Shown in pieces: positions 1 through 64,000 of a stretch of 64,000 bases of DNA. This DNA comes from Argopecten irradians (taxonomy: Eukaryota > Mollusca > Bivalvia > Pectinida > Pectinidae). Both the position numbers and the translations under genes were made by a program. Numbering within the stretch: position 1 is the first letter of the stretch; every line of letters begins with the position of its first letter. The notes under the pieces are model-generated. The model saw nothing but the letters and a program-made list of their open reading frames with translations, was not told the DNA's origin and made no database searches. The DNA lies in contig NC_091134.1 in assembly GCF_041381155.1 (NCBI RefSeq), forward strand, positions 55,997,944-56,061,943, written 5' to 3'.

Positions 1-81
1 TGTTTGGAAATAAGAATTCCAAGAATAATGAATTGAGTAAAGTTGGTTGCCTAGGTCTAATAGATTTTTTTCGAAATTATT

Positions 82-1740
82 ATGGAGGGTATTAGAATCT
101 TAACAGCAAATTGTCAGGGGTTGGGTGATAAACTAAAAAGGAAGGATGTTTTTCTCTTATTTAAGGGGAAAAATTACAATATTTACTGTTTGCAAGACAC
201 ACACTTCACAGAAGAAATGGAAAATTTAATACAAACAGAATGGGGCTATAACTGCTATTTCAATTCCTTTAAATCAAATGCTAGGGGTACAGCTATATTG
301 ATAAATAATAATTTTGATGTAAAGGTAATTAAGGAGAAAAAGAATTTAACAGGTAATTTTTTAGCTTTAGATTTAGAAATTGAAGGGAAAAAAACCACTT
401 TAATTACTTTGTATGGTCCAAATTCAGACACACCTTCATTTTATGATAAAATAGAAGAAACTGTTTCTGAATTTAATAATGAGTATTGTCTGATTTGTGG
501 TGATTTTAACCTGGTGCTCGACCCTGGCATAGATTATGACAAAAACTATAAACATGTGAATAATCCAAAGGCTCGTGACAAGATCATAGAAATTATAGAT
601 AATTTTGATTTAGTTGATGTCTTTAGAGATCAACATCCAGATACTGTAAGATATACATGGCGGAAATGTAGACCCATAAAACAAGCCAGATTAGATTTCT
701 TTTTAGTTTCAACAAATTTACTTCCAAGTGTTTGTAATTCAGGCATAGAGTCGGGTTATAGATCTGATCATTCCTTCCCAACTATTACATTGAAATTTAA
801 TGAATTTAAAAAAGGTAGAGGTCTGTGGAAATTTAATAACTCTTTGTTACACGACCAAAATTTTCTTGATACCATAAATAAAACTATTAAAGAAATAAAA
901 ACTCAATACTGTCTTCCTGTATACAATCTAGATATGACCGATACTATTCCGGATTCAGAGTTACAATTAGTAATAGATGATCAATTATTTTTGGAAACTC
1001 TATTATTGGAAATCAGAGGAAAAACAATCTCTTACTCATCATTTATTAAAAAGCAAAGTAGGTTAAGGGAAAAAGATCTCATGAACGAAATTCAGCATTT
1101 AGAAAATCAGACTGATATAGATGTAGAAAAGTTGAGTCAGAAAAAAAAAGATTTAGAGGACATTCGAATACATAAGATTAAAGGGAGTATAATAAGGGCA
1201 AAGGCTTTATGGATTGATGAAGGTGAAAAGCCAACACATTATTTTTGCAATTTAGAAAATAGGAACTTCACGTCAAAAACAATTCCAAAATTACAACGGG
1301 ATAATGGAGAAATAATCACAAAACAAGGGGATATTTTAAATGAGGTCAAATCTTTTTATGAACAGCTATATGGGATAGAAAGTGATATCAGGGACATTAA
1401 CTTAAATGAGTTTCTAGAAAACTATGAAGTCCCTAAATTAAACCGAGAAGAGGCAAATAGTTTAGAAGGTTTGTTAACTTTAAAAGAAGCTGCTAAAACA
1501 CTTAAAAACATGAAAAATAATAAGAGCCCTGGGTCAGATGGATTTACTTCAGAATTTTTTAAATGTTTTTGGAAGCAACTAGGAAATTTTATTGTACGGT
1601 CTATTAATTTTGGTTTTTTAAATGGTCAATTATCAGTTACCCAACGTCAGGGCATAATTACTTGCATACCTAAGGCAAATAAATCAAAATATTTCATAAA
1701 AAAATTGGAGACCAATCTCTCTTTTGAATATTGTTTATAA
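82..1740 (+). pseudogene. LINE-A ORF2, endonuclease domain and start of reverse transcriptase
   Basis: This 552-codon open stretch opens with an exonuclease-endonuclease-phosphatase fold. Visible motifs in order: NCQGLGDK near residue 9, LQDTHF (usually LQETHF, so the metal-binding Glu is an Asp here), YGPNS, CGDFN, a DFFL segment and SDHS around residue 230. In LINEs this domain nicks target DNA to prime reverse transcription. The C-terminal 80 residues hold the first RT block, with KSPGSDGFTSEFF near residue 475. The frame is lost near 1715-1740, and RT continues in the next frame from 1724. The ATG at 82 follows a short A/T leader and is only the first visible start. Upstream bases 1-81 show no ORF1. 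Confidence 0.88.
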
Positions 1741-2674
1741 AATTGCCTCTGGTTCAATAGCTTGTAGACTTAAATCAATTTTAGATAAATTAATAAACTC
1801 GGATCAGACAGGTTTTCAATCAGGACGCTACCTAGGGGAAAATACTCGCCTTGTATACGATATTATGCATTATACTGAGGAAAATAATATACCAGGAATG
1901 TTGTTACTAATTGATTTTGAAAAAGCGTTTGACTCGGTCTCTTGGAAGTTTATTGATGAAGTGTTTAACTATTTTAACTTTGGTAATGATTTTAGGAAAT
2001 GGGTCAAGATATTGCATGCTAACACCAATTCTGCTATAAATCAGGGGGGAAATTTGTCACCTTTTTTTGATATAAGACGTGGTTGTCGTCAAGGTGACCC
2101 AATTGCCCCATATATATTTATTCTTTGTGTAGAGATATTGGCTATACGTCTTAGAAATAATAGTAATATAAATGGTATAAATGTTAATAACTACCCCCTT
2201 CTGAATTCACAATATGCTGATGACACGTCATTAATATTAGATGGAACAGAGAAATCACTGAAGGGTGCGGTTGATGAACTGAATATTTTTGCAAAGGTTT
2301 CTGGTTTAAAAGTTAATAAGGGTAAAACTCAAGTAGTTTGGATAGGTAGCAAGAAATATAGTAGTGATGTCTTTCTACCAGATCTGAATTTTAAGTGGGG
2401 AGTGGATAAGTTTACACTACTCGGAATTGATTTTCATGTAGATTTGCATAAAATTCCTAAAATGAATTTCGATAAAAAGTTAATTAAACTTAAAGCTATA
2501 ATTAACAGTTGGAGTAAAAGAAAGCTTACTCCAATAGGGAAAGTCAGTATAATCAAATCATTATTGATATCACAGTTGAATCATCTATTTATTTCTTTAC
2601 CAAATCCTGAGGATAAATTTATTAAAGAGCTAAACTCCATTCTTTTTTCTTTTTTTATGGAATGGCAAAACTGA
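1724..2674 (+). pseudogene. LINE-A ORF2, reverse transcriptase core
   Basis: This frame carries the RT palm of the element. It has DQTGFQSGRYLGEN, then LIDFEKAFDSVSW with the first catalytic Asp, RRGCRQGDPIAPYIF, and the QYADDTSLIL box with the paired catalytic Asp residues near residue 163. A LLGIDF segment and a KLTPIGKVSIIKSLL segment follow, typical of the thumb of L1/Tx1 enzymes. All three catalytic Asp codons are intact. The frame is offset by one from the endonuclease frame and ends at a premature stop at 2672-2674, so the polypeptide cannot be made without frameshift repair. Confidence 0.88.
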
Positions 2675-2678
2675 CAAA

Positions 2679-3140
2679 GTGAAGAGAAATATAATTATTC
2701 AGAACTATATAGATGGTGGCCTTAAAATGTTCCATTTGGTATCATTTATCGAATCTTTAAAAATTGGATGGGTAAGAAGGATTTTCAGTTCAGAAGGGAA
2801 ATGGCTATGCATTTTAAAAACTTGGTTAATTCCTCATATTTTGGCAAACTGTGGTTGTGAATACATAAAACAAATTCAAACTCACAATAGTAATGTTTTT
2901 TGGAATGACGTTTTTAATGCATGGTACAAACTCAGGTTAAAGGAAGAACCGTACAAGAATAACAATTGTTCTTTGCTGAAAGCACCTTTGTGGTATAATA
3001 AGAATATAGTTGTTGGTAAAAAAACTGTGTTTTTTCGAAACTGGTTTAATAATGGTATTACGATAATAAATGATTTAATTAAGGATAAAAAAACTTGCTC
3101 CTTTTACTCTTTCGGAGAAATTCGGAGAGTTACATGGTAA
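2679..3140 (+). pseudogene. LINE-A ORF2, post-RT segment
   Basis: The RT frame breaks at 2674, and this third frame continues the L1/Tx1 C-terminal region. It has no catalytic motif, but carries the GGLKMFHLVSFIESLKIGWVRR type of segment that normally follows the thumb. It also contains Trp-rich stretches (WLCILKTWL, FRNWFNNGI). The frame stops at 3138-3140. Bases 3141-3261 bridge to the next open piece with stops in every frame. The segment is identified by position and composition rather than by a catalytic motif. Confidence 0.7.
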
Positions 3141-3261
3141 TGTTACAAACTATCTTCAGTTTCATGGAATATTAAGAAGTATTAAAAATTACCTTAAAAA
3201 TCATCATATTCCAAACAGTGTTTTACCATACCCAATTATACCTACAGATCTTGAAATTATT

Positions 3262-3729
3262 TTGAAAAGGAAGAAAGGTTCTCAAGACTTTTATAAAGTG
3301 CTTATTACATCTATACAGAAAAACACCAGTATATCTGCTCAGAGTAAGTGGGAAACTATTTTTGACTTCAATAATGATACATGGAAAAAGATATATTCTC
3401 TTCCATTCAAGGTAACTCTCAATACTAAATTCCAATGGTTTCAATTTCGAATAAACCATCATATTTTATCAACTAACTCTTTTATTTACAAGATTGGTCT
3501 CACAAATAACCCACATTGTACTTTTTGCATTATAGAAAGGGAGACAATTATCCATATTTTATGGGAATGTAATGAGGTTCAAAATTTTCTGACAAGCTTT
3601 GAAGATTTACTAGAAGTTATTTTTATTCCCTTTGCCGTAAATAAACAAGCAATGATATTTGGGCTATTTGAACCTACAGGGCTGTATAACAGAATTGACA
3701 ATGAAATTCTTCTTCTTATTAAACACTAC
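3262..3729 (+). pseudogene. LINE-A ORF2, zf-RVT-like C-terminal domain, interrupted
   Basis: This open piece has the Trp/Phe-rich and Cys/His signature that closes ORF2 in plant L1 and animal Tx1-group LINEs: KFQWFQFRINHHILST, then HCTFC, an intervening His (IIHILW) and a Cys (WEC). The arrangement fits a zinc-binding zf-RVT-like domain. Coding ends abruptly at 3729, where a TAC trinucleotide borders the inverted-repeat element starting TAGGCC. The same TAC recurs at 7097-7099, and the LINE frame resumes directly behind it. Confidence 0.8.
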
Positions 3730-5033
3730 TAGGCCATGGGCTAGGAGGGTCCCACATGCACCCCCCCCCAAACCTCCGAACCAATATTTTTCTGAACCCT
3801 TATGACCCACTGATCACAAATCCAAATGTTAACATTGCATAAGTTGGGATGAACTTCCGGTTATGACGTCATCAAGATGGCCGCCATCTCGAATTTCACT
3901 AAAAATTGAAAATAGTCATAACATTAACATTTTTCAACCGAAGTAGACAAATGAGGTATCAAAATGACCACAATAGAACAACAAATACATATCAGGACCA
4001 AAAAATCCAATATATGTAGTGATTTCTACGCAGGAAATGAAAACATCGGATTTAAAGCTCAAAAATGGTGATTTTTCAGCAAATTTTTCATATTTTGTTT
4101 GACGCAGCAAAAATGTTTCCCAACAGCAATCTATTATTTCTAATAAGTTTTTTGACCACTTGTCAATCAGTTTAAGCAACAAAAACAACCAAAACCAATG
4201 TTAACATCGTATAAGTTCCGGTTATGATGTCATCAAGATGGCCACCATCTCGAATTTCACTGAAAAAAGAAAAATAGTCATAACATTGACATTTTTCAAC
4301 TGAAGTAGACAAATGAGGTATCAAAATGACCACAATAGAACAACAAATACATGTCGTGACCAAATAAGCCAATATATGTAGTGATTTGAACGCAGGAAAT
4401 GAAAAAAATAATATTTTAAGCTCAAAAATGGTAATTTTTCAGCATTTTTTCATATTTGGCTTGACGCAGCAAAATTGTTTCCCAACAACAAATTGTTATT
4501 CACAATCAATTATTTGACCTCTTATCAATCTGTTAAAACAACAACAACAAAAATATATAGAAATGCAAAAGAGATTTGTTATACCATCATTTGGTTTACA
4601 AAACATCACCTGATGCGGCATATAATTGTTATTTTTTCCAAACCGCTAACACTAGTTTCCTGGTGTCTTGGAATTTCCTGAATATAACATTGGCTATTGA
4701 CGATTTATATCTTAACAAATTTGAATTTAAAGTTGGCTGAATATCTAAGTGGGACTTCAAAATAATCCATTTTCATGCTCGAAATGTTGTAGACTAGTAG
4801 CCTCTCAAACTGAATTATTACAGCAAAACGCTAACTAATAGCGATAGCTATATCAAATTAAAGTTCCGTAAATACCATGACACTTTTCGAAACATATTGT
4901 GTCTTTTAGAATGAGCACATCCATTGTTTATTTCCTGTGTATAACGCAAGATATAAGATGGTTACTGCAGTGTCACATATTTCATTCACTAGTTCTTAAT
5001 GCTAATCATTTTCGTTGTGCGTGCTTTCTCGCC
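3730..5033. repeat. Left inverted arm with two ~350-bp direct subrepeats
   Basis: The left arm contains two diverged direct copies of a unit beginning CCGGTTATGACGTCATC, near 3855 and 4208. Each carries TGACGTCA (TGATGTCA in the second copy) next to AAGATGGC, then a block ending in GACGCAGCAAAA and CAACAAC runs. The inner third (about 4560-5033) is less well matched and longer than its partner in the right arm, which has lost sequence. The small open frame on the minus strand at 4172-4372 is a by-product of the repeat and reappears as its mirror image in the other arm. Confidence 0.85.
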
Positions 5034-5971
5034 AGAGTGTCGTCTTCGACCTCGGTGACCTGATGTGACATTACATTACCGGGTTACCATCGTGGTTCTA
5101 ACTTGTCAACTGTCCATGGTCAGAGTTAATATCAGAAACATCGGCTTCAGGGATGTGGGAGCTCTTCCTGTTTCCAACCTAGTTTCACCTAGATTCACAT
5201 ATCGTATATGATGTTCCAGACTTCCCCGGCATGATGGAAAAGACACCAGATCAACATTCTGCGGAGGGTTGAGTTGGTTCTCCTTAATTCGTATGAAGCA
5301 CAATTCCTAATTCTTGTGAACTTCAGTGACCATAGGTGGCACAGGTGGATTCTTTGAGGTCATAATTGAGGTCTGCAGTGAAGTTTCACTCTTTGCCAAG
5401 TCTGGAAAGCACTTTAGAGAACTTTTTACTGGAGAGTCTTCAATGGTCTCTTTGCGAATACACCAGATGTGACACAACCAGCACCTTCAAGGGAGTGGGA
5501 AAAGTCATACCAATGAAAAACATTTAACATTTATGCCCTCATTAATGACCTCGATGATATCACCTGTGCCATTTATGGTTGCACGAGGGTCCACAAGATT
5601 GATGAATAGTACTTCATACGAATTATGGAGTTATGTGCTTAAGAGAACCAATTCCACCATTGGAAGAATGTGCATCTGGTGTAATTTCCATTATGCCGGA
5701 GAAGTCTGAAACAGCATATACGTACGATATGTTAGAATCTGAAAGAGATCCCACATCCCTGAACCTGTTGTTCCTGATATGAAATCTGGTCATGGATGGG
5801 TCATAAAAGGCTAGAACAACACTGGTAATGCAGTGTCACATGAGCTCATCGACATCAAAGACGTCGATCTGGCTTTTGACGAATTGGATACTGATATCTC
5901 GAGTACTCTGATTCGGACTGCATGTACCAGCTACCAGATATGCCGAGTCTCTTCAGTGGATAGGTCGGTGA
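5034..5971. other. Unpaired centre of the inverted-repeat element
   Basis: About 940 bp lie between the arms. There is no open frame above 65 codons on either strand and no recognisable transposase motif. The composition (CAGTGACC, CCTGATATG, TCATGGATGG stretches) is less AT-rich than the arms. It may be a captured or decayed fragment. I cannot assign it. Confidence 0.6.
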
Positions 5972-7096
5972 GGCGAGAAAGCACGCACAATGATAATGGT
6001 TATCATTGAGAACACGTGAAAGACATATTAGTGACATTGTAGTAACCATATGACATTTTGTTTATGCTATGCATAAGAAATAAACAATGAATGTGCTCAT
6101 TTTCAAAGACACAAATGCTTTGGGAACTGTTAATGATATTAACGGAAACACAGCCTTAGCTTAGGTTACATTTGTTACGCTATCAGTAGGTGTTGTGTTA
6201 TTTTTGAGACGCTGCTAATCTACAAAATTGAGGGTATAACAATAATTCTTTTTTTGCATTTCTATATATTTTTGTTGTTGTTGTTTTAACAGATTGATAA
6301 GAGGTCAAATAACTGATTGTGAATAACAATTTGTTGTTGGGAAACAATTTTGCTGTGTCAAGCCAAATATGAAAAAATGCTGAAAAATTACCATTTTTGA
6401 GCTTAAAATATTATTTTTTTTACATTTCCTGCGTTCAAATCACTACATATATTGGCTTATTTGGTCACGACATGTATTTGTTGTTCTATTGTGGTCATTT
6501 TGATACCTCATTTGTCTACTTCAGTTGAAAAATGTCAATGTTATGACTATTTTTCTTTTTTCAGTGAAATTCGAGATGGTGGCCATCTTGATGACGTCAT
6601 AACCGGAATTTATACGATGTTAACATTGGTTTTGGTTGTTTTTGTTGCTTAAACTGATTGACAAGTGGTCAAAAAACTTATTAGAAATAATAGATTGCTG
6701 TTGGGAAACATTTTTGCTGCGTCAAACAAAATATGAAAAATTTGCTAAAAAGTCACCATTTTTGAGCTTTAAATCCGATGTTTTCATTTCCTGCGTAGAA
6801 ATCACTACATATATTGGATTTTTTGGTCCTGATATGTATTTGTTGTTCTATTGTGGTCATTTTGATACCTCATTTGTCTACTTCGGTTGAAAAATGTTAA
6901 TGTTATGACTATTTTTCAATTTTTAGTGAAATTCGAGATGGCGGCCATCTTGATGACGTCATAACCGGAAGTTCATCCCAACTTATGCAATGTTAACATT
7001 TGGATTTGTGATCAGTGGGTCATAAGGGTTCAGAAAAATATTGGTTCGGAGGTTTGGGGGGGGGGTGCATGTGGGACCCTCCTAGCCCATGGCCTA
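5972..7096. repeat. Right inverted arm
   Basis: This is the reverse complement of the left arm, best conserved over the outer 850 bp, where it matches almost base for base and includes both subrepeats. The inner boundary is GGCGAGAAAGCACGCAC, the mirror of 5017-5033. It is about 180 bp shorter than the left arm because of a deletion near 6130-6260. The outer end reads CCCATGGCCTA followed by TAC. Confidence 0.85.
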
Positions 7097-7099
7097 TAC

Positions 7100-7270
7100 A
7101 TATATAGAACCAGATGCTTACATGGTTCATTAAATGTTATGGTTTTGGTTAATTTGATTCAAGATTACTATAAAGTACAGAGACACATTGCTTACAGTAA
7201 AGGGGAGTATTTTCATGCAAAATTTGTTAACGAATGGAAAAAGTGGATAAAACTTGTTGAACTTGACTAA
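7100..7270 (+). pseudogene. LINE-A ORF2, 3' terminal fragment behind the insertion
   Basis: Directly behind the second TAC copy the LINE frame continues as an open stretch with the basic, aromatic composition usual for the ORF2 C terminus (IQDYYKVQRHIAYSKGEYF and a WKKW segment). It ends at TAA 7268-7270. It is in frame with the piece ending at 3729 once the insert and one TAC are discounted. This ties both halves to one LINE and confirms the insertion boundaries. No poly(A) or tandem 3' tail is evident right after the stop. Confidence 0.75.
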
Positions 7271-7391
7271 ATTAACTCGGTCATGCTATACACATATTTA
7301 AAATTACATGTACATACATCTTTAATATCAGTTAAGCTTTTCTACTTGCATAATTATATAAGTAATGAGCCATAATATCTGAAAGTCTGAC

Positions 7392-7527
7392 CTCTCTCCC
7401 CTCTTCCTTCTTCTCTCTCTCTCTCTCTCTCCCTCTCTCTCTCTCCCCCCTGTCTCTCTCTCATTGTGTGTGTCTTTTATATGTGTGTGTTTTGTACATG
7501 TGTGTGTGTGTGTGTGGGTGTGTGTCA
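7392..7527. repeat. Compound (CT)n / (GT)n microsatellite
   Basis: Runs of CTCTCT change at about 7463 into interrupted TGTGTG runs ending near 7527. Open frames here translate to TH or RE repeats and are not genes. Confidence 0.95.
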
Positions 7528-8814
7528 AGTATGTCCACTTGCCAGTGTTTTGTAAGTAAATCTCGATGTGTCAGAGACTTATTTTTTTTTTTTATTTTTT
7601 TTTATCACATTTAAAAGTGTAATGATTAGGGCATGCTAATAATGAAAATATATATTGAAGTCATGTTGAAATGTAATGTTATGGTAGTATGCTTGTAGGG
7701 TGATAGATGATAAGGATGAATAATGTAATTGTGTTGATGATAAGTACAGAAATGATACAGTGATTTTATGATGAAGGATGATGTGTTTGTTGACCAGGAT
7801 GATAATCCTATTGATATCATATTGAATGATGATGTAAGTGTATATGATGATTATAAATATTATAAGGATGATGACTCATGATGATAATATTATATTCATG
7901 TCATGTTGAATGAGGATGTGAGTGGGTTGATTGTGTATGATTATCTTGGACGAGTTAATAATATATTGGTAGATGTATGCTTAATTAATGACGATGTGAG
8001 TATGATTGATGATCATTGATGAGCCTGTGGGATGTGAATGTGATGGTCAATTTTTGAGGATGTTTATAATACCTAAAGATGGCAATATATTGAAATTATG
8101 CTGAATATGATTTGAGGAGGTGTGTATGATGTGAGTGAGATAACCATGTATCTGTATATGTAAAATCTTCGAAAATAAAATAAATATAAAAAATAAAGAA
8201 TAAAAGTTAACTTTTTAATCAAATAATCATCCAAATAATATAATGTTAAATGAATAAACAATAAAAGTCAAGACAATTGACTGCAATGCCAGCCAGAATA
8301 AAATGATAGATCACGATTCTCTGTAATCGTATCTTGCTTAGCAAGGTTTTTATAGAATCAAATGCTACCATGTCATAATATGATATTTTACTATGATATA
8401 TATAGATAGTGAAAATGTCAGTGGAATTACTGCGTTGCTACGAAAGGAAACTGAAATGACAATGACAAATGAAATGCGATTTTTTTACGTCACCCAGATA
8501 ATTTACTGGTAAAACTTTATAAAGTTATTAAATATAACATCGTTGACACGTATTCAGATGTTCGATTGTTATGCATTTTACAAACAATACGCATAATAGT
8601 CCTAGTCCGTGATGAACCGGCTTCAGCTTCTGGTGAACAAAAAAGGATATTTATGAGAAGACATAGGGATGCTATTTATTTTGGTATTGTCTTTGATGCA
8701 GTCTCATATATAAGATTACGTGTAAACAGACAAATTAAGAAAGGACAATCCTACAGTGTCGATTATTTAGAGCAATCAGAAGCAAAGGAGTGAAACTTTA
8801 AAAAGACAAGAGAG
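7528..8814. other. Non-coding stretch, GATGA/TGATGA-rich
   Basis: From about 7620 to 8060 the sequence is a degenerate GATGATAATG-type repeat. The remainder is AT-rich with no supported gene. Small open frames at 7626, 8073 and 8566 lack any recognisable motif. Confidence 0.6.
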
Positions 8815-9069
8815 AGACAATAATAATTGGCGACATACTGACGCATACATGGACATGGACATGTTACAGCTTTATTAATAGGATTTCAGTTTTCTTATGC
8901 GTCTCTTTGACTTGGATGCTTGTTTCACTTTTTGAGCCCATCTCTATAGTCTATGGCAGTGCAAATTTTTTCGATGTAATCTGTCTCCATCGGAGAGCGA
9001 AACATCCCTGTTTCTTCATGCCAAGAATATCACAGCAAAATATTAGAGGATTATATGTTATACTTGATC
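8815..9069. repeat. Rearranged LTR/flank copy
   Basis: Two parts are joined. 8815-8855 is an inverted piece from the middle of the Gypsy-1 LTR (rc of about 9964-10003). 8861-9069 is a near-identical direct copy of 9746-9955, that is, the 5' flank of Gypsy-1 plus its first 26 LTR bases. After 9069 the sequence diverges. The identical small open frames at 8907 and 9793 come from this duplication and are not gene evidence. Confidence 0.8.
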
Positions 9070-9745
9070 GACGAATAAAGCAACCATACTTGGTATGTGG
9101 GATTGATTACTGGCGCTAGACAATGCTTGAAAGCCTACTGGCTTTAATTAGCTTACGTAACAATGAACACATTATCAAACCAGGCTGGCTGCATATATTA
9201 CAGTTCCGGAATTTGGCATTATATTTATATATTTTTTATTCTAAGAACATATTCATTTCTGCATATAGAGCAAAAAGCGGACTGATTGACTGAAGTGTTC
9301 TTTGATCTTGATATAACCGAAACTTGAACACAAAACCCAAGACTGTGTATCTAGCCCGTGAGGCGAAAATCTTTGCGTTATTTGGCGTTTTATTTGTACA
9401 TAAAATAATTTAAAATGTCACACAATATCTGTACAAAAGAAATAAGATAATAGATTGGTTCAAGACTACCACTAAACAACCAAGACGAATGATTCTGGTT
9501 GTGTTTTGTCAGAAGTTGTCGTTGAGATATATTGTGCTTAATTCTTTGTTCTAAAGTCTATGGATATAGATATTGATTTAAATGCATTTATCCAAATATA
9601 AATGATAAATGCAGGTTAAAACAAACAATTCTCTGGGACAGCTGATCGCCGATTAGCTGTCCCAGCTTAGCGGGGGTGCGTCCTTAATATCCAAAGAACA
9701 AGTCCCTTTAAGATTTTATATAGCTAAGCATCTCACTGCCTCTGA
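9070..9745. other. Non-coding spacer
   Basis: AT-rich sequence with no supported open frame or repeat. There is a short inverted pair around 9637-9665 (GGGACAGCTGATCG and CGATTAGCTGTCCC). Confidence 0.5.
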
Positions 9746-9955
9746 ATGTTACAGCGTTTATTAATAGGATTTCAGTTTTCTTATGCGTCTCTTTGACTTG
9801 GATGCTTGTTTCACTTTTTGAGCCCATCTCTATAGTCTATGGCAGTGCAAATTTTTTCGATGTAATCTGTCTCCATCGGAGAGCGAAACATCCCTGTTTC
9901 TTCATGCCAAGAATATCACAGCAAAATATTAGAGGATTATATGTTATACTTGATC
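9746..9955. repeat. Second copy of the 210-bp flank/LTR duplication
   Basis: It matches 8861-9069 except for about one indel near ACAGC(G)TTTATT. It spans the 5' flank of Gypsy-1 and runs 26 bases into the LTR, so the duplication probably post-dates the insertion. Confidence 0.8.
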
Positions 9956-10090
9956 ATGTATGTGTCCATGTATGCGTCAGTATGTCGCCAATTATTATTG
10001 TCTACATCTAATTCACTTTGTGTGTCTTTTCAGACCGTGTTCATTACTGAATAAACACCTTATGAAATAAACGGACTTGAGCCCCATTTA
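9930..10090 (+). repeat. Gypsy-1 5' LTR
   Basis: 161 bp, from TAGAGGATTATATG to GAGCCCCATTTA. It differs from the 3' copy at a handful of sites (for example GCGTCAGTATG versus GCGACATTATG, and GAAATAAACGG versus GCAGTAAATGG). It contains an AATAAA. Confidence 0.85.
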
Positions 10091-11258
10091 TGAAAACGGT
10101 GAGAGATCTCTACAATTCATCCTACCACATCGCCACAATGCCAGCTGTTGCCTGCCCTATCCCCGACTGCGACTTTGTCACGGAGGACCTGAACGCCACT
10201 ATCGTTGCGGCACTCATCATGGCTCACTCCGCTGTACACAACTCGGGACAAGCAGCAAAAGTTGAGAAAGTCAAGCGACCAACGCTCAGCGCCGCAGGAA
10301 CAAGTGAAGAGTAGGCCTACTTTGAATCCCGCTGCTCTGATTCCGTTAGTGTCACGAAAATAACGGGACGCGATAAAGTAGTTCAGCTACTTGAATGTTG
10401 TGACGAACCACTCCGCAAGGATTTAACTCGATCTGTTGGTGGTAGTCTCGCGGACAAACCTGTTGAAGAGGTTTTAACAGCCATTAAAAAGCTAGCAGTG
10501 CGCGAGGAAAACAATGGTCGCAAGAGTAGCATTACATAACATGCGACAGGATCGCGACGAAACCGTCCGAAGCTATGGTGCCCGTCTTAATGGACAAGCC
10601 GGTGTCTGCAAGTTTGTAATGAATGTCCTGGATGTGCGAACGACGTCAATTACACTGATGCTATCATGCGCGATGTCCTAACACGCGGGATTCTGACCCG
10701 GAAATACAGCTTGATCTGCTCGGACACAAGAATCAGGACATGACTCTCGAGGAAGTATTCCGATTCGTAGAGGCAAAGGAAGCCGGTAAGCGTTCTGCTT
10801 CTAGACTATCCGACTCCCACCCGGTTGAGGCTGCCAACAGTTCATACAGGAGAGGCAAGTTTGACAGATTACCACCAAAGGATACATCTAACAAGACAGA
10901 TCGATGTGCGTATTGTGGAAAGAAGGGTCACGGCAAATCGGCCCCTGCTCGAATTCGCAAAACCGAGTGTACAGCGTATGGACACACGTGTGAGCATTGT
11001 CATCGACAATATCATTTTGAAATTTTGTGCAGAAGTAAGGATAATCCAAAACCATCTGATCGAGGCGCAATTTCTGGAAGTACATTATTTGACGCTCTGT
11101 GTACTGCTCAAGACTACCATTGTACCGTTAGCGAGTCCGGCATGGAACGTTCTATCCGTTTTGATCATCACATCTACGATGAACTGACAAATTCCTGGGT
11201 GAAAAAAACGATCACAACCACAACCATTTGTGAATGTCAAGGCTCTTGTTACACGTGA
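10090..11258 (+). pseudogene. Gypsy-1 gag region with zinc-knuckle-like Cys/His cluster
   Basis: The coding signal begins at the ATG at 10090 (alternatively 10138, ATGCCAGC) and moves through several frames to 11258. The 10740-11258 frame holds the nucleocapsid-like end: CAYCGKKGHGKS then a second CEHCHRQYHFEILC cluster. The first knuckle lacks the final Cys seen in intact CX2CX4HX4C motifs. Gag packages the element RNA into cytoplasmic particles. Between 10317 and 10740 stops occur in all frames, so the reading depends on at least two frameshifts. It leads into the protease frame with a 29-bp overlap. Confidence 0.75.
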
Positions 11259-11757
11259 AGACTATGCGGCTTTAGGCTTTAAGCTACAACGTGATACCCG
11301 CACCATGCCATTACAGGCTATGGCCGACACTGGATGCCAGAGTTGCCTAGCTGGTCTCAAAGTCATCTGCCGTCTTGGTTTACGCGAATCTGAACGCATA
11401 CCGGTAACAATGCAGATGCACACTGCTACATACAGTGGCATCAAAATTCTCGGAGCAACAATTCTTCGTTTGGCGTCCGAAGACAAGGCAGGCAATATCA
11501 AGGAGACGAGACAAATGACTTACGTTACAGACTCAACAGATAAGCTCTTCCTCAGTCGCGAAGCCTGTGCCGTCTTAGGTATCATTCCAGAATCCTTTCC
11601 GCATGTCGGCACTGAAGACACCTCTGCATACATCAATGCTACTTCGTCTCCAGTTAACCGCCAGGAAGCACCATGCGATTGTCCTACACGTGAACAACCT
11701 CCACCTCCTCCGATGAACTTCCTTTCCCAGCTACAACGGACACTGTCGGCCGGCTGA
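11230..11757 (+). pseudogene. Gypsy-1 aspartic protease region
   Basis: This open frame contains MADTGCQSCLAG near residue 32, a DTG active-site triad of retropepsin type, followed by hydrophobic segments (IKILGATILRL) and a Pro-rich tail (QPPPPPMNF). A retropepsin cuts the gag-pol polyprotein. It overlaps the end of the gag frame and stops at 11755-11757. RT begins in another frame at 11826. Confidence 0.75.
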
Positions 11758-11825
11758 AAGATTACCTCCTCAAGTATTACAAGTCGAGCACATTCAATAC
11801 GTGTGAATATCAGACCTTACCTCTA

Positions 11826-12318
11826 ATGAACGGACCACCCATGAAACTCATGGTAGAACCCGACGCGAAACTGGTTGCCCATCACACACCTGTACCCGTT
11901 CCGATTCACTGGCAAGATGCAGTGAAGGCTGGATTAGATCAGGACGTCCGTCTTGGGGTTCTCGAACCCGTGCCGATCGGTGAACCTGTCACTTGGTGCC
12001 ATAGAATGGTAGTTTGTGCGAAAAAGAACGGCACACCTCGACGCACCGTGGATTTCCAACCCTTGAACGCGCACGCCACTCACGAGACTCGCCACACTCC
12101 TTCACCATTCCACCAAGCGCGATCTATTCCACACGGAAAGAAGAAGACATTATTTGATGCTTGGAACGGTTATCACAGTGTACCTATTCGCGAGGAGGAC
12201 AGACACCTGACTACATTCATCACACCTTGGGGAAGGTACCGCTACAGAACTGCGCCCCAAGGCTACATCGCTTCAGGCGACGGGTATACTAGACGTTATG
12301 ACGAACTTGTCTCGGATA
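11826..12318 (+). pseudogene. Gypsy-1 reverse transcriptase, 5' part
   Basis: Ty3/gypsy RT blocks in order: RLGVLEPVPIGEPVTWCHRMVV, then RRTVDFQPLN, DAWNGYHSVPI with the first catalytic Asp, TPWGRYRYRTAPQGY, and YTRRYDE. The coding part ends at 12318, at the TA target of the pogo-type element. The residues after that in the same frame are transposon sequence. The paired-Asp box of the enzyme lies on the far side, at about 14672. Confidence 0.85.
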
Positions 12319-14647
12319 CTGTGAAATCATTTATTTTCGTTGGGTTCAATTTTCGTGGAATACAAAATTTAACACTTTCGTTGAGATTTAAATTCGTGGG
12401 AAGACGTCACAGGGCATGTTTAATTTCGTCGGGAAAGAGGTATGGAATATTACACACATGATCAATAAAGAAAACGTGTTACAAAATAGTGTACAGTAGT
12501 GAGTAGTTTTCATTGACAATACGTACTTGTATACGTCCAGGTAAGTCCAGGTGTGAGATGTTTTCATACCCACATCGGGTACACTACTGTATAGAACCTT
12601 TCCTTCTCATTATTTGACTGACTTTGAAATGGATCTGACACAATGGTTGAAAACGGGAAAGATGAAATCTTCATGTACCATTGGTCTTCCCGATCCGGCA
12701 AAAGCCAAAACTGTACATGAGGCTGTCGTAATTCAGACAGCAAATGATAGTGTTGTCGAAAACAATTTAACAACGCCAAAAAAACGAAAACGTGGTGACT
12801 ACCATCAGTATAACGACGAACAACGTGCTAAAATTGCCAAATTAGCTTTTGAAGTAGGCGTCACTAAAGCAGCCAGAAAGTTTTCGGGTGAATTGGGCAG
12901 AAATGTCTCCGAAAATACAGTCAGGAGTATGAGGGACTCGTTTGTGAAATTGAAGAAAACAGGTACGGCACTTTATTTTTAAAATGTATTATTTTATATA
13001 TTTATGCAGTAATACTTACAAGAATATTAAGTTACAAATATAAATTTAACACGGGAAGCGAAAATATGTTTACGAAAATACGGCTTAAATTACGTACGTG
13101 ACCTAGCTAGGTTCTATATATAGCCCCACCTCCTCTCGGTGTAACTTCTGTAAAATGAGCAACAATTAAATTATTCTTATTATTGTTTTTAGGAGTTTCT
13201 GATTTGTCGTCCTTGCCAAAATCGCCCAGAGGCAATCCTTTATTATTGGGGGATTTGGACAAAGATGTACAGGAATGGATAAAGAAAATTAGAGTCAGTG
13301 GCGGTATCATCAATATCCGAATTGTAATGGCTGGGATGGAGGCTATCGTCACAAAATTTGCAAAACGTAAACTCGAAAAATATGGGGGTCATATTGTCAT
13401 CACGAAACACCTTGCTCGATCACTTTTACGCAGGATGGGCTTTGTAAAGCGTAAAGGAACAAAAGCAATAAAAAAATCTGCCAACTGATTTTGGTGAAAT
13501 TCAAAAGGAATACGTGAAAAAAGTTTCCGATGTTGTAAAGAAACACGATGTACCTGATGAGTTGATTATCAACTGGGACCAAACAGGGTGTCAACTCTTA
13601 CCCGGGGGTGAATGGACAATGGAGGCGAAAGGTACAAATCAAATTTCTATTGCCGGTATTGATGACAAACGTCAAATCACACTTCTTCTGGCTATTACTA
13701 AATCTGGATCTCTTCTACCACCGCAGCTTATATACCCCGGTAAAACCGACAGGGCTACACCCAAGAATGTTGTGAAATTCCCAGAAAACTGGGATATTAC
13801 AGTAACTGAATCGCACTGGAGTACTGAGGACTCAATGATACGATACATCACAAACATAATTTTGCCGTATGTAAATGACGTAAGGGACTCTCTCCCACTT
13901 GATCGTGTAGATCAAAAGGCCATCGCTATCTTTGATGTGTTCAAAGCCCATCGTACAGATTCGGTCATTTCATTACTGAAAGACAATGGCATTGTGCCAT
14001 TGTATGTACCCGCTTCGTGCACGGATAAACTTCAGCCGTTGGATTTAACTGTCAACCATGAATTTAAAGAGATTTTAAAATCTCGCTTTCATGACTTCTA
14101 TGCAAATGAGGTAATGTGTAAACTAAACGACAGCGGTGACACCGCCGAGAACATTGTGATAGATTTAAAAACATCCACTCTCCGCCCAATACATGCCCGT
14201 TGGGTAATTGACGCATTTGAACGCATGAGTGACCGTCGTGATCTTATCACAATGGGATTTAGGAAAGCTGGTTTGTGTAGCGAGTAATGACCGACCTACA
14301 GGTATGATTATTACGTTTTGTAGTGTTTGTAAAGACTGAACAGTACTATCACTTTGATTCTCTTATATTTATGTACATACTTAAATAAATGACATGTATC
14401 AAGATTGGATTTGATAAAAAAATAAAGGACTATTAAACTGTTCAGAAGCGTCTGTTCTACTTTTTAACTTACGTAATACGTATACATAATAGCGACCACC
14501 TGTACTACAGACTGTAGTCACTTAGTGTACATTTCATGTTTGTACTTTGAAATGGATTAATTTTCGTGAGGACGTAATTTCGTTGCATAAGGCCAAACAA
14601 CGAAAACGACGAAAATTAAACCCCAACGAAAATAAATGATTTCACAG
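12319..14647 (+). mobile_element. pogo-type (Tc1/mariner superfamily) DNA transposon
   Basis: Terminal inverted repeats begin CTGTGAAATCATTTATTTTC at 12319 and end with the reverse complement at 14647, extended imperfectly for about 20 bp more. TA flanks both ends (12317-12318 and 14648-14649). The interior encodes a DDE_1-family transposase with one apparent intron and one frameshift. Excising the element with one TA puts the two Gypsy-1 RT halves back in the same frame, which shows it inserted into a formerly open RT. Both the TIRs and the TA site are seen directly. Confidence 0.92.
12614..14287 (+). pseudogene. pogo-type transposase, intron-containing and frameshifted
   Basis: Exon 1 (12614-12962) has a short acidic/Trp N terminus and a basic helix-turn-helix-like region after KKRKRGDYHQYNDEQ. 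A GTACGG donor at 12963 and a TTTTTAG acceptor ending 13192 bound a 230-bp intron in matching phase. Exon 2 continues to a stop at 13486-13488, caused by a one-base shift in an A-run near 13470. The next frame opens past it and holds the DDE_1 core: NWDQTG, IFDVFKAH and LQPLDLTVN, that is Asp, Asp, Asp, then a stop at 14285-14287. Such enzymes cut and paste the element at TA. The frameshift makes this copy inactive. Confidence 0.88.
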
Positions 14648-14649
14648 TA

Positions 14650-15853
14650 TTCCTAACAAAACCAAGTGTGTCGACGATGTGCTCTTGTGGTCAGACACTG
14701 TTGAGGAGAGCTTTTTTCAGGCCGTACAGTGACTTGACATATGCGGCCGTAATGGGATAACCCTCAATCCCGAGAAATCCCTATTCGCAGAAGACACTGT
14801 AGAATTTGCGGGATTTGAAATCACCAGCGAAAGTGTTCGACCATCACAGAAATATTTACGTGCTATCTTGGACTTCTCTACGCCGAAGAATATCACAGAT
14901 TGCAATCAGGTATCATATGCCTTCAGCATGGCCGAGAAGATGCATCCATTTCGTGAATTACTCAAGCCTGATCAACCATTTAAGTGGACTGAAGATCTCC
15001 AACGAATATTCGAGGAATCTAAAATCGTCATCGCAAACGAAATTGAAATGGGTGTTCGAATTTTCGATCCAAGTAAACCTACGTGCCTCCCGACGGATTG
15101 GTCGAAGTCTGGAATAGGATTTTGGTTGCTACAAAACACTGTGCGTGTACCAACGAGAGTCTCCTGTGCTGTCGCGATGGATGGAAAGTAACACTTGTCG
15201 GAAGTCGGTTCACGCACGCCGCGGAAATGCGCTACGCGCCAGTTGAGGGAGAAGCTTTAGCCGTAGCGGATGCTCTAGATAAGGCTCGACACTTCGTTCT
15301 TGGGTGTGACAACTTGATCATAGCGGTCGACCACAAATCGCTTTTGAAGCTATTTGGAGATAGATCTTTGGAAAATATTCCGAACAATAGACTTCTCAAC
15401 CTCAAGGAAAAGACACTACGTTATCGGTTTAGAATGCTACACGTACCTGGCATACGACATCCCGTTGCTGATTGCATCTCCAGACATCCTATTGGCGATC
15501 CCGATAAACTCGTTCTCGAAGATGACATTGCAACTATGTTCTCATCAACCACTGACTTCAGTGTACTACATGGTTTACGCACCACGTCCTCCGGATTAGC
15601 TTTTGTCGAGGAATATGTCATAGCGGCAGCTTCTACAACACTGAATGCCATCGATTTACGTTCCGTAACATGGGATCGTGTCAAAACAGCCACCACAAGC
15701 GATGACAACATGCAGGCGTTACTCGCGTTGATAGAATCCGGTATGCCGAACACTCGGCATGAACTTCCGAAGTCACTACAGGAGTATTTCACACTCCGTG
15801 ACGACCTTCATACAGTAGATGGTAGCCGACTACTTTCATTACATGGGATGTAA
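14650..15853 (+). pseudogene. Gypsy-1 RT 3' part, RNase H and linker
   Basis: RT resumes at 14650 and quickly reaches CVDDVLLW, the box with the paired catalytic Asp residues. It then runs through the thumb, LNPEKSLFAEDTVEFAGF-like, to the connection domain, with a frame change near 15100-15190. The 15083-15853 frame carries RNase H features: EMRYAPVEGEALAVADAL, LIIAVDHKSLLKL, and the C-terminal HPVADCISRHP. The last 120 codons are the spacer before integrase. This frame ends at 15851-15853, overlapping the integrase frame by 35 bp. Confidence 0.82.
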
Positions 15854-17003
15854 CTATCTCGTAATCGTCGATCGCTATTCTAACTGGCCAATAGTGGAGA
15901 AAGCGTCCGATGGTTCTAGCGGCCTGATAGAAAGCCTCCGAAGGACATTTGTTACTTTTGGCATTCCAGATGAACTGGCCTCAGATGGAGGTCCCGAGTT
16001 CACTGCCATGAGCACACGACGATTCCTCAAAAACTGGGGCGTTCACCATCGACTATCATCAGTCGCCTTTCCCCATAGTAACTGTCGCGCTGAAGTGGTA
16101 GTCAAAACAGTGAAGCGATTGATCATCGGCAATACTAGCACCAGTGGCGATCTTGACACTGATGCGTTTCAACGAGCTATTCTCCAGTATCGTAATACAC
16201 CTGACAGGGACACAAAACTTTCCCCTGCTATGTGCGTGTTCGGTCATCCTATACGGGACTTCATCCCTATACCACCAGGTCGGTACATTCCACATAACAC
16301 ATGGATGGAAACACTAGCAGCCCGCGAAGAAGCGTTAAGGAACCGACATATGCGTGATAGCGAACGTTGGTCTGAACATACTAAACGTCTTTCGCCACTG
16401 GTAGTTGGAGATCATGTGCGAATCCAAAACCAAGTCGGACCCCATCCCCTCAAATGGGACAAGACCGGTGTTATCATCGAGGTTCGCCTATTCGACCAAT
16501 ATGTAGTTCGGGTTGATGGGTCTGGACGTGTTACCCTGCGCAACAGGAAATTCCTCCGAAAATACATCCTTGTTATTACCCCTCCAGCGCGCCTGACGAT
16601 CGATAAAGACATTGCCATTGGCCTTCCTCATTGTGTATCGCTACCTACCTCAAAAGTTCCAGAAACTACAATTGCTGAGAAAGGGAAAGCTTTTAGTGAA
16701 AACACAATTGCTAGTCCTACTCCTTTCACACCGACGGTTACTAGAAATGAGGAACATTTATTTCGCTCATCACCTGATGTAAATCACGATACTCCGCGAT
16801 CTGTAACACGCGACACCCAAAGTCGTCGCCATCTGGAATTCAACTCTCCATCAAGTTCAAAGGACAATCGTAACCGAACTCCGCTCACAGTGCCCCCTAG
16901 TCCTATACCTATACCACAGACTCCATCACTCACACCCGTCCGTAAATCTGGTCGTACAACAACAACACCGGCGTGGCACTTGGACTATGATATGTCTGGA
17001 TGA
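15819..17003 (+). pseudogene. Gypsy-1 integrase, lacking the N-terminal zinc-binding domain
   Basis: The frame enters the catalytic core at once: VADYF (first Asp), SDGGPEF (second Asp) and NCRAEVVVK (Glu). A chromodomain-free C terminus follows with [21 protein letters not shown] and a Ser/Thr/Pro-rich tail. Integrases of this class normally have an HHCC domain of about 60-100 residues upstream. Here the RNase H linker runs straight into the core near 15830, so an internal deletion is inferred. The frame ends at 17001-17003, 165 bp before the 3' LTR. Confidence 0.85.
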
Positions 17004-17168
17004 TTTGACATTCTACTACTCAGGACATTTGTGTTGTACTTTTTACAGACTTTATGTTCATTTTATGTTCACTTAGACAAGTAGTTTGACATGTTAGTGA
17101 TTGTATATCAGTCTTTGCCAATAGTACTCATATTAGTGATACTTCACCGCCAAAGACTTGGGGGGAGA

Positions 17169-17329
17169 TAGAGGATTATATGTTATACTTGATCATGTAT
17201 GTGTCCATGTATGCGACATTATGTCGCCAATTATTATTGTCTACATCTAATTCACTTTGTGTGTCTTTTCAGACCGTGTTCATTACTGAATAAACACCTT
17301 ATGCAGTAAATGGACTTGAGTCCCATTTA
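17169..17329 (+). repeat. Gypsy-1 3' LTR
   Basis: 161 bp, preceded by a GGGGGGAGA purine tract. AATAAA lies at 17289-17294. It ends CCCATTTA and is followed by AATAT, the target duplication. Confidence 0.85.
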
Positions 17330-18347
17330 AATATAGCATCAACGTACAGGACTGCCAAGCGACGACACACGCCACTTTTTACGGCGAGAATTGGATGCCA
17401 GAGCGAAAGCACCAAACCCCCGAAATAGCCTCGACCATGAGGTCTACAACTTCTCAATGATCGTCGGTAGTCGATTCAATAGGTAATGTTAATTGGTTAA
17501 TTGATAATGTGACCAAAATATAGGCTTACGGACTTAAATAATATCTATCGTTTAATATCGTGATTTTGATTGATCACGCTGTCGCTGGTCCGGGCGAAGT
17601 ATCTTACATAAACAGTAGAACATGATATTTTGTAAATAATGCTTATTTAGGAAAGTAATTGAATTACTATCATGGAATATTTCAACAACTTTTAAATCGA
17701 TGCAAATAACAGGTAAAAATATTTAACAAAAAACAACATTCAAAAGAAGGGAGGTAACTTTAGGATGCTAATTTTTACCATTGAGTCTACATCAAATGTT
17801 TGGGAATACGTTGCTATATCTATGCTTCTATTGAAGTGATTTCACAGGAACACGCTCTTTTTGGGCAGCTGCTATAGATACATAAAACATATTACAGTAC
17901 ACCCGTTTGTCACATCAATGATATGATTCATACCGCTGTTATTATACTAGGTCAGCCATACACTAATTAAATATAACAAACAAGGTTCCTGTGTAAAAAT
18001 TCTGTTAATGCAGTATGTATATATGGCATAGAAACTTAAGATAGCCATGTCCGATAACTAGATAGATCTTTCTTAATAATATGTAAATATAATTACATGT
18101 ATGAAAATTGTTAGCATTGGGAGTGCTATACAATGTATATATATATATGCTGGCTATTAGGTGATAATAATTACATAGTGTAGTGCCGAGACTAGTATTG
18201 TATTTATACATACACTGTATTCTAGTAATTAGATGTTCCAGAACAGGAAGGAATTAAAGATGTTCCTTTAACTCCCGAGGAAAACCGGGTGGGACATGGT
18301 AGGCTCTGTTAGGTTTCATCCATGTTTACCATGACAAGAATTTTAGT
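17330..18347. other. Intergenic sequence with one weak exon candidate
   Basis: A possible plus-strand exon lies at 17350-17482. It is preceded by ACGTACAG, ends AATAG before GTAATG, and is open in one frame with less AT-biased codons than the surroundings. It has no recognised domain and no partner exon. From 17490 to 18347 I see AT-rich non-coding sequence only. Confidence 0.25.
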
Positions 18348-18674
18348 TTAAAGATGCTCCACCGCGACAGAGCATAAATGATATTCATCATTTGAACAAT
18401 AATTGGTGTTTAATCATGTATATATAAGTCTAATAAACACAAAAAATAATATTAAATAATTTATTTTGCCTTTGGTGCATGCGTTCTTCAGTACTTCATT
18501 CCATAAAGGATATAGTGCCACAAATTTTTTTCGGGATGCAATTAATTTTTATTTTTTATTTTTTGGTAATGGTATAAAGTAAGTAACTTTTGTAACCGAA
18601 GAAAAATACTAATTAGTCCGCCCCTGTTTTTGATAGTGAAAAATTACCATTTGTCAGCGGTGTAGCATCTTTAA
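18348..18674 (-). mobile_element. TTAA-flanked MITE, family 1, copy A
   Basis: Ends read TTAAAGATGCTCCACCGC and (G)CGGTGTAGCATCTTTAA, so TTAA flanks inverted repeats starting AGATGCT. The length is 327 bp with no coding. The interior matches, in opposite orientation, the elements at 39917 and 40240 (TGCATGCG, CATTCCATA, CGGGATGCAATTAAT landmarks). TTAA duplication is typical of piggyBac-type transposons, so mobilisation by such an enzyme is an inference. Confidence 0.8.
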
Positions 18675-21435
18675 AACGATGCTCTCACTCAAAATTACTT
18701 TGGGGAGATATGAGACCAACCCGTGCTTTACCTGGGGGTGCTGATGTGCCATTATAAGTGTATGTTATACATAGGCGGTCAGTTCCGTGTTCTTAGGATC
18801 CTTCCTGACATTGTTATTGCCTAAATAAGTGCAAATATGGTAAGGGGGAAGATTAGATGTACCTTAAATAAAATTGTTGATTTCATGGGAGAAGGTATGT
18901 TTTTTTATAGTTCGTAGTTGTAGGATACCGATATTGAATAAAGCTTGGTGTAAGTATATTAATGGCGTTCATTGTTTTGGTTTTAAAGGTCCAATACCTT
19001 TCCAAAACGGCTTTTAATTTTTAAAATGGGAATGTAAAACGAGATCGATAATTTTATAGAGTCGCAAAAGTTATTAACTCATCTTTAATACTACACTTAT
19101 CATCATCTTCAGAAAATTTTCATTTAAATAAATAAAATGTTAATTTTCATAAGGCGGGTCGTCCTATGTTTCTCGCCGTCGTCCTTAATAACGCGCAGTA
19201 GTTGACTATTACTGCGCCAGACGGCAAAACGGCGAAATGAATCTCCACAGTTATCATTATTACGCAGGAAATCTTGCATATGTTTGGTGTTGTTACCTCA
19301 TCTTAGGCCATGGATAGGCATTTTCTTTTGTTATTAATGTTTTAAGAAACCTTTAAATTTTGCTTCGGAAAGTCATGTTATTAGCCACTGAAGCGTAATT
19401 AATATTGAAAGATATTCTTTACGACTTAATATCGAAATACAAAAGAACTTCATCGGCATGCTTAACATTATAGTCAACAATATTTCCTCTCAGTAGATTC
19501 TCAAGTGTATCTGATTCCGGATTAAAAGTACAGGAGACATTCCGTATTATTTTTTTCTGATGTGTAGTTCGCTTTACCAAGCTTGTCATGCGGAACATAC
19601 GATTTGGGACTTGTCGGATTCAACACTACATAATCCGATTTCCTTAAATTACCTGCCCAACATCTGCTGGTGTTTTCGACGAACAGGAGAAGTGCTATCG
19701 AATAACACCAGTTTCTGAAATTGATTTCCCAGGTGATTTCATTGAGATTCGACACACTGTCAAGATTGGACGGGGCTAAAGTTCACACAAATAAATATCC
19801 CCTTGCCGTTAGTATCAATGGTAGTAGGTGGTTTACGCTATCCCTTATGGAGGATGGCATTGTTTGGAATATTTTGAATTTGCGATAAAACAAAGCCTAG
19901 ATCTTACGGTTACCATTTTCCAAATGTCTCCAATGGTGACTACATTACGCTGGATTACCACACGGGGTTTGTCATCTATATTCGATAGTTTTTACAAATT
20001 ACTTCAAAATGCTAGATAAGTTCAATTTGTGTAAATTGGCAGATCATTTTTTTCGCTAACCAAAACTTGTATTTATTTTAAAAAAAACCATCTAAACATG
20101 TTAGTACATGCTAATACTAGTTTCGATGACACTTATTGGATATTCGCAATAACATTATATTACTCAAGCTGCATATCAGAGTATATTCTCACAATACGTG
20201 TGAATAACATTTTCATGATTTATTTTGAAATGAAAATTATAGGCCCTGTTATTAGGACTGTTTATAAATATTCCAAAAATCGTCTACACAACAAGGATTG
20301 TTGACAAACAAGTATTTTTTGTCATAGAAAGTAGTATCTTATTAAAGGAATAAATTCTTAAATATTGTAAATGGTATATCATTTCCTTCAAGCAATCGAT
20401 TACACGGTACTACTGAGATGTTGATGATTTGGTGGGTAAAACTTCCGAGTAGATACGCAAAAATATCATTTCGTTCGAGATTTTTAATTCGACTTCAGGT
20501 TTGACATCAATTGCCAATCAGTTACATTTTGTAATACGCCAAGAACATTGAAAAGGTACACGTGTGTGTGCGAGCACGAGGTGTGGCGATCGGTCAATTA
20601 TTACAATAATAGATAGTTTCCTTTTATGGTTGATTTGTGTTGTTATACAAATTAAGAACATGCGGTGTTTTACCAATCATGTGTTTCATCATTATAAGTC
20701 ATCACAATGAAAGGGAAATAATGATTATAACCTTTTCAACTGTTCAGCGGACGTGGCATAGTGTCGAATCCATACAATATCGGTTTTGCTCTGCGAAAGA
20801 TAAATTCACTCTTTCCATATACATTTAGTTCTCTTTTGAATTCATTCAAACTTTCGACCACAATTTACTATTTAGATCTATGTATTTGACAATACGGTTA
20901 GCGCCTATGTGTGTTACGCTTTATTTAAACATATCATGACCTCAAAGATAGAAATACTTGTTTGAAAATGACGAATGGATAAGTAAATTCTGTCAATAAT
21001 ATTCTTAAATAGGTATTAACAGACGTTCGGTAGACTAACAAGTAAACTTTAGATGTTTGGCAAAAGGATCGATAGCGACACAAAATAACAATGCTGAATA
21101 AATTCAAGCATTTAGAAACTGTATTTTACACAGGTAATATAACCCACATGAAAGAAATCACTTGAAATTAACTTTTTTCGTCCGGTTCAGGCGAAATGTA
21201 CTTCACAAAATATTATCTGTGGTAGACCACTTGGAAAGTAAGAGCATTTCGGCAAGGATATTTTAAATATAGTACCCATGTTATGATATCATATTATTTT
21301 ACAGATAACAAATATCTGGTTAGTTCCAAGTCAAGGATTACATGTACACAATTAAATCTTTCAATATACAACACAGTTATTAAAACAACAAGTTCTGAAT
21401 TAAGCTTAAATTAATTGCTATAGGTATAGTCACTG
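18675..21435. other. Mostly featureless AT-rich sequence
   Basis: No repeat or gene can be supported except the decayed open stretch at 19419-19790. Short open frames (19828, 20098, 20637 on plus) show no motif. Confidence 0.5.
19419..19790 (-). pseudogene. Possible decayed coding remnant, unrecognised
   Basis: On the minus strand an open stretch runs from about 19758 to 19522. It reads like a real polypeptide (NEITWEINFRNWCYSIALLL, then KSYVPHDKLGKANYTSEKN). One base further on, the next frame stays open from near 19525 to a stop at 19419-19421. TTGACAG just upstream could be a splice acceptor. I recognise no family. It could be a dead transposon gene or part of a host gene downstream of the mosaic receptor. 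Confidence 0.3.
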
Positions 21436-21565
21436 TTATACAATAATGTCGTTATCAAAAACACCTATATTTTGCATAAGATTCTCATTTTCAGTTACAC
21501 TAACAGTTAAAGCAAGGTTACTGTTGCCAACGGAATCTTCCAACACAACATTACTGTTTCCATGG
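21436..21565 (-). CDS. Mosaic gene: displaced 3' end of the last exon (cytoplasmic tail)
   Basis: Directly left of the 5' LTR, after the ATGG duplication (21562-21565), the minus strand stays open in the phase left by 27976 for 41 codons. It ends with TAA at 21436-21438. The residues include GNSNVVLEDSVGNSNL and a LMQNIGVFDNDII end, acidic and Asn-rich, with no known signalling motif evident. Continuity of frame across the insertion supports this being the original tail. It cannot be translated in this allele unless the element is spliced out. Confidence 0.7.
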
Positions 21566-24500
21566 TGTTATGTATGACACTAAATACATGTAGTTATGAG
21601 ATAAGGGAGATAACTCCTATAGCTTTATTATCAATACATCCTATAAAGTCCATATCATTGAATTAGGTTATAGAACTTTCTAGAATATTATCATGTATAA
21701 ACAAATATGTTTGTAAACATGTTGTTTATAAGTAGAGATCTAGAATGATCTATTTCCAGAAAGTTCTGTGTGTTTATTTGTTTACTGTTTTTAGTTAGAT
21801 ATTTCTAGAAGTAGAAGGTTCTCCAATATTCTTGAACTAGGGTTTAGCTATATATATACTCGAGCTGTCCAAGGCTAATCAGAACTGTAATGAGACCTGT
21901 AATTAGACATATCAAGAATTGTACAGCGCCATATAAGATTCTATTGGGAGAGCTATTGTGACTTTATCTGTGGATTATTACAACACTTTGTGTGGATTTA
22001 TTCATATTGCCTGGAACTTTACAAATCATCTGTGGACATTCATTTTCCTCGTGGATTTTTGATTATTGTTAATTTGAAACCTGGAAGGATCAAGGATTAT
22101 ACCAGGACATTCGCATACAGATAAGTAACACTTAAAATCATCGTATTACTCTTGTACCACCACCAATTACTTTAGATATTGTAAACCATCTCTGTATAAT
22201 ATTGTATATATAATTAAATTGTGTTTTGAATTTAGCTGCTGGTTTCTCATTTCTGTTGTTCGTTCATGTAACAGAAATTGGAGGTTCGTGTCCGAGATCG
22301 ATATTTTAATTTGTGAAATCTAACTTTGAAAAATTAATTAAGAAATTTTCAAAATTTGTGTAAAAACTTGGAGTTTACATTTGAAACCAACAGCTAGATA
22401 AACATGACTACTATGCAGGTAGAACAGTTTGTTAAAGCGCCATCCCTGAAAGTTCTTTTGCAAGTTAGTAAGAAGGATTTACTGTTATTGGGTAAACATT
22501 TAGGCCTTACTATCAAAACTAATTTGAGGAAAGCTGAAAGGAATGTAATTATAAGATATTTTGTTGACAATAGCAAATTTGACTCTAGTGCATTAGATAG
22601 TATAGAGGAAACAGTCAGTTCTTGAACATGAAATGAAACTAAGACAAATGGAAATAGACAAAGAGAAAGAAATAAGAGAAAGAGAAATAGAAAAGGAGTT
22701 AAGAGAAAAAGATATTGAAAGAAAATTAAAAGAAAAAGAGATCGAGAGAGATCAGATGTTAGAACTAGAGAAGCAGAAAATTCAAGCTGAAACAGAACTT
22801 AGAATTAAAGAATTAGAGCTAGCTTCTCAGGACAGTTCAAGTAATCCGACTTTTAGGGGTTTACAAGGAAACAGAGTTTTTGATGTCAGTAGAAACATTA
22901 GGTTAGTTCCTCCTTTTCAAGAGAAAGAAGTTGACAAGTATTTTCTGCATTTTGAGAAAATAGCTGATAGTATGAAATGGCCTGAAGATAAGCTTACAAT
23001 GCTTCTTCAAAGTGTCTTGATTGGTAGAGCTAGAGACATTTATTCTTCTTTATCTGTAGATGACATTTCAAATTACCACGTAGTCAAGAAAGCTATTTTG
23101 AAAGCTTATGAGTTAGTTCCTGAGGCTTACCGCCAGAAATTTCGAAACTCGAGAAAGAGAGATGAACAAACTCATGTAGAACTTGCCAGAGAAAAGGAAC
23201 AATTATTTAATAGGTGGTGTGATTCTAACGAAATTGATGAGGATTTCGGTCAATTAAGGCAATTATTGTTGATAGAGGAGTTTAAACGTTGTGTTCACAC
23301 AAACATAAAAACTCATTTAGATGAAAGAAAAGTTGAAACACTTAGCGAAGCAGCTACAATGGCTGATGATTACGCTCTCACCCACAAAGGCTCATTTGTT
23401 AAAAACAGTTCTCAAGACAAAAACAGTACCACAGGTACTAGTAAATTTGGTCAGCCTAGGAACCCTACCTTTAGTGGACCTCTAATGACAAACCAAAATT
23501 AGGTGATAAGACTAAGTCTGATTCTAAAACAGATCATAGGGCATGTGTGGGGTCTCCTTCTGGTCCTGTTTGTAATTACTGCAAGAAAGTAGGACATGTT
23601 ATGTCTGAATGTTTTTTTCTCCAGCGTAAGGAGCAAAGGCGTAAACAGTCAGTTCCTTCTGTGTTAGCTATGTCAAAGCCTAGCCAGAAACTTAGTGATA
23701 TTGTGGAAGATTCTAAAGTGTCTGTTGAGATTAAGAGCTCAGAGTCTGATAGTGTCTTGGAGAAGTACTCTCCCTTCATTTCTGAAGGTTTTGTTTCACT
23801 TACTAGTGATATCACCAACTTGAAACCTGTGAAGATTTTGAGAGATACTGGGGCTTCTCATTCTTTGATATTAGATGGCGTAGTGCCTTTGTTTGAGGAG
23901 ACCTCATCTGGTAGTAGTGTTTTGCTTCAAGGTGTAGAGTTAGGTTTTGTTAATGTGCCTCTCCATTGTGTTTATTTAAAGTCAGACTTAGTAACTGGGC
24001 CTGTCACCATTGGTGTTAGACCGGAACTTCCCATAGAGGGCGTGTCGCTCATTTTAGGCAATGACTTGGCTGGAGAGAAAGTTAACGTAGATCCTTTAGT
24101 GTCAAGTATCCCTGATAAAACAGGTGATGCTGAGACTATTCAACAGGAATTTCCTGGTATTTTCCCTTCTTGTGCTGTAACTCGTTCAATGAGTAAGAAG
24201 GTTTCTGATGTTGCAGTAGTTGAGGATCATTATAGTCCAGGGTTAGGTGACACTTTCTTGGCTCATGATATAGAGGATATCGGGGGCAAGTGTGATCTTT
24301 TGAGCAATCCTGTAGACTTTGATAGTGATGGAGTTGTTCCTAACAAGGGTACTTCTTTGTCTGACATGATGAGTAAATCATCTTTGTCTAGAGAGGAGCT
24401 TAAAGTAGAACAGGAGAAAGATCCTGAAATCTCCTTATTGTGTAATCGGGCTTTGAGTGAAGAAGAGGTTTAGAAAGTCCCAGTTTGTTACTTCCGTAAA

Positions 24501-27500
24501 TCAGGTGTGTTGATGCGCAAGTGGCGCCCCCCCTGATGTGTCTCCCGAGGAAGACTGGAAGGTTGTCAATCAAATAGTTGTCCCACCGAGGTATAGGCAA
24601 GATATTCTGAGTTTGTCTCATGATGTACCTATGGCAGGGCATTTAGGTGTGACCAAGACTTATAACAGGATCTTAGATCACTTCTTTTGGCCCAAGTTGA
24701 AACGGGATGTGGCTGATTTTTGTAGGTCTTGTCATACTTGTCAGGTGGTAGGGAAACCTAATCAGAAAATCCCTGTGGCACCTCTGCACCCCATTCCAGC
24801 ATTTGAGGAACCATTTAGTAGAGTCATTATAGACTGTGTAGGTCCTCTACCCAAAACTAATTCTGGGAATGAGTATCTTTTAACTATTATGTGTGCTTCC
24901 ACACGCTTTCCTGAAGCCATTCCACTCAGGAATATTAAGGCCCCTAACATAGTCAAGGCTTTGGTTAAATTCTTTACATTGGTTGGTCTTCCAAAAGCTG
25001 TCCAGTCAGACCAAGGTTCGAATTTCATGTCTGGTATTTTTCAACAAGTCATGTACTAGCTCCAGATCAAGCAGTATAAGTCTAGTGCTTATCATCCAGA
25101 GTCTCAGGGTGCTTTAGAACGTTTTCATCAGACATTGAAGAATATGATGAGATCTTATTGTTTTGAAAATAAAAGAGATTGGGACGAAGGTATACACATG
25201 TTGTTGTTTGGCGTTAGAGAATCTGTACAAGAATCTCTTGGCTTCAGTCCCTTTGAACTTGTGTTTGGACACACTGTACGTGGTCCTTTGAAAATTTTGA
25301 AAGACAAAATTCTGGACGCAGATTCTAAAGTAAATCTCTTAGAGTATGTGTCAAACTTTAAGCAAAGGTTGACAAGGGCATGTGAATTGGCAAAAGAAAA
25401 TTTGGCCGTTACTCAAACCAAAATGAAAACATGGTATGATAAAGATGCCCGTACAAGAAGTTTTGATGCAGGTGACACAATTTTGGCTCTATTACCAATA
25501 CCGAGTCAACATTGCAAGCTAGATATTTTGGACCTTATATTGTTGAGAAAAAGGTCGATGATGTTAACTACATTGTACAAACTCCAGGGAGGCGCAAGAA
25601 AACTCAATTATGTCATGTTAATATGCTTAAGAAATATGTAGATAGAGAAGAGAGCAAGACCTCTCAACCTATTTCTACTTTGGCCTCTGTACCATCACAA
25701 AGTGAAAGTACAGCTGATATTTGTAAATTAGACTTAGATGGTGGTGTACAAGATGTAGGTTTAGACTGTGGTGTTAAGTTACGGAACTCAGATGTGCTCG
25801 CGAACTTGGACAAGAAACTATGTCATCTATCGGAAAAGGAACGCAATGAACTGAAAGATTTTATACTTGAGTTTAAACATTTGTTTCCGGATACACCAGG
25901 CAAAACAGATGCTATCTATCATGACGTGGATGTTGGTGATGCGCCACCTTTCAAGCAACATCCTTACCGTGTCAATCCTTTGAAAGAAGAAAATTTAAAA
26001 AAGAAAGAAATTCAATACATGTTGGACAATGATATTATTGAACCAAGCAAAAGTGAATGGAGCTCTCCATGTGTTCTGGTACCAAAGCTAGACAAGACAT
26101 ACCGATTCTGTACTGACTTCAGAAAAGTAAACTCTGTCAGTAAAACAGACTCTTATCCAATTCCAAGGATTGACTCATGTATTGACAAAGTTGGCAAAGC
26201 CAGGTACGTAAGCAAGTTTGACCTGTTGAAAGGATATTGGCAGGTGCCTTTGACAGAAAGAGCCAAAGAAGTGTCGGCATTTGTAACCTCACAAGGTTTT
26301 TACCAGTACAAAGTTATGCCGTTTGGTATGAAGAATGCCCCGGCAACATTTCAACGTCTTCTTAACAGCGTGATATCAGACCTTGAAGGCTGCGATGGAT
26401 ACATTGATGACGTAATCAACTACCACGACACGTGGGAAGACCATCTACGCGGGATTCGCGAATTCTTCGAGAGACTCACTACCATGAAATTGACTGTAAA
26501 CTTATTGAAATGTGAATTTTGTCATGCAACTGTTGAATTTTTAGGTCATGTTTTAGGACAGGGGCAGGTTAAACCTGTTCAGGCCAAAATAGAATCCATT
26601 ATAGATTTTCTAACTACTTGAAGCAAGAGAGAGCTGATGAGATTTCTTGGTATGGCTGAATATTACAGAAAATTTTGTCAAAATTTCTCTGATTTAGCAG
26701 CTCCACTTACTGCTTTGTTAAAGAAAAATGTCAAATTTGTCTGGTCAGACGAATGTAAGTCTGCCTTTGAGAAATTGATTGCATATTATCAAACTCACGA
26801 GTTCTGACTGCTCCAGATTTTAATAAACAGTTTAAACTGTTTGTTGACGCCAGCGATGTAGGTGTTGGTGCTGTTTTGATGCAAGAAGGTTCTGAACAAA
26901 TTGACCATCCAATTTGTTATTTCTCGAAAAAGTTTGACAAACACCAGAGAAATGATTCCACCATTGAGAAAGAATGTTTAGCGTTGATTTTGGCCTTGAA
27001 CCAATTTGATGTGTATCTCTGCACTACAGTTGTGCCTGTGTTGGTCTTCACCGACCACAACCCTTTAACATTCATTGGGAAAATGAAAAACAAAAATCAA
27101 AGAATTCTCAGGTGGAGTTTGACTTTGCAAGAGTACAATCTTGACATCAAACATATCAAAGGGAAAGACAATATTCTGGCTGATGCTTTATCAAGGATTT
27201 AAATATGACTTAATATTTCAAGAAAGTTTCCTTTTCAAGAAAACTTTCTTTTCTTCAAGGAGGGGTGTGTTATGTATGACACTAAATACATGTAGTTATG
27301 AGATAAGGGAGATAACTCCTATAGCTTTATTATCAATACATCCTATAAAGTCCATATCATTGATTTAGGTTATAGAACTTTCTAGAATATTATCATGTAT
27401 AAACAAATATGTTTGTAAACATGTTGTTTATAAGTAGAGATCTAGAATGATCTATTTCCAGAAAGTTCTGTGTATTTATTTGTTTACTGTTTTTAGTTAG

Positions 27501-30500
27501 ATATTTCTAGAAGTAGAAGGTTCTCCAATATTCTTGAACTTGGGTTTAGCTATATAGATACTCGAGCTGTCCAAGGCTAATCAGAACTGTAATGAGACCT
27601 GTAATTAGACATATCAAGAATTGTACAGCGCCATATAAGATTCTATTGGGAGAGCTATTGTGACTTTTTCTGTGGATTATTACAACACTTTGTGTGGATT
27701 TATTCATATTGTCTGGAACTTTACAAATTATCTGTGGACATTCATTTTCCTCGTGGATTTTTGATTATTGTTAATTTGAAACCTGGAAGGATCAAGGATT
27801 ATACCAGGACATTCGCATACAGATAAGTAACACTTAAAATCATCGTATTACTCTTGTACCACCACCAATTACTTTAGATATTGTAAACCATCTCTGTATA
27901 ATATTGTATATATAATTAAATTCTGTTTTGAATTTAGCTGCTGGTTTCTCATTTCTGTTATTCTGGGTCATAACAATGGACATGTGTACGTGACGAGTGA
28001 AACTGCTTATACAGATTAATAGCATCTACCAGTACCAGAACTAAACAAACAGACATCAGAATAATAACACCAACTATCCCTAAAGATATCGCCGACGGTC
28101 TTTGATCGTTTGCGCACGTTAGACTTCGCTTGTACGATGAAGTGTTTTTAGCATCAATTTCAATATTTTTCTTGAGCACCTCCAGTCTCTCAGTCAGATC
28201 CTCGGGTGTTGTAAGAACAGGTTTGTAGGTGTTTTGACAAGCTGTAAAATAGACAGCATTCAATATATTAAGGAACAGAAATTCACGCTGAAAATAATGA
28301 CGAATACATTTCTGATCAATAAATAATAATTTAGAACAAATACATTATGAAAGAAAATCGTATACAATATCGTAACCATTTTCATTTTATTTATATACCG
28401 TGAAGAAGGTTTATGGAAAATGATCAAAAACTCAAACATCTTTTGATTAGGTCGAGCAAAGACGGCAGCCGGGCATAAACGCAATGGTGACGAAATTACA
28501 AAACAGGCAGAGGAAACGGAAGAACATTGTGAATATTGAAAAGTACAAAGCCATGACAAGTATATTTTACAGTGACGATTTACCTAAGGATATAAATTTG
28601 TGTAGAATGTCTCTATTCAGGTTAGGATGTTGGAAATATATTGGTATTTTACCTGAACATACAGGTGAGGTACCTGTCCACACACCTCCCGAACAGGTGT
28701 GTATCTGATCCCCTGACGTCATCGTGAAGCCGCTATCACAAGAGTAGAGAAGTCTACTCCTGTGGGACGTGCCCTCATAAAGGAAGTTTGTATGTGTAAC
28801 AGCTATTGGTGGACCACACGCACTGCCCGTTACAGTCGTTAGCGCTGTCAGCAGCGTTACAGAAAATAAAACAAAAATACTAATAGTGAAATAACAAGAA
28901 AACATGCATACCTTATAATGACAAGAAAATATGCTTCAATGACATTGATTTAGTTTAGTTGAAGTTGTGATCAGTTAGCAAATTGGATAAGTTCCTGTTG
29001 TTTGTTGCTTTACCTTATGCATCAAATGGTACGTACGAACAACCTGATATATTAAGATAAAAACTGCTTTCAATTCAGTATTTTATTTCACAATATAGTT
29101 TTCTTTTACATACCTGTATTAGATGTTGTTATTGTCGGAGTGATTGCTGCAATTGAGTTTGTAGTGAGAACTGGTGAAGACACGGCTGGACTCTGAGTGA
29201 CAGTGGTGATAGACAGAGCCACGGTAGTTGGATGCTGGGAAGTTGTAGATATTGTATACGTAGACGTGGAGTATACAGTTGGCTGGTTTGTTGTATACAT
29301 ATTCGAAGTGGTGGTTGAAGGCTTGCTAGTCGTAGATTCAGACGCAAACGCAAGAACAGAGCCATTCGTTAAAGCGGAACCTTCAGTTGTAGACTGAATG
29401 GTTATAGTCGCGATAGTCGTAGTGGTAGCAGTGGCAGACTGGGTGGTTTTAGTTGTACTCAATGTTGATCGTAAATCCGTAGTTTGGATAGTTGTAGGCG
29501 GATCACTGGTAGTTGTCGATATGGTGGTACTAGGCGGATCACTAGTAGTTGTCGATATGGCGGTTGTAGGTGTTTCACTAGTAATTGTCGATATTGTAGT
29601 TGTGGGTGTTTCACTATTAGTTGTGGACATGGTTGTTGTAGGTGATTCATTAGTAGTTATCGACTTGGTGGTTGCAGGTTTTTCGCTAGTAGTTGTCGAT
29701 AAGATGGTTACAGGTTTTTCACTATTAGTTGTCGATATGGTGGTTACAGGTTTTTCACTAGTAGTTGTCGATATGGTGGTTGCAGGTTTTTCGCTAGTAG
29801 TTGTCGATAAGGTGGTTGCAGGTTTTTCACTAGTAGTTGCCGATATGGTGGTTAAAGGTTTTTTACTAGTAGTTGTCGATATGGTGGTTGCAGGTTTTTC
29901 ATTAGTAGTTGTCGATATGGTTGTTGCAGGTTTTTCGCTAGTAGTTGTCGATAAGGTGGTTGCAGGTTTTTCACTAGTAGTTGCCGATATGGTGGTTAAA
30001 GGTTTTTCACTAGTAGTTGTCGATATGGTGGTTGCAGGTTTTTCATTAGTAGTTGTCGATATGGTGGTTGTAGGTGTCTCACTAGTAGTTGTCGATATGG
30101 TGGTTGTAGGTGTCTCACTAGTAGTTGTCGATATGGTGGTTGTAGGTGTCTCACTAGTAGTTGTCTGTATGGTGGTTGTAGGTGTCTCACTAGTAGTTGT
30201 CGATATGGTGGTTGTAGGTGGATCACTAGTAGTTGTCGACTTGGCGGTTGCTGTAGGTGGATCACTACTAGTTGTCGACTTGGTAGTTGTAGCTATATGT
30301 GGATTAGCAGTGGTAGTCGTTGGTGTTGTGGCTGAAGTTGTGGTTAGATCAATCGAAAATGTGGTTGAATTTATAGATGTAAATGTAGATTTTTTCATTG
30401 CAACCCATATTATCTATGGAAAAGGCCTGAATGAATATGCTCATCAAAGGCAATTAAGTATATTTGAAAATAATGCTTTTGTAAAAAATGTGATATCGGT

Positions 30501-33500
30501 GTCGTATTTGATGGATTATACGAATCACACACAGAAGTCTAACGAGATCATCAACCTAAAAAGACAGAACAAAAATGACTCACCTGTTTTGCAGTCACTG
30601 CCTGTCCAATTAGGGTTGCACGTGCATGCCACGCTAACAACGGGGTCCATAGTCGCATTGCAGCTCCCATGCCCACAGGCACCTGTCACTGGAATATACA
30701 CATACGAAATTTAAGTTGGTGAAATTCCACTTATCACGGATTTAAATATCAGTAGAAAAAGAAGATGAAAATCCACCCTTTTGTCTGAATTGACGAACAA
30801 ATTATTGCCTCTATCTTACCTGTTCCATAGGCTGTCATAACTCGTATAGTGACTTGTGCTGCATCAGACATTTGGTTCATTTGTCCACCGGCCCACAGAG
30901 TGTTATGGTAGACCATTTTGCCGCTTGATGAGTCGGATGGTCGCCACAACAATACCTGATTCTCTGTATAGACATATACAACTCCGCCGAACGCAGCAAA
31001 ACTTCCATCTGTCAAACCATTTCCCACACCATAAAAACGGAAACCGGGGTTGTTCCCATTTGATACTGTAATCTAGAAGTGGTAGGCTAATCAGTTATTA
31101 TAGCATACGTCTGCTTACATTTATCATGTATTAAGTAAATAACTTTCTATACAAATAAATACCACTGACATTCTATGATCATTGAAGAGTTATAACAGTG
31201 TATTTCTTTAAATTCACTGACACTATAAATACATTCAAACTTGCAATACCTAATGCTAATACTTTTGTTGCGATATTATTTTTTAAACCAATAGTTAGAA
31301 TGCTCGAAGAATTTATGTTACAAAATGTAAATGAAGCTTTATCATAAAGGTCGTACCTCTGCTGACACAAGTATGGCACTTGTATCGAACGTAGACGAAA
31401 AAGGGATTTCATAACTACTGTTCAATCCGATACCCATCGCTAGGGTATGTTGAAATAGTGTCTCAGACGAGGGGAATATCCAACACATTATTCTAAAAGT
31501 GCCTGAGGAAAACCACCAGTTTTCATTTAACCCCCATCCATCCCTTGCACTGAAGACATATCCTAGAAAAAGGATTAAGTTGTGAAATTACGTCCTCTGT
31601 TGCAACTGAACTTCGTCATATCTATCTCAACGCCTTTGGTGTATAACGACTTGAGTCATGTTTGTCTTGAACAAAAGAAAATAAAATAATTAATGATGAA
31701 CCTTTAAATTGAAGATTATTTTCTTTATAATGGTTAAGAATTTTGAGAAGTTTGTATACATTTCATTCAAACAAAACAAATTGTTGGTAGATTATTTTAC
31801 CGCTAGAAGAAGCCCACAGCCGTATCCTAGAAGTGTCATACCCAAACAGAACACCTCCTGTGTTTAGACCTGATACCGGGTCAGATATCCCCGCACTTCC
31901 TATAAATAAACGATAGCAAGTAGTTCAAAGTTAAAATAATATGGTATCTAAAAGAAACATAAATTAAGTTATATATTATTTCAAGACTTCTTCTGATTTT
32001 TGGGTCAGACTATCACTTATGAGGAATAAATTATGAACCTTGTATTGGTTAACAGACAGCGAGGACGAGCACTTGGACATTTCCCACTATGAATATGGTG
32101 ACTATCATCGAAGAAGCAGATAACGGATACTCTATAGAGACACATGGTACTATTCGCACTTTTTCATTTTTGTCAATTCTTTTCTTTTTAATGACATTGT
32201 CGACAAAAAACGTCCGCAGTAAAAACCATTTACCTACTTACCTTGTGCGTCTGACATATAATCTGTGTTATCTAGGTCAATCTGTACGGTAACCAGGTCT
32301 GGGTATACGCCTAAGTTGTGGGTTATCTCGTGGTAAGCCGATGAACCTGGATCAAACATCAATGAACATATGAAAGGTCACAATTATCTTGAACACTGTT
32401 TTATCTATAAGGTTATATCTCTCAAATTATTCGATTACAAGGAAATCGGGGTTTTTACTCTAACATTTATAGTAAAGTTTATTCAAATACCAGTAGTTAC
32501 GTACCACTAATCGCTGTCCACTGATGATCAAATGCTGGCGAACCGATGTCACAAAGTTTCCAGGCGCGAACTTTCACCTCACCGGACTTGTAAGATCCAC
32601 CAATCAGCGTAGACCCTGTTCTTTCAGCGCCACCTGTGAAAGAAGATGACAATTAAAGCATTTCATGGTGGTGAGTTTTTTTTTTATCTGATTTGACTAC
32701 ATGAATAAATAAACCAATTTATTCATCACAGAATACAAAACCGGTAACATATTTGCTATATTTAAAGTTATGTGCCATAACTGGGCGAAAATTTTGACTT
32801 TTGTGGAAATCATTTACATGAATAGACGAACATATGAAAAAACCTTGCATAAATCACTTTATAATTACTAATAGTACTGTACCAATGTGAAATAAGATTG
32901 TGGATCACAACGTAGCTTCATGATCTGACCGTATGTAATCATTTTACTGCACTGTTGATGTAAAAACAATGGGTTTTGGTAGTACTGCCAAAAATCATTT
33001 TCATCTCTTTGTGTACTTGTAAAATTAAAACATATGCTTTGTAAGTATAGCAATTCTCAGTGTTAGTAATTTCTGGTGTGGTGAATAAAGTATTAGACGA
33101 ATGTTGTATTGTTCTGTTGTTGTTAAAGTGGAATTATTCGCTTGTTTCACTTTTTAAATATCCGCCAACAATCCACACACGACCACACTTACAATGACAA
33201 TTGTAACATATATAGTTTTATCATAGTTGAAAAGAGTAAAAAAAACCACATCCCGAACAGTTTAAAGATGATTAAAAGAAGACATCCACAAAATCAAATA
33301 TTAACATTCCATGTATGTTTGTCAAAATGTGTAGCACATGAGAGCATTAAACATTTTATCTTAATAATCTTACTAATTTCTGCTCTAAATTATACATGCT
33401 GTACCATTGCATGCTCGTTAAAGGCGATTCAATAAGTTAAAAATATAATTTATTTAGCTGACTTTATCCGTCGTAATGCACTGTCTTAATCTTGGTCTAT

Positions 33501-34888
33501 AAGTTGAGAGCTTGCCCCAGTGAGAATGATTATAGTTCTATTCCCTAAATTAGGCAGTTTCTGATCCTGCTAAGCATTCGGCGTAAAGGAAGAGACGACA
33601 TGTTCACCTGTCGTTAAGAGTTACACGGAGACAAAACACGAATATAAATCAGAGTCCGTAAAACGCAGACACACATCAGGCACACAACACAGACATTAAT
33701 ATAACCAACAAACCAACACAAACGTTAAGCTGACTTTCGTGTAACTAATGAAAGTGGCAGCCTTTGTCTAATTTTACCTGTAAACGCGACTAATCCGGTC
33801 GTGGAAGCAAAATTGGTGCCTTTGCCATCAGGTGCGTACACTCTAACATCGATAGTATTATAGATATACACTACACCTCCGTACAAAGAGTCATCGTCAT
33901 CGTCCCGATGTGCCGAACCAGTTCCAGTGAAGATGTAATAATCACCACCATCTATCACTCTTACTTGGACATCCACCTTCACGGGGTACTCGTTGAGATC
34001 ATGAGGAATGATCAGTTGACTCCCAGCGTCTGCTTGTGCCGTCAATGTCAGCCATCCACTTTCGAAAGAGGGCGCATTCAAACTCTTTACAATAAAAACT
34101 GCTGATAAAGGTCAACAGAAACGGTATAAGTGTTGTGCAGTAGAAACTAAACAAATGTTAATACCCTAAAATAAGTAAACAAGCATAAATGTTGGTTGAA
34201 ATATGTAGGTGCGAGTATATGTATGTGTCTTGGTATGGGTGTTCTTTTTGGATATATGTCCTCTGAATATGTTATGGAGATAAGCCGAAAACTGTAAAAT
34301 ATGTGGGATAGAGATATGTTCTCTATCCCACATATTGTACAGCTTGAGGCTTATCTCTAACTTAAAACATAGCAAGGCTTTGTGTTAATAAAGTACACTT
34401 TTATTTCTAATATAAGGCAGTTTTTTTGCCTTTGTCTATGAGCTAAGGTAACTCTACCAATGTGCATTCAACCATGACAAATCCGATATAGACAATTGCA
34501 ACAAAGAATTACCTTTGCCTGTGTTATGTGTGATGAATAGCATTCATGAACAGAATGCATGAAGCATGCTTTTGGGTTGGACAATTATCTGTAAATTCAT
34601 TTTTATCATGTCCACCGACGGTGATGGAGGGATACTATTTTCTCAATTTAAGTGATACATGTATATTAAGGTGGCTTTTACTAAAATCACATTTCTTACC
34701 AATGTCTGATGTGACATATGAAACTAGACTTGCAATTGTTTGAAAGCGTCTTGCTAAAATGATCGCATATACAAGAACTTTCATTGAATTCAGGGGATTT
34801 GAAATTTCGACCTCTCTAGGTAGAGTTTTGGATTTATTTATACCATGTGCAATTTCATTCAACAACCCAATGGGATCTAGATGAAATT
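21436..34888 (-). CDS. Mosaic single-pass surface protein gene (repeat modules, EGF, mucin stalk, sushi, TM), N terminus not seen
   Basis: Join by splice signals, from 5' to 3': 34888-34700, 34101-33778, 32633-32505, 32346-32242, 31899-31801, 31562-31357, 31072-30820, 30688-30584, 30331-29114, 28844-28653, 28241-27976, with the last exon continuing at 21565-21436 beyond a retrotransposon. All junctions are GT/AG. All are phase 1 except one phase-0 join (31357/31072). The product is at least about 1,070 residues: beta-rich Gly/Trp modules, EGF-like, Thr-rich stalk, CCP, a hydrophobic helix, then a short tail. Symmetrical phase-1 exons are the mark of exon-shuffled extracellular proteins. The role is inferred as adhesion or recognition at the cell surface. 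The signal peptide and first exons are not found, and no family name is claimed for the repeat module. Confidence 0.75.
21566..22273 (+). repeat. Gmr1-type 5' LTR
   Basis: 708 bp, TGTTATGTATGACAC to TTCATGTAACA, TG/CA ends with TGTTA/TAACA inverted termini. A likely primer-binding region follows as TGGAGGTTCGTG at about 22279. Its tRNA is not identified. Confidence 0.9.
22404..23502 (+). pseudogene. Gmr1-type gag with coiled coil and SCAN-like capsid region
   Basis: A first open frame starts at an ATG at 22404 and ends TGA at 22623. A second (22633-23502) opens nine bases later in another frame. The second starts with about 65 residues of Glu/Lys/Arg heptads (EKEIREREIEKELREKDIE), a strong coiled coil. 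Then comes PPFQEKEVDKYFLHFEKIA and a helical block LVPEAYRQKFRNSRKRDEQTHVELA with FNRWC. That block resembles the SCAN domain, which is known to derive from a Gmr1-like gag capsid. Gag would multimerise around the RNA. The split between frames may be a real frameshift site or decay. Confidence 0.8.
23547..24473 (+). pseudogene. Gmr1-type zinc knuckle and aspartic protease
   Basis: CNYCKKVGHVMSEC near residue 10 is a clean CX2CX4HX4C nucleocapsid knuckle. About 90 residues on, ILRDTGASHSLIL has the retropepsin DTG, with a flap-like segment and VSLILGNDLAG as the C-terminal strand. A long acidic linker with an RSMSKK segment leads toward integrase. It ends at 24471-24473, with a short non-open stretch before 24538. 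Confidence 0.85.
24538..25641 (+). pseudogene. Gmr1-type integrase, with in-frame stop
   Basis: The N-terminal zinc-binding domain is visible as HDVPMAGHLG and CRSCHTC. The catalytic triad follows: IIDCVG (Asp), QSDQGSNF (Asp) and HPESQGALERFH (Glu). A TAG at 25057-25059 interrupts the frame between the second Asp and the Glu. The same frame reopens (25135-25641). The C-terminal region (DAGDTILALLPIPS) shifts frame near 25510. Position ahead of RT defines the element as Gmr1-like. Confidence 0.88.
25512..26621 (+). pseudogene. Gmr1-type reverse transcriptase
   Basis: After an integrase C-terminal piece and a linker, RT starts near residue 140: IEPSKSEWSSPCVLVPK, YRFCTDFRKVN, VSKFDLLKGYWQVPL with the first Asp, FQYKVMPFGMKNAPATFQ-like blocks, and GYIDDVINY with the paired Asp residues. 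All catalytic residues are present. The frame is lost at 26619-26621, where a one-base change precedes the LMRFLGMAEYYRKFC connection region. Confidence 0.88.
26624..27202 (+). pseudogene. Gmr1-type connection domain and RNase H
   Basis: After the RT stop, the connection region (FLGMAEYYRKFCQNFSDLAA) lies in a shifted frame. RNase H begins at LFVDASDVGVGAVL and continues in the 26876-27202 frame. That frame has STIEKECLALILAL, FTDHNPLTFI and a NILADALSRI end. It stops at 27200-27202, 66 bp before the 3' LTR. At least two frame changes occur. Confidence 0.85.
27268..27975 (+). repeat. Gmr1-type 3' LTR
   Basis: 708 bp, same start as the 5' copy and ending TCATAACA. Its last 18 bases provide, on the minus strand, the five codons and stop that now end the host mosaic gene. 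Confidence 0.9.
27976..28241 (-). CDS. Mosaic gene last exon: juxtamembrane, TM helix, start of tail; broken by an LTR element
   Basis: The exon starts after TTTTACAG in phase 1. It encodes a Cys-containing linker (CQNTYKPVL ... SLTCAND), then a hydrophobic helix ISLGIVGVIILMSVCLVLVL, and a basic start of tail (LYKQFHSSRTHVH). At 27976-27979 ATGG (read CCAT) meets the LTR. Reading on gives five codons and a stop at 27958-27960 inside the LTR. The original tail codons lie at 21436-21565. Confidence 0.8.
28653..28844 (-). CDS. Mosaic gene exon: sushi/CCP domain
   Basis: A 192-bp phase 1-1 exon, acceptor GCTGACAG and donor GTAAAATA. The four Cys and Trp follow the CCP plan: ACGPP, LLYSCDSGF, HTCSGG with VWTGTSP, then VC. 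CCP domains mediate protein binding in complement-type and adhesion proteins. Reading upstream through the intron gives an ATG and a hydrophobic run that looks like a signal peptide (from 28905). That is most simply an intronic accident but could mark a short alternative form. Confidence 0.85.
29114..30331 (-). CDS. Mosaic gene exon: mucin-like Thr-rich stalk with 36-bp tandem repeats
   Basis: One 1,218-bp exon, phase 1-1, with acceptor ACTTCAG and donor GTATGTAA. It encodes 406 residues, over half Thr, Ser or Pro. The centre holds about 21 twelve-residue units of the type STTTSEKPATTI or STTTSETPTTTI. A four-unit (144-bp) block is itself duplicated near 29790-30060. Such stretches carry dense O-glycans and hold a domain away from the membrane (family knowledge). 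The plus-strand open frame through the same DNA is a shadow of the repeat. Repeat number is likely to vary between individuals (inference). Confidence 0.85.
30584..30688 (-). CDS. Mosaic gene exon: EGF-like domain
   Basis: A 105-bp phase 1-1 exon, ATTCCAG acceptor and GTGAGTCA donor, encoding about 35 residues with CGHGSC, then CTCNPNWTGSDC. That is five Cys in the spacing of the C-terminal part of an EGF domain (CxCxxxWxGxxC); the full six-Cys pattern is not all visible. The compact one-exon, phase-1 form is usual for shuffled EGF modules. It separates the repeat modules from the mucin stalk. Confidence 0.78.
30820..31072 (-). CDS. Mosaic gene exon: module 3, second part
   Basis: 253 bp, phase 0 in and phase 1 out, with CTAG acceptor and GTAAGATA donor. 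It contains FAAFGGVVYVYTENQVLLWRP, the third copy of the GGVVYxY...xxLW box, and a C-terminal MSDAAQVTIRVMTAYGTG strand. It sits directly before the EGF exon. Confidence 0.78.
31357..31562 (-). CDS. Mosaic gene exon: module 3, first part
   Basis: 206 bp, phase 1 in and phase 0 out, TTTCTAG acceptor and GTACGACC donor. It starts YVFSARDGWGLNENWWFSSG, then FRIMCWIFPSSETLF and ends in SAILVSAE. The GWG and Trp pairs match the W-rich openings of other modules. It is the only exon of the set with an asymmetrical phase, and its partner below restores phase 1. Confidence 0.72.
31801..31899 (-). CDS. Mosaic gene exon: module 2, third segment
   Basis: 99 bp, phase 1-1, TTTATAG acceptor and donor GTAAAATA. 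It encodes NTGGVLFGYDTSRIRLWASS, equivalent to the YGGVVYIYNTIDVRVYAP end of module 1, so one module is spread over two or three exons here and held in one exon at 33778-34101. Confidence 0.75.
32242..32346 (-). CDS. Mosaic gene exon: module 2, second segment
   Basis: 105 bp, phase 1-1, TTGATCCAG acceptor and GTAAGTAG donor. It encodes YHEITHNLGVYPDLVTVQID, the counterpart of PHDLNEYPVKVDVQVRVID in module 1. That match is the main evidence that the modules are homologous. Confidence 0.75.
32505..32633 (-). CDS. Mosaic gene exon: module 2, first segment
   Basis: 129 bp, phase 1-1, TTTCACAG acceptor and GTACGTA donor. It encodes a GGSYKSGEVKVRAWKLCDIG segment followed by PAFDHQWTAIS. The VKVRAWK strand parallels VRVYAP and IRLWAS in neighbouring modules. 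A single Cys is present. Confidence 0.72.
33778..34101 (-). CDS. Mosaic gene exon: complete repeat module 1
   Basis: 324 bp, phase 1-1, with acceptor TTTATCAG and donor GTAAAATT. The module runs SFESGWLTL, IIPHDLNEYPVKVDVQVRVID, FTGTGSAHRDDDDDSLYGG, VVYIYNTIDVRVYAPDGKG. The motif order (W, then YPxxVxVQV, then an Asp-rich loop, then GGVVYxY and VRVYAP) recurs in exons 32346-31801 and 31072-30820. The Asp-rich loop could bind calcium (inference). A CAGCAG acceptor allows an alternative start three bases on. Confidence 0.75.
34271..34361. repeat. 91-bp imperfect hairpin
   Basis: The arms GTTATGGAGATAAGCC and GGCTTATCTCTAAC enclose a nearly perfect inner palindrome ATATGTGGGATAGAGA / TCTCTATCCCACATAT. 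This suggests a small MITE or foldback remnant. It lies in an intron of the mosaic gene. Confidence 0.75.
34700..34888 (-). CDS. Mosaic gene, most upstream exon detected
   Basis: 189 bp, bounded by an ATATTTCAG acceptor and a GTAAGAAATG donor, phase 1 at both ends. The 63 residues read FHLDPIGLLNEIAHGIN and later MKVLVYAIILARRFQTIASL. They resemble, loosely, the HEITHNLGVYPDLVTVQ segment of a later exon, so this may be half of another copy of the same module. It carries no signal peptide, and earlier exons must exist further right or have been lost. Confidence 0.6.
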
Positions 34889-35429
34889 CTGAAATATTGT
34901 TGAAACAGTATTAAAATAAGTGTAAAACTACAGTGCAGATTATTTGGATATTTAAAATCAAAAGTGGTGTATAAAACAACATGGTTTCAGAATGTGGAAA
35001 TTGGAGTTAATGTTGTAGATAAGTGTTAAATGGTGAATCCATAATAAGGAGAAAATTCTTCTCTTCATATCGATTGTGTGGATTTTTATTTGTAATTTGG
35101 ATTTAAAAATTATGGAATATTCCAGCAGGTTGTGTGTTGTGTGTTAAATTTTTTATGGGATTATGCCTGGAGACATGTACTCACTTGTATTGTGTTACTC
35201 TCCCATAAGTTACCTTTACTGTCTTATAAGTGACTGTCTTATATCAGAGTCACTTATAAGACAGTAAAAGGTAACATATAGGACAGTTACAGGTAATGGT
35301 CCGATAATTCGGGAGTTAAAGTACAGAAACAACAATAGATGACATCACAACTATGTTTTAAATATAGATATAAAGATGTATTGATATAGTTCTTTCATTT
35401 TGTTCTTTTTTCAAGTTAGTCTATATACA
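34889..35429. other. Non-coding, with a 68-bp hairpin at 35209-35276
   Basis: The hairpin arms are GTTACCTTTACTGTCTTATA and its reverse complement with one extra A, around a TGTCTTATATCA loop. No further exon of the mosaic gene was found here on either strand, though small ones could be missed. Confidence 0.6.
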
Positions 35430-35591
35430 TATAGGGATTGGATTTCGTTTTTATGTTAACCATGCTTGTATGGAGCAATTCCTCTAAGAATATATTCTAT
35501 GGGGCGCGTTAGCGCCCCATATTGAATATATTCTTAGAGGAATTGCTCCATACAAGCATGGTTAACATAAAAACAAAATCCAACCCCTATA
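35430..35591. repeat. 162-bp near-perfect hairpin A
   Basis: TATAGGGATTGGATTTCG at the left pairs with the right end (two mismatches), with about 70-bp arms and the centre GGGGCGCGTTAGCGCCCC. The same hairpin recurs at 37321-37482. It precedes a unit starting ATATTTACACT. Confidence 0.9.
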
Positions 35592-35712
35592 TTTACACTC
35601 ACACGACTTTTAATTTATATTTTATGCAATAAAATCGCCATTTGAAAGTGACGTGATTATTCAATAAAAGTCGGTCAAAAGTGGGAGGAGCTTACTCAAT
35701 TGAACAGCGAAT

Positions 35713-35846
35713 GATGACGCTTCACGATGGATACAATGTATTTGTGTTGACGTGTGACTGTCAACACGTGGATTACAAATGATGACGCTTCACGATGGAT
35801 ACAATGTATTTGTGTTGACGTGTGACTGTCAACACGTGGATTACAA
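35713..35846. repeat. 66-68-bp tandem duplication
   Basis: GATGACGCTTCACGATGG through CACGTGGATTACAA occurs twice head to tail. It contains the inverted pair GTTGACGTGTG / CTGTCAACACG. Confidence 0.85.
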
Positions 35847-37320
35847 GCGGTGCATGTTTTATAATACACATGATTAATTTCTCAAAGAACAAAGACAAGA
35901 GAATATGTTTATAACTGACCTATCTCTGTCAGTGGGTTTCACGCCCGTCAACCCAAAAGACTCGATCGTAGGACACAGACACAGAGGTAATGTTTACATT
36001 TGACATCCATCATTTTTAATAAAAATGAAAGCGCTTCTTGTCGCCCCGGTCGGGATATTTTCCCCGTTTCTTTATACAATTGTTAATTTTAAAAATGTTT
36101 GTATCACATATAAATATAAAACATATATGTATTGTTTACATTTTCCCCAAATTCTAAGAAAAACAGCAATATACACGTAATGTTACGTCAAAATGTAAAC
36201 AAAGCCATGCGTTTCTTTTAAAAAAAGTAGCCCCTTTACGTTGCATAGAATATTTTCATACGCAAGTTCAAAGTTTAATGTTACCATGCAGTTATAGTAA
36301 ACAAAATCGGCTAGTACTTACGTATAGTGCTCAAGCCTAGTAAGTGTAAATATAGCGTAATAACATAAAGAATTTTTACACGGCCACATGTGTGAACTCG
36401 GTGACCGTTATTGTGCAGTGAGGCGAAGCTGACGCACGCTTACACACTTTAGTTTGCCCAAGTTGTCAAAATACCGATTTTCAAGTAGCTCAATGTGTTT
36501 GAGATGTCGTCTGACTTGACGATATTACATCCTTCGGAGCCATGTGATTATATAATCTACGCTTAGATCCATATCGCCATCGATAGATGAAACAAATTCA
36601 CTTGTGTTCGATGGATACAATGTATTTGTGGTGACGCGGAACTGTAAACACGTGGATTATTAGCGGTGCATGTTTTATAATACACATGATTAAATACTCA
36701 AAGAACAAAGACAAGAGGATATGTTTATAACTGACCTCTATCAGAGGGTCTCACACCCGTCCACCCCAAAGGCTCGATCGTAGGACGAACATAGGCACAG
36801 AGGTAATGTTTACATTTGACATCCATCATTTTTAACAAAAATGAAAGCACGTCGCCCCGGTCGGGATATTTTTCCGTTTCTTTATACAATTGTTAATTTT
36901 AAAATTGTTTGAATCATATATAAATATAAAACATGTATATATCGTTTACATTTTTCCAAAATTCTATGAAAAACAACAATATACACGTAATGTTGCGTCA
37001 AAATGTAAACAAAGCCATGTGTTTCTTTTAAAAAAAGTAGTCCTTTTACGTTGCACAGAACATTTCCTTACGCAAGTTCAAAGTTCAATGTTACCATGCA
37101 GTTATGGTAAACAAAATCGGCTAGTATAAGCGTATAGTGACCAAGCCTAGCAAGTGTAAATATATGTTTATGGTCTATTTTCTTGTTTGTTTTATCTGAA
37201 ACCCAGTATGAATGAGAATGTCACAATGAGTAAATGACAGTGAAAGATATTACTAACATACAATTAAATTACGGAATGTAAATTTTGGTGTGAAAACATA
37301 TGTAGGAGTGCATGTAATTA

Positions 37321-37482
37321 TATAGGGATTGGATTTCGTTTTCATGTTAACCATGCTTGTATGGAGCAATTCCTCTAAGAATATATTCTATGGGGCGCGT
37401 TAGCGCCCCATATTGAATATATTCTTAGAGGAATTGCTCCATACAAGCATGGTTAACATAAAAACGAAATCCAATCCCTATA
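37321..37482. repeat. 162-bp near-perfect hairpin B
   Basis: It is nearly identical to hairpin A, and its arms match each other even better. The GGGGCGCGTTAGCGCCCC centre is unchanged. It joins unit 1 to unit 2. Confidence 0.9.
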
Positions 37483-38560
37483 TTTACACTCACACGATTT
37501 TTTATTTATATTTTATGCAATAAAATCGTCATTTGAAAGTGACGTAATTATTCAATAAAAGTCGGTCAAAAGTGGGAGGAGCTTACTCAATTGAACAGCG
37601 AATGATGACGCTGCACGTAAGGTAGAATTATTCATCCGCGACGACAAAAAAGTTCAATATTTTAGTGTAAAATAAACATGACAAACAAAGTAAATTTCAG
37701 AGATAATTTTATTTAATCAGATCAGAACTTTAAGTAGGTATTAAATTTTGCAAAAAGTTCATATATAGCGTAATAACATAAAGTATTTGTTCTCGGCCAC
37801 ATGTGTGAACTCGGTGACCGTTATTGTGCAGCGAGGCGAGGCTGACGCACGCTTACACAGTGGAGTTTTCCGAAGTTGTCAAAACACCAGTGTTCAAGTA
37901 GCTAAATTTGTTTGAGATTGTCGTCTGACTTGACGATATTACATCCTTCGGAGCCATGTGATTATATAATCTACGCTTATATCCATCGCCATCTAGGCTA
38001 TAGATGGAACAACTTCACTTGTGTTCGATGGATACAATGTATTTGTGGTGACGCGTAACTGTCAACACGTGGATTACTAGCGGTGCATGTTTTATAATAC
38101 ACATGATTAAATTCTCAAAGAACAAAGACAAGAGGATATGTTTATAACTGACCTCTATCAGAAGGTCTCACGCCCGTCCACCCAAAAGACTCGATCGTAT
38201 GACGAACACAGACACAGAGGTAATGTTTACATTTGACACCCATCACACGTCGCCCCGGTCGGGATATTTTTCCGTTTCTTTATACAATTGTTAATTTAAA
38301 AATTGTTTGAATCATATATAAATATAAAACATGTATTTATTGTTTACATTTTTCCAAAATTCTATGAAAAACAACAATATACACGTAATGTTGCATCAAA
38401 ATGTAAACAAAGCCATGTGTTTGTTTAAAAAAAGTAGTCTTTTTACGTTGCATAGAACATTTTCTTACGCAAGTTCAAAGTTCAATGTTACCATGCAATT
38501 ATGGTAAACAAAATCGGCTAGTATTAGCGTATAGTGACCAAGCATAGCAAGTGTAAATAT
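37478..38560 (+). mobile_element. Helentron-like unit 2, lacking the terminal hairpin
   Basis: It starts TATATTTACACTCACACG and follows unit 1 closely for the first 130 bp (ATAAAATCGTCATTTGAAAG, GGTCAAAAGTGGGAGG). It diverges through a unique 140-bp stretch, then matches the 36.35-37.16 kb part of unit 1. It ends at AAGTGTAAATATATG near 38560 without a hairpin. No coding. Confidence 0.55.
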
Positions 38561-39916
38561 ATGCTTATTGACTGTATTGATGAAATGATACTTTGGAGAA
38601 CAATAAAGAATTATCTAATTATCTATTAATTTATTTAATACCGTATATAGATATTTACTTATTTAAAAAATAGTATTGGTAAATGTTCTGTAGATTCCTC
38701 TATTTGTAATAAACAAAGCCATTGGTAAATAAAATAATAAATACGCAATGAAATATAAAAAAAATGTAGGATGTACAGTGTATACATGATAGCAAAAGTC
38801 ATTTAAAAGACTCAAATCAACGATCTTCAAAATTTGTAAAAACAAAATAGAAGGCTCAATTATTTATCTAAACAACGGTGTGGTCATGGATGTTCTACTA
38901 TATACATTAATGGCGAAGATGCTAAACAGTTGTACATATTGTTAGCTTTAGAATAAGTTAAATATTTCATTTCTACCACTATTGTCTCGATATAGTCCAA
39001 ATTATGATAGAAAAAATATACATTTCCTTAAATGATTATTTAAATCTGGCAAATAGAGTTTGAAATCAAATATTGAAAAGACGCATCAATGAACAATCAA
39101 TATCAAACTAATATTTCACATCCTGTCGTCAGATGATATCGAAATTCCAGTGAATCTGAAACATTGGATCAAGTTAAAAAACGAACACATGTGATAAATA
39201 CATACCATTTAACTGCATGAAGGCAGTTAATGTCAGCTCAGGCAAGTTGTGCATTTCAACTCAGCCGGTCAAGTCTTACCTAAAACAGTTAGTGGCCAAT
39301 GTTCATTTCGTTAAATAGTTCTGACCAGAAAGCAACACGACAATCAATTTTGAATATTTCAGCCAATAAGGTAATATTGCTTGACAAACCAGACGTACAT
39401 ATTCTTTATATTCATTGATTTTGAATAACGGAAAAAAATACGAACGTTAACGATTAAGACCACTCCACTGTTTAAATCAACAGTTAAACTTATAACAATC
39501 AAACTTAGTACTCTCTACTATACAAATTCATTTGATAAATGTAAGTTCAAGGTTAATCTATAATGTAGGTGAGTGTCTGGAATCAATAAAGAAAACCCTT
39601 TGTTAAAATGGCTAATGAAAAATCAATAAACGTTATGAAACTTCAACCTCTGCTGGCCTACATTGCTCTGTAGTATATGAACAACGTTATGCAGAAAAGT
39701 GATGTTTCGCACTATTTGTGCTATGCTAATCCACAAGGCTTGAAACAACTGTCTTACATTTGAATACGTATCCAACTAACAACTGCAATGTACAATAACC
39801 TAGACATACAGAAATTATCGGTTCGGTATACCCTTAAGTGTTGAATTTATCTATCAAATAAACACTGCTATTACTTAAACATTTGCGGTCATGTTAGTCA
39901 GATAGAACAATGTCCG
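38561..39916. other. AT-rich sequence without recognised features
   Basis: No open frame above 60 codons and no repeat shared with the rest of the window was seen. Confidence 0.5.
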
Positions 39917-40239
39917 TAAAGATGCTACACCGCTTACGAAAGGTAATACAGGAGAAGACGAATAAGTAATTTTTATTCAGTTACAAAAGTTACTTACTTC
40001 ACACCATTTCCGCCATTGAAATGGTTGAGCTTCTTTTACTTAAAAGATTAAAGAATAATAATAAATATAAATATTTAAAAAAAACTGATAAATTGCATTC
40101 CGAAAAATACTGATTGCGCATGCACCAAACACAAATTTTCTTTTTTTTAATCGTATTTTTGCGTTACTCAGACATATTTTGAAGAAATTGTTCAAACGAT
40201 GAGTATCGTGTATGGTCTATCCGCGGTTGAGCATCTTTA
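39917..40239 (+). mobile_element. TTAA-type MITE, family 1, copy B
   Basis: Ends TAAAGATGCTACACCGC and GCGGTTGAGCATCTTTA, 323 bp, the most diverged of three copies. It abuts copy C directly. Internal landmarks shared with copies A and C are CAGTTACAAAAGTTACTTAC and TGATTGCGCATGCACCAAA. Confidence 0.75.
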
Positions 40240-40602
40240 TTAAAGATGCTCCATCGCCGACAAATAGTATTTTTTGACTATAAAAAACAGGAGCACACGA
40301 TTTAGTATTTTTCTTCAGTTACAAAAATTACTTACTTTACACCATTACCACCTTTGAAAAGTTTGAGCTTCTAATTCTTCGTCAAGTTAAAAATATGAAA
40401 AATAATTAATTGCATCCCGAAAAAATTCCGACGCACTATATCCTATATGGAATGAAGTACTGATTGCGCATGCATCAAAGGCAAAATGAAAATGTATGTA
40501 TTATTTTTGTGTTATTTAGACATACATACACACGATTGAACACCAATTATTGTTCAAATAATGAATATCATTCATGCTCTGTCGGCGGTGGAGCATCTTT
40601 AA
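40240..40602 (+). mobile_element. TTAA-flanked MITE, family 1, copy C
   Basis: TTAA (40240-40243) is followed by AGATGCTCCATCGCCGACA. The right end is TGTCGGCGGTGGAGCATCT then TTAA (40599-40602). It is the best-preserved copy at 363 bp and is head-to-tail with copy B. A small plus-strand open frame starting inside it (40464) has no motif. Confidence 0.82.
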
Positions 40603-41402
40603 GCTTCTTCAATTGTCAAAACATCATTGAAGCAATATTAATACATTGTAGCTTTTGCAAAAATATCATAAACATTTTTCTGTCCGGTTTAATAGGTGAC
40701 GCGCATTTCGCATGGAAAATCGAATGGCGACATTGTCAATTGCTTATATTTAAGAACCAGCGAGTAAAGCGGAGAGAAATGTACGAAGGGAGGCAATTCA
40801 AATATATTTCATTAATATGAATACCACAACTGCTTTATTGTGAATCCGTAATCGTTAATTTTCTATTTTAGTTTACTATGGAGCGTTTTATCCGATTATT
40901 TTGATATAAAGATATTTTTATTTTGCACTTTAATTATAAAATCTTTTCATGAATTTCAATCTCGATTTTTCATTACCGAGAATACTGAATCGCCAATTTC
41001 ACCGGTGAAAGTGGAAAGTGATTTTTGATGCAGATAATCTTGGGGTAGCAAAATCTGGCAAGCCCCGATTTCTTTTAAATTTTGCATTGTTAAATGTCTA
41101 TATAATTTTAATTACATTGTTTGTGTGGTTTTTGTCAAGGTCATGAATACCCTGGGTATGTGACAAGGAAAACCTTCCTATCCACCGTCTGATTAAAGCT
41201 TATAAAGAATATTCAGTTTTTATTTTATATCCATTATTCATTCTAATTATATTTATAATACGTTTGACTACAAAACTAATCAAAATTGTATTAACAAAAG
41301 ATTAAAAAATAAAGTATACATTTGCAATTACAACATCACAAATTTAAAGCCTACATTTTTATGACAAATCAATGTCCTTATGTCGTTATAAACATCTATA
41401 TC
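40603..41402. other. Non-coding spacer
   Basis: AT-rich, nothing supported. Confidence 0.5.
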
Positions 41403-41747
41403 TTAAAGTGAACAGTCGGGCAAGGATGGCTAAAGTCGGTAAAAATGGTGTGAATGTATCCAGTATAATTTCTTATGAAATGGAAAAATAAAATCTCTCG
41501 TCAAAATCTGTCTTCGTACGAAGAAATTAATTTAAAGTATGGAAATTCTAAAACGTCCTCCCGGCTCACTATGTCCGTGGTTACATTTCCACGCAGCCTC
41601 GCTTTCAATGCTTTCAACTTTTCTTTACTTTAATGGTCAGAACTGGGAAACTAAGCAGAACTTGACCGTCGTATTAATATGTGAGAACTTTTGGAAGGCC
41701 AATGAACGCATTTAGACTGGTTTTCTTTGCCCGACTATTCACTTTAA
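41403..41747. mobile_element. TTAA-flanked MITE, family 2
   Basis: The ends are TTAAAGTGAACAGTCGGGCA and, at the right, GCCCGACTATTCACTTTAA. TTAA flanks 17-bp imperfect inverted repeats starting AGTGAACAGTCGGG. 345 bp, no coding. It shares TTAA ends but no sequence with family 1. Confidence 0.75.
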
Positions 41748-42479
41748 CCATTTAGTTCCCGGTTCGTACCATCGAAAACAAGAATTTTTAAAATGCATGT
41801 TATGTCACATACACTAAAACCCAGAAGCACAAATTTTCATTTATTTTTCAGTGCATGTTAATTAACAATTAAAGGATTATTAGATTGCATGTATTGGAGA
41901 TATAAATGCAATCTGGGTGGCAGAAAAATGGAATAGCGAGTTACGTCCCCTGATCTACGGAATGCGGGTGTAACTTCGAGTCTACGTTGTTGACGTCTAT
42001 TTGGTATCAAAACAATCTTTTTTGAACCAAGGAGGCTGGTAGTATGAATATTAATGTGCTATAGCTTGCAGAAATCCGTTTATTTGAGGTGAGAAGTCGA
42101 TTTTGACCTGAGATTTAATACTAACTCTTTGTGTATTGGTACGAGTACTGTGTAGTATTGAACAATGTCGTATGCCAGTGTTGTCGAAAGGTCTGTTGGA
42201 CAGGCTACGGACGATATCATTCCGAGCCCAAAGCCAATCTTTATTCAAGAGTATGATATTTTTGGCAATACAAAGTTGAAATCAAAGTACTGAAGTACTA
42301 AATGGCTCGGTCTCGATGATAGGAGGAATATATTTCTAAGGTCAATACTACTGTAGTTTTGTACAATAAGAAATAAATTTGACTGGTGTTCCTTCCAGTT
42401 TGGACTTTTGAGGATTCCTTGGACACCAAGGTGTAAAATAAGAGACACATACTAAAATCTTGAACCCATTCTAATATTT
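41748..42479. other. Unassigned sequence with two adjacent minus-strand open frames
   Basis: Minus-strand frames at 42051-42248 and 42245-42448 nearly abut and read like a polypeptide broken by one frameshift (LHLGVQGILKSPNWKEHQSN, then WLWARNDIVRSLSNRPFDNT). The family is not recognised. It may be part of the dead LINE to the right or an unrelated remnant. Confidence 0.3.
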
Positions 42480-43375
42480 CCTATGATGTTATATGTCAAA
42501 TGATTTTATAACACCTTTAGCATTTTCCTTGTTAATTTGATGTTAATGAAAATATCCATTCTTAATGACTATTGTCATCAAGTTCCTGGGACCACAGTAT
42601 CAGTTAACAAGTATTGTTTTGCAGCAGAGAAAGACAAGAGGCATACTTTTCTATGCCAAAATGTCTAAAATATAGAATATGTCTGTCCTCTAGATGACTT
42701 ATCAATATCACCATGTGACTTTTGAATAAATTGGTCAATTGGTCTACTTTTAACAAGTTTTGTAATTATTCTTTTGTAAAACAGCAAGTTGATTGATATA
42801 CATTGTATCCGAACTTCAATTCAAACCGGATAACTTGTTAGCTCACCATAGACCATGAAATTGTTTGTACACTTTCTTAACTTCAGGATTGTTTTACAAA
42901 ATTACAAATGAATTTACAAATTTTTTATTTTCAAATCCCCATACCTCTGATGAGTATAATAAAACTGTCATTACAAGTGAATCAAATATTTTCAGTTTAA
43001 GATGAACAGGAAGAGATACATTCCTTTATTTCTTATAAATAGCAAACACCGATTTAATTGTTTGTTCAGCAGTTTTTTTCCTTTCTTTAAAAACGCTACC
43101 ATTAACATTATTTTCTGTACCTAGATATGTAAACAATTCTTATAAATCTAATTCTGTATTCCATAACATCAACTGGTGTTGTTGTACCGATTTACGTCTT
43201 GAGAATATCACAATTTTTATCTATCTGATTTTAAGTTCTAATTTCCATGTAATGCAATATTGTTAAAATTCATGTAACATTTGTTGTATACCATCAGATA
43301 CTTCTGATATCATAACAGTGTTATTGGCAAATAATATGATAAAAAGTTTGGGATACATTCCAATATCATATACCG
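42480..43375 (-). pseudogene. Dead LINE reverse-transcriptase fragment
   Basis: Reading the minus strand from about 43350 gives LFANNTVMISEVSDGIQQML. That is the RT catalytic box region with the Asp pair changed to Asn-Asn. Segments like WKLEL, IVIFSRRKS, LGTENNVNGSVFKERKKTAEQTIKSVF and a LFDSLVMTVLLYSSEVWG-like piece follow, in shifting frames with many stops. The order is that of a jockey/RTE/CR1-like RT and thumb. It is strongly decayed and hence old. Confidence 0.6.
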
Positions 43376-43984
43376 TAAAAACTGGTATAATTTGCGCAGG
43401 TACTTTTTAGGGCTGAAAATGCTTAAAAAATCTACTATCGGTATATTTTGCGCATCAAAAAAATGGGGGAAAACAATGTCCAGGGAGTCCCAAAACCGAT
43501 GTACAATGTATGAAGGTGACAATTTCAATGCAAAATATTCCCCATAAATGCTTGACAACTTGCACAAAAAGTGTTGTATTTAGAAGAAATAACATATGAA
43601 AACCGCATTGTGTTTGTTTTCTTTTATTGGCCACCGTAACCTGAAACTGAAATATCTTGCAGATGTCCAAAACATCGGCGGTCTGGTCCACCGTGCTCCG
43701 TGCACATGTCAATGTTTTGAGATATTACACATGAATAGTAATCAGGAATATTTGAAAAGAGTAGAATATATTTACTTAAATTGGCACAATAAGTAATTAG
43801 TGTGTTTGAGATCATTAACAATCAACAGCAATCAGCTAGCGGATACGTAGTTTAGCTTGCAACAATCACAGTGTGCATAATTTGTCAAGATTTGTAAGAC
43901 AAAATATTCTTTTCCACCAGGTAAGATTCTAAGTCATAAAGGTAGATTGAAAATAGGAAGGGAGATAAAATAACCAGATAAATA
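43376..43984. other. Unassigned sequence
   Basis: Several overlapping short open frames on both strands (43310-43821), none with a motif. Confidence 0.4.
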
Positions 43985-44147
43985 TTTGTAGCGGAATCAG
44001 ACTGGGTTGATTATCGGTGATCAGGTAGCTCAGTCGGAAGAGCTACATTTCCTTCTCTCCTGTTACAGAATTGGCACCAAACTAAATAACCAACGGTTGT
44101 GGTGTATGAAAGGGTCTCGTTTGTATACAAAAAAGGAGGGAGGAGTG
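43985..44147 (+). mobile_element. tRNA-like SINE fragment 1
   Basis: GGTAGCTCAGTCGGAAGAGC at about 44024 is a good RNA polymerase III A box within a D-arm-like context. It runs straight into CTACATTTCCTTCTCTCC, the sequence that lies behind the B box in the next copy, so the anticodon and T arms are deleted. It is flanked by GTAGCGG. Confidence 0.55.
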
Positions 44148-44550
44148 TAGCGGGACTGGACTGTGTCGATTATCGATGACCAGGTAGTTCAGTCGGTAGA
44201 GCATTTATATGAAACCTACGTCAGCAACAAACAACAATATATAAATGAAAAATGTTTATTTAACAAAATAACATTTTTACAGTATGCCATATGCTCCTGA
44301 ATGGTACATGTCCACCTAATAACCAATAACCATGTAATATAATTGTCCCTAATATAAACCTATAATAAAATACGCACCAGACAAGAACTGAGTGTGACGT
44401 AGCACACAAGAAGTGCTACGTCACACAACTAATTAATTATGCATATAACCTTTTGACCTGTTTGTGCTGACTACAGCTCAGCTAGTGTTCGGAGAGTCCC
44501 GGGATCGAATCCCGGTCTTGCCGCTACATTTTCTCCTCTCCTGTTACATA
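44148..44550 (+). mobile_element. tRNA-like SINE 2, split by an insertion
   Basis: The A box lies in GGTAGTTCAGTCGGTAGAGC at about 44181. The B box lies in GGGATCGAATCCC at about 44503, followed by GGTCTTGCCGCTACA. The outer bases TGTAGCGGGAC and TCTTGCCGCTACA pair like an extended acceptor stem. The arms are 260 bp further apart than in a tRNA because AT-rich DNA (about 44214-44470) is inserted. The post-tRNA piece CTCCTCTCCTGTTACA also follows the first copy. Confidence 0.6.
44392..44426. repeat. Perfect 14-bp-arm hairpin inside the SINE insertion
   Basis: GTGTGACGTAGCAC and its exact reverse complement flank a seven-base loop. It could be the end of the inserted element. Nothing else in the insertion is recognised. 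Confidence 0.75.
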
Positions 44551-45590
44551 TGGTACCATACTGTGCATGTAGATATTCAAGGTAAATCAACAATGTTCGC
44601 TGATCTTGCAGAATTGCCTTACAGTGTTATAATGAATGCAGTAAATTGTATGTCTCATTGGTGTGATTGATTTAAAGGCAGTTCATGTGGTGACCGAAAA
44701 AAGGTTAAATCAATACTTTCAGAGTGATCAGGGAACATTAATAGTCAAGGCGGGGAAAACATAAGACGACCTGTGTTATACAAATTAATGTTTAATTGAT
44801 TTTCATTAAATTGTTTCGAAGTTGATGATTAGTGTGTTATGAACGATAAGCTTAATATGTTTTTGACAAAAAAAATAAACAGCTAATGTCATATTGTGTT
44901 TTAGATTTAAGTAATCTTTTATTTATTCATTTCATTTCAAGTATGTACATGTCATAGAATATAAACAAATATCAGGTATACGCTTAAATCATATTACAGA
45001 TAAATTCACAATAAGAAATTTGAAGATGATGATAGTAATTATTTTCGGATGGAAAATGAATACAATATTAAGCTTCCATAGTTGAAAATTACTTCTTTTT
45101 GTTCACACATTCTCTCTTAGACTGTTTCCAGTTGAAATGATACATGCATGCTGACATTCTGTAAAACATAAGGAAACATTAAATGTATTAACAGAGTAAT
45201 TACTGAAAAGGCTAATATCATATAATTAAACATTTTAATCATAAATAGCAATACCAGCATAGAGTAAATATTATTGAAGTTTAATTCCCGCTGATCTTCA
45301 GACCACCTGTTCTTACATGTAAGAGTTTTGTCATTCATAAATCGATTGTAATATAGCAGTTGTTATATAATGTGCACAAAGAAGTATAAATATACACACG
45401 TATGCATGGGTACAGTGGTAAATTAATAAGTTATACAGAAAATGATGGTGCTGATCATGAAAAGCGTAAAGTCTATTTTGTTGAGTAAAAAGTTAAAAAA
45501 CTAACATTGTTCACACCCTAAGATGTAATCGCACTAAAAACAGCGATCATGTGGGCTTTTGTGCGATTGCATTTGTAAGACTGTGCCAGG
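44551..45590. other. AT-rich spacer
   Basis: No gene or repeat supported. Confidence 0.5.
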
Positions 45591-45874
45591 TGTTATATAT
45601 TTACATATATATAATTTTACTGGTCAGGAAAGGAGAATATGATTATACTGATTATATTAGTTGATTGGTATTAATATCACAATATTCTGTAATTATTCCG
45701 AATATTTGTCCAGGTTCGTTTTGTATATTCCGGATATAGCGTCCGGGTTTGGTTCATACACTGTGTATTAGATATCTGACCATGCTTTCCGGTTTTGAGA
45801 ATAAAACGAACCAGTTCCGTTTTTAATTTTTCATTTTGATGTTCCCTCTCACATCAAGCTATAAGTCCGTAACA
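45591..45874 (+). repeat. Gypsy-3 putative 5' LTR
   Basis: TGTTATATATTTAC to AAGTCCGTAACA, 284 bp with TGTTA/TAACA ends. The left limit is inferred from the termini because only the last 87 bp have a second copy (52437-52522). A primer-site-like TGGTGGAGAATC follows at about 45883. Confidence 0.6.
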
Positions 45875-45927
45875 ACAGCAGATGGTGGAGAATCTAAACG
45901 AAGAGGAGTTTGCCATATTTTTAGTAT

Positions 45928-47172
45928 GTGATAAACTTTCGTTCAGTGAACATTATTGTGAATTTGATTACAATGTCGATTAACAGAAAATTGAATGACA
46001 ATGACATTATCACCCCCAGTCGTGTTCGCGCTATGCGTGATCAAGTGTCTCTTCAGGCCGATTGTCTCACGTCAGAACGACGACAGTCGCCATCAGTTAT
46101 GAGTCCATTTGTTACCGATCGTGAGCTTGACCCGTCTTCGTCAAAGGTGTTTCACATTATTAGTGATATTGATGATCATAACCAATGCCCAAATAAAAAT
46201 GACTCTCCATATCATGAGGCATAGAGGGAAAAGATACACATAGTAAACAAGGACCAGCCACTATTTGTAATGCGGTCTATGCCCACATACACAGACAAAT
46301 TCCATTTGAATAAATTTCATGGTTATGCTGATCAGGACGCTGCGAAGTTCCTGTCAGAATTTGATAGCTATAGTACCTTTAGTGGCTTGAATTTGGATCC
46401 GACCTCTGAACGGATGATTGCTGCGTTCCATCTACATCTGGCTGGCCCAGCCTTAACTTGGTTCGATACTTTAAGCCCAGATGTGAAATCATCATGGACA
46501 CAACTGACGCAAGCCTTCAAATCTAGGTATATTAGTGATAATCATCTCGACCCAGCTATAATGGCAGCTTCCTCCACATTTCATAAACTCAAACTCTTAC
46601 AAGGCCAACCATTGAAGGATTTCCATAGTTCATTGGTTCAGCAAGGAAGGAAACTTGGAAAGTGTGATCGTGACATGCTTATTCAGTTTATGGAAGGGCT
46701 GACCCCCTCACTGGCTTTCTTCGTACGAGTTTCAAACTGTAAGGATCTCACTACAGCCCTCCAGGTGGCACAACATGGCGATGCTACAGGGAAAGGGGAA
46801 AATGCCAAGACAGAGAACAAGGAATTGGATGAAATCAAAAATCAAATAAAAGCATTGACTGAGATAGTAAAATCAAATTTGAATATTGGACCCAACTCTG
46901 AGATTTCTCAAACACCACCACGCCATATGGTAAATACTGCCAATCCTGGTTCCTTTTCCTGCTATACCTGCGGTGGTCAAGGACATAGACAACGAGTTTG
47001 CCAATGGTCTGGACAAGGTCAGTCCCAGCCAGGAATACGGCCGGCTCCCAATTTTGATGTGTCAAAACCACCTCCGCCTTTCATGACAGCTCCACAAGGT
47101 CCGCCGATTCAGGGAAACTACAGATCCCCGAGGGATTTCGGTCGCGCCCCCTCGGGAGAGACATACATGTAA
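45928..47172 (+). pseudogene. Gypsy-3 gag with CCHC zinc knuckle
   Basis: Open from 45928 to a TAG at 46222-46224, then in the same frame from 46270 to 47172, so one nonsense codon interrupts it. It has a capsid-like helical block (FLSEFDSYSTFSGLNLDPTS, LAGPALTWFDTL, FKSRYIS, FMEGLTPSL). About 235 residues into the second part comes CYTCGGQGHRQRVC, a clean CX2CX4HX4C. It ends in a Pro/Gly-rich tail. Retrotransposon gag assembles the particle. The in-frame stop may be decay or an error. Confidence 0.82.
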
Positions 47173-47348
47173 CCAGGACATCGCGACGCGCGCGCAGTGC
47201 TGAACCTGTCAGAGGTGCTATTCGAGATTGCTGTGAAAATCGCGTTTATTCAGAGACTGAACTTTCTTCCGATAGTACTTGTAGTGCTCAAGACTCTGAC
47301 TCTGACTCAACTTCTACTGCTCATGAAAATGACTCCAAATCAAAATTT

Positions 47349-48212
47349 ATGTATATACCTGTGAAAATTGGTAATCAAAAGTTTACTGGTTTACTTGATA
47401 GTGCTAGTGAAATAAGTGTTATTTCTGAGTCATTATATTGTATGTTGCCTCATTCATGCAAATCTCCTATTAATGTATCTGATGCTGTAGAAGTTAAGGT
47501 TGTTGACTCAGGTAGCCATGATATATACACCCTAGGTTCGTCAACTATCAGAGTTAATTTACATTCAGGGGTGTCCAATATTTTTGTACATGTACTTAAG
47601 CACACATCTCATCCTTTGTTGTTGGGAGTTGACTTTTTGAGAAAACATCAGATAGTTCTGAATTTTGGTACTAATGTTATTGGTTCATGTAAACTTAAGG
47701 TTAGATGTAAACAGAGATTAGAGATACAACAAAACTCTGAGTGTATTGTACAATGTAAACTACCAAAAGGTTCATCTGTGGGTATACAAGGCATTTGTAC
47801 TGGCAAGAACAAAATTGACAAAGCAGGTCTATTGGTGGCCAGATCAGTTGTTACAGTTCATAAGGCTAATTCCATACCTGTAAAACTTTTAAATCCTAGT
47901 AAAGCTTTTGTTTACTTACCGAGAAACACTGTTATTGCTGATCTGGTTACTATGGATAACTGTCATCACGTCATACCTGTACATACTGATATGACATTTT
48001 GTAGTGATAAGGTGAATGTAAACAAGACAACTATTTTTCAATCATCGTCACAGTCAAATATTATTGGATCAAATGATAGTCAAGAGAATGTTGGTGATTT
48101 TTCCAGTGATGTTAATATTAAGAATGATGACTTGAAAATCAAGATGATCAAAGGTCAGGTCAAAATGTATGCCATACACAGCAACTGTCAAATGAGCAAA
48201 AGTGTAATGTAG
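47349..48212 (+). pseudogene. Gypsy-3 protease and linker
   Basis: FTGLLDSASEISVIS near residue 13 is a retropepsin-like site with DSA instead of DT/SG. LLLGVDFLRKHQIVLNF about 85 residues on is the C-terminal protease strand. The rest is a linker with a LPRNTVIADLVTM segment typical of the pre-RT region in this group. The Gly-to-Ala change at the active site would impair catalysis. Confidence 0.75.
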
Positions 48213-48438
48213 ACAATGTTTGTAAAAATTTAGAAGAGTCGTGTGAACCAGATATTACTCAGTCTACTTTTGATAAGTCAAGGTCTGTTAGTCCTGATTT
48301 TGATAAGTTTATGTCTTATTTTGATTTAGAGTGTGATAATGTGTCAGCTGTTCAGACAGAAGAATTAGCAAAATGTTTGTATAAACATCATGATCTATTT
48401 GTGACAGATGAAAACCATCGCTTGGTTTTACTACTATA

Positions 48439-48650
48439 GTGGAACATCAGATCCACCTTAAACCCAACGCAATATCTAAGCATCAGAAACCCTATAGACT
48501 TTCTCCGGACAAGCGCGAGGTACTTCGTACTCAACTTACGGAGCTGTTAAACCAGGGTATCATAGCCCCTGTAGATGAGAAAGAGGACATACCCATTTCT
48601 AGTCCCATCGTGTTGGTCCCCAGATCGTGCCAAGTCTCATTTATCTTCAT
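48439..48650 (+). pseudogene. Gypsy-3 RT, 5' part
   Basis: HQIHLKPNAISKHQKPYRLS, then GIIAPVDEKEDIPISSPIVL, the entry to the RT fingers. A one-base change after VLVP upsets the frame just before the Helentron-like insertion at 48651. RT resumes at 51627. Confidence 0.8.
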
Positions 48651-50126
48651 ATATTTACAGTCAGTGGTGAATTGATAGTATAAACCCCGTTGATTTCAAC
48701 CAAAGGCTACTCAACTTTATTTCTCGATAGATTGAGTATGTCACGCGCAATTTGGAGCCGCGCGGATGAATTTATGATGGTCCAAATCAGAAACTTTTGG
48801 TGTTTTCAATACCGAACGTACGTTCGATGAACATGTTCATGTATCAAAATAGGTTTGAACACATACATGTACGTGTGTAAATACAAATGTAGAAAAACTA
48901 CATTGTTTATGATACTACCGTACCTCTTTGAGCAATGCTTCCGTGCGTATGATAAATAAACAATGTTGTACAATGTACAGTTTTGCACATTCCGATGACG
49001 TCGCAATGTTTACATGTTGTGTGTCGGTGAGTCTGTGTTGTTCGCTACAACATGTAGATCTACATCCTATTTGTATTTTTAACATCTTTGGTTGTACGCA
49101 AATGGATAAGATATGTCAGGACAACATCAGTCTTTGAGTTGCATAAGTTTAACCAAAACGACCTAGCACGATAATGCATTTTTGTTCGCCTCGGGGGACA
49201 GACAAGTCCTGTACGTTATAATTACCTACTGTGAATCGGCGAGAGTAGGCCTTGCATACACAATGTACGTTTGGGTGTTTCGAAACATCAATGAAACGGA
49301 ATCCTACAATTGTAGCTTTACAATACTTGTAATAAATATCTCTAATATTTATTGAAGTGTTTGAAACAACAATATGAATATAAGCTAACATTTTGAGAGG
49401 TACGGTAAACGTTTACAGTAGTGGGCCTACCTGTGTTTGTACATGTTCCTCGAAACGACGTCCGATACATTTGAAAATCTCCAAAATCCGGAAATAATGA
49501 CACGGAACTATCTAAACATCCGTGTATTCAAGTAATTTCAAACGTGAACTGATTAAGTAGAACTCAAGTGATCACAAAATTGAAGAAACTCTCTGTTTGT
49601 CACACCTCCTTGACACAGGCGGTTTGAATCAGACGCCGCGTCACAACTACGTCAAATATCCTGCCGCGTTATGAATGGTGTAAGCGTGTGTAATCATACG
49701 AAGTAAAAGATTAAAACCAAACGGCTTTGCACCATGGTGTTTTTAACAACAGATAAATAAAACGATTTATAGTTTCATACCGGGAAAACCCCAGATATAT
49801 GCTTCATCAGACGGAACTCATTTTATTTGTATGTTCATTGATAAATTGGCGGGAATTTCCGCCACTTCGAGTTGGCTGTTCCAAATGCCTGTCGGAACCA
49901 AACGATATAATTCAATTTTAGTCTTATAAATGCTATAAACACTATTAAGGGTAAATTTTGAGCTATGAAAATAATAGTTAAGACTGTAAATATAAGGATT
50001 AAAGTCTCTTTCTGGTGGTTCTATCGAAGGATAAAGTTGAGGCGCTTCGCGGTCCATTCCAAATATCGATACCCTACTCAACTTTATCCTTCGATAGAAC
50101 CACCAGAAAGAGACTTTAATCCTTAA
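48651..50126 (+). mobile_element. Helentron-like non-autonomous element, tandem copy 1
   Basis: It starts ATATTTACAGTC and has the reverse complement GACTGTAAATAT near its right end (49983-49994). A hairpin follows (49997-50122). About 1.48 kb, no coding; small open frames at 48806 and 49149 recur unchanged in copy 2. Short inverted motifs with a hairpin only at the 3' side fit Helentron/DINE-1-type elements (family knowledge). The hairpin's left arm is partly deleted here. Confidence 0.65.
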
Positions 50127-51626
50127 ATATTTACAGTCAGTGGTGAATTGATAGTATAAACCCCGTTGATTTCAACCAAAGGCTACTCAACTTTATTTCT
50201 CGATAGATTGAGTATGTCACACGCGCAATTTGGAGCCGCGCGGATGAATTTATGATGGTCCAAATCAGAAACTTTTGGTGTTTTCAATACCGAACGTACG
50301 TTCGATGAACATGTTCATGTATCAAAATAGGTTTGAACACATACATGTACGTGTGTAAATACAAATGTAGAAAAACTACATTGTTTATGATACTACCGTA
50401 CCTCTTTGAGCAATGCTTCCGTGCGTATGATAAATAAACAATGTTGTACAATGTACAGTTTTGCACATTCCGATGACGTCGCAATGTTTACATGTTGTGT
50501 GTCGGTGAGTCTGTTGTTCGCTACAACATGTAGATCTACATCCTATTTGTATTTTTAACATCTTTGGTTGTACGCAAATGGATAAGATATGTTAGGACAA
50601 CATCAGTCTTTGAGTTGCATAAGTTTAACCAAAACGACCTAGCACGATAATGCATTTTTGTTCGCCTCGGGGGACAGACAAGTCCTGTACGTTATAATTA
50701 CCTACTGTGAATCGGCGAGAGTAGGCCTTGCATACACAATGTACGTTTGGGTGTTTCGAAACATCAATGAAACGGAATCCTACAATTGTAGCTTTACAAT
50801 ACTTGTAATAAATATCTCTAATATTTATTGAAGTGTTTGAAACAACAATATGAATATAAGCTAACATTTTGAGAGCGGTAAACGTTTACAGTAGTGGGCC
50901 TACCTGTGTTTGTACATGTTCCTCGAAACGACGTCCGATACATTTGAAAATCTCCAAAATCCGGAAATAATGACACGGAACTATCTAAACATCCGTGTAT
51001 TCAAGTAATTTCAAACGTGAACTGATTAAGTAGAACTCAAGTGATCACAAAATTGAAGAAACTCTCTGTTTGTCACACTTCCTTGACACAGGCGGTTTGA
51101 ATCAGACGCCGCGTCACAACTACGTCAAATATCCTGCCGCGTTATGAATGGTGTAAGCGTGTGTAATCATACGAAGTAAAAGATTAAAACCAAATGGCTT
51201 TGCACCATGGTGTTTTTAACAACAGATAAATAAAACGATTAATAGTTTCATACCGGGAAAACCCCAGATATATGCTTCATCAGACGGAACTCATTTTATT
51301 TGTATGTTCATTGATAAATTGGCGGGAATTTCCGCCACTTCGAGTGGCTGTTCCAAATGCCTGTCGGAACCAAACGATATAATTCAATTTTAGTCTTATA
51401 AATGCTATAAACACTATTAAGGGTAAATTTTGAGCTATGAAAATAATAGTTAAGACTGTAAATATAAGGATTAAAGTCTCTTTCTGGTGGTTCTATCGAA
51501 GGATAAAGTTGAGTAGGGTATCGATATTTGTTTCATGGACCGCTTCGCGGTCCACTCCAAATATCGATACCGTACTCAACTTTATCCTTCGATAGAACCA
51601 CCAGAAAGAGACTTTAATCCTTAAAT
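50127..51626 (+). mobile_element. Helentron-like non-autonomous element, tandem copy 2
   Basis: A direct, near-identical repeat of copy 1 starting at the same ATATTTACAGTC. It ends after a complete hairpin (51468-51620) with arms of about 65 bp and the centre GGACCGCTTCGCGGTCC. The right end CCTTAA meets ATCGATTC of the RT. Left and right flanks share AT only, so there is no clear longer target duplication. Confidence 0.65.
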
Positions 51627-52436
51627 CGATTCTGTTGTGACTTTAGATATTTGAACTCGCAAACGCAACCATTCAGGTACACAATCCCCAATTTGCAGGA
51701 TTTGACGGAGTCATTTGAGGGTACACCAAACTTTATTAACGCAATTGATATGAGTTCAGAATTTTTTCAGATGGGGATTGCTAAGGATTCTAGGAAGTAC
51801 ACTGCCTTCAATACCTGTTTTGGATCCTACAAATTTCTGCGCTTACCTATGGGGCTTAGTACATCACCAAACTCCTTCCAGCTTCTGATGGATAAAGTGT
51901 TGCACGGACTAACATTTAAATCCGTTTTGTGCTACTTAGATGACATTCTGGTCTGCTCTGAAACATTTGAAAACCATCTTACAGATTTAGAGGAAGTGTT
52001 TACACGACTTCAGGATGCAGGATTAAAACTTGGTCGAAAGAAATGTATTTTTGCTCGCTGTCATTGTAAATTTCTTGGCCACGAAATATCCCGAGATGGT
52101 ATCCGTCCTCCAGCGGACCGTGTGACAGCAGTCAGTAACTATCCACTACCTCCTGACCAGAAGTCGCTCAGAAGAGCCATGGGCCTTTTCAATTGGTTCA
52201 GAAAGTTTATACCTCGGTTAAGTGAAATAACATTTCCATTGAATCAACTACTTCGTAAGGGTGTCACTTTTCGATGGACACAGGAGCATCAGAGTGCTTT
52301 TGATAAAGTAAAGACACTATTGGCTAAGTCAGATGCTCTAGCATTCCCAAGATACGACATACAGTTTCGTTTGGCAGTGGACACCTCTAGCAGGGGCATT
52401 GGATACTTGCTTTACCAGATACATCCGGACAATTCT
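51627..52436 (+). pseudogene. Gypsy-3 RT 3' part and partial RNase H
   Basis: RT resumes at CGATTCTGT and contains AIDMSSEFFQMGIAKDS with the first Asp, FLRLPMGLSTSPNSFQ, and VLCYLDDILVCS with the paired Asp residues. The connection block is RRAMGLFNWFRKFIPRLSEI. RNase H begins at LAVDTSSRGIGYLLYQI. The frame is cut at about 52436, where LTR sequence begins. Confidence 0.88.
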
Positions 52437-52522
52437 CCGGTTTTGAGAATAAAACGAACCAGTCACGTTTTTAATTCTTCATTTTGATGTTCCCTCTCAC
52501 AGCAAGCTATAAATCCGTAACA
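52437..52522 (+). repeat. LTR-end fragment fused to Gypsy-3 RNase H
   Basis: It matches 45788-45874 (CCGGTTTTGAGAATAAAACG through CCGTAACA) with a few differences. The match runs on past the LTR end for another 8-10 bases (ACAGCAGA) into leader sequence. So this looks like the end of a 5' LTR of a related element rather than the true 3' LTR of this one. Confidence 0.7.
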
Positions 52523-53520
52523 ACAGCAGACAGGTGGTAGAGATTAGTTCCGCTTGAGTGATCACACAATGCAAGTGAGAGTCGGGAATATGTTTATGTA
52601 AGTTTTAATTGCTAATCTCTGATGCTTGTTGGTAAAATATAACTCAGGATTGCTAAACAATTAACAGTTTTCTCTACATTTGTTACAGATTGAAACAGCT
52701 TTTTAAGTGCCGTTTTACGAAAGAATTATGAAAAAGAAATCGTCTCTTTCGTCGATCTAGTAGTCCAAAAAATATCACTTCGAGTTATATGAACATTCCA
52801 TATATGATTTATGTCATTCGGCCAAAAATTTACTTCGTATTACCTAGTTTAATGAATATGCTGTATGTATATGATCAGAACGTCAAGCTCCTGTGGTGAA
52901 AATAACTAAAATGTTTTAAAAGTATGGTTTAATGGTAATCTCTTAACGTGCTTTAGTATATAGATATAATCTGATATTTATACATGTGCTTATAAAATTA
53001 TCGATAATTATGGATGTGGTAAATATTCATACCTTATTAACTGGCGTTAGTTTTAAGATTACGCCACCTTGGACATTTACAAAATGTTCACCGTCTGGCA
53101 CGTGCTATTTTATCAGTAGACCAAGTTTGTCCAAAATTTTGTTAGAGTTGTCTCTCTTCCATTGTAATTTTACGTCCTTGTCATCCTGAACTCATCGGGT
53201 ATTATCGGGAGAATCTATTCCCCGAGGAGTTCCGGATGAAGGCCATGGGCCATAACACAGCTGTGATAAATGCATCTCCATTTCCATTCGCCATGAAATG
53301 TATTTGCTCCGAGACAAATTTGATTCAAATTACAAAATTTTCCGTTGCGGGATAACTGTCACTAATAGGGAGTAAAAGTCTGGGGGGAACCAGCTTCGGA
53401 ACGAAGCATTTTGGGACGAAACGTCTTCATTCATTGTAAACACCATTTTGAGGACGAAAAGTCTAGATACTTTGTAAACGATTGTGAAAGCCGAATATAC
53501 ATTCCTATTTCAAACAGATA
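52523..53520. other. Non-coding spacer
   Basis: AT-rich; nothing recognised beyond one short open frame at 52986. ACAGATA at 53514-53520 borders the next element. Confidence 0.5.
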
Positions 53521-53589
53521 GGAGGCTGCGTTGTTGCGATTCCTAGTTCCAGTTCCGTTTAATAAACGGAACGAAAACTGGCCAAAGCG

Positions 53590-54340
53590 GAGTTCCATTT
53601 ATTAGGATTCCTATCTCTAACTGCATGTTCAATTACATATTATATACAGGAATCGAACTCTGAGCTTCCAGAAATAATACAACTTATATAATTAATCTCT
53701 ATAACACAGATTTCCTTAAACGGATCTGACACCTACCAGACCCGAGTTCCGTTAAACTTAAACGGAACATGGAACCAGGCCCTAGTTCCGTTTAACTTAA
53801 ACGGAACTAGAAACCATACCTGAGTTCCGTTTAACTCAAATATACTGGTCAATGAGTCGAGTTCCGTTTATTAGGATTTCTACATCGTATAAGATATTAA
53901 ATTACATATGATATAAAGGAATCTAGCTCTGAGCTTTCAGAAATGATACAACAGAGAATTAATCTCTATATCACAGATTTTATTAAACGGATCTGATACC
54001 TAGACCCCAGTTCCGTTTTGCTTAAACGGAACTAGGAACCAGACCCTAGCTCCGTTTAACACAAATACTGGTCAACCAGCCGGATTCCGTTTATTAGAAT
54101 TTCTACCTGTAATAAGATGTTTAATTACCATTATAATTCTGAAATCGAACTTAAAGCTTCCATGAATAATACAACACTTAATTAATTTATATAACAGAAT
54201 TTCTTCAGCGGGTTTGACACCTAGACCCCAGTTCCGTTTAACTAAATCGGAACTAGGAACCAGACCCGGGTTCTGTTTAAGCTCAAACAGAACTAGGAAC
54301 CATATTCGAGTTCCGTTTATTTGATCGGAACTAGGAACCA
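53590..54340 (+). repeat. Tandem array, three ~250-bp units rich in GTTCCGTTTAA palindromes
   Basis: Each unit runs from TTCCGTTTATTAGGATTTCTA through AATAATACAAC, TTAATCTCTATA and ACGGATCTGACACCTA to paired TTCCGTTTAACTTAAACGGAA motifs. Units start at about 53597, 53862 and 54085. Diverged single motifs continue to about 54545 and reappear at 55340-55510. Confidence 0.8.
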
Positions 54341-54599
54341 GACCCGAGGTCAGTTTAAAGCCGACGCTTGCATAGATGTGACTTTTTAAGATTTATTTTT
54401 ACAGGAATTGTCTTTGAAATTTCAGGACCATGTAATCAAAGTAAAAATCATTTCAGTGTTGATTTCTTTACAAGAAGTCGACAACGAGACCTGTTCTGTT
54501 CTGTTAAATTTTATACGGATCTAGGAACCAGATCCTAGTTCTGTTTAAGCCGATGTTGGCTTATACATTGCCTTTAAAGTCTTTAATGAATATCCTGAT

Positions 54600-55335
54600 G
54601 CTTAATAGTGCCCCGTATCGCAATACGGGTGCCTTATAGTAATCAGGTTGTCGGTCTATCTGTCCGTCCGTCTGTACGTCCGTCCGTCCGTCCGTCCGTT
54701 CGTCCGTCCGCCTGTCCTTTTTTAGTTTTTTTTGTTACCAAAAAGTCTTAAATTGCAGATGTAGGTTACCTTAGTGCCCTTGTTCTGCATATTACATTTT
54801 TGGGCCAATCGGTCAACATGATGGCCCACAGAGAAACACCTTTGATTTTGGTAGTTGAAGATATTTATCTCTATTAAGCACCAAAGGGATCTGTCTGAAA
54901 TTTCAGAGGTTGGTTTCCCCTAGGTTCCTAGTTGCGTATAAGGCATTTTTTAACCGATCTATCAACAAGATAGCCCCAAATGGGCCATACAACTCAATCA
55001 AACAAAACCAACAAGATGTCCAAGAGGCAGCCATCTTGAATTTTAATATTTATTGTTTAAAAAGCAGAGAAAATATTCCTCTTTCGTCAGACATACATCA
55101 TTCTTTGGTAGGCGCCAAGAATCCTCTAAGATATCTTGTAATATATACTGTCAATCATTTCGAAATCAACGCTTCAATTGTACATTTCATTGTCAAGATA
55201 TTACTTTTCCTAATCGCAAACCACCTTGAGCGGGGCCTTTTTTGACGTGTCAGTGTTTTACAGTAATCGTCATCGGAACCTTTAGGATCATATAATCACA
55301 GAAAAACTCAATACTCAATATAGCGTAGAAACGGA
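54600..55335. repeat. (GTCC)n-containing dispersed repeat interrupting the array
   Basis: It contains a short hairpin CCCGTATCGCAATACGGG, then interrupted GTCCGTCCGTCC (54656-54716). A unique body follows with CAAGATGTCCAAGAGGCAGCC and a motif-free open frame (54910). The GTTCCGTTT array resumes at about 55340, so this repeat appears to sit inside the array. Confidence 0.6.
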
Positions 55336-55339
55336 GTCG

Positions 55340-55510
55340 AAAAACCATGCCCGAGTTCCGTTTAAGATCATACGAATCTAGGACTTAGACCCGAGTTCCT
55401 TTTAACCCAACGCACTCAAATCATATTCAGTTCACGTGCTTTTACTGACCAATGAGTTCGTTTATTATGATTCCCACGTGTAATAAGATGTTTAACTGGA
55501 CATTTTCATT
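55340..55510 (+). repeat. Continuation of the GTTCCGTTTAA array
   Basis: CCCGAGTTCCGTTTAAG, CCCGAGTTCCTTTTAA and a TTCGTTTATTATGATTCC ... TAATAAGATGTTTAA segment match the 53.6-54.3 kb units in order, as a fourth diverged unit. Confidence 0.7.
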
Positions 55511-55732
55511 GGACAATATGACGGGTGTTTATCTAACAAGGAAAAGTGGTCAATGGCATTCATATCTTAACTCGAGTTATGAAGAAGAATTTTTCATCAT
55601 CTCGCACGCTTAAGTTAGCCCTGTTGCACTCAGTTTTGGTCAAAGGTTCAAGCCCCTGGTTAAGCCATACACGATAGACTGCCGTCCTCTTTGCCTGCTT
55701 AGCTTGAGTGTTGAACTCTGGAAACTTGGTCA

Positions 55733-56113
55733 ATGAACCAGGTAGTGTTCGGCTCCAAGGAGCACCACACGATGGAGAGGCTGTTGCGTCTCTCCATCCA
55801 GAATGTCATATATAAACTTGAAAACTTTTGCCCTGAACAGGACATTGAGAGGATTGGCTTCTTTGAAGGTGTCATTACTCGTCAATGTCAGACGTGGTCC
55901 CTTCTACCTTTTTTGAAGAGAATTCAGACGTTGAAGGCCATTACCTCACAGAGGTCAGCACCACCAAAGAAGAAGGCTAGAAATTCTGCTCCCACTGTTA
56001 TATGCGACCGAAGTCAAAGCCTTATTTCAAGGGTAACATTGGGAAGGGTAGGAAGAGTACAAACCATCATTGGGACAAGACGAAAAGTTCCTGATTCGTC
56101 TCTCCGTCCTTGA
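55733..56113 (+). pseudogene. DIRS-like gag/linker fragment
   Basis: An open frame of 126 codons just ahead of the RT pieces. It has a helical stretch (LLRLSIQNVIYKLENF) and a basic end with APPKKKARNSAP. The assignment is by position only. A neighbouring frame also has coding character, so the true frame is unsure. Confidence 0.35.
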
Positions 56114-56181
56114 TCGTTCCATACGAAAGGTCTGTTCTTGAGAATTCAGCCAGTCTCAGATTCAAGTCCTCCTCTCGTAAA

Positions 56182-56920
56182 TTAGGGTTTGGGTAAGGCA
56201 ACAATTCTCCATCTGTGAAGGTCTCGATATTCCTCGTTTTCATCTTCCTGTAGGAGATCGTCAGTCCACCTTCTTTCTAGAGTCAATGGAAGGATATCAC
56301 CCAGGACCCTTGAGCCTTTTCTGTAGTGAAGGAGCGGTTTGGCATTCCATACTTGCGGCATCCGCACTTTGTGTCAAAGTATGTATTTTTCCCTCCTTCG
56401 GGGGATCCGGAGATGGCAGTTTCCATCCGGGAGGAAGTAAGGACCATGTTTTTAAAGGGCGCGGTCGAGGAGGTGCCTATTATAGACTACACACTCTGCT
56501 TTTATTCCATAATATTTCTGATCCGCAAGAGGTTGGGAACTTGGTGTCCCATCAACTGCTGCTGGTTGTAGTGTGATTTCTGCACTGTAGGGAAGACATG
56601 TTCACAACTATGTCGACGAATTCCTAATGACCCATCTATTTCGGGAATCTTTGGATCGGAACACCCTTCTGGTCATGAAACTTTTGCTTAAAGTTGGCTT
56701 AGTTCCTTAAAGAGTATGAGGTTCCCCTTCTTAAAACATTGTTTTCTTGGGAAACCGTTTCCACACGGTTCATGGTATTGTCATTCCACCTTTGAAGAAA
56801 TTCGAGAAGGCCAGAGATATTCCACTGACCTTCATCGGCTGGCCCCTCGTTGGTCTCTAAATCAGGGTTTCTGTGTGTATCTCAACTCATGGGGTTTGCT
56901 CAGTGGTGTACTCTGAAAGG
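56182..56920 (+). pseudogene. DIRS-like reverse transcriptase fragments
   Basis: In one frame EEVRTMFLKGAVEEVP leads into FYSIIFLIRKRLGTWCPIN, equivalent to the fingers and the first strand of DIRS RT. Later pieces (PLLKTLFSWETVST-like region, 56716-56916) follow in other frames. The catalytic Asp pair was not found in an open frame. Confidence 0.5.
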
Positions 56921-56997
56921 CAATTACAAATGTTTTTCAGGGGCTTCTGTTTTCTCTGCAGACATTTTAGAAGATTCTGCATTCTAATGCGGTTTGA

Positions 56998-57175
56998 ATG
57001 GCTACGGACAACTCTACAGTGGTCGCTTATCTGGAGAGAAGGGACACCAGCTCACGTCCTTTGTGCCCTCGCTCTCAGTATTTCCGTATTATTTCTATCT
57101 ATAAGGAAATGCCGTTAACAATTTTAGTCAAGCATCTTCCAGGAAGCGCAAATGTTCTGGCGGATAATCTCCAGG
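56998..57175 (+). pseudogene. DIRS-like RNase H fragment
   Basis: The frame starting at 56998 opens with ATDNSTVVAYLERRDTSS and reaches VKHLPGSANVLADNLQ. This is the C-terminal RNase H signature shared by DIRS elements (DNxTVVAY, then HxPGxxNxxAD). Beyond about 57180 the frame stays open to 57549 without recognisable content. Confidence 0.7.
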
Positions 57176-57559
57176 CGGCGCCAGCTGGTTATGACAGAAC
57201 GGCATCTATATTCCTCGACCTTTTTGCCTCTTTTCTCAATAATCAGTTGTCAACCTTTGTCTCTCCGTGGCAAACCAAATGGCTTGGGCCGTGGACGCAG
57301 GGTTCTACAGAAGTTTCCGGAGCATTATTGCTCCTTCTTTCCGATAGCGCCACTGTTGCCGCGTCAACCCTGGTTTTCGGAGCTCTTGTCGTTTCTGGTG
57401 GCTCGTCCTCTGGTTCTCTCACCAAAAACAAATGTCTTTCGTTAGCATCGGCCCCAGACGTTACCTTCACGCTTGGACGTGATTTCAGGAGTCCTAGCTC
57501 AGACAGGCTTTTCTTCAGATATGTCAGCTCGCATCGCCCGATCAATTAGGTCTTTCTCC

Positions 57560-58445
57560 TCTGCCGCCTACCAGTCATGCTGGAAGATCTTCTTTGATTG
57601 GCGTCAGGAAGATTGATCCGGTCATGGCCTCTGCCCAGCTGATTGCGAGTTTCCTTCTCTGTCTTGTTTAGGGAGCACAATCATGTACTATTGCAGGCTA
57701 TTGCACAGCTATTGCCAGTGTACTTTCTTTCCGTGGTAGACCAGAGGTAGGATCTTCATTTCTTTGTCTGTCTTGATTCGGGGGTTCAATCTGGACAGGC
57801 CTAACGTACAGTAGTTAGCTCTACAATGGAACCTAGAACTCGTTTTAGAGTCACAAATGGGGGCTTCGGCTTCTAATGGGCTTTTAGGATAGGACTCCAT
57901 AAAGTTTTTAACTTTTAAGACTGTCTTTCTGCTTGCTGTTGCCTCAGGCCACATGAGAAGTGATATTTATGCATTGTCTTTTCGCTCTTCGCGTATTTCT
58001 TGGGCAAGAGCTAGCTCTGCCGTTACCCTTCTCACTGATCCTGAAATTTGGGTAAAGAATTGGGAACCAGGTTTTTCGCCCTATTCCATTAGAATTCCTG
58101 TCCTGTCAGTCTCTATTGAGTCTGGGGAGAATTATCGGATGCTTTGTTCCTGTCGGGACCTTAAAACAGGGTCAGCAAGATATCTCTTCCCAGTCAATCT
58201 CCACATTGATATGTCAGGTGATCAAGATTGCTTATGAGCCGTCTAATGATCAATCTCATGCGAAATGCAAGGTGAGGGCTCATGAGGTTAGAGCCCTTGC
58301 GACTTCTTTGGCTCTCCGCAATAGGTCCTTGTACCAGGACATCATGTCTTCTGCCGTTTGGCGTGGTCAGTCTACTTTCACCTCCAGTCTCTGTCCTTCC
58401 ACTCTGATGGAATGTTTTCTGTCTGTGACTGTTCCTCCTCAGTAG
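57560..58445 (+). pseudogene. DIRS-like tyrosine recombinase fragments
   Basis: Scattered pieces match a YR enzyme: a CWKIFFDWRQED-like opening at 57580, SGHMRSDIYALSF at 57950, then HEVRALATSLALR and YQDIMSSAVWRGQSTFTS at 58280-58390. The HxxR pair of the catalytic set is visible in HEVR; the final Tyr is not secure. This is the main support for DIRS rather than LTR or LINE origin. Confidence 0.6.
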
Positions 58446-58470
58446 ACATTATATGCATTTATGGTCTTTT

Positions 58471-59602
58471 AACCTTATGCGAGCAGGTTTCACAATGGCG
58501 CACCTCTTTCCACGGGGAGGTATATCCGTTTTTACCTTTGTTCATTCAACCCTGTTTTATATTCTCTGCCTGGGGCCTGTCCCCTACATTTACCATTTGA
58601 CTGGGCTGCCTGGCTTCGGACTCGCCATTACGGTAAGACGAATTCGCATACTAAAGTTATAGTAGCGCATTACTGAAAAGAAATTGAGGTTTTTCAATGT
58701 AAAACCAATTTACATGATGTAAAACTAACAATAACTTTATGGGGTTCCACTCTTCTGTCCTCCCTCCCTTTCCTCCTCAGTCATTTGGCCTCGTGGCTAC
58801 ATAGAGGTGTTTAGGAAGGGACACCATTCTATATACTCTCGTCGAGTACGAAATAAGGTACGGTAGGGAGACGGGATTCTCTAATATAATGTTTTCAGGG
58901 CTATAAAAATTGGTGTATGTAGTGAATTTGAATTCTAAAGTTACAGTAAGTATTATATCATGAAAGTGGCTTAACATTGAAAAAAAAACCCTCTAATTTC
59001 CTTATAAAAGACTTCTTCTCTAAAACTAAGCACGATATATAACAACTCATATTGCAAAGGTAGTTCCTGTATGGGGTGAGGATACAAAATTATAAAAAGG
59101 GTGTGGCTTATCCCCTTGGGCCTGAGGGACGGGGCCAAAAGGGGTCAATTTGTTTATTTCCATGTAAACGATTTTTTCTCTGAAATTAAGTATGGGATAG
59201 TACTCATATTGCTATGGTAGCATCCTTAAGGGAATTCAAAATTGTAAAAATGCTGGGACTGACTCTCTACCACTATTGAATAGCACTCATAATCATATGA
59301 TATTGAAAGCATCATTATATGATGGAGATTTAAAATTAAGCAAATCGTGGAGCCTGTTTTACTATTGCCAATTGTAAGAGTTTTTGTGACAATTACTTCA
59401 TAAAACAGGTGATTCTTCGTGATCTATTTTGTTGACTCACGGAAGGATATTCTTAACCAAGAGCAATAGTACAATATACATGTATATTTCGAAGGCAGTT
59501 TTGGTTTATGCTTGCAGTTCGATAAATTGCACATCAATTTAACAAGATATGAAAATATCAAAAAATATTAATTTGAAATACTCCTTCACATAAAAATAAA
59601 AA
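58471..59602. other. Unassigned repeat-like sequence
   Basis: It may include the 3' end of the DIRS-like element (to about 58980). From 59030 to 59300 it has GGGGCCAAAAGGGGTCAATTT-type sequence common in bivalve repeats (general impression). No gene. Confidence 0.4.
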
Positions 59603-60575
59603 CAAGAGGCCCAGAGGGCCTGTATCGCTCACCTGGTTTGAGCCAAAATTTATACAAGTTCATTTCCCCTTCATTGTTTCTTTTCTGAAGGAATTCTAAT
59701 ACTTACCTCTAATTCCCCTATTGGGCCCCAACCCTCCTGCCCCCGGGGGGGGGGGCCCCCAGGGGGGGTCAGAGCCAAAATTTATACAAGTTCATTTCCC
59801 CTTCCCCATGGATGTTTGTGGCCAAATTTGGTTACAATCCATGCAGAACTTTAGGACAAGTAGCGATTTATAGGATTTACCTCTATTTCCCCTATTGGGC
59901 CCCGCCCCTCCTGCCCCCGGGAGGTCAGAGCCAAAATTTATACAAGTTCTGTTCCCCTTCCCCCAAGGATGTTTGTGGCCAAATTTAGTTACAATCCATG
60001 CAGAACTCTAGGACATTAGCGATTTATAGGATTTACCTCTATTTCCCCTATTGGGCTCCGCCCCTCCTGCCCCCGAGGGGTCAGAGCCAAAATTTATACA
60101 AGTTCTGTTCCCCTTCCCCCATGGATGTTTGTGGCCAAATTTAGTTACAATCCATGCAGAACTCTAGGACAAGTAGCGATTTATAGGATTTACCTCTATT
60201 TCCCCTATTGGGCCCCGCCCCTCCTGCCCCCGGGAGGTCAGAGCCAAAATTTATACAAGTTCTGTTCCCCTTCCCCCAAGGATGTTTGTGGCCAAATTTG
60301 GTTACAATCCATGCAGAACTCTAGGACAAGTAGCGATTTATAGGATTTACCTCTATTTCCCCTATTGGGCTCCGCCCCTCCTGCCCCCGAGGGGTCAGAG
60401 CCAAAATTTATACAAGTTCTGTTCCCCTTCCCCCATGGATGTTTGTGGCCAAATTTGGTTACAATCCATGCAGAACTCTAGGACAAGTAGCGATTTAAAG
60501 GAAATGTTGACGGACAGACGGACGACGGACGCGCCATGACATAAGGTCACAAGCCCTTCGGGCCAGGTGAGCTAA
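59603..60575. repeat. Minisatellite of ~157-bp units inside a terminally paired repeat
   Basis: It starts AAGAGGCCCAGAGGGCCTG ... CTCACCTGG and ends AGCCCTTCGGGCCAGGTGAGC, so the ends can pair. Inside are about five tandem units, each with GATGTTTGTGGCCAAATTTG, TTTACCTCTATTTCCCC and GAGCCAAAATTTATACAAG. A GACGGACGG-type run follows at about 60510. Two open frames (60125, 60282) are repeat by-products. Confidence 0.85.
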
Positions 60576-60957
60576 TAAATGGAGAAAAATAATCTGGAAA
60601 TCTAAATATTTCGATGAAACAGTGTTAGATTTAAAATTAAAAATAAAATCCTTTACCATGGGGATTAGATAAAGATATCTGTAAAAATCGTATGTACTGG
60701 GCTTAAACGGTCTAGATCTGTTGCCTAGAATTTCCATTTAATTTCAAAAGAATTCCGGTCTCATTCATAAACGCCGCACGTCGCGTTATCGCATAACTTC
60801 ACTCGGTCCTTTGGACCAGTTGAGCTAGAATGAGTAAATGCTATGGCAAGCCAATATAAAATTTATTGAAGGAGCAAGGTTCATCCAGAATTTGATCGAA
60901 TTATATAAGTTATCATATATCGGGTCAGATGAGCTTTACAAATGTCTATGCAAGCGT
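60576..60957. other. Spacer with a second short GGTCC-hairpin repeat end
   Basis: CACTCGGTCCTTTGGACCAG followed by TTGAGCTAG near 60800 mirrors the end of the minisatellite repeat. Nothing else supported. Confidence 0.45.
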
Positions 60958-61085
60958 GGGGTTAAACGGAACTCAGGTCTGGTTCCTAGTTCCGTATAAG
61001 CTTAAACGGAACTCGGGTCTGGTTCCTAGTTCCGTTTATTAAACGGAACTAGGAACTAGGAACTCGCAACCAACTTCAGCCCTCC
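60958..61085 (-). repeat. Right inverted copy of the GTTCCGTTTAA array
   Basis: TTAAACGGAACTCAGGTCTGG and TTCCTAGTTCCGT motifs run here in opposite orientation to 53.6-54.5 kb. They end ACTCGCAACCAACTTCAGCC / CTCC, the mirror of 53521-53545. Confidence 0.8.
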
Positions 61086-61217
61086 TTACAGATACGCTTA
61101 TTTCAGTAACTTTCATATTCAAAATTTGCTATTTAAAATTCCCGGTAAAATCAAAGTTGTTGAATACACTGCCGCTAGGAGCGCTAGTATCTGCGAGCAA
61201 TTTCTAAGCCAATCATA

Positions 61218-62135
61218 TTGAGGAAATTGACCGTAAGAGAATTTTGCAACCACGATCACAATGGCGAGGTGACCCTCGCCAAATTGGAACATGTAGAGTT
61301 GTACAAAAGCGTTGGGCGGGTCATACCATACGAGTGTATAAGCGGCCTACAACGCACGGGTAATATGTGGCGTGTTTACGTGGACAATGACAATGACCGC
61401 GCTGAACTTTTAGGGTCGGGTATTACTATTCGTAATAAACACATCAGTCTCCTGTCATCCAATCCTCGCAGAAATTATTATGTTAGAGATGAGACTCTGC
61501 GTTTACGTATCTCCAACGTACCGTTATCTGCTGACGACGGTCAGATACGACGTACATTGACGTTAAACGGCTGTGACGTCTTATCACTATACAAGGAGAA
61601 GTTACGTGTGGACAACAAACTCACAAACTGCCATACGGGTGACAGATTTGTGATCGTACACAAATTAGACAACCCGCTCCCAAAATTTTTGAAAATAGGA
61701 TCGTATACAGCAAAGATATACCATTACGGTCAAAAATCGGATGAAAAACAGTCTAAATGTAGACGTTACTTTTAATCTGGTCATGTGGCAAGAGACTGTG
61801 CTGATTGCCCAGACAACGACGTCACTTCTGAGGGCATTTCTGAAGATGACGTCGATCCGTCACCCGAGCCTGAAAACAAACAGACGACTGACTACAATGA
61901 GACACCTGCAGAGAATGACACTTGCCCAGCGGACGCTCCGGGGGTAACACCAAGACGTACCAAAAACCGCGAAGAGAGAGGTCCGACGGGACGCCAAATT
62001 GCCCGGGCCCGTAGCGCGTCGTCCAAGGATCTCAAAATCTTGACAGGTTCATCAATGCTGCAAAAAATAGTAACACAAAGGCAGGAGGCAAAGTACCAAT
62101 TGTGGAACGATCCCCGCGTTCACCGCCAAATGTAA
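61218..62135 (+). pseudogene. LINE-B ORF1, RRM-like and zinc knuckle, one in-frame stop
   Basis: One frame from about 61218 to 62133, broken only by TAA at 61773-61775. The first part has a MWRVYVDNDNDRAELL and LRLRISNVPLSADDGQIRR region of RRM type. After it comes KCRRYF, the stop, and SGHVARDC, together a CX2C...HX4C-like knuckle split by the stop. The tail is acidic then Arg-rich (TPRRTKNREERGPTGRQIAR). ORF1 coats LINE RNA. The 61218 start is TTG, so a true start upstream is not established. Confidence 0.8.
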
Positions 62136-62232
62136 ATGACAGGTCAAAAAAACACAAGGACAAGGACAAAAATATTTAATGGGATATACAATATTTTAGG
62201 CTTTTTCGGTAATCGACTCCCTTCTACATATT

Positions 62233-62805
62233 TTGTCCCTTAATACTCAAGGGATACGAGATAAAGGTAAACGAGAACGTCTTAAACAATGGTTAAAACA
62301 ACAAAAAGGTTATATATTGTTTTTACAAGAAACTCATTTTACAACAGAAATAATCAACTTACTTCAATATGAATTTACTGGTGATTTATTTCTTTGTAGT
62401 AATGGTACTAGTAATAGCAGAGGTGTAGCTATTTTTATAAAGGATTGAAGAAAAAATGGTTATAACATTATTAGTGAACACACAGATGACGACGGACGCT
62501 TTATTTTAATAAATATCAACTATAATAATAACATATATACTTTAGTCAACATATATGCACCGAATGAAGTGCACGCGAGAAATCTTTTCTTCAAAAATGT
62601 ACAACAAAATGTTGAACGTTTTTCAGAAGGACACATAATCTTGGGTGGTGATTTTAATGATTCCTTCCAAAGTATTGACAGAAAGACAAAAATTAAATTT
62701 ACATATACCAAAAAAACAGTAAATGATTTGATAAAACTGACAAAATCATGCCAATTAATTGACATATGGCGTGAAAAAACCCTACATTTTTATAATTTAC
62801 CTTGA
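62233..62805 (+). pseudogene. LINE-B ORF2, endonuclease domain
   Basis: SLNTQGIRDKGKRERLKQWL, then LFLQETHFTTE with the metal-binding Glu, NSRGVAIFI, VNIYAPNE and LGGDFND are the APE-like motifs in order. A TGA at 62446-62448 interrupts the frame, which reopens unchanged. It is lost after 62800, where the remainder (SRMDYWLIDKN) is in another frame. The SDH-type end motif is not clear. Confidence 0.85.
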
Positions 62806-63325
62806 AGCGTAAGGCAACAGGTGATGTTAGCCGAATGGATTATTGGCTTATCGATAAAAATATGTCAACACTGATAAAATCTTGTTACATCAGACCAGCT
62901 ATGATTCGAGGAGGTATTGGATTAAACAACAATATTATAAACGATGAAAGATATGTGCATGCAATAAAAAATGTTTTAAAAAAACCATAATAATTAACAA
63001 ATCTAATACAACGCTAAACAAAAGACAATTGTGGGACGTGTGTAAAATCGATATTAAAGAAATAACAATAGCTTTTCGTACGGACAAATGCAAAAACCAG
63101 AAACAAGAAATTGTAGAATTAGAAAAGAGATTAAAGAATGGAGAAGATGGTGAGATAGAAAAACAATTAGAGGATTTATATGAAAAACGTGCAGTAGGAG
63201 CACAGGTTAGAGCAAGAGCTAAATGGATAGAACATGGTGAGAAACCAACAAAGCATTTTTTAAATTTAGAAAAAAGTAGACAGTCAAAAAAGGTTATACA
63301 TGCAAACAAACCGTGCGTAAAATGA
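62802..63325 (+). pseudogene. LINE-B ORF2, linker between endonuclease and RT
   Basis: Two frames (62802-62990 and 63029-63325). The first closes the endonuclease (DYWLIDKNMSTLI). The second is a Lys/Glu-rich helical linker, with RARAKWIEHGEKPTKHFLNL, a segment conserved before RT in L1/Tx1 ORF2 and matching RAKALWIDEGEKPTHYFCNL of LINE-A. Confidence 0.8.
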
Positions 63326-64000
63326 AATTGAGGAAGAGTCCGGGGATGGACGGTTTAACTGTAGAATTTTACAGAACATTTTGGAGCGATGTAGGCGATT
63401 TACTTGTAAACTCTTTAAATGAAGGCTACGCCGAAAGCGAATTTTCAAATATGCAAAAATGTGGAATTTTATCTTTAATACACAAAAAGGGTGACGAGGA
63501 TCTTTTAAAAAATTGGAGGTAAGTGACACTGCTCAATGTCGATTACAAATTAGCTGCTCAAGCTCTATCATTCAGGTTAAAACAAGTTATCAAAAAAATT
63601 ATTAATACAGACCAAAACGGGTATATAAAAAATAGGTTTATTGGTTTCAATATTTGACAAATTCAGGATGTTATAGACCTTCGGAACATTTTAACATTGA
63701 TGCATCTGTTTTATTTTTAGACTTTACTAAGGCCTTTGACACGATTGAATGGGAGTTTATGTTCGCTTCATTAGAAGTATTTGGCTTGGGGGAATCCTTT
63801 ATCAAATGGGTAAAATCTATGTATAATGATGTCTACGGGTATGTTTCTTATAATAACTGGATTTCAGACAGATTTAATATACATCGTGGTATTCGACAAG
63901 GTTGTCCGTTATCTTGTCTACTTTTTATCATAGCGGCCGAAATTATGGCAATTAGGATAGGCTCCAACAAGAATATATGTGGTGTAACGGTAAGGAACAA
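63313..64000 (+). pseudogene. LINE-B ORF2, reverse transcriptase, partial
   Basis: LRKSPGMDGLTVEFY, ILSLIHKKGDEDLLKNWR, then a TAA at 63520-63522 where a Pro is usual. LLNVDYKLAAQALSFRL follows in the same line. Past a frameshift near 63650 come FLDFTKAFDTIEWEF (first catalytic Asp) and HRGIRQGCPLSCLLFI. The window ends before the paired-Asp box. Confidence 0.88.

Follow-up and report, generated by a model that had tools for sequence, protein, structure and literature searches.

A 6.4-kb LTR retrotransposon lies in antisense orientation within a minus-strand gene, inside its last coding exon. The most probable reading, to which we give roughly three chances in four, is that this element, which fits the Gmr1 type, inserted into the gene for a type I membrane protein, and that the former 41-codon tail was lost and the protein is now shortened. 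The window, meaning the whole 64,000-nt stretch of DNA that was analysed, corresponds to positions 55997944-56061943 in the assembly searched (845.8 Mb, 1508 contigs). Positions below are those of the window, and the features at the two junctions are:

21436-21561, minus strand: likely displaced C-terminal tail, GNSNVVLEDS...DNDIIV and a stop, 41 codons plus stop, in phase across the empty site
21562-21565: left ATGG copy of a 4-bp target duplication
21566-22273, plus strand: 5' LTR, 708 bp, ending GTTCATGTAACA
27268-27975, plus strand: 3' LTR, 708 bp, ending TGGGTCATAACA
27976-27979: right ATGG copy of the duplication, also coding in the host exon
27976-28241, minus strand: last coding exon, with a juxtamembrane stretch, the membrane span and the start of the cytoplasmic tail

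The LTRs form a direct pair with TG...CA termini (each 708-bp copy has TGTTATG at its start and AACA at its end), and ATGG stands at both outer ends of the pair; it is these matching ATGG copies and intact LTR ends, rather than the open tail, that make the insertion certain. On the minus strand, the host reading frame continues through ATGG into the 3' LTR and stops inside the element after gaining five codons, CYDPE, and a stop (27975-27958). With ATGG counted once, the host frame resumes at 21561 and runs for 41 codons to 21439, followed by a stop at 21438-21436. The first-pass annotation had proposed an insertion inside the last coding exon, the addition of five LTR codons and a stop, a displaced 41-codon tail still open in the right phase with its own stop, and a change that affects the protein only beyond its membrane span. 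These points are borne out. Its statement that the element swaps the tail holds in that the end is changed, but 'shortens' fits better: the LTR-ended tail comprises 21 residues beyond the membrane span, and the former one would have comprised 57 (16 + 41, by count). Before the insertion, then, the protein would have ended with the 41 codons that are now stranded, in phase, 5.7 kb away beyond the element, and after it the protein would end 21 residues past the span.

The 41 displaced codons are likely to have been the former tail of the protein. The best donor-like scores are 4.3 inside the membrane span and 3.8 from there to the old stop, while two donors of the host gene score 7.2 and 6.6 on the same approximate scale; because no strong donor precedes the old stop, the exon most likely ran to its first in-frame stop, at the close of the 41 codons. 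Alternatively, these codons might represent 3' untranslated sequence or a frame that is open by chance, with the end of the original protein encoded by a different last exon reached by splicing. We consider this distinctly unlikely, since without a donor the open reading frame must reach that same stop and donor-like scores are at most 4.3 throughout the joined stretch, although an open run of this length is in itself not rare: at least 41 open codons occur by chance in 5.2% of 20,000 simulated sequences, and, for two stretches taken as non-coding, at 6.0% (of 4,031) and 6.4% (of 11,551) of the minus-strand starts, so that some 5-6% of starts are open this far by chance.

Tests of composition disagree. 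Of the 41 codons, 34 begin with a purine and 25 are RNY; among 2,803 open windows of background sequence, 11 reach the first count and 0 the second, in a comparison whose windows overlap and which was chosen after inspection of the tail; these high counts argue against a chance frame. The host exon is not RNY-rich (28 of 89 codons). A codon-usage score trained on the exon family, leaving out identical loci, the exon of the window itself and an exon with a misassigned frame, places the tail between coding and background: its value is reached by 403 of the 2,803 open background windows, and 13 of 164 held-out coding windows fall equally low, which is compatible with a chance frame. So too are the searches for homologues and the lengths of related tails: the genome search (one genome) with the displaced tail matched only the tail itself, none of 54 relatives of the membrane exon has a similar tail, and the tails of 51 of the 54 are shorter than 57 residues. 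A further interpretation, in which splicing removes the element as a novel intron and the old tail continues to be made, we regard as highly improbable. Acceptor-like sites do exist in the antisense 5' LTR (the best is TTCCAG at 22081), but a donor is required before the stop at 27958, where none is strong (the best, at 4.3, lies within the membrane span), and a better donor (5.1 at 27872) falls after the stop.

Loss of the 41 codons would leave the rest of the host gene unaltered. Upstream of the membrane exon the following parts were recognized:

28653-28844, minus strand: sushi (CCP) exon, Pfam E 3.9e-8, boundaries by eye
29106-30413, minus strand: open frame with a Thr-rich, mucin-like stalk containing 36-bp repeat units
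30572-30704, minus strand: EGF-like exon, PF23106, E 1.2e-5
30816-34106, minus strand: extracellular repeat region of six exons, all six with counterparts in a tandem paralogue

Along the minus strand the order is thus six repeat exons, EGF-like exon, Thr-rich stalk, sushi exon and membrane exon; no N-terminal exon could be identified for the gene. The membrane exon follows an AG acceptor and is in phase with the donor of the sushi exon, as judged by eye. Two exon frames scanned from the repeat region gave no Pfam match. For the extracellular exon at 33776-34105, a predicted structure from a two-sequence model was set aside (mean pLDDT 39.5), and a PDB sequence search returned one chain at E 0.29, which was taken as chance. 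Neither the extracellular domains nor the membrane span is affected, so a protein with a shortened tail should still arrive at the cell surface. Its transcript would probably be terminated at one of three AATAAA motifs that lie antisense in the 3' LTR (27699, 27475 and 27326).

The membrane exon belongs to a large family. It is one of 150 scored matches in the genome (E up to 0.15), 107 of which, by hand count, have E 0.001 or better. No Pfam family was matched by the window's exon at E 0.01 or, above cut-off, by four of its relatives. From the 149 other matches, 54 relatives were taken (ranks 2-54 and one near the window; 5 of the 54 duplicate another's protein sequence). An Asp at the end of the membrane span is kept in 55 of 55 sequences, that is, in the window's exon and all 54 relatives. 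Beyond this residue the relatives have tails of 7-171 residues (median 20.5), with each end taken as the first in-frame stop, which splicing could move. Tail length varies freely in this anchor-exon family. The new tail is of a length usual for the family and lies where the family shows no conservation, so that the effect of the insertion on the protein is probably mild. The anchor exon is repeated over much of the genome, with an extracellular half-motif and the membrane span kept but not the tail; this may be a wider point, since a lack of conservation in the tails would account for the tolerance of such an insertion. No title or abstract in open-licence PMC text was found to describe the gene, the exon family or the insertion, and four peptide strings from the family were likewise unmatched there.

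Eight exons are matched, at 72-94% DNA identity, in the tandem paralogue, which lies at a distance of 42 kb and whose membrane exon is 63% identical in protein to that of the host gene. We rejected this paralogue as proof of the old tail because the similarity ends 8 codons short of the insertion point, where the paralogue continues with 19 residues of its own, and because the left flank (19500-21565) showed no DNA similarity within 29.8 kb beyond the window. The existence of this paralogue makes loss of function possible: the insertion might have inactivated the gene, with an unstable or unterminated transcript, a locus on its way to becoming a pseudogene and the paralogue carrying the function. 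The gene's own 3' region, with three AATAAA motifs, is now separated from it by the element. We think this somewhat unlikely, as the host-gene exons read here contain no stop or frame break, the LTR itself provides an early stop and antisense AATAAA motifs, and the new tail is of ordinary length for the exon family. A gene that still encodes a membrane protein with a shortened tail remains the preferred reading.

Alteration of a receptor C-terminus by an LTR is a known kind of event with human precedents; the LTR-derived isoform of FLT4/VEGFR3, for instance, alters the cytoplasmic tail. In the passage of PMC5454887 that concerns it, FLT4/VEGFR3 involves an LTR and alternative splicing; the likeness is that the end of a receptor is changed by an LTR, but that case is human, proceeds by splicing and has both isoforms made. 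The human leptin receptor has an LTR-supplied carboxy terminus, according to the title of Kapitonov and Jurka 1999 as cited in PMC2448423. There, as here, the new C-terminus of a membrane receptor comes from an LTR, whereas the title speaks of alternative splicing, with an end added, and in the present gene the element lies within the exon and the end is replaced. The present case is cleaner than these precedents in that a single chromosome shows the old end as well as the new. With the protein before and after the event legible from that chromosome, it offers one clean example in which the effect of a transposon on a cytoplasmic tail is directly testable.

The two LTRs differ by 9 substitutions in their first 696 bp, or 1.3% (Poisson range about 0.6-2.5%), and their final 12 bp are discordant as one block; both types of 12-bp ending were found among other copies of the family, in a comparison that used 30 of 40 scored LTR matches. 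They are 99% identical to each other and 96-97% identical to the other 38 scored copies, and by this better match to each other the pair is a single insertion. The first-pass annotation had called the LTRs nearly identical and the insertion recent: both descriptions have to be qualified by the 1.3% substitutions and the discordant last 12 bp of the LTRs and by a pol region with stops and frame breaks, which leaves the second half supported. A 661-bp internal stretch is 98% identical to 39 other scored copies, and the element family is fairly young. If substitution rates of the usual animal order are assumed, the insertion probably dates back a few million years at most.

Heterozygosity of about 1% is usual for bivalves, and at this level an insertion of such age could still be segregating. 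We raise tentatively, and with more doubt than belief, the possibility that it is, with two alleles that share the outside and the membrane span and differ in intracellular ends of 21 and 57 residues, in a shared anchor-exon family whose tails are freely replaced by such events. An empty-site copy was sought by flank matches in one assembly, which may miss an empty allele, and none was found: the left flank has a single match, itself, and the right flank two, itself and the sushi exon of the paralogue.

Between its LTRs the element contains:

22279-22298, plus strand: primer-binding-site-like stretch TGGAGGTTCGTGTCCGAG, read by eye
22404-23502, plus strand: gag in at least two frames, with a SCAN domain (Pfam PF02023) at 23119-23388, E 3.2e-14
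23475-24473, plus strand: zinc-knuckle (weak, below cut-off), then the pol region, with TAG at its end
24514-25059, plus strand: integrase zinc-binding (E 1.2e-21) and core (E 9.6e-8) domains (Pfam), TAG at 25057-25059
25476-26621, plus strand: integrase C-terminal domain (E 2.2e-12) and reverse transcriptase (E 1.1e-31) (Pfam), TGA at 26619-26621
26771-27202, plus strand: final open pol frame, RNase H-like by eye

Assignment to the Gmr1 type, made in the first-pass annotation, is upheld by the domain order and by the SCAN-type gag. The integrase (24580-25050) precedes the reverse transcriptase (26079-26552), and a passage of PMC6238403 gives an integrase upstream of the reverse transcriptase as the mark of the Gmr1 clade of Ty3/Gypsy, a feature common to the clade and the present element. 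A SCAN-type domain is known from Gmr1-like gag, where it is not a formal criterion for Gmr1, and occurs also in the gag found here; the vertebrate SCAN domain derives from a Gmr1-like gag, as stated in part of PMC3424704. The element thus fits the Gmr1 type by domain order and gag.

The primer-binding-site-like stretch is presumably of the tRNA-Pro type, other copies of the element have forms close to TGGGGGCTCGTCCGGGAT, and a purine-rich tract, AAGGAGGGG, also read by eye, precedes the 3' LTR. In contrast to the clade, the present copy is broken, with open frames closed by TAG at 24473, TAG at 25059 and TGA at 26621. Successive frames are shifted in phase at about 22.6, 23.5, 24.5, 25.5 and 26.8 kb, and one of these shifts may be normal for the element family.

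The last coding exon of the mosaic surface-protein gene, a membrane exon at 27976-28241 on the minus strand, is one of 150 scored matches genome-wide. Relatives keep the pattern R..[CS]A.D.R.SA....G.VG...D (read by eye), with seven invariant columns among nine sequences compared, and the tails that follow the exon are unrelated among family members. No Pfam family was found for the membrane exon in the five exons tested (that of the window and relatives). Many surface proteins may share this exon as an anchor module that has no name yet. Exon-by-exon DNA identity between the host gene (28241-34106) and its tandem paralogue (L017-L018) is uneven, ranging from 72% to 94%, and the lowest protein identity between the two genes, 63%, falls in the membrane exon; such patchy identity looks like exon-wise gene conversion.

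LTR 3' ends in the family of the inserted element are of two types, TGGGTCATAACA and GTTCATGTAACA. Both U5 ends are expected to be identical after reverse transcription. Position allowed the outer LTRs to be paired in eight elements or arrays. Three of these, including the element in the window with its LTRs at 21566-22273 and 27268-27975, carry outer LTRs of unlike 3'-end type, which could be explained by conversion between copies or by inter-molecular strand transfer. Elsewhere in the source assembly, G000:C5:16248731-16266582 holds four LTRs of this family on a single strand at 5.7-kb spacing, and is a tandem array of element copies with LTRs in common.

The window also contains other mobile elements:

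64-3732, LINE-like open frames: endonuclease domain (E = 9.1e-12), then RT-like frames by eye
10659-17003, retroelement region: RT part at 11694-12461, RNase H and integrase parts at 14733-17003
13472-14287, same strand as the surrounding retroelement, DDE_1 transposase (E = 1.9e-13)
46225-52487, second Gypsy-like element: gag (E = 4.2e-9), RT/RNase H (E = 4.2e-25)

The DDE_1 transposase, lying between the RT and the RNase H/integrase parts, is a nested insertion.
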